Assembly: GCF_042242105.1 (NCBI RefSeq)
Contig: NC_092034.1
Coordinates: forward strand, 3,123,644-3,187,643
Length of the DNA: 64,000 bases
Reading direction: 5' to 3'
Source of the DNA: Pempheris klunzingeri
Lineage: Eukaryota > Chordata > Actinopteri > Acropomatiformes > Pempheridae
Shown: positions 1 to 64,000 of the stretch, piece after piece
Layout of the letters: every line of letters begins with the position of its first letter
Numbering within the stretch: position 1 is the first letter of the stretch
Program-made: the position numbers and the translations under genes
Notes under the pieces: model-generated
Database searches by the model: none
The model's input: the letters and a program-made list of their open reading frames with translations, nothing else
Told to the model about the DNA's origin: nothing

Positions 1-1111
1 CTAAAGCCCTGGTACTACCAGCTTCTAAAATGATGATCACGATGCTATGAGAGTGATGACAGTGAACCAAAACAAGTAAGTTGAACTCACAATGAACCGT
101 ATTTAAAGATGATGGAGCTGGTGATACTTCTCTGTAGGTTCCCTTAGATCTTAACCAAAGTGTGTGGACTGTCTAAAGGTAACCACATGGTCACCACTGC
201 CATGACCCCTTCCCTACAGCTCATCTATGGTACGTAAATGTCCTCAACTTGGAAAAACATTTACAAACATGAAAATGTAGAAACTAAATTTCCTTCGAAA
301 TGTATTTGGGAAATCAGATTAGTAAAGGTTATTAGGGTTCTCCATCAAAAGCAACGTGGAGTCTTTTGTTTAGACAGTATGTTTCCTTTTTAAACCTTAG
401 CCTTGTTTCTGCAGCGACACCAGTGAAACTAAGAGACCAAGTTACTTTTAGTGTTCTATGATATCCAGGCATGAGGTAGTCACATTCACATTTAAACAGA
501 TAAACGTTAAGACACCAACCTTAGGGCAGTCTTTGTCTTGTCTTTCCTCTCAGTCTCCAACGCGACTGCTCTGCACAGATGCACTATCTATAGCGCTTTA
601 TTAATTATTGTGCGTGAGTATGTGTTTGTTTGTTTTCAGAGATTCAGGTGGGAGCAGTATTTTTGCATGTTACAAAACCACTAATGATCATTCATTTCTT
701 CTTTGCAGCAGGTAAATTTCCCTTGTAGTCAAATTACGGGGAGTAAAGTTCAAAGATGGGGTAATATCAAATGTTATGCCAGTTAATTTAATGTAAAAAT
801 GAAAAGATCATACCTAAAAACAGATCATAGGTATGGTGGCTCTCGAAGAAGTCTCTGTGGTGATGAAGGTGGGTTGGATATGTTTAGTGACATGTTGTAT
901 TTTGACCCTCGGGCGACCATACTGTATACACATTTGTGAAATAAGACAACATTATTAAAACATGTAATTTACTATATGAACTACAGTTTACAGTAACTTC
1001 CCATTGGAATAAATGTAAATGTGTTCAGTATGTGGCAGTGTTGTACACTATATTGTATATGTAAGATTCTTGTATATGTAGTTAACAACTGTGCTGACTA
1101 CACCCTCTTTG
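1..1111. other. intergenic DNA, no gene seen
   Basis: AT-rich sequence with no open frame that looks coding and no recognisable exon flanked by splice sites. It precedes a hAT transposon. It could be the far flank or an intron of a gene outside the window; nothing here decides that. Confidence 0.5.
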
Positions 1112-1119
1112 GCCTAATA

Positions 1120-1809
1120 CAGGGGTGTCCAAACTGCGGCCCATGGTCCAATTTTCATTGGCCCGCAGGAAATTCTAAAAATGTATTGGAATGCGGCCCA
1201 CACATGGAACCTGCGCTGGACTGTATTGTACTTCTTAGTCTCACCTCTAGGTGGAGTAACTGTCTTTAACGAGGCAGATTCTCTATAAAATGAGTAACCG
1301 AAGAAGAAATGTGCTACAGGTGACCCAAAATGGCAGAATTAAGGAAACGTAAGAGAGCAAGTGAGTGTAGAAAGTTTCAGACGCGGTGTGCCATGAGAGC
1401 ACAGCAGGTGAGGATGTTTTTGAAGCTGTGCCAGGTGCAGTTGGTATGATCGGAGTTAAATGGGACGAGCTGTGTGGAGGTACGACGGATGGGGCTCCAG
1501 CTGGGACAGGCGAGCGCAAAGGAAGGGCCTCTACGGTGTCCGCCGAGGGGCAAGAAAGTGGAGGTAGGGCTGTTGATGTGAGCACCGGGGCTCTAGCACA
1601 GATTATTTCAAGCTTCCCTCTCTGATGCTGATGTTGGTGGTGTTGTTGTTGTTCAGTTATCAAGCAGAATTTACCTACATTTGTGAGGAGATATACATCA
1701 CCTCTAGTGGATTAAAGTTAGCAGCATAGCTCACTTCTAGTGAGTGGTTCCAGCCCTTTGTATGTTTTTCTGTATGTGGCCCTCAGTGAAAAAAGTTTGG
1801 ACACCCCTG
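1120..1809 (+). mobile_element. non-autonomous hAT (Charlie-type) DNA transposon, 690 bp
   Basis: The element begins CAGGGGTGTCCAAACT and ends with the inverted form AGTTTGGACACCCCTG. It is flanked by a perfect 8-bp target duplication, GCCTAATA, at 1112-1119 and 1810-1817, which is diagnostic of the hAT superfamily. Inside, an ATG at 1330 opens a short frame beginning MAELRKRKRASECRKFQTR. This resembles the start of Charlie-like transposases (the group from which vertebrate GTF2IRD2 was derived), so the element looks like an internally deleted relative of an autonomous copy. A second, shorter member lies at 54354-54696. Confidence 0.9.
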
Positions 1810-3899
1810 GCCTAATATATACCTCACCTCACTGGCCCTCTAAAATATTTATGCAGTAATAATGTGTATCTGCATATGTGTTTGTTAGTTAGCTCATCAT
1901 CACACACATAAGAACACACAAGCACACACATACTATCAGGACTAGTTGACAAACCTCACAGGTCTGGAAGTGTGTGTGTGTGTGTGGGTGTATCTCTGAA
2001 TGCATCCTTGCTGTATGTAAAGTTCACACTTGACATCGTGTGTTTCATGGACGAGCCTGCGTAGGTTTGATATACTGCATGCTGATGTGCACTGGGCGTG
2101 TTTTTGGTAGAAGATGACCTGACACAGTGACCTAGAAAGATTTCTTTTTAGGTCACTGGGTTCTAGGTGTCGCTGTGTGAGCTGAGACGGACACACTTAG
2201 GAGCATGATCTATTGCATGCCAGTATGAACTGAGTGCATTTTTGGTGGATACTGACCCGAGGGGGGTGCTACAAAAAGAGATTAATGACTTAGCGAATGC
2301 ATCGTACGTTGAGCCTGAAGCCATAGTTTTCAGTGTCACATAGGTGACTTTTTCAACCTGACTAGATCACCGTGGTAACACGTGCTGCACACCTGATCTG
2401 CTCTGCAGGAGGCTACATTCAGAGTTTTGGTTTAAATCACAAAGCAGCACTTTCAATAATCCTCTTCCTGATGATATTCTATCTGAGTAACTCTGTGAAT
2501 CGTGTTTTTATACTTGGTCCTGATCAGTTTGACTCTGGTGGAATTGCAGCAGATTAGAAAAATGATCCGTATTAGTATTTATCACAGATATTATTCAATC
2601 AGTAACATTAATTTCACTTTGATCTGGCCAAAAACTAAAGTGATTTCCATTTGTCACACCTAAAAGTAGTTCTTGAGTATAATGTTTAAAGTTAAAGAGC
2701 TCTGAATGTACGTTAAGATTAAAAGGGATGGAACTGAGACTCACTCAGTAGTCTTACCTAATGTCCAATAACAGTTTTTATATTCTTCATAGCTCCCCAT
2801 TATCACTACCCATTGCTCTTGAATGAAGTAGGCGACACGTGACTGTGATGATGCTGTCTTTTATGGGAAGGTGCACAGAGCCTGAAGCAGAAGGCCAAAG
2901 ACAGTTAATCACCACCGTCGTGAGATCTGTTGTCTCTGACTAGGTTTTTAAGTGCACTTTGTTTCTTTAAGTGGGGGGTTTTAACGAATGTGGGATTGAA
3001 AGCATTATTAAGTAGATGTGTTCAGTGAAATTCGGGTGAGTGAAGGCGAATTGAGGTAGGGAGTGGGAGAAATAGCATGAATAAGAGGAGAGGCAGTCAA
3101 ACACTGTATGAACTGTAACAAAGTTGAACAGAAATAAATTTGGAGTCTTAATTCACAACAATGAACAGGAAAAGAAAAAAGTATGAATTGTGCAATAAGA
3201 TGTGCTTGAGATGTGCTGTTCAAATCACTCAGTGTGGGTCCATTTACTGAAAAGGATATGTCATTCTTCCTTAGAATATAATATAACCCTGCTTTCTTCT
3301 CAAATGGAAGGGAAACATCTTCAGTATTTCAGAAATGCATCACGTGTCATCACATTATTTTTAACGTCCAGCAGGAAAGCCTGCAAAATCTGTCCCAGTC
3401 ATCTTTCTTTCACCCTACTAGTCTGCAAACATGCATGCACGGCCATGAAAAATCAGTTGTTGCAAATCAAACAACAGGACTACATGTACTTTCCCCGGTG
3501 GTGTTCAGTAACATCAGGCTGCCATTACAGGGAGAACAGGTTCCGCCTTGGCATCAGCCAGTGTGTGTCAGTCAGACGCCTGAAATCTAAGAGCAGCACA
3601 GTTATCACTCGGCTGTGGTGGTGCAATCGCTCTCACAGCGAAACAACTAATAAACAACAGTGCAGAATGTGAAAGAGGAAAAGCACTGCTGCTGCTGCTG
3701 ATCAGTAGATAGTGAAGTCTTTACAGTGGAGGAAATTTACCTTAAGATACATCTTCTACATAAATCACTGCAAGCAGATCAAAGGTAGAAGGCAACTACC
3801 CTTCATTCACTTTCCTGTGCTAGTTTATATTAGTTTCAACTACATTTTAGGGGGGAAATAGGAGTAGGTTCTAGTTTGCAGATTTAAACACCACCAGCC

Positions 3900-4160
3900 A
3901 CTTGCCCTTCAGCTCAAACTGGTCAGGTGATTGTCCCCAGACCCCCGCCATCTACAGACATATTCACCTACAGAGGTTTGAAGTCATTTAAATTACTTTT
4001 CCTCCACATTTAGATGTTTGGTGAAGACTTCAGTAGGTCGTCTTGACCATTTCTGCAATGCCTAAATGCATTGAGTTGCTGCCTTGTGATTGGCTGATTG
4101 GGTATTTGCGTTAACGAGCAGTTGAACTGGTGTACCTAATAAAGTGGTCAGTGACTGTAA
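3900..4160. repeat. probable fish DNA-transposon fragment
   Basis: The stretch ending in GTGTACCTAATAAAGTGG followed by TCAGTGACTGTA matches, from memory, the terminal sequence of a family very common in teleost genomes. The left boundary is uncertain and no target duplication was found, so this is an assignment by family appearance only. Confidence 0.45.
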
Positions 4161-6330
4161 TAGTAATTTGCCAGTAGGGGAAAACACACTTAAAAGCAAT
4201 AATATCAGACAGTTTTTTTCTTCTCTGTAGGTTGCAGGAGTGAAAAATAGTAGATATAGCTGCAGTAGATTGGAAAAAAATGAGCCTGTCCATGGACCAT
4301 CCTCGGTTTTGGGATAAATCCTGAATGATTACGACATCTGGTGCCTCTCCTGAGCTAAATACACTATTTAGAAAATCGTCAAATCAAATCAATCAAATAC
4401 AGGAACTGTTTTTTTGTACTTAAAGAACTGCTGACATTTTGGAGATTCAGGTTTTCATTGGACCAACAAAACCTATTAAATTGAGTCAACATTTAGTCAA
4501 CATTACCGAGAAAAACGATTTGCATGTGCCCCAGACTGTAATTACTGCGAAGCAAAGTCATCAGTATGATTTAAGGACAATGTTTTTCACAAAGCCCAGC
4601 ATCCTGTTTGGGTACACTCTGTCTGAGATTCTGCTTATCTGGCTCTGGAGGTAGCGCATCGCTGGCCGAAAGGAATGATGAACGCGAAAAATGTGTCATT
4701 GTCCAAACACAAGACACACACGGAGAAAGTAAAGAAACAGATGTACACAAAAACACACGCAGACGGCGAGCGCGGAGTTGAAAGGGAGCCGAATCACGCA
4801 ACGACACAAGAGAGAACAATTCCCACAGTCCTGTATCGATGATGCAGCGTCCCGGCACAGATGGAAGAGATGATAAGAGGAGCTAATTTTATGCTTCATG
4901 CCACCAGTGAGCCTCAGCTATGTAAAATGCCCAATGCCCTGACTATTTCCAAAAATAACTAAATCATCAGGAGGTGGCAGGACTTTTTCTTAACAAGCCA
5001 CTTTTCGAAGATATCTCGGTTGACTCTTTCAAAAGAATATTTAAAACACATCGATTAGCTTCAGCTTTTAGCCTCATTTAATCTGCCACCAGCTTTAAAT
5101 CATGGTTATCCAGTTTTTTGTTTATATATATGTGTATTTCCATGTGTATCAGGTTGTTGAACTGTTTTTATTTTATTTATCTATGTTTTGTATTTATTTA
5201 TACCTTTTGATGCGACTGGACTAAAGCTGCACACGCTGTTTAGACCACGTTGCACTTATTGCCAGTAAAGTTATTAAAGACATTAAATCACCCATTGTGG
5301 TAACATAGCAATTAAGAGCACAGGAATGATGAGCTGCAGGCTGGAGCAGACAATTTCTCATTGTTTTCAAGTTAATACCTGACTATGAAGGGAGGAGTAA
5401 GCGCAGTGTGTCAAGTGTAAAGTTGATCGGATGTGAAATGTTAAAGATGCCATTAAAAGAAGACTGCCACCTCTCCAAAATGGCCGCCTCTCTACCTCAG
5501 ATGTGTGTGCATATCTCAAAAACACTCTGTGGGCACATTGCTGAGGATCCAGGGAAGCACATCGTTTGATTGAACAAGCTGTTCTCAACAACAATGCGAG
5601 ATATCGGCCGAGAGATCGGTCCAGTCCGAACGTCCACGCACAGACGAGCACTGCTGAGTTGTTTTAAGAAAGAAATGCTTCATTATGTTTCATAAATTAT
5701 CTGTGTAAGTTCGTATCTGTTGATAAAATAAAATCAGTCAGTTTCAGGCAATTTTCATAGCTTTTTGTTGGAATTCTTCATGGTTGCCAATAGAGACGGA
5801 TTAAGAGGCTACACATCATAAATGTCCAGAGTTAGGGGATCAAAGGAGGACAAATATGCCTTCCAACGACAAAAACTGTTGTCTTATTTCCATATTATGT
5901 CTCGACAGCAAGTGAAACATCCAACAGCCACCTGGATTTAGTTCAGAGTTGGTGAAACTGAAAAAGCAATTTCTGAGTTGGTTGATAGCCTAGTAAACCA
6001 TAGCATCTTGTTCTTAACGTATTTATTTGCATTTTAACTTGTTTATTAGTGGTCACTTTTCACTAATAAGCACATGGATAAATAAATACAATAGAGCAGT
6101 GGAAGTCTTCAGCATCCTCAGGAATCACAAAGCGTGGCAACAACAAGTGTGTCCAAGTTGTGCTCGGCACTGAAGTCGTCTGGAAACACTTCCTGTGTTG
6201 TTTTCTGAACTATCAGCATGTTTTCTGAATGCTGCACAACTGTTTGCGTGTGTTTTCTTAAGATGCAGTGCACTGGATTCTCATGGCCACCATTGTTCAG
6301 GGTAGGAACTATGGCCATTTGACCTACTAT

Positions 6331-6354
6331 GTGTGTGTGTGTGTGTGTGTGTGT
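6331..6354. repeat. GT microsatellite
   Basis: Twelve perfect GT units, with a short imperfect CA tract about 100 bp further on (6450-6486). Several small open frames here are artefacts of these dinucleotides. Confidence 0.9.
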
Positions 6355-6936
6355 CATTCTCCAACCTTAACCAGTTCTGCCACATTTATCTGCCAAATGG
6401 AGAGAAGGGTGAGTAGGCGTGGTGCCTCCTTTCCTGTAGAAAGGAAAATCACACCCACACCCACCCACACACACACATACACACACTCCTTTTATAGTTC
6501 ACAGCCGGAGAAGCAGACACATTGTCAGCGTGAGATTGCAAGGGATCAAGATACAACAAGAAAAAAATAGTTTTTGTGCACCTGTTTGTGGATTTGTGGA
6601 TTTGGATATATTTTAAAATCAGATCCACCAACAGTAAAGGTATCGTTTTTTACCCTAATTTCATATTTAATGCTTATCTGAAGTATCTCAGGAAAACATT
6701 TATTTACATGGGACGAATGCAAAATCCAATTAGAGTTGCAATGGCAGTCGTATGTCCTGTATGTGAAGCTAGATCTCTTCCTTCATGTGTCACTTGATGT
6801 CAAAAGTTTTTTAAAAAACTGATGTAGGCTAATGATCTTTTGTTTGGCCCACAGGCCAAAACCCAAAAGATGTTGAACTGACATTTATACAACACGGAAA
6901 GCAGCAAACCCTCACATTTAAGTAGCAGGAACCAGA

Positions 6937-7140
6937 GTGTTTGCTGTTTGCAGCTGAAAAAATGACTGAAAGTTTTCAATTATTTGTCTCTTGATTGACT
7001 AATTGATTAATTATAATGCAGTTTCATTTTAAACTAATGAGATAAAGTGACATGTGCTAATGACATGTGCTTCAGTCAAGCACTTTATTCTGAAAATCTC
7101 TTCAGTTTACATTTCACATCCTGTTTTGACTAATTATTTT
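6937..7140. repeat. old interspersed repeat fragment
   Basis: Contains a run of alternating ATTGATTAATTA-type sequence preceded by a CAGCTG-rich segment. It looks like the inverse of the element around 22780-22940 (GGGCTGCAACTA followed by GATTACTGACCAATC). Both resemble a widespread teleost MITE-like family. Boundaries are approximate. Confidence 0.35.
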
Positions 7141-8420
7141 TATGTTTTTTTTATTGTATCGTAGCGTCTCATGTCATTCACAGCTCTGTAAGTATGTTGC
7201 AGTGCAGCATGATGAGCTCAGGTGTTTGCTTGTTTACTTCGTGGTGATGAGGGTCAATGCTGCAGGAAGGGTTTAGTGAGGAGAAGTGATGGTATGTGAC
7301 TGGGCCATGTGGCTTACTCTGCCAGGAGTCTAATAACACATAACACACCCATACCTCAAACCTAGATGCTGGCGGTTGAGTTGCATTGTGGGTAATGTAG
7401 GCAGAGCGGTGCATGAAATAAAAAGGACAATATCTCCGGTTAAGTTGCGTTGATTTTGGTCCTTTTTCTAACATATAGCTACCCTGAGCATGATAGTTTT
7501 TGAGGAGTGCGATGCTAAGTTGTAGTTGTTACTAAATATTAGACAGCTGCACAGTCGTAGTTTTTTGTTAAGAAAACACTTGTTAACACTTGCAGGCTTC
7601 TTAAATAACGTACATGTGACTTGTCATTCATTTGACATCTTAAACCTAAAACCAGTATCCGAGTATCAAAGTAATGTTCAGTTTCTTTTTGGCTTTTTAT
7701 GTAGAAGAATTTTACATGTATGCTTTAGGCTTTCTTGCTGTGTAATAGGCACATAAGCTATCCTGGGTGTAGCATGCATCTCACCCAGGGGATGCATGGT
7801 GCATGCATGGAGTAGATAATGGAGCAGAATTAGATACTATTGCTTACAAAAATGTACTTTTAGTATTAATTATTACTAAAACATTGATATTTGAAACTAG
7901 AACATTAAAGAAGCTGTTGTGAGTGTGCTTGTAGTGTACATGATAATGCAGGACAGAATCTTGCCCCACTTCATTCCTAAAGTCGTCTGACCATCCTAAT
8001 CTGATTTGTGACACTCGGGGTGACTTGTGTGTGTACGTATATGTTATATAATGTCTCAGAACTTCAGCTTACCCTTCAGTAAGCAATGTTTGACTGCTTC
8101 TCTCTCTTCTTTACTCCGCACTTCCGTCCTAAACGCACAAACCGCCTGCATTTGAACATAACTTCTTTGTTTTGATTGTGTTGCCTTTCTCTGGCTGTTT
8201 TAAAGAACCAAATGATAAAAGCATCAGAACCAAAGGCAGAAATAGTACGTTGCTTTTTATCAGTCTGGTTTCTTTAAACCTGGGCCAAGTGGTTCTAATG
8301 GCCTAAACCTAACCAAACTGTTGACATGGCAGTGATCCCATGAGGTATGACTTCCTGGACTCTGTAAACAAAACTGTTGCACCAGGACAGAATTGAACAA
8401 AACCTTGGAATGACCACTTT

Positions 8421-8426
<6 letters not shown>

Positions 8427-8452
<26 letters not shown>

Positions 8453-8464
8453 TGCTCCCCACAG
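8427..8464 (+). repeat. CT microsatellite forming the polypyrimidine tract before the TRIM start exon
   Basis: A run of CT units (8427-8452) leads into TTGCTCCCCACAG at 8452-8464. It therefore serves as an unusually long pyrimidine tract for the splice acceptor that lies one base upstream of the TRIM ATG. Length changes in this tract could affect inclusion of the start exon. Confidence 0.75.
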
Positions 8465-8465
8465 G

Positions 8466-11400
8466 ATGTCCTTACATGGTAGTTTTCTATCGGACAAGCA
8501 GTTCCAGTGCTCGATCTGCCTCGATGTGTTCAATAACCCTTCGTCCACACCGTGCGGCCACAGCTTCTGCATGGCCTGCATCAGCAGATACTGGGACGGA
8601 TCTAAGGTTTGGGAGGTTCCTGTCTTCTTGGTGTGCTTCCCTCTTTCTTTCTTTCTTTCTTTTACAGTTAGTACAGTTGACTTTCCACCCTTCCCCTCTC
8701 AGGTGTGCCAGTGTCCCCTGTGCAAGAAGACCTTCCAGAAACGACCGGACCTCCAGATCAACAGGACGCTGCGAGAGATCACCGAGCAGTTCCGATCCAT
8801 GACAGGCGCAGGAGGAGTGGGGAGGGAGAAGAGAGTCGGAAGAGGAGGAGGAGACGGAGGAATACAGGACGACTTATTTGATGAACTGAAGAAGAAGCTG
8901 CCTCGACCTCTGCCCAAACCACCAGTGACGCTGACCTGTGAGGCTCAAGGTAGGACAAGCAACTGCGTGTCATCACTGCCTTTTCCTGCCTCTCTCTATC
9001 TAACAGTTTCTCTCAATAGAACAGAAATGCCAAAACAAATGGGGGAGGGAACATGAAACAGAAAAAAACAAAAGCATTTTTACTGTCCCACTGAACTCTG
9101 TGTGCACTTCCAGCGTGTGGCTTCTGACAAAGGTGTCTGCTAAATGAATGTACGCAGTGTCATAAAACTTACACAGAAGTAATAATGACAGCCAAGTGCT
9201 GGTGTTTTTATCGTATTTCAAAAATCTATGCACAGCAGCAGAGCCAGTCTACTCAGTTTAGCTGCCCATTCTGCAGATGATACACGACTGTCCTGTCAGA
9301 GCTATGTGGCACAGCAGCAATCTTTAACGAGACAAGCTCCCAAGACTCTGTGAGGCTGTAAATACTGATGTCAGCGTGTTAACATGTTCATAATAACAAT
9401 GTTAACATGCTGACGTTTAGCAGGTATGTTGGCAATGTTCACCATCTTAGTTTAGTATGTTAAAGCTCCAGAAAGCAGCTTCATCATACTAAATTATTTC
9501 ATCCAATTGTTGGTTGAAATCACTTATTTTGACTGTTGTATGTCACCTACAATATTTAATTGAAGGGTTCCTTTAAAGAAATGTGAGTGTGAGTGTTCAA
9601 CATTATAAGAAATTGGACCCGGTCTGAATCAAACAACCAATCAGGGTTAGCCTGCACCTAACTAGCCAATCACAGCGACTCTGTACCAATATGGGCTTCT
9701 GTGGTTTGCCTGTTGTTGTCTGCTAATTACATGCTAGCTAGTTTTTTTAAAGGAACTCTTAAATTCAATTCAGTGGATCACTACTCGATTATTAAAGTCA
9801 GTCAGATACATTATTCTGGGACTATGAATGTCTGCGAATTTTCATGCAATAGCTGCTGAGATATTTCATCCTGATTAACGTGGCGGACCAACTGACCAAC
9901 TGATCGACCGACTGACCGACGGTGCAAACTCTTGAGCCCCACAGCTTGCTAGAAATAAATGTTATTACAGTATTAAAGAAGTTCTGTAAAATGTCGCACA
10001 CACTTCAGCTTGATTCTTCCCTCTTCTACCTTGGAAGGTGAGTCCATCCCGGTGCCATGTTCACCAGTCACCATCTCTCTGGCTTCGTCGATACCAAACC
10101 ACAGTCCGATCGCCGCAATGAACAACAACCCCGGACAACCACCGTCACCGTTCTCTTACTCCCGCCCCAGCGGCCGGAGACGGTTCACCGTGAGTGGGGC
10201 CGCTAGCAGCCACAACCTCCCTCTGTGTGACACCCACCACAGAGGAATAATGGTACTTTCACCTACACGACAAACTGATATCTGTGATTGATTTCCTTTG
10301 TGGTTTTGATTGAGATGCCTATTATCATTAAGATAAAGGTTTTACACTTCAACACTTTCTCTCACTGCTTCCAGATTTACTGTAGGACTGACCGAGTATG
10401 TATCTGTCCTGAATGTGCGGCTGAGGACCACCAGGATCACGACACCATGACCGTCGAAGACAAATGGATGGAAACCAAGGTAGGAAAACAGGTTGGAGAA
10501 ACACAACACTTGAAGTAAACCATTCAGACTTTGGAGAATTCCCTCCTTGAGTGTCGTAACCACAGAGGACAATGGCTGTAAGAGGAAGAACAACAACAAA
10601 GCACCAGCTGAGCAGGTAATGGCTGAAATGTGATGGCAAGAAGTTCCTCATGTTTGGAAATCTGAGCCAAACAAAGTATATTTTAGAAAGACATAATACA
10701 GTTTGGTCTCTGGTATGTAAGGGATAGCACTGACTGTGCCGTCACCTGTTCTTGGCCTCAATCATGAAACATCCAATAATTTATTGTCTGTTTTTTTTTG
10801 GTTTAACTGCCATTAAATGTAGTTCCTGAGAAATCAGAACATGTGCTGTTTTTGTTTAGGCGACATCCAGCGAAACAGAGGTCCCTAAGGCTGAACTTGA
10901 GGCTTTAAAATCCTGACAAATTTCAAAATATGACACTCAAATCGTGACCATACTGGACCTATAAGAAAAGAGAGTAGTTCTGCATTTGTGCATGTTGTTG
11001 GTGGTGGTTATAGAAATAATCCTGGGTGAGTATTGATGAGAAATATGATTTAAGCAAGCACATGTATGGACCTATCTTTTGTTTTTATCACACAAACAAT
11101 CGTTTATTCAAGCAAACAAAACTCTATTCTGTGCTTGATACATTTATTGGCTTTTCTGGGGGGGTTAAGTGCTCAATAAATAAGCTCCCTCTCAGTTTTA
11201 CTTATGTTTCCTAAATCAGGGAATATCTGGCTGTTTTGCCTCCAATCTGATTGATACTAGGATTATTGGATTAAAAGAAAGTAGGCAAGCAGTGGGAGAA
11301 TTAGGCAGTAGGCACATCACAGCCACATGTTGCTCTTTGCTCAAAATGTCCCTTTGCATGCTCTGGAGCGAGGAACAAATATAAATCCATTGAGAACCAT

Positions 11401-36635: not shown

Positions 36636-38740
36636 TAGTCGTGCATGGATTTGGGTATCCTTATATAGCAAGGATAAATGAAATAATGCACCAAACAAGG
36701 CCAAGTGTGACTTTGATTAGTATATATATTTTTACATGGGATTGTGTGATGTGGATGAGCTCATTAACTTGTCTTTTTCTTCGTTTCCATTGCATGTGAA
36801 TATTACCTGTGGGCTTCTCTGTACAGTGAAAAAGAAAAAGTTCTGTGTTCATTAAAGGGAGTAATATATTACACAAGTATGTATTTTCATTTTTGCCACA
36901 ACATTATCGATGCGTTCTGCTTCATAAGTGGTTAACAGGCGATGTGGCTGAAGGCCGTTGAAGTGCACTCAAAGAAAATAGGTGAATGATTCTCTCTCTC
37001 AGCGTAACTGAGTCAAAGACAGAGCAATTCATACTCGTAGAAAGAATCCTTGCTGAGGTTAATCGGACATGTGAGAGCCCATGAGGGTGTCCGCTCTGGT
37101 GGAAATGTTTCTGGTTCGTGTCTGTACAGTAAACACGAAGACACTTAATTAGCTGCTGTACAGTTCAGCGCAGCACACGGGGTGAAACGGCGAGTATGAC
37201 TATTGCTTAAAGACATGACAAAAAATAAACCCACCAGCACCTCTAACGCTGACAAACTCACAAGTTTTATCTTGTTGCTGAACTCCGAAAACAGTTTTAT
37301 CCTCGTAAATGGCGCCTTTCTACTCATTTCGACCACTCAAAGTGCTTTTACATCACACCCTCATTCACACGTCATTCATTCAGGAGGAATCTAAGTTGGA
37401 GGAAACTATTGTTTCACGCACATTCACACATTGAAGCCATACTTCAGGAGCAAGATGGGGTCCAGACACTTTGACATGCTGACTCATAGGAGCCGGGGAT
37501 CGAACCAGCAACCGTCGCCACCATCTGGTTGCCACCAGCAGAAACTCCAGGCCAAGAAATAGTCCCCCAGTGTTCAATGTGAAAAAGTCCTTTAGATTCA
37601 TTGAATGACTCAAGCTGGTTGATGGACTAATCTGCTGTAAAATTCCCCGTTGCTCTTCTGTCATTCAGCCCACCATCATTGAAATAAACGGGGTGGACAA
37701 AATAATAGAAACACCCAAACAGTGTAACACGGTTCAAGGGAGGCTTGATCATAGGGCTGCTGCATCAGTTTAAGTTAAGTGGACCCAGTGATCTGGTAAC
37801 CAAGTGTATTTCCTCACATCAACAGGTGCACGTAACAATAAATCCTTTTTCACGCATACATCTGCATGGATTGCCGAGATAAGCAAAGCGATGGTTTCGT
37901 TACAGCAGCCCAATGTTGACAGAAAACGTCGCTAAAGGCACAAAAAGAATTCTTGGTATGAGTTCCTGGTATATATTTAGAGCTGTACATTCATGTGTTC
38001 ACATAGGGAAATGTGTTCAGTACTAAACGATCACACACACACACGTCTTTCCCTCCTCTAAAGGACTATTTTCTGTGAGATAAATAGTTAATAAATATGT
38101 CTGGATTTCTGTTTCCTCGTTTTACTTTATGGCCTCAGCAACAATGTTTCATATGAATTCAAAAATATGAGTGAAATTTGCTTTTATGCCTGTTTAAACT
38201 TGGTCAGTGCATGAAGATGTCTGTTCTGCACTAATTATGCTTCTGTGTTTGCTCTCTGACTGTGTGAGGAAGAATGAGAGAGGCTGTGGTTGTGAGGGTG
38301 AGGCTGGATTCTTGGTCTCTGTCGGGTCTTGTTGAAGGATTCCTGCAAACTCCCTTCAGCCTGAGGACACCTGGACATGAATTCAGGTAACAGCCAGATA
38401 ACGGTCCTAACAGTTAACTAACAGTGAGTCATTTTGACTCCAATTTATGAATAAAAGTCAGAATACTTTTAGAAAGCTAAGACTTAAGCATTGCAAAGGA
38501 ATTTAGCTTTGAACTTGCGACCTTTGCTTCCAACAGCATCTCCAGAAAACATTCAGTGCCTTTGCCAATCTTTTTTATCCTTCTCCTTGTTTGTGCAAGG
38601 CAATCACCTCCTCTCTTAACTTTTAGGACAATCTTTTGACATATTTCTAACATGCAAGCAAACGTCAGCGTGAACAAATGAGGCCCTTGATTGGCTACAT
38701 CAGGTGCAACAAATGAATGTTTTTTATGAGGGATTCTGTT
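36467..38740. other. ovol1 3' UTR and intergenic DNA
   Basis: Contains a GT microsatellite at 36592-36631, an ATTAAA signal near 36850, and at about 37318-37530 a fish repeat that reads CCACTCAAAGTGCTTTTACA and later GAGCCGGGGATCGAACCAGC. The same family recurs at 48456-48745. No coding exon was recognised. Confidence 0.5.
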
Positions 38741-38749
38741 CAGGTTGAA

Positions 38750-39235
38750 GTTGAAGTGGCATTTTGTGTTGACTTTTGAGAAACCAAGCATCAGTGTGTG
38801 GCTCTGCAGCTGCTCTGCTGCAGACAGGAAGGCTCTGCAGAGGGTGGTGAAGGCTGCACAGAGGATTGTGGGGAGCGGCCTACCCACCTCCACGGACATT
38901 TACACTAGCAGATGCAAGAAAAGGGCCATCTGCATCATGAAGGACCCCACCCACCCTGCACACACTCTCTTCGACCCTCTCCCCTCGGGCAGGCGGCTGC
39001 GGAGCATCCAGAGCAAGACCACCAGGCTGAAGAACAGCTGAACTCTCTGAACGCTCTGTAGATCCCACGCCCCCACCCCACACACCTACCTGCCCCAAGT
39101 ACTTCTATTTTTATTTTATACAAGACTTCTATTCTCCATATTTTATTTGTTGTTTGATATTTATCTTGGCTTAAAACGGGACCCCGTGTGTAAACGTGTG
39201 TTGGTATGACAAATAAAGTTCCTTGAATCCTTGAA
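38750..39235 (+). mobile_element. 3' fragment of an L2/CR1-type LINE
   Basis: The frame at 38817-39041 contains ADRKALQRVVKAAQRIVG, DIYTSRCKKRA and DPTHPAHTLFDPLPSGRRLR. These are the conserved C-terminal end of fish L2/CR1-type reverse-transcriptase proteins. The stop is followed by a short 3' UTR ending in ACAAATAAAGTTCCTTGAAT, a typical LINE tail. It is 5'-truncated, as most LINE copies are, and lies just upstream of the mus81 promoter. Confidence 0.85.
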
Positions 39236-39450
39236 CCACCTGTAATGTTAGTTGTGTTGAGCCATTTAAACTGGTCTTGTTTGAGTGATTCATTGAGCAC
39301 TAACAGTTTGTCAAATTTAAAAAAAAAACGTACTTTGGAAAAATCAATAATTTTGATCACAACTGCATATTTACTTATTTTAAATCACTAGTTTGGCCAC
39401 TAGATGTCACTGCTCACTTAATTGGCTTCTTGCCCTTTCTTCTTCTTCTT

Positions 39451-39795
39451 CTTCCGGTCACGTGACTGCTGTCAACAAGGAAGTGCGCTGTCCTGTTTGA
39501 TTTGAAGGCGCCAAGGACTCCTGCTAACTCACCAGCCACAGGTGAGCCGCATTTTCAGGCACAGAAGCGTCACAGCTCACATATTTTCTTCCAGATATCT
39601 CCACACATATTGTTTGTTACTTTTACATTTGGAAATAAATGTGTTGGCCAAAACGTTCGTACGGGGCACAGAGCTAACTAGCTAGCTACTAGCTTGAGTT
39701 AGCTTAAGCTGTGGGACACATTTGTTTGCTGCACCTTGTTGTGTTTTGTGGTTTTCTTTCAGCGTTTTGTTCGTTCCTGGGTGTGTTAGTAGGGG
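39451..39795 (+). promoter_or_regulatory. mus81 promoter, non-coding first exon and 5' UTR intron
   Basis: An ETS-type CTTCCGG at 39451-39457 runs into a palindromic E-box GTCACGTGAC at 39457-39466, a common housekeeping-promoter combination. A non-coding exon appears to end at 39541 (CCACAG before GTGAGC). The second exon starts at 39763 after TTTCTTTCAG, 33 bp before the ATG. No TATA box was seen. Confidence 0.6.
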
Positions 39796-42700
39796 ATGCC
39801 AGCTTCCGAGCCGGTCCGGTTGGGTCGGAAACGCGCCCTGCCCTCCTGCCCCAACCCGCTGTTCCTCAAGTGGCTCACGGAGCTCCGGGACGAGGCGAGA
39901 GAAAAGGGACTGAAGATCCAGTACACCTACCAGAAGGTGAAGGGAGGGGGGTCTGCTGAGTCCTGCTCCACCGATCACACTTTAGTTTCCAGCTCTGTTT
40001 TGAAAGCATGGTCAGTTTCTCACTGAGAGGGGAAGCAGCTGTGCAGAAAATAAAAAACAGAGAAGCTAAAATAAAATAGAGCTGCAGTATTAAAATGTCT
40101 AAAGTATGTGGACACCCCTGTTTGATTTGGGAACACAAATCAATGTTCATGAACTCATTTTTATCTTTGCCAATATGCTTCTACAGTTCAGTTGACAGTC
40201 CTAATATGGCAGAGAGCTCTCAGCACCCTCTGCCATTTAACATTAACATGTTACTACTGTACTTAAAAACTTGCACTATGGTTTGTTGTTTTGCACATTT
40301 ACTCATTTCTTTTTTATAATTTATTTTACTTCTGTATTGGCATGTACTCTGCATATTTACGTTTTTATAGCGTAGATTACATTTAGTATTTATTTACCTT
40401 TTTATTTAGTTATTTATTACCTTACAACTTACAACAAATTTGTACATTTTTCTTTTTGCTTATTTGTTTGTATTCATAGTAGTGGTCACTTTCTATACTG
40501 CTATTGTAACACCAGAATTTCCCCCTGAGGATCAATAAAGTATTTCTATCTAACTATCTATCTATATTGAACAGTTCACCGGCGTATTTTATACTGAACA
40601 CAAGACTAAAAGTGCAGCCAAGAAACTGAAGATTTTAAAAGACGGAAACAAATCATCAGTTATCTTCTTCTCTGTTCTTTCCCAGGCCATCAGTTCTTTG
40701 AATAAGTATCCGTTACCGCTACAAAACGCCAAAGAAGCAAAAATCCTCCAGAACTTTGGAGACGGCATCTGTAAAATACTGGATGAAAAACTGCAACGAT
40801 ACTATAGAGAGAACGGTAAGAAGCACGTGGGTGGATGAACAGATGGACTGAATTATACCTGAGATTGCTGTTGCACAGATATGACTTTGGAAAAGCGGTA
40901 AAAAGAGTTCATAAAGCATGATAGTAAGCTAGAAGACCGCAGAATTAACCAGTCGGATCAGAAGAAAAACAGCAAAAACAACAGAATTTAATTAGTTTGA
41001 AGCTGTAGAGCTGTAAGACAAGGTACTCTTAAATTATCTTCCCTTTACATAAGCAGTTACACCAGTTGTCTTCACTTCTCACTCTTTCTTCTCCAGGTTC
41101 AGATACTCCTATTCACTCTCTCCCGGAAGGAGCGCCCCCTCCTGGCAGACCAGACAACAACAGCCTGGCTCCCTCCAGAAAGGTAAATAGGGAGTGAGTG
41201 TTTGTCACACTTCACAAAGACACAATTTACACAGAACACTAAAAACACAATTTCTAAACAGAGTTATTCACAGAGAGTTCTTTGCAATATTCCTGAAAAC
41301 TGTGATGAGGTATAATCTGCTTAGGGCTGGGCGGCATTACATCAAAACAAACCATATTTTTTGACCAAATACCTGAGCGTTAGTCAAACAAACACATGAA
41401 TGGGATAATCTTTTGTTTCATAACCACATTGTCATGCCACAGCAACGATTCACCTGTGAGATGTGGCAGTCGAATCAGGCACCTTGGAAATAATTGACTA
41501 TTCAGGACCGCGCCTAAAGAAGACACACATTTTAAAAATACTTATTTAAAGTGCTTATTGCGTGATCTTCCACCCTGTTCCATCTTTCCTTGTAGAAGAA
41601 TGCAGCCGGGGATCAGGGGAAAGACGAAGGGGAAGGAGGAGAGAGGAGGAGGAAGAAGAAGAGGGAGTACGTGCCACAGAAGAGGTCGGGGGGTTACGCT
41701 GTGCTGCTCACCCTTTACAGACAGTCGCAGGTTCCCCTTTCCCCACTTAGTTGAAATATTTGCAGGTATTGCACCATGGCTTCACTAATCAAATGTTATC
41801 GCCATTTCTCTCTCTCTTTTTAGATCCCAGGTAGTAAAGGTTATATGTTTAAGATGGAGCTACAAGCTGCAGCTCAGCATCTCTGTGACAAGTCTTTCAC
41901 TGCCGTAAGTCAGATGTTGTTTATAAGACAACGTACCCAACCTGTCCCTTTTGCTCATGTTGTTAAATACATAAATGTTAACCCCTGGCGTTGATCTCTC
42001 TCTATATGTCTTCTTGTTTCCCTCCTTCACTTTGTCTGTCTGTCTGTAGCCAGATTTAGGCAGCAAGTACACGGCCTGGTCTTCAGTGAGCACTCTGATT
42101 CAGAAGAACTTTGTGATAAAGACACACAACCCTGCAAGGTACCTACACACACACATGGCAAGCAAGTCTAACATTAAATAGCTGCACTGCATATATATTG
42201 CTGATATTTGTATTTAAACTCTTCCTAGTCAAAAAGAACATTTCAGGTATCCACAGTGATGTTGTTCCTGTCCACGATTGTCATTTGAGATCATCCTCAT
42301 TCTCCCTCCTCGCGCAGGTATTCGCTGACTGAACAGGGTCTGGCTTTGGCAGAGCGGCTGGAGTCAGCAGACAGAGGGACTAAAGACGGCCCAGAGGGGG
42401 GTGGAAGTGATGGAGAGGAGGACGAGGAAAGTGGTCCGGGGGTTGTGGACCTCACTTGTAGTGATGATGATGAAGAAGAGAAGGATGAAGACAGAAGACG
42501 GTGAGTTTACATTAAATAAGCGAGGTGTTCGTCTCTTTTCCTGCTGGAACTAAAGGGATCGTCGTCTCTTCACAGCCCTGCAGGGGCGTCGACCTGTGTG
42601 GCCCAGCCGAGGAATGAGGTTGATGAGATTGGTCCTTTGGAAAAACCCCATAATTCACTGACAACAAGCAGAAAGCCAAACGGAGGATGTCTTCTTCCTG

Positions 42701-45700
42701 GGACCTATGACATTTTACTCTGTGTTGACTTTATTGAAACAACTGGGTAAGAGAGCTGTCTGGATATCTGTGTCAACCAAAGAACTACTTTGCAATTATA
42801 GTTTCTGAATCTGCGTTGAATTTATGCAGAATTTAGTCCGTTTATAAATCCATCTCCTCATTCTGACGGTCTATGTGTATGTTTCACAACGTGCTGACTT
42901 GTTTGCGCAGCGGCAGCCACCACCGTAAGCAGGAGCTGGTCAAAGAGCTTCAGAGGAACGGAGTGAACTTTGACGTCAGGAAGCTAAACGTTGGAGACTT
43001 CCTGTGGGTTGCTCGAGAAAAGGTTGCACCTGTTCCAGGTAATACACTCGTAAAGACAACACATTTTTGACCGTGCGTTCAGCTCTCAGAGGGGCGGCAT
43101 CACTGGAAACCTTGTGGAGGAACCGCTGAAGAGTGTGACACATCCTGAGGTCATGAGGGGCCACAGCTTAATATAGAAGTTCCTGTCAAGGATTGTGTCA
43201 TCGAGCGTGTTTGTACAGTTTGTCGAGCCTTTTCAACTCATGTTTTCTAGTCCACTTCTTTTTTTTTTTTTTTCCTCCAGTGTGAAGGTTTTTCTTGAGC
43301 ATGTCATGTTTTACAGTTTATTTTAGAATAGATGCACATGAATTATGATACACTTAAATCAGTGACTGTTCAAACAGAATAACTTAGAACTATACGTAAA
43401 ACTATGGAGTTGTAATAAGCACTAAAAAAGAGAAGTAAATATACAGCCGGATCTTTAAACTGTTTTAACCTTGTTCTGATACTAAAGGGGTGTTTGCCAC
43501 ACATTTGCTTGTTTGAACTTTTAATGCTTTTAACATTTTCTTGTCAGAAATTAGAGGTAAAGTTAAGGAAGATCAGAAACCTATGACCGTTTCAGGCTTT
43601 TGAAGTAATCAACTAAATTCCAAAACAAAGAGGAAGCCAATGCAGCTCGTTGCTCAGGTTATATACTTCACCACTTGGAGTATAAATTGCCCACCAGCTC
43701 TCTAAAATGAGAAGGCATTATAATCTCATTCTGTCTGTTCTTCCTCTCTCTCCAGGTCAGTTGCGAGCCCCTGCAGGCAGGGAGCTCGTACTTGATTACG
43801 TCATTGAGAGGAAGAGGATGGACGACCTGTGTGGCAGCATCATCGATGGACGCTTCAGGGAACAGAAGGTTGTTATGTGGTGCATATTCTTCCTTTTTAC
43901 AAGTCAGTTCATCTGTAAAATGTGAAGAATGGTGACAAATCCCACAATTATCAGTTTAACTTCCCCTCTTCCTTTCTGTCCTGCATCAGTTTCGACTGAA
44001 GAGGTGTGGTCTTCGAAGGCCCATCTATCTGGTGGAGGAGTGCGGGTCGGCTGCCTCCCACCTGAGTTTACCTGAAACTACACTACAGCAGGCCATCGTC
44101 AACACGCAGGTGCGAGCTCGTACACTTACACGTTATTGAACATTACTGACTGAACGCAGGTCCTGTATGATGGAATTAACATACATGTTTGTAAATAAGC
44201 AAAATATAGCAGATATTTGCTGGACGTAAATGTGTTATTGACTGTATGTATTTCACCCTAATTTTGAATCCTTATAATGTAATTTATATTGTTCAAAATT
44301 ATCTGTAGGAAAACTTTTAGATCGTCAACTTGTTTGCGTGTTTATGTGAAAGCCCTGTGCACTGTGTGTCAGGTGGTAGATGGCTTCTTTGTGAAGAGAG
44401 TGCAGGATGTGAGGGAGTCGGCGGCCTACCTCACCGTCATGACGAGATACCTGACCAAACTGTACCAGGTGAAACGCTCATTTTCTCATCCCACTGTAGG
44501 GGATACCTACAGGGGCAAACAGTGCTTTTCTTTGGGACTATTTTCAGCAGCGGATTAATACACATTTGGTGTTCTAGTGAGAATCTGGGGCAGCAGAACT
44601 ACAGTGTGTGTGTTAATGGTCATTACAAAACAATATTTGTTTGTAAAATCATCACCAATATTAAGTTTAATGATCTCTTTCATTGTTACAACGCTCCTTA
44701 ACTGCTACGTGTGCTCCACTTTGTTTCATCCTTTTTAATCTTAGAACTGTACGCTGCTCTGTCGCTCCAGAGAGCTGGAGGGTGATGGAGGGAGTGATGA
44801 TGATGAGGAGGAGAGAGGGAGCCCTTACCGCTCTCTCATTTCCTTTGCCGAGTTCAACCACGGTGCAATCAAAAACAAGGTGTGTGTTTGTACAGTCCCA
44901 CCAAATGCATGTCCTGTCACCTGTTTCTAACCAGCAAAAACAAAATGTTTCACTTCTCAAATGCAGCGTCACAGCTCTGAATATATGAATCTCTGCTTGC
45001 CTCTTTTCTCTCCCAGTGTCAGACAGTGAAAGAAGTGTTTGCCAGACAGTTGATGCAGATTAGCGGCTTGTCTGGAGACAAAGCAGCTGCCATACTGGAG
45101 CACTACAGCACCCTGCACAGGTAACTCACAGCTCAGTATATGTACAGACGGTCATTCACAGAGTATTCTTACCCATCATCTCATCAGGAAAAGTAAAAAA
45201 AAAAACAAATAACGATACAATAACAAACAAATAATATTTGTTAACTGACCTGTGCAATAAATGTCATTTCTGTACGATTCCAATAATTTGAATAATTTTT
45301 TTTTTAGCTAAATTTGAACATTACCTGTGAGATTACAGGGAAAGTGAGGCCAGATTGTGCAATCCCTCCCAAACTGGGATAAACACATGCATTTTGCTTT
45401 CTCACTGTTTGTCACCAATGCAATGTTTGTAGACACTTTACACACACATAGATAAGGGACTTATTTGGCCAAGCGTTAAATTTATAGAGGCTCAGAAAAA
45501 GAGCACATTTGCTCTGCACCCTCTGTGTGTTCTGAGTTTGCCATCACATTTCCACAATTTATACTCATTCAATACAAATAAAAGTACATACTGCAGTGTG
45601 TGCATGGTCTTACCTTTACTTGTAAATGAAGTCTGTTCACCTGGACAAAAGTCTTTGTTGTAAACTAGGCAGGGTCAAGTGTGAAGTTTTATATTGCATA

Positions 45701-46777
45701 TTTTATGTGTTATATTAATCATGTGTGGGCTCACACACGCCCCCTTCACTGAGGTACTGGCTGCCTGAATATGTTCTACACATATGTGAAATACAATACC
45801 TATTCTATGGAAAGTGATGGCCTATAATAAAAGTGTCTACAAACAGTGAGAAAGCAAAAGGCATGTGTTTACCCCAGTTTGGGAGGGGATTACACAATCT
45901 GGGGAGGCTCAGCTGGCCTCTGACTCACTTTCCCTGTCATTTTACAGGAAAGGGTCAAATGTAGGCTCTGCCTCCCCTGACCGCACGTCCCTGAGCTCAC
46001 ATCCAAACTGGAATATGGGCAGAAACTGATTAAGAGGCTGGGTCTTTAGGACCTCATGTGTCAAATCATGTGTCTTTGTCACAGAAGTGCAAGGCCAGTT
46101 CAGTGTTAATGTTGTTTGGGTGGAGACGGTCCCGTAAGCACGGCTCTGTAATGGATCAAATTGGGTTTTTTCCAAAGTGTAGTCAGGGGAGCATGTTTGT
46201 GTAATACTCTATACTAAATGCTTTACAAGAACTGGGATGTGATGGGTGTGCATATACACTAATACACACATGTTCTCACTTCTTTAAGACCAGACTGTCT
46301 GGAAATGTTGCAGCAGTAAGAAAATACAGCAGCTTAATATCAAAGATTTAAAAAAAATAATAAATAAATAATTCTGCCTCTCTCCTCTCTGTCAATCTCA
46401 GTCTTCTGACGGCTTATGAACAGTGTGCAAGTGAAGCAGAGAAAGAGAAACTCCTCTCTTCCATCCGATATGGGAAGCTAAAAAGGTTTGTAGAGGTTAC
46501 TTTGCTTAATATTTTCTCCGAGCATGTTCCAATGATGATTCAGGCCTTTTTTAAATACAAAACAAACCCTGAATACACTCATGGGATAAACTGAGAAACA
46601 AAACACTCTGAGTAAGATGAAATGTTTCACAAGAACTCCGTATTATTATCATTATTAGTACCAGGGATACGTGCAGCTGGTTCATGCTTTATTTATTTAT
46701 CTCCTTGCAGAAACCTGGGACCAGCTCTGAGCAGAACAGTTTACCAGCTATACTGTTCTCAAGGAGCACTGTCATAG
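39796..46777 (+). CDS. mus81: crossover junction endonuclease subunit MUS81
   Basis: Catalytic subunit of the MUS81-EME structure-specific nuclease that cuts stalled forks, flaps and recombination intermediates in the nucleus. Sixteen coding exons: 39796-39936, 40686-40815, 41097-41182, 41596-41730, 41824-41904, 42050-42138, 42318-42500, 42576-42746, 42911-43038, 43756-43868, 43990-44109, 44373-44468, 44745-44879, 45017-45120, 46402-46485, 46711-46777; 620 aa, no frameshift. The N-terminal HhH region has [17 protein letters not shown] and [20 protein letters not shown] winged-helix segment follows (about 150-245). [17 protein letters not shown] looks like a SUMO-interaction motif. The ERCC4-type nuclease carries [21 protein letters not shown] and [10 protein letters not shown], so the GD...ERKxxxD motif is intact. 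The C-terminal double HhH (about 540-610) includes [21 protein letters not shown] poly(A) signal lies near 46984. Exons 4 and 10 use weak donors (GTTCCC, GTTGTT). An extra copy of exon 14 exists downstream. Confidence 0.95.
40300..40566 (+). repeat. LINE-type 3' tail in mus81 intron 1
   Basis: AT-rich segment ending AATTTCCCCCTGAGGATCAA followed by TAAAGTATTT and tandem CTAT units. This is a form typical of fish non-LTR retrotransposon 3' ends. The 5' limit is uncertain. Confidence 0.5.
45324..45948. mobile_element. foldback-type element in mus81 intron 14
   Basis: The left arm (about 45324-45443) and right arm (about 45830-45948) are inverted copies of about 120 bp. Both contain CAGGGAAAGTGAG at the outside and CTTTCTCACTGTTTG or its complement, with AGTGTCTACAAAC, at the inside. 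The arrangement of long terminal inverted repeats around a 390-bp core resembles a foldback or MITE-like element. Its partial copy is carried in the duplicated mus81 segment downstream. Confidence 0.6.
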
Positions 46778-48455
46778 ATGTGCACTCTCACTGATCAACA
46801 CTATTCCACACCACAGAGAGACTTTCTGTCTCTTTGATGGATACAAACTCAAGCTCACTCACCTCACAGTGTGAATACATTATGCTCATTTGCATGCTTG
46901 TGTAAATGTAGAGATGCTGCTATATTTTGATTACTGTAAAATAGTGCTACCTCTTTGAAGAATTTCACAAACTTAGACCTCATAAATAAAGTTTATTTTG
47001 CATTCTCTTGGTTTTTAATGCAAATGGTGAGAGATCAAATCCATTTTTCTCCATTCTGATACCTTGTATAAGAGGTGTATCAAAAGTAACACCAGACTGG
47101 CGAGTGGATTACCGACCGTGCTAAAGATCCAGTGGTTCACTGCATGTCAGCTGGTTTTAGTCATTTGATTAATTTCCATTTTGTGAGGGAACAAGCAGTG
47201 CTAAAGTACAGCAACTCGACTAAGTGGGGTCTGCATTATTGTGTAGCTATGAAGCCATTGGGACGCACATCCTCTTGGACTCGAGGGGGAATTGAATGGA
47301 TTGTAGTCTAGTAATGCAAGACACTGAAGAAGGATTATTTGTAGCCTACATTATGTAAACTGTTGAATGAAAGGTCAGTTTAAGAAAATGTCTGAACAAC
47401 ATGTTACGACTAAGAAAGTGTTTTTCTTTGCTTGCACAAACTAGTACTAGTTTTCCTTGTCAGTGGCGAGGTCCGGCATTCTTGTTGGTTTAAAATGGTC
47501 TCTCAATGCAAAGCGGTCAGAGTATCTGTCATCTCTGTTTGACTTGTGCTATCAGGTGAATTACCCAGCTGTGGTTTCCTTTGTCTTGCTGATGATCCTG
47601 GGCAGTGGAGTCACTGTATATTTGACCCAAGAGCGTCAAAAACAAGAATTCTATCAAATGCACTGTCTTCATGGTTTCTGGTTCTGCCATGAAAACTTAC
47701 ATAAAGTTGGAATCTTATCCTTTTTTGTCCAAATAGCTTTGAGAGAAGTTTTTAGTTGGACGTGGACACAAAGAAGCGCTTCAGCTCCACCTATTTGAAT
47801 AACTTTGCATTGGAGATGAATGATGTTTGTTCAGTGAAACTTTAATGTAAAAGTCTGATGTGTGTTTCCTTCCTGAGCGTGTTTTGGTTGAGATATAGAA
47901 AAAGACTTTTTGGATGATATTGGATCACGTGCACCTGCAAGTATGAGACAAAGCTAAATTTACAGCAACATTTTCATGTGGAAGAAAATGTTTATCAGGT
48001 GATGTGAAGGTGTTCTTCACTCCCTTCTGAGAGGTTTGTTTATCTTTTAAGTTGTGTTTTGAGGGTATAACGTGCTGTCAGGTCAGCAGCTCTGGACGAC
48101 TACCAGGAATTATTCATCATAGTTTGATGAACTTGCAAAACAACGTTCTATTTTGATTTAGGTACTTCCTTTTTTCCCCGTCATCTGTGTCCTTTCAGTT
48201 CATCTCATCAGCACTTTTTCCTTCCTGTTTCTGCAGAAATGATTTCGCAGAAATCATTTTTCTTAATAACTTTTTATTCTAATCATTCATAATTTTTCTT
48301 AGGAAATATGCTTTTTGTGTCCGTCTTTCTCACTTAAATTATTTCAATTGCAGCCAAACAATTACATGCATCAAAATTTGCTGTGATGATGATGTAGGGT
48401 GTTGAAATGCGATGTTTAAGATTTTTTGGTGATGTAGCAACTTGCATATGCACTG

Positions 48456-48745
48456 TACTTGAATACCACCTTTCTAGTCTTTTTGACCACTCAAAGCATT
48501 GCAGAATTATCTTTTACACACATTCACATGGGAGCAATTTGGGCAGGCCAACACATAGACACAGACAACCACTCATGCTCACACGCACACCTACGGACAA
48601 GTTAGAGTCACCAGTTAACCTAACCTGCATGTATTTGGATTGTTGGAGGAAGCCAGAGTACCTGAAGAACCCACGCAACCACCAGGAGAACATACAAACC
48701 CCACACAGAAAGGCTCCAGGCTCAAATCGCCAACCTGCCAGCAAG
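48456..48745 (+). repeat. common teleost interspersed repeat
   Basis: Reads through CACCTACGGACAAGTTAGAG, AGTCACCAGTTAACCTAACC, TGCATGTATTTGGATTGTTG and AACATACAAACCCCACACAG. This series is characteristic of a very abundant fish repeat. A diverged relative lies at about 37318-37530. Confidence 0.7.
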
Positions 48746-50959
48746 CAGATTCTGACCTGGACCCTTCTTGCTCTGAGTCAACAGCACTTCCCACAGTAAA
48801 ATCAGGTGGTACATAGTGTTCACCAAATGTGACTGCTGCTGTTAAGTCTTGAGCCAGCTGATGTTGGGCCTCACCACATGGTGAAAACTACATGTTTCTT
48901 TGTCTGTGGAACAAAGGACTCCTTCACTGAACTCTTTTCCGACGCCTCTCCTGAAGAGGAGAGATCCTCTTTCCCACCTCTCTCCTGAAGAGGAGAGACG
49001 CTCTCTGTCTGACCTCTCTGCCTCAGTGTGGCCTGTACCAGAGCAGACCACCTTCTTCATGGCAGCGACACGAAGTCCAAAGGAGCGACCAGATTCCTCC
49101 AGCCTGCAGCCACACGGCAAGGACAAAGAACCACACCTTTCCTCCAGCCTGGTTCAGCAACAGGCTGAGAAAGCAGCACACTTCTCCCCTTTTAAGGACT
49201 GGTAACAAACTCTAACTGGGCATAATTAGCATAGCATTACTATTGCATTTAAATTGGGCACACTTGCGTTACACCCTGGCTGTGTGCTCCTGTGGGGCAC
49301 CTCTGTGCTACAACAAGCCTGCGTTTTTGGGCAGGTCCTCAATGCACTGAGAGAACTGAAAGATTCAGCAAATCCAAATTTAACCGCTGCTTACAAGAAA
49401 GTATGCAGTACTGTTGCCAGGCAGCAAACACTACACATATTATACTCTCCTACTTGGACCCACACAAAAACGTCAGAAAGAGGGATGTGTTTTGAGTAGA
49501 AAAGTAGTTTTTGCACAAAACTTGTTTAGTTGGAAAAATGTCCTGAATAAACATTAGTCTGTAAGGATCCAGCCGACTATCTGCAGCACCAAATGATCCT
49601 CTTTTTCTTATTCTATCCTCTAACAGTTTTTTTTAAAATCAATTTGATATATGTAGATGGTAGATAAGTAGATAGACTTGAGTTGAAGACTGGATAAACT
49701 GATTTGACATGGTAGCTCATGGCACAAGCCTAATAATCTTCAGTTGTTGCCATAAAACTCAACGTTCTGTCCGACAATTTTGTATCAGTCATTAAGACGG
49801 TAACTATCAGAGCACACATTCAACTCTCTGTAGAAGAAGAATGATCAACATAACTTTTCTACATCCGTATCAACCTTTTTTCTCCTGATCATAAAGGCTT
49901 CTCCAGCGCCAGGCAAGAGTAGTTTCACTTCTAAGAAATCTTCTGTCCTGAATCCTGTAAATGAGCAAAGATCTGGGGGCGTTTCTCTCTCAGACTCTCA
50001 GCAACAACATATTCTGTGTGAAAGTGCAGCAGTGCTTCAGAGGAGCAGACACGTTTCCATTGTAAGTACACAATGTTAACTTTGTTAAATAATTTTAAAT
50101 GATTTCTACGAGTCCATCTTTTGCTTTTTAGTTGATTTTTATAAAGCATTTGACTGTAAGGAGACAAGTTTGTGCTGGTATGGGAGTAAAATAAGGCTGC
50201 TTTTTTAGACACAAGTAGTGTTGATCAAGTATTCAATCAGGTTCAGTTTGAAATTGAATATGTGTATATACATATATATATATATAAAGTAGTCTTGTAG
50301 TAGTTGTAGATGTGTTGTTACGAAATACTAACATTGTTTATTATAAAAACTGTCTGATACTGTTAAGATGGGAAATTGAGTTTCAACAAAAAAGAAGAAT
50401 AAGGGAATCTCAAACTTTTATTTTTCTAAAAGTGCACACTTTATCTTAAGATGCACGCTTTTTCTCTCTATTGTGATCTCTATGTTTGAATACAGCTCTT
50501 ACTTCAGGCTACTTGAAGTGTAGAAAAGAGCATTGATTCTTGAGGAAACTTCCTCAAACCTCTGAGCGCTCATGCACTAAACATTGCTACTCACTGACTG
50601 CCCTACCTCTCCAGGGGACACAAGCTACAAAGACAGCAAGATAAGAAATAAAAGCAAGAAGCTTAAGCATAAGTGCTGCCATGTTTTGACACTCACAGTC
50701 TGTATTCCCTGAGTAAACACTAGCAAATGAATCAAAAGATGCCAGGCAAACTCCACTGTCATCATGCACCCAAAACCTGGCTACTTTGCTTTAGTGACCC
50801 TAAAAGTATTGTTAATCATATTGTGGGAGAACTGGGAGGCTTAACTCTCAATAAAAAAACACACACATACACATTGACTGGATAAAGCTTGACAGACATT
50901 TCTTTACCAAGATATTTCCTCATTTCTCCTCTCCTTGCGTCTCTCCATGCAATCCCGCT

Positions 50960-50992
50960 GACAGGTACTAAGATGGCAGGAAAAGACGCAGG
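50960..50992 (+). other. possible non-coding 5' exon of array gene A
   Basis: CCGCTGACAGGTACTAAGAT leads to GGCAGGAAAAGACGCAG before a good donor, GTGAGG, at 50993. If spliced to the acceptor at 51387-51388, it would contain a nine-codon upstream frame whose TGA stop lies one base before the main ATG. The same segment is present at the right edge of the window (about 63867-63898) but missing upstream of genes B and C, so it may not be essential or even real. Confidence 0.35.
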
Positions 50993-51344
50993 TGAGGCAA
51001 ACTTGTATGCGATTAAGAGACTTGGGGTGCACCCAGAGTGAGGTTATCAGGTTATGCTGCTCATTTCTCCGTCATGCTTTACACCTCAATATCTCTGGCT
51101 TTCATCCTGTTTGTGAGGGTTCACCACTATCACCACTATCATCTTACAAACACTGAGCTGCCTCTTCAACACATTAACTTCTGTTAAAGGTGAAATAATT
51201 GAAAAGAAAATAGTGATTTGAAGAAGGCCCAATTTCATAAAGAAAAAACAACAGAAAGAAAAAATGCACCAATAAATAAGTGCAGGTTAAAATGAGGCAC
51301 TTTTCCCAGTGAAGCATGAAACTCACAGACTGAATACGGTGTCT

Positions 51345-51399
51345 TATTTAAAACTCTCTTCTTTTTCCTCTCCTATCCTCTCTCCAGTCCAAAGCTGAA
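51345..51399 (+). promoter_or_regulatory. core promoter or splice-acceptor region of array gene A
   Basis: TATTTAAA at 51345-51352 is followed by a pyrimidine-rich stretch, CCAG at 51385-51388 and the short leader TCCAAAGCTGAA before the ATG. The sequence is virtually identical before genes B (56497-56551) and C (61200-61254). It can be read either as a TATA box with a pyrimidine initiator, or as a polypyrimidine tract with a 3' splice site. Confidence 0.5.
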
Positions 51400-52692
51400 A
51401 TGGCAAATCAAAGGAGACTCTTCACACTGTCACTCACTTGGATCCTATTCTTCTCACCATGGCCCATCTCTGGACAAATGCACTTCAGCCACCTTGGGAC
51501 AAAATGCTCTGGCGACTGTCAGGTTCATGGCACCGAGTACCAGTGCACAGTACTCAAGACAGACGGCAAAGAAGCACTGCAATACTGCTCACCTAAGAAG
51601 GACGTGGACTACCGCGGATATGAGTGCATTGACTGCTGTCAGAAGCATGGCTATGGCTACTACTGGTGTCAAACAGCATCAAACTGGGGATACTGTGGAG
51701 ATGTGGTAGAGGACTCAGTGCATTACGCCTCCGAGTATGATGTGCCGTGTTATGATGGCTGTGACAAGCGAGGTTCTGGGTACAACTGGTGCCACACCAA
51801 CATGGGGTGGGATTACTGCTCAACAAGAAAGAATGTTGCTTCTAAAGGCCAAGTCTGTCACAGTGATTATCCCTGTGACAAAAGTGGACAAAAGTACTTC
51901 TGGTGTTACTTGGAGGGAGGAGGCTGGGACTACTGTGGACGAGTGGAGCCAAAGGCAATGATTCATCAAACTTATGAGCTCAAAGAATGCATTGATGAAT
52001 GTCAGTATGATAAGTCTAAAGAATACTTCTGGTGCCACACTCAAAATGGCTGGGACTACTGCTCACCTCTACCAGACGTCACCTACAAAGGTGAGGACTG
52101 TCGCCCAGATCACAAGTGTGAAACCCATGGCTACAGCTACAACTGGTGCTTCACAAAAGACAGCTATGGTTACTGTGGAGTTATCCTTCCTGGAGAATGC
52201 AGGTATTCTGAGCCACGCCGCAGCAAACGGCAACCCAATAGAAAACCTAACGCAAGACAGGTGATCTGTACTAAGGAGGACAACAACCAGAGAAGAGTGA
52301 CCACTTTCACAGCAGAAGATGCTCAGCAACACATATTAGAACCTAACAATAGGTTACGCAACGAAGCATTAGATTTAATAAACCAGTGGGACAACCAGGG
52401 CTTAGGCAACCAGGGCAGATCCAACTTGATCACATCAGATAACCTTCGCATTGACCTACAGGGATTGATTAACAGGAATAATCAGCAGTATTACAACCTG
52501 CAGATCCAGTGGAACGTGCCACGCCGTAGCGGACAATCCACCACTCTGGCACAGATTATAGTTCCCGTTGACACTTCAGCTGAGTACATGCGTGAGGCCT
52601 TCAGGGAGAGTTTACAGCGCCGGGCCAGGATTGTCTTGGAAGTAACTGAAACTACAATGCCAGGCCGAAATGTTTGTAGGCGACGTAACTGA
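51400..52692 (+). CDS. secreted six-repeat cysteine-rich protein, array copy A
   Basis: I do not recognise this family. The single uninterrupted coding exon gives 430 aa. Residues 1-25 form a signal peptide (hydrophobic LSLTWILFFSPWPISG). Residues 36-267 hold six repeats, each with four cysteines: 36/40/49/63, 76/80/90/99, 117/121/131/140, 153/159/169/179, 197/201/212/221, 234/240/250/259. Repeats 2-6 end in a Y-x-W-C...(W/Y)-x-Y-C signature (for example YFWCHTQNGWDYC). This recalls the second half of fibronectin-II or kringle modules, but the full spacing differs. An extra C79 makes a CIDCC cluster not seen in copy B. The basic linker (about 271-287) includes RSKR, a furin-like site. The rest (about 288-430) is a domain with TTFTAEDAQQHILEP and YMREAFRESLQRRARI. 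No transmembrane segment or GPI signal is visible. A poly(A) signal is at 53019. An extracellular role is inferred from the signal peptide. Confidence 0.88.
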   Translation: MANQRRLFTLSLTWILFFSPWPISGQMHFSHLGTKCSGDCQVHGTEYQCTVLKTDGKEALQYCSPKKDVDYRGYECIDCCQKHGYGYYWCQTASNWGYCGDVVEDSVHYASEYDVPCYDGCDKRGSGYNWCHTNMGWDYCSTRKNVASKGQVCHSDYPCDKSGQKYFWCYLEGGGWDYCGRVEPKAMIHQTYELKECIDECQYDKSKEYFWCHTQNGWDYCSPLPDVTYKGEDCRPDHKCETHGYSYNWCFTKDSYGYCGVILPGECRYSEPRRSKRQPNRKPNARQVICTKEDNNQRRVTTFTAEDAQQHILEPNNRLRNEALDLINQWDNQGLGNQGRSNLITSDNLRIDLQGLINRNNQQYYNLQIQWNVPRRSGQSTTLAQIIVPVDTSAEYMREAFRESLQRRARIVLEVTETTMPGRNVCRRRN

Positions 52693-53018
52693 CATACCTG
52701 TAGCGTGTTGACCTCAAACACGTGGCGCCATAATTAACATGTCATGTGTCAGGTTAATGTTTGAGTGTAAACTGCATTTAATACAACAATAGCTAGTTGG
52801 CCGCTTGTCTGTTATTGACCACATATACACAGCTGTGTTCCCTTTCCTATAGTCTAGGAAGGTTTTTGCAAAATCCTGTTTAAACCAATCAATCAGTTAT
52901 CTGCCATTTTGATTTTATCATTCATGTATTCATTTATGTTTATCCTTAATCATTTATGCATGTTGGGTTTTACATTCATTTATGCAGTTGATAACATACT
53001 TGGTGCATAGAAGTCATC

Positions 53019-53024
53019 AATAAA
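53019..53024 (+). terminator. poly(A) signal of array gene A
   Basis: AATAAA in the context CATCAATAAAGCC, about 330 bp after the stop. The same signal in the same context lies at 58128 (gene B) and 62880 (gene C). Confidence 0.8.
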
Positions 53025-53075
53025 GCCTTGTTAAAGAATCTGTTGTGGTGGTTTGTGTGCATAAAGAAATTGGTG

Positions 53076-54104
53076 ACTGTTCATGAGCTCCTTTAGATTA
53101 AGACTGATTAAAGTTATTGGTAAGTTACACTTTTTCCCTGTAGTAAAAGGGTGCCCCCCCCCCATACAAGGTGCTTAGACTTTATTTCCATGATACATTA
53201 AAGACAGTGATAACATGCTGATTCCAAAATTGCGTGCAACAACTTAATTTTCCTTGCTTCTACAGTGGGACCTCGATCTGTTTCACTTCTCAAATGCAGC
53301 GTCACAGCTCTGAATATATGAATCTCTGCTTGTCTCTTTTCTCTCCCAGTGTCAGACAGTGAAAGAAGTGTTTGCCAGACAGTTGATGCAGATTAGCGGC
53401 TTGTCTGGAGACAAAGCAGCTGCCATACTGGAGCACTACAGCACCCTGCACAGGTAACTCACAGCTCAGTATATGTACAGACGGTCATTCACAGAGTATT
53501 CTTACCCATCATCCAAGGTAAGGCAGAGCCTCACCTGTCATGAGGAAAAGTAAAAAAAAAAAAAACATAATGAACTGGGATAAACACATGCCTTTTGCTT
53601 TCTCACCGTTTGTCACCAATGTAATGTTTGTAGACACTTTACACACAATTTATACTCCCTCAATACAAATAACAGTACAGACTGCAGTGTGTGCATGGTC
53701 TTACCTTTACTTGTAAATGAAGTCTGTTCACCTGGACAAAAATCTTTGTTGTAAACTCAAGTGTGAATTTTTATATTGCATATTTTATCTTTTTTATATG
53801 TACATTAGTGCGTAGAAGAAGAGCGATAGCAGAAACCTGTGTGCTCACACACACCCCTTCAATGAGGCAGAAGTACTGGCTGTTTTACTTTGGTTTTCTG
53901 TCAGATCAACAAGCCTGAATATGTTCTACACATGTGCCAAATACAAATGCTATTCTATGGAAAGTGTCTTTAATGTGTCATGGAAATAACATAGTCTAAT
54001 CACCTTGTATGGGGGGGGGGGGGGGGGGGGGGGGAACTACAGGGAAAAAGTATAACTTACCAATAACTTTAATCAGTCTTAATCTAAAGGGGCTCATGAA
54101 CAGT
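53076..54104. repeat. long inverted repeat flanking the duplicated mus81 exon
   Basis: The left arm 53076-53203 and right arm 53968-54104 are inverted copies. Reading left to right, the left arm holds ACTGTTCATGAGC, TTAGATTAAGACTGATTAAA, TTTTTCCCTGTAG, a C-run, ATACAAGGTG and ACATTAAAG. The right arm holds the complements in reverse order, with the C-run present as 24 consecutive Gs at 54011-54034. About 760 bp separates the arms. Confidence 0.85.
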
Positions 54105-54353
54105 GTCTAAAAGTGTCTACAAACAGTGAGAAAGCAAAAGGCATGTGTTTCTCCCAGTTTGGGAGGGATTGCTCAATCTGGGGAGGCTCAGGTCACAGAA
54201 GTACAAGGCCAGATCAGTGTTAATGTGAATAAAGTGCACACAGTCCTGAGTTGTTTGGGTGGAGACGGTCCGATAAGCAAGGCTCTGTAATGGCTAAAAT
54301 TGGGTTTTGTCCTAAGTGCAGTCAGGGGAGCACGTTTGTGTAATACCCTAAAC
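53280..54353 (+). pseudogene. duplicated mus81 intron and exon 14 fragment
   Basis: From 53280 the sequence matches mus81 from about 44947. Exon 14 (53350-53453) is identical over all 104 bases to 45017-45120, with intact acceptor CTCTCCCAG and donor GTAACT. The surrounding intron is almost identical at first, and later parts correspond to mus81 intron 14 with deletions and inserted sequence. The match ends near the hAT insertion, matching mus81 up to about 46214. Exons 15 and 16 are absent, so no complete second mus81 exists. The piece encodes only part of the C-terminal HhH domain. Confidence 0.93.
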
Positions 54354-54696
54354 CAGGGGTGTCCAAACTCCGGCCTGCGGGCCAACTGCGGCTCATGGTC
54401 CAATTTTCATTTCTACCGAGGGGCAAGAAAGTGGAGGTAAGGCTGTTGATGTGAGCACCGGGGCTCTAGCACAGACTATTTCAAGCTTCCCTCTCTGATG
54501 CTGATGTTGGTGTTGTTGTTGTTCAGTTATCAAGCATTTGATTGATTTTGGCAACTTTAGTCCACTAGAGGTGAGGAGATATACATCACCTCTAGTGGAT
54601 TAAAGTTAGCAGCATAGCTCACTTCTAGTGAGTGGCCCAGCCCTTTGTATGTTTTTCTGTATGTGGCCCTCAGTGAAAGAAGTGTGGACACCCCTG
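54354..54696 (+). mobile_element. short hAT (Charlie-type) element, second copy
   Basis: 343 bp with the same termini as the element at 1120-1809 (CAGGGGTGTCCAAACT at the left, GTGTGGACACCCCTG at the right). It has a near-perfect 8-bp target duplication: CCCTAAAC at 54346-54353 and CTCTAAAC at 54697-54704. Relative to the 690-bp copy, about 380 bp of interior is missing. The paralogous site in mus81 intron 14 (46207-46214, CTCTATAC) is empty. Confidence 0.9.
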
Positions 54697-54704
54697 CTCT
54701 AAAC

Positions 54705-55702
54705 TAAATGTCATCTTAAAGATAAGATACAGCTGGATTTCAGTTGTTAGTTGTACGTGGACACAAAGAAGCGTTTCAGCTCCACCTCTTTGAATAATAA
54801 GGTCAACTGTAATGTAAAGTCTGATGTGTTTTTCCTTCTTGAACACGTTTAAGTTAAGATATATATTAAGTTGTGTTTTGAGGGTATAACGTGCTGTCAG
54901 GTCATTAGCTCTGGACGACTACCAGGAATTATTCATCATAGTTTGATGAACTTGCAAAACAACGTTCTATTTTGATTTAGGTAATTCCTTTTTTTCCCGT
55001 CATCTGTGTCCTTTCAGTTCATCTCATCGGCACTTTTTCCTTCATGTTTCTACAGAAATTATTTCTCAGAAATCATTTTTCATGATGACTTATTATTATG
55101 TTATGTATTAACTTGTTCTAATCACTTCAAACAGAACTAGCACTGTCATTTTCGTTCATTAGGAACCTTTGTGTTACAACAAGCCTGTGTTTTGGGGCAG
55201 GTCCTCAATGCACGATTTCAAAATCAAATTTAACCGCAGTATGCAGTACTGTTGCCAGGCAGCAAACACTACACATATTAAACTCTCCTACATGGACCCA
55301 CAGAAAAACGTCATAAAGAGGGATGTGTTTTGAGCAAAACTTGAGCATTATTTGTTTTGGTTTTTTTAATTTTCATGATGACAGGTGAGGCTCTTCTGTC
55401 CTGCCTCCTGAATGAATAAAGGACACTCAGACACTCAGCAGCAACATATTCTGTGTGAAAGTGCAGCAGTGCTTCAGAGGAGCAGACACATTTCCATTGT
55501 AAGTACACAATGTTAACTTTGCTATATAATTTTAAATGATTTCTACGAGTCCATCTTTTGCTTTTTAGTTGATTTTTATAAAGCATTTGACTGTCAGGAG
55601 ACAAGTTTGTGCTGATATGGGAGTGAAATAAGGCTGCTTTTTTAGACACAAGTAGCGTTGAGCAAGGAAAGGAGGATTCAATCAGGTTCAGTTTGAAGTT
55701 GA

Positions 55703-55761
<59 letters not shown>

Positions 55762-55783
55762 TGTATGTGTGTGTATGTATATG

Positions 55784-55851
<68 letters not shown>

Positions 55852-55882
55852 CAGTATATATATATATATGTGTGTGTATATA

Positions 55883-55934
<52 letters not shown>

Positions 55935-56551
55935 CTTGTCGTATAAAAGTCTCATCGATAAAAGTTAAAGGTGAAATAATTTAAAAAAAAGAAGATTTGA
56001 AGAAGCCACATTTTCGGAAAGAAAAACAGAACCAATGCACCAATGAATAAGTGCAGGTTAAAATGAGGCACTTTTCTGTACAAAACATCTTCATAGGAGG
56101 AGCTGCACAAGTTTTGGAATTCATCTAACAACATCCACGGCCTTAATGATCAGCCTAATGAGTGCTGCCTGAACCCTACAGGACCAAAAACGTATTTGCT
56201 CCAGCTGACAATAAAAGACTCAATAAATAAAAGATAATGCATGTAGAGAACACAAACTATGTGTGAGGAAACAGGGTGTGATCCTTGGCATTCAAGATGG
56301 GTTTGAGCACATGTAGGCGGCAGGCAGACGTGTTGAGACATACAAATCTGATATAACAATGTGAACACCAAACTACACCTGATGAAAGAAAGAATGCACC
56401 AATAAATAAGTGCAGGGTAAAATGAGGCACTTTTCTCTACAAAACATGCAGAAAATCCCAGCGAAGCATGAAACTCACAGACTGAATACGGTGTCTTATT
56501 TAAAACTCTCTTCTTTTTCCTCTCCTATCCTCTCTCCAGTCCAAAGCTGAA
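54705..56551. other. spacer of array unit B
   Basis: Consists of shortened copies of unit A spacer segments (see 54740-55090, 55168-55335, 55430-55700), then a compound GT/AT tract, then an upstream region in which the motif GCACCAATRAATAAGTGCAG plus following AAAATGAGGCACTTTTC occurs twice (about 56035-56080 and 56396-56440). Between the two copies is a segment related to the 3' flank of genes B and C (58342-58425). Confidence 0.65.
55709..55931. repeat. compound GT/AT microsatellite
   Basis: Over 200 bp of alternating purine-pyrimidine sequence: long GT runs interrupted by TATATA blocks. The large cysteine/valine or threonine/histidine-only open frames on both strands are artefacts. At the equivalent place units A and C carry only short AT tracts (50268-50286; 59716-59756). 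Confidence 0.95.
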
Positions 56552-57805
56552 ATGGCAAATCAAAGGAGACTCTTCACACTGTCACTCACTTGGATCCTAT
56601 TCTTCTCACCATGGCCCATCTCTGGACGAATGCACTTCAGCCACCTTGGGACAAAATGCTCTGACGACTGTCAGCTTTATGGCACCGAGTACCAGTGCAC
56701 AGCACTCAAGACAGACGGCACAGTAGCACTGCAATACTGCTCGCCTAAGAAGAACGTGGACTACCACGGATACAAGTGCACTGACTCCTGTCGGAAGCAT
56801 GGCAATGACTACTACTGGTGTCACACAGCGGCAAACTGGGGATACTGTGGAGATGTGGTAGAGAACTCAGTGCATTACTCCTCCAGGTATGATGCGGTGT
56901 GTTATGATGGCTGTGACAAGCGAGGGTATGAGTACAACTGGTGCCACACCAAGAACGGGTGGGATTACTGCTCAACAAGAAAGAATGTTGCTTATAAAGA
57001 CCAAGTCTGTCGCAGTGATCATCCCTGTGGCAAATATGGAAATGATTACTTCTGGTGTGACTTGGAGGGAGGAGGCTGGGACTACTGTGGACGAGTGGAG
57101 CCAAAGGCAATGATTCATCAAACTTATGGGCTCAAAGAATGCATTGATGAATGTCAGTATCATAAGTCTAAAGAATACTTCTGGTGCCACACTCAAAATG
57201 GCTGGGACTACTGCTCACCTCTACCAGACGTCACCTACAGAGGTGAGGACTGTCGCCCAGATCACAAGTGTGAAACCCATGGCTACAGCTACAACTGGTG
57301 CTACACGACAGACAGCGATGACTATGATTACTGTGGAGTTATCCTTCCTGGAGAATGCAGGTATTCTGAGCCACAGAACACAACACAGGTGATCTGTACT
57401 AAGGAGGACAACAACCAGAGAAGAGTGACCACTTTCACAGCAGAAGATGCTCAGAAAACCATATTAGAACCTAACAAAAAGTTACGCAACGAAGCTTTAG
57501 GTTTAATAAACCAGTGGAACGGCCAGGGCTTAGGCAACTTGATCACAACAGGTAACCTTCGCATATACCTACAGAGATTGATTAACAGGAATGATCAGCA
57601 GTATTACAACCTGCAGATCCAGTGCAACATGCCACACTGTAGCAGACAATACAACACTCTGGCACAGATCAATGTTCCTGTTAACACTTCAGCTGAGTAC
57701 ATGCGTGAGGCCTTCAGGGAGAGTTTACAGCGCCGGGCCAGTATTTTCTTGGAAGTAAATGTAACTACAGTGTCAGGCCGAAATGTTTGTAACCCACCTA
57801 ACTGA
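56552..57805 (+). CDS. secreted six-repeat cysteine-rich protein, array copy B
   Basis: 417-aa paralogue of copies A and C, with the same 25-residue signal peptide and six four-cysteine repeats. It is the most divergent of the three. The extra cysteine of A and C in repeat 2 is a serine here (CTDSC). The basic linker is reduced to EPQNTTQ, removing the furin-like site. Five residues are deleted in the C-terminal domain. That domain has gained two cysteines five residues apart (QCNMPHCSRQ, about C358 and C363). Three N-glycosylation sequons, NTTQ, NTSA and NVTT, are absent from A and C. Repeat 5 is nearly unchanged, while repeats 1-4 carry many replacements. The leader and proximal upstream region match those of copy A. 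Function unknown; secretion inferred. Confidence 0.88.
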   Translation: MANQRRLFTLSLTWILFFSPWPISGRMHFSHLGTKCSDDCQLYGTEYQCTALKTDGTVALQYCSPKKNVDYHGYKCTDSCRKHGNDYYWCHTAANWGYCGDVVENSVHYSSRYDAVCYDGCDKRGYEYNWCHTKNGWDYCSTRKNVAYKDQVCRSDHPCGKYGNDYFWCDLEGGGWDYCGRVEPKAMIHQTYGLKECIDECQYHKSKEYFWCHTQNGWDYCSPLPDVTYRGEDCRPDHKCETHGYSYNWCYTTDSDDYDYCGVILPGECRYSEPQNTTQVICTKEDNNQRRVTTFTAEDAQKTILEPNKKLRNEALGLINQWNGQGLGNLITTGNLRIYLQRLINRNDQQYYNLQIQCNMPHCSRQYNTLAQINVPVNTSAEYMREAFRESLQRRASIFLEVNVTTVSGRNVCNPPN

Positions 57806-58910
57806 CATACCTGTAGCGTGTGGACCTCAAACACGTGGCGCCATACCTAACAAACAAGAGGTCATGAGTCAGATTAATGTTTGAGTGTAAACCGCATTTA
57901 ATACAATAGCTAGTTGGCCGCTTGTCTGTTATTGACCACATATACACAGCTGTGTTCCCTTTCCTATAGTCTAGGAAGGTTTTTGCAAAATCCTGTTTAA
58001 ACCAATCAATCAGTTATCTGCCATTTTGATTTTATCACTCATTTATTCATTTATGTTTATCCTTAATCATTTATGCATGTTGGGTTTTACTTTCATTTGA
58101 TAACATACTTGGTGCATAGAAGTCATCAATAAAGCCTTGTTAAAGAATCTGTTGTGGTGGTTTGTGTGCATAAAGAAATTGGTGGTTGGTTCAGCTGATA
58201 CAGTGGTGCAGTGACGCTCGTGTGTCTGAGAGAGAGAAAGAGAGATAAAGGGAAATATGTGAATTGCGACAACACATAACTGAAATGCATTGGGTATCTG
58301 ACTGCATGCAGAGAAGGATGTGACCCTTGGCATTCAAGTTGGGTTTGAGCACATGCAGGCAGCAAGCAGACGTGTTGAGACAGACAAACCTGATAAAGCA
58401 ATGTGAACGCCAAACTACACCTGATGGTCCAACTGAACTGAAGAGAAAAGCATGGTGAGCAGATTAAAGTCATTTTTGAGTAAACACTAAAATAAGGTGG
58501 AGAATTAGCCCGAACTGAAGTTGTGAAATAAGAAATATTAGAAATAGGGTCAGGTATTCGTTCAACTATTTTCAATTGACAAAAAATCCCCCACCCACTA
58601 CAATTACAGAGTGAAACACGTTCTGTTTGATATCAAAGAGATAAACCTCTGTGTGTACATGTGTGCTGTGCTTCTTCTTAGATTTCCAATCACTCCTTGC
58701 CAAACTGTTCAACTATCCTACCCTTCTCACACATCCATCCATTTTCTATATCATATATCCATTTACAATTTATCAGTCAGGGGTCCCATGTCTGGCAGTG
58801 GCCTCCAAATCTCTGACACTTGCTCCTCACACTTACCTGGCAGGAGAGATACCACGATCAAGAAGGTGGTTCACCGAGGGCGAGGCTATGGCAAGGAAAT
58901 GGCAAATTTC
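57806..58910. other. 3' UTR of gene B and start of unit C spacer
   Basis: Includes the poly(A) signal at 58128. From about 58140 onward there is roughly 700 bp almost identical to the sequence after gene C (about 62900-63640), with only a handful of differences. This marks a very recent duplication junction region. Confidence 0.8.
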
Positions 58911-58913
58911 CTG

Positions 58914-58952
58914 GAAATGGCAAATCAAAGGAGACTCTTCACACTGTCACTC
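58914..58952 (+). pseudogene. 39-bp relic of an array gene start, chimeric
   Basis: GAAATGGCAAATCAAAGGAG and the following 19 bases match the first coding bases of genes A-C (ATG at 58917). At 58953 the sequence switches abruptly to the spacer that lies near 49431 in unit A (CACTACACATATT). The join looks like a deletion that removed the rest of a former gene copy. Confidence 0.8.
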
Positions 58953-59706
58953 GCACTACACATATTAAACTCTCCTACTTGGACCCACACAAAAACGTCA
59001 GAAAGAGGGATGTGTTTTGAGCAGAAAAGTGGTTTTTACACAAAACTTGTTTAGTTGGAAAAATGTCCTGAATAAACATTAGTCTGTAAGGATCCAGCCG
59101 ACTATCTGCAGCACCAAATGATCCTCTTCCGCCACTCCCTCAGCGTCTGCTTTGGGCTCCCACAGGACGCCCGCTGCTCTGGATAATCTACAGGAAATGT
59201 GAGATGCTTTAATTGAAACTACTTTTCACCAGAGAAATATTTCTTTTTTCTTATTCTATCCTCTAACATTTATTTTTTTCAATCAATTTGATATAGATGG
59301 AAGATAAGTAGATAGCAGTGACGTGTGGTGAGGTTGTTATTGTTTTTCTTTTTTACTTTTCATGATGACAGGTGAGGCTCTTCTGTCCTGCCTCCTGAAT
59401 GAATAAACAAACAAAGATCTGCGGGCGTTTCTCTCTCAGACTCTCAGCAACAACATATTCTGTGTGAAAGTGCAGCAGTGCTTCAGAGGAGCAGACACGT
59501 TTCCATTGTAAGTACACAATGTTAACTTTGTTAAATAATTTGAAATGATTTATACGAGTCCATCTTTTGCTTTTTAGTTGATTTTTATAAAGCATTTGAC
59601 TGTAAGGAGACAAGTTTGTGCTGGTATAGGAGTGAAATAAGGCTGCTTTTTTAGACACAAGTAGCGTTGATCAAGTATTCAATGAGGTTCAGTTTGAAGT
59701 TGAATA

Positions 59707-59744
<38 letters not shown>

Positions 59745-61254
59745 CGTATATATATAAGTAGTCTTGTAGTAGTTGTAGATGTGTTGTTACGAAATACTAA
59801 CATTGTTTATTATAAAAACTGTCCGATACTGTTAAGATGGGAAATTGAGTTTCAACAAAAAAGAAGAATAAGGGAATCTCAAACTTTTATTTTTCTAAAA
59901 GTGCACACTTTATCTTAAGATGCACGCTTTTTCTCTCTATTGTGATCTCTATGTTTGAATACAGCTCTTACTTCAGGCTACTTGAAGTGTAGAAAAGAGC
60001 ATTGATTCTTGAGGAAACGTCCTCAAACCTCTGAGCGCTCATGCACTAAACATTGCTACTCACTGACTGCCCTACCTCTCCAGGGGACACAAGCTACACA
60101 GACAGCAAGATAAGAAATAAAAGCAAGAAGCTTAAGCATAAATGCTGCCATGTTTTGACACTCACAGTCTGTATTCCCTGAGATATTTGCCAAAGCAAAG
60201 GTTCCTATACACAGTAGGTTCAAATAAGGACGTGAAAATAACATGCATATGTGACAGGAGCTGGTGTTTTTGTCCTCAAGCAGGGCAAAGTTATCTTTCA
60301 TGCATTTCATTACATATTATTAAAGTGCGGATTGTAAAGCTTTAAAATCATGTGTCATACACTGAAAACAGTTCAAGACGATATGCTTTTTTGAATGATG
60401 GCACCACTAAAATCAAGGAGCACAATAAAATCCACTCTCACAGGCAGTTAATGGGCTGCAACAACAGCTGGTTAACTCCATCCCCAACTACTCCCTCACT
60501 TCACTACTTATTATTATCTGTGATTGGGGAGGTTACCCACACAAACTTACAGGACTGACATGTTTAAACCGTGGCTGAAACAAAACTAAGTAAACACTAG
60601 CAAATGAATCAAAAGATGCCAGGCAAACTCCACTGTCATCATGCACCCAAAACCTGGCTACCTTGCTTTAGTGACCCTAAAAGTAATGTTAATCATATTG
60701 TGGGAGAACTGGGAGGCTTAACTCTCAATAAAAAAACACACACATACACATTGACTGGATAAAGCTTGACAGACATTTCTTTACCAAAATATTTCCTAAT
60801 TTCCCCTCCAGCAGCATGCTCGATGTTTGGTGAGAGTTGTAGACTCATTTTTTTGGTTATGGTCAGGAAAAGTCAGAGCTCTTGAAAAAAAAACTTCTTG
60901 CTTGACCGATGCTGCTCATTTCTCCGTCATGCTTTACACCTCAATATCTCTGGCTTTCATCCTGTTTGTGAGGGTTCACCACTATCACCACTATCATCTT
61001 ACAAACACTGAGCTGCCTCTTCAACACATTAACTTCTGTTAAAGGTGAAATAATTGAAAAGAAAATAGTGATTTGAAGAAGACCCAATTTCATAAAGAAA
61101 AAACAACAGAAAGAAAAAATGCACCAATAAATAAGTGCAGGTTAAAATGAGGCACTTTTCCCAGTGAAGCATGAAACTCACAGACTGAATACGGTGTCTT
61201 ATTTAAAACTCTTTTCTTTTTCCTCTCCTATCCTCTCTCCAGTCCAAAGCTGAA
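58953..61254. other. spacer of array unit C
   Basis: Mostly collinear with unit A: 58953-59110 with 49434-49600, 59415-60180 with 49965-50710, 60588-60810 with 50712-50930, and 60910-61254 with 51057-51399. It differs by about 400 bp of unique insertion (60181-60587), an AT tract at 59716-59756 and loss of the 50960-50992 segment. Confidence 0.75.
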
Positions 61255-62544
61255 ATGGCAAATCAAAGGAGACTCTTCACACTGTCACTCACTTGGATCC
61301 TATTCTTCTCACCATGGCCCATCTCTGGACAAATGCACTTCAGCCACCTTGGGACAAAATGCTCTGACGACTGTCAGGTTCATGGCACCAAGTACCAGTG
61401 CACAGCACTCAAGACAGACGGCAAAGAAGCACTGCAATACTGCTCACCTAAGAAGAACATGGACTACCGCGGATATGAGTGCATTGACTGCTGTCAGAAG
61501 AATGGCTATGGCTACTACTGGTGTCAAACAGCGGCAAACTGGGGATACTGTGGAGATGTGGTAGAGGACTCAGTGCATTACTCCTCCGAGTATGATGTGC
61601 CGTGTTATGATGGCTGTGAAAAGCGAGGTTATGAGTACAACTGGTGCCACACCAACATGGGGTGGGATTACTGCTCAACAAGAAAGAATGTTGCTTCTAA
61701 AGGCCAAGTCTGTCGCAGTGATTATCCCTGTGACAAACGTGGAAAAAAATACTTCTGGTGTTACTTGGAGGGAGGAGGTTGGGACTACTGTGGACGAGTG
61801 GAGCCAAAGGCAATGATTCATCAAACTTACAAGCTCAAAGAATGCATTGATGAATGTCAGTATGATAAGTCTGAAGAATACTTCTGGTGCCACACTCAAA
61901 ATGGCTGGGACTACTGCTCACCTCTACCAGACGTCACCTACAAAGGTGAGGACTGTCGCCCAGATCACAAGTGTGAAACCCATGGCTACAGCTACAACTG
62001 GTGCTACACCACAGACAGCGATGACTATGATTACTGTGGAGTTATCCTTCCTGGAGAATGCAGGTATTCTGAGCCACGCCGCAGCAAACTGCAACCTAAA
62101 AAAAAAACAAACACAAGACAGGTGATCTGTACTAGGGAGGACAACAACCAGAGAAGAGTGACCACTTTCACAGCAGAAGATGCTCAGCAACACATATTAG
62201 AACCTACCAAAAAGTTACGCAACGAAGCATTAGATTTAATAAACCAGTGGGACAACCAGGGCTTAGGCATCCAGGCCAGATCCAACTTGATCACGTCAGA
62301 TAACCTTCGCATTGACCTACAGGGATTGATTAACAGGAATAATCAGCAGTATTACAACCTGCAAATCCAGAGGAATGTGCCACGCAGTAACAGACAACCC
62401 ACCACTCTGGCACAGATTATAGTTCCTCTTGACACTTCACCTGAGTACATGCGTGAGGCCTTCAGGGAGAGTTTACAGCGCCAGGCCAGGATTTTCTTGG
62501 AAGTATCTGTAACTACAATGCCAGGCCGAAATGTTTGTAGGTGA
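61255..62544 (+). CDS. secreted six-repeat cysteine-rich protein, array copy C
   Basis: 429-aa paralogue, closest to copy A. It has the same signal peptide, six repeats including the CIDCC cluster, and the C-terminal domain with YMREAFRESLQRQARI. Repeat 6 has the longer loop TTDSDDYDYC shared with copy B rather than the shorter TKDSYGYC of A, which suggests gene conversion or loss in A. The linker reads RRSKLQPKKKTN, so it stays basic but lacks the RSKR furin-like site. A C-to-T change turns the fourth-last codon of copy A (CGA) into TGA, so the protein ends at ...NVCR. A poly(A) signal is at 62880. Function unknown; secretion inferred from the signal peptide. Confidence 0.88.
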   Translation: MANQRRLFTLSLTWILFFSPWPISGQMHFSHLGTKCSDDCQVHGTKYQCTALKTDGKEALQYCSPKKNMDYRGYECIDCCQKNGYGYYWCQTAANWGYCGDVVEDSVHYSSEYDVPCYDGCEKRGYEYNWCHTNMGWDYCSTRKNVASKGQVCRSDYPCDKRGKKYFWCYLEGGGWDYCGRVEPKAMIHQTYKLKECIDECQYDKSEEYFWCHTQNGWDYCSPLPDVTYKGEDCRPDHKCETHGYSYNWCYTTDSDDYDYCGVILPGECRYSEPRRSKLQPKKKTNTRQVICTREDNNQRRVTTFTAEDAQQHILEPTKKLRNEALDLINQWDNQGLGIQARSNLITSDNLRIDLQGLINRNNQQYYNLQIQRNVPRSNRQPTTLAQIIVPLDTSPEYMREAFRESLQRQARIFLEVSVTTMPGRNVCR

Positions 62545-64000
62545 CGTAACTGACATACCTGTAGCGTGTTGACCTCAAACACGTGGCGCCATAATTAACA
62601 TGCCATGAGTCAGATTAATGTTTGAGTGTAAACTGCATTTAATACAACAATAGCTAGTTGGCCGCTTGTCTGTTATTGACCACATATACACAGCTGTGTT
62701 CCCTTTCCTATAGTCTAGGAAGGTTTTTGCAAAATCCTGTTTGAACCAATCAATCAGTTATCTGCCATTTTGATTTTATCATTCATGTATTCATTTATGT
62801 TTATCCTTAATCATTTATGCATGTTGGGTTTTACTTTCATTTATGCAGTTGATAACATACTTGGTGCATAGAAGTCATCAATAAAGCCTTGTCAAAGAAT
62901 CTGTTGTGGTGGTTTGTGTGCATAAAGAAATTGGTGACTGGTTGGTTCAGCTGATACAGTGGTGCAGTGACGCTCGTGTGTCTGAGAGAGAGAAAGAGAG
63001 ATAAAGGGAAATATGTGAATTGCGACAACACATAACTGAAATGCATTGGGTATCTGACTGCATGCAGAGAAGGATGTGACCCTTGGCATTCAAGTTGGGT
63101 TTGAGCACATGCAGGCAGCAAGCAGACGTGTTGAGACAGACAAACCTGATAAAGCAATGTGAACGCCAAACTACACCTGATGGTCCAACTGAACTGAAGA
63201 GAAAAGCATGGTGAGCAGATTAAAGTCATTTTTGAGTAAACACTAAAATAAGGTGGAGAATTAGCCCGAACTGAAGTTGTGAAATAAGAAATATTAGAAA
63301 TAGGGTCAGGTATTCGTTCAACTATTTTCAATTGACAAAAAATCCCCCACCCACTACAATTACAGAGTGAAACACGTTCTGTTTGATATCAAAGAGATAA
63401 ACCTCTGTGTGTACATGTGTGCTGTGCTTCTTCTTAGATTTCCAATCACTCCTTGCCAAACTGTTCAACTATCCTACCCTTCTCACACATCCATCCATTT
63501 TCTATATCATATATCCATTTGCAATTTATCAGTCAGGGGTCCCATGTCTGGCAGTGGCCTCCAAATCTCTGACACTTGCTCCTCACACTTACCTGGCAGG
63601 AGAGATACCATGATCAAGAAGGTGGTTCACCGAGGACGAGGCTCGGCCATTGCACCCTTGTTGTGCAAATGATTTGTACTTAGTGATCCTAGACGTATTG
63701 TTAATCACATTGTGGGAGAACTGGGAGGCTTCCCTCTCAGTAAAAACACACACATTCACATTGACTGGATAAAGCTTGACAGACATTTCTTTACCAAAAT
63801 ATTTCCTAATTTCTTCTCTCCTCGCATGATTTTCTTCTCCATGCATGTCTCCATGCAATCCCGCTGACAGGTACTAAGATGCCAGGAAAAGACGCAGGTG
63901 AGGCAAACTTGTATGCGATTAAGAGACTTGGGGTGCACCCAGAGTGAGGTTATCAGCTTGTGAGGTTATCAGCACTGCTGATTGTTGTCCAGCAGCATGC
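62545..64000. other. 3' UTR of gene C and 5' flank of a probable fourth unit
   Basis: 62900-63640 repeats the 3' flank of gene B. From about 63680 the sequence follows the upstream region of gene A (50790-51060): TTGTTAATCACATTGTGGGA, CATTGACTGGATAAAGCTTG, then the possible 5' exon CTGACAGGTACTAAGATG at about 63867. The window ends before any coding sequence. A fourth gene copy just beyond the edge is likely. Confidence 0.7.

Follow-up and report, generated by a model that had tools for sequence, protein, structure and literature searches.

A tandem gene array adjoining mus81 in Pempheris klunzingeri and the replacement excess of one of its copies

The window analysed here, a stretch of 64,000 nucleotides from the fish Pempheris klunzingeri (assembly GCF_042242105.1, contig NC_092034.1, positions 3,123,644 to 3,187,643), contains three copies of a gene, named A, B and C, whose coding sequences had been described as diverging mainly by amino acid replacements inside nearly identical flanks. 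The question raised by this locus is whether selection has favoured protein change in these copies, and in which of them, or whether the replacements have another origin, such as exchange with a diverged copy, biased conversion or a simple loss of constraint.

The array and its predicted product

The whole genome (646 Mb, 439 contigs) was searched with DNA and protein queries, and seven gene copies were found: A, B and C in the window, and D, E, F and G. Copies A to F form an array of about 30 kb that adjoins mus81 and ends some 30 kb from where A starts. Copy G belongs to the same contig, at a distance of 13.4 Mb. At E ≤ 1 the search listed no copy beyond these seven except for one weak match on contig C15 (E 0.13), which was taken as a chance match and not as an eighth copy. 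The upstream neighbour was recognised as mus81 through the MUS81 chains in the PDB, the best match (E 6e-21) being 2ziu, which we take to be the zebrafish MUS81 structure.

All features described below are on the forward strand and are given in window positions. Copy A (51400..52692) is an intact ORF in a single coding exon that encodes 430 amino acids. Copy B (56552..57805) is also an intact ORF, of 417 amino acids, with the same architecture as A, and it is the copy that carries the replacement excess. Copy C (61255..62544) had been compared with A over the first four to five repeats only; it is a complete ORF of 429 amino acids. It stops three codons earlier than A, with a TGA where A has CGA, and its coding sequence is identical to that of D, which lies outside the window; hence, there are six distinct sequences among the seven copies.

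All seven copies keep an open reading frame, and each carries a GTAAGT donor, a CAG acceptor directly ahead of the ATG and an AATAAA. The donor, kept in the six array copies and in G, stands behind a putative 5' UTR exon. In A this exon would occupy 49991..50061, with an approximate start, and it is followed by the donor at 50062; exon 2 begins with 51388..51399, after an acceptor CAG that ends at 51387. The predicted first exons of B and C are located at 55426..55498 and 59427..59507, again with approximate starts, and their second exons start at 56540 and 61243, after a CAG acceptor as in A. The AATAAA is found at 53019..53024 in A, at 58128 in B and at 62880 in C. The gene unit would consist of two exons, the first untranslated and the second carrying all of the coding sequence.

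The array also contains an orphan copy of a mus81 exon, present only once, between A and B (53351..53456). Its 106 bp are identical to positions 45018-45123, slightly more than the 104 bp of full identity first claimed. The 3' flank of B (58183..58887) is identical to that of C (62939-63643) at 702 of 705 positions, and over the 1,075 aligned sites of the two 3' flanks only 13 differ, in agreement with the few differences noted at first sight. A stranded fragment of a CDS start (58914..58952) lies upstream of the first exon of C.

The predicted product comprises a putative signal peptide, recognised by eye, six repeats, a linker that is basic and variable, and a C-terminal part some 140 residues long. 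Each repeat has about 40 residues, four cysteines and a W-C/W-x-Y-C motif. The linker of A, E and F contains RSKR, absent from B, C and G, which fits the furin consensus; in B the basic linker is lost. There are three N-X-S/T sequons in B and one in E, and none in A, C, F or G. The repeats share the motif G..Y.WC.T..W.YC with fibronectin type II (FN2) and kringle modules, but they have about 40 residues and their own cysteine spacing. In Pfam, none of the matches of A, B and C passed the threshold, and the FN2 model did not match any of the three at E up to 10; likewise, sequence searches of the PDB gave no match below E 0.2. A repeat-profile search of the PDB placed a plasminogen chain and the seminal plasma protein PDC-109 as its top two matches at E about 0.3 (PDC-109 being second, 0.32), presumably kringle and FN2 modules, respectively; these matches offer a possible FN2/kringle lead and not membership. 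The AlphaFold models were poor, with a mean pLDDT of 42 for the full protein and 58 for the C-terminal part. Homology of this part to Pur-alpha was considered and not accepted (Foldseek E 0.006 or worse, query TM about 0.3).

The ORFs of the array genes are under real constraint, since about 13 stops would be expected under neutrality and only one is observed, three codons from the end, and since the codons of the Cys/Trp framework rarely vary. The residue varies in only 3 of 38 such codons, with silent-only variation in 4 more, compared with 131 of 369 other codons whose residue varies. The framework of cysteines and tryptophans is therefore kept, as had been stated.

The replacement excess of copy B

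A and B were compared over 415 shared codons by the NG86 method, with a Fisher test and a codon bootstrap. Replacements affect 74 codons and silent changes alone affect 9, close to the roughly 69 and 9 of the initial annotation, and in terms of differences there are 84 replacement and 10 silent ones. Formal site counting gives a dN of 0.092 and a dS of 0.037, so that the ratio stays above 1 at 2.49 (Fisher p 0.0042; bootstrap 1.4-5.4). The repeats 1-4 (164 codons) hold 35 of the replacements and the C-terminal part 30, and repeats 5 and 6 have 3 each (83 codons together; p 0.006), a distribution that agrees with the concentration previously described in repeats 1-4 and the C-terminal domain and with a nearly unchanged repeat 5. 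Charge-changing replacements account for 41 of the 74, vs 39% expected (p 0.003). For A and C, the earlier count of 16 replacement and 4 silent changes over repeats 1-5 was exact; over the whole gene, the figures are 41:10 codons, with a dN/dS of 1.06. The B-C comparison gives 66:12, with a ratio of 1.77 (p 0.067).

The DNA surrounding A and B is nearly identical only next to the coding sequence, where divergence is 2.2% before it (134 bp) and 2.7% after it (372 bp), vs 7.5% in the CDS itself. Further out, the description no longer holds: exon 1 and the intron start differ at 16/298 sites (5.4%) and the segment further upstream at 15/238 (6.3%), with large indels besides. Around the mus81 exon copy the divergence is 0.4%, with 234 of 235 bp identical including its edges. 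When the alignable non-coding DNA is pooled, the A-B divergence is about 86/1,841 (about 4.7%), a hand sum over BLAST pieces in which some 52 bp of A enter twice, vs 84/968 at replacement sites (p 4e-5). The A-B dN (9.2%) is about twice the alignable non-coding divergence, and dS agrees with that of the surroundings.

The multi-copy tests were carried out on the six distinct sequences (C being equal to D), which form 15 pairs. The NG86 ratios of the array pairs that include B are 3.47 with F, 2.49 with A, 1.77 with C and 1.58 with E, and the remaining 11 of the 15 pairs lie between 0.50 and 1.18, including B-G at 0.94. The B-F value (p 0.0004) survives the correction for 15 pairs. The excess that had been described between the gene copies is thus present for B against A, F, C and E and absent from the other pairs; it belongs to B relative to the array and is not family-wide. 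Seen from G, B is not unusual, because their ratio is 0.94.

Segregating sites were also counted once each, so that neither common ancestry nor conversion inflates the counts. Within the array, the sites private to B are 50:4 (omega 4.05), with p 0.0014 at kappa 2.3 and 0.012 at kappa 1, the maximum-likelihood estimate of kappa being 2.3-2.4. B was chosen post hoc from among five array copies, and a fivefold correction brings these values to about 0.007 and about 0.06, respectively. When G is included in the comparison as well, the sites private to B are 32:4 (p 0.05 at kappa 2.3, 0.16 at kappa 1). G, the most diverged copy found, has an ordinary ratio, with 47:18 private sites (omega 0.88, p 0.67), and the comparison restricted to A, C, E and F gives 74:24 (omega 1.05, p 0.91). 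For the whole array the count is 129:29 (omega 1.53; p 0.044 at kappa 2.3, 0.38 at kappa 1), an excess that, when split, is not significant in either the repeats (p 0.19) or the C-terminal part (p 0.13).

Three-sequence branch models were run on ten triplets. In those combining B and G with A, F, C or E, the array omega was 3.1, 4.7, 2.1 and 2.0, respectively (p 0.0003, 1e-5, 0.010 and 0.008), and no array excess was detected in the triplets of G with A-C, A-E, A-F or C-E (p 0.19-0.87). The triplets A,C,B and A,C,E gave omega values of 1.2 for A and 1.1 for C, not different from 1, and of 3.1 for B; the branch test with A, B and C as its three sequences singles out B (p 0.002 for a departure from 1), with p 0.32 for A and 0.48 for C. 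The overall M0 omega on the six copies is 1.20, not different from 1 (p 0.25).

Part of these figures could be explained by a constraint relaxed after duplication, with the copies drifting at omega near 1 while the cysteine framework is held and A-B being simply the extreme of 15 pairs. The 11 ordinary pairs, the omega of 1.05 among A, C, E and F, the M0 value and a corrected p of only about 0.06 for the B-private sites at kappa 1 agree with such a scenario, which we consider possible but doubtful: at kappa 2.3 the B-private excess survives the five-copy correction, B-F survives the 15-pair correction, dN is above the non-coding divergence and the frames are open in all seven copies. Positive selection on B relative to the other array copies is supported by the pairwise counts, the three-sequence branch models and the once-counted sites, none of which depends on a single tree. 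The replacement excess separates B from the other array copies, with an omega of about 2.5 to 4, and this is a signal of moderate strength; it follows, at the same moderate strength, that protein change was favoured by selection in B, either alone or together with the ancestor shared by the remaining copies.

Exchange between copies and its effect on site models

Exchange between the copies has been recent and repeated. The recombination tests proposed initially gave a double answer: 49% of the pairs of informative sites (65 sites) conflict with a single tree, and PHI detected no spatial clustering of recombination among the copies (p 0.4 to 0.8). The C and D units show 2 differences in 4,719 bp, five bases apart in the 3' flank, and at both of them D has the state of B and C has that of A. 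Copy F has an A-like CDS and a different 5' flank (24/141). Similarity between copies is higher in the UTRs, the intron ends and the codons of the signal peptide than elsewhere in the gene, and the first 25 codons are invariant across A, B, C, E and F.

B groups with G in the CDS tree (99% support), through 16 replacement and 0 silent sites; by its flanks and dS it belongs with the array and is as distant from G as the other copies are. Two explanations offer themselves: selection changed the ancestor from which A, C, E and F descend, or two old protein types persist with their silent sites homogenised. In the latter case, selection on replacement sites would maintain the two old types (B/G and A/C/E/F) as distinct proteins, with conversion in short tracts evening out the silent and flanking sites of the array, and the protein would represent an undescribed fish recognition family with six FN2-like half-repeats and an unrecognised C-terminal domain. 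Taken as a whole, this proposal seems to us rather unlikely.

The extensive reticulation, together with the 16 replacement states that B and G share against the other array copies and their strongly supported union, would also be compatible with a conversion of B by a diverged, unsampled donor copy that brought in many replacements at once. Silent changes should then have come along, yet the counts are 16:0 for the sites shared with G and 32:4 for B alone, and B is no closer to G in dS or flanks. Moreover, the changes are unclustered according to PHI, the genome search at E ≤ 1 offers no further copy apart from the weak C15 match, and a replacement excess would have to be assumed for the donor as well. 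We regard such a donor as very improbable.

GC-biased gene conversion can raise apparent omega, and exchange among these copies is frequent, which would favour this process, or a mutational bias, as a source of the replacements. The B-specific changes, however, comprise 12 AT-to-GC, 15 GC-to-AT and 9 other changes, and the neutral replacement fraction stays within 0.72-0.78 when CpG sites are weighted by 5 or 10. GC-biased conversion was rejected for want of an AT-to-GC surplus (12 vs 15), and we find it hardly credible that either bias lies behind the replacements.

The site models for the six copies were run on one unrooted tree. The M1a/M2a comparison yields a 2dlnL of 39 (38.8; p 3e-9), with 45% of the codons at omega 3, and M7/M8 and M8a/M8 are also nominally decisive. 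The M1a/M2a p-value is 8e-6 without B, 2e-8 without G and 0.64 on A, C, E and F alone. Two nulls without positive selection were simulated. In the first one, with five segments that have a tree of their own each, the segments and topologies being set by hand, none of 80 runs reached the observed 2dlnL, and the largest value was 9.1. In the second one, a conversion null in which a fresh coalescent tree was drawn per codon or per ten codons (60 runs each), a 2dlnL of at least 38.8 was reached in 6 of 120 runs (1/60 and 5/60, respectively), and 106 of 120 exceeded 5.99, the nominal 5% threshold. This null roughly matches the data in variable codons (158 and 155 vs 163) and is somewhat harsher in incompatibility (0.59 and 0.58 vs 0.49). 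Since it reaches the observed statistic without any positive selection, the site-model p-values are inflated, and the value calibrated in this way is about 0.05. The site-model check that had been suggested thus gives a nominally overwhelming result that the conversion null nevertheless matches in some runs. The case illustrates how a marginal signal can be inflated to p about 1e-9 by standard site tests when paralogues convert one another.

Probable selection on copy B and comparable arrays

The reading that we prefer, with a probability of roughly 0.6, is that of a tandem array homogenised by exchange in which B has been under real but modest positive selection, perhaps together with the ancestor of the other copies. 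The initial annotation had proposed diversifying selection or conversion from a diverged donor. The first holds for B against the array and not for the family as a whole, as the omega of 1.05 among A, C, E and F indicates; as for the second, exchange is clearly at work, but a diverged donor alone leaves the replacement excess unexplained. B differs from its neighbours mostly by replacements, as do genes engaged in biological arms races, and the other copies show no clear excess.

In the selection reading, unequal exchange and short conversions would spread and homogenise the units, evening out silent and flanking sites, while selection would keep the protein types apart. The product may be a secreted, disulfide-bonded binding protein whose Cys/Trp framework is kept and whose other residues vary, possibly serving in a contest, of host defence or of reproduction, where having a second copy that differs is an advantage. 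The sequence data favour neither of these two settings over the other.

The closest published pattern appears to be that of the SSSGP-1 salivary cluster of the Hessian fly. This cluster has seven genes, two of them with identical proteins; the signal peptide, UTRs and intron are conserved, and divergence falls on the mature coding part, where dN/dS exceeds 1 (PMC2955719). Transcripts were shown, all 16 pairs of Table 2 are above 1 and concerted homogenisation was proposed (PMC2955719). The fish genes resemble this cluster in having intact tandem copies (six in about 30 kb and one remote), C and D with identical CDS, and a signal peptide and near-CDS flanks more alike than the mature coding sequence. 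They differ from it in that the fly genes encode small salivary proteins of an insect, and in that only the pairs with B are clearly above 1 here (1.58-3.47).

Another compact array is that of the small serum proteins of the habu snake, with five genes within 30.5 kb, in which, according to PMC6609765, one subgroup evolves in an accelerated manner and the other alternately in an accelerated and a neutral manner. The snake proteins are named differently and their genes have further introns; the likeness, which is one of description, lies in a compact cluster that combines accelerated and neutral evolution. Arrays of this kind are therefore already known. The protein family itself was recognised in no paper of the literature searched, and five short peptides taken from its sequence were all absent there. 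If the preferred reading is true, it adds a vertebrate family, unrecognised in the libraries searched, to the secreted arrays whose coding DNA outruns its non-coding surroundings. The orphan mus81 exon copy between A and B provides, in addition, a marker of the history of the array.

The C and D units

The unit that holds C, a tandem copy of the gene for a putatively secreted cysteine-rich protein (58932-63650), is identical at 4,717 of 4,719 bp to the unit of D, a further copy beyond the window (L009), and the two form a tandem duplicate with a spacing of 5,519 bp. At the only two differences, located at 62782 and 62787, D carries the state of copy B and C that of copy A. This duplicate represents either a very recent duplication or an assembly duplicate that was not collapsed.

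The orphan mus81 exon and stranded coding fragments

The segment 53279-53513, comprising the orphan mus81 exon and its edges, matches its source in the neighbouring mus81 gene at 234 of 235 positions, whereas a duplicated segment upstream shows 6.3% divergence between A and B. Either the near-identical segment is a tract of local conversion, or it has changed unusually slowly.

Short pieces from the beginning of the CDS occur upstream of exon 1 in copy C (58914-58952) and in F, another copy of the array (L010, near C23:3199275), as well as on the far side of the distant copy G (L011). Two of them retain the splice acceptor region, and these fragments are apparently remnants of deleted copies.

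Linker, repeat and other ORF

The linkers of A (residues 274-277), E and F contain RSKR, a furin-like site; those of B, C and G lack it.

An interspersed repeat (54354-54711) has matches on many contigs of the same genome and a second match in the window at 1543-1815. Its ends, GGGGTGTCCAAAC and GTGTGGACACCCC, resemble hAT-type inverted repeats. Between 42 kb and the end of the array, the + strand contains a single instance of the repeat's terminal motif, located between A and B.

By eye, the ORF at 8466-9056 (+ strand) starts with a RING-finger-like sequence and is perhaps a TRIM-type gene.
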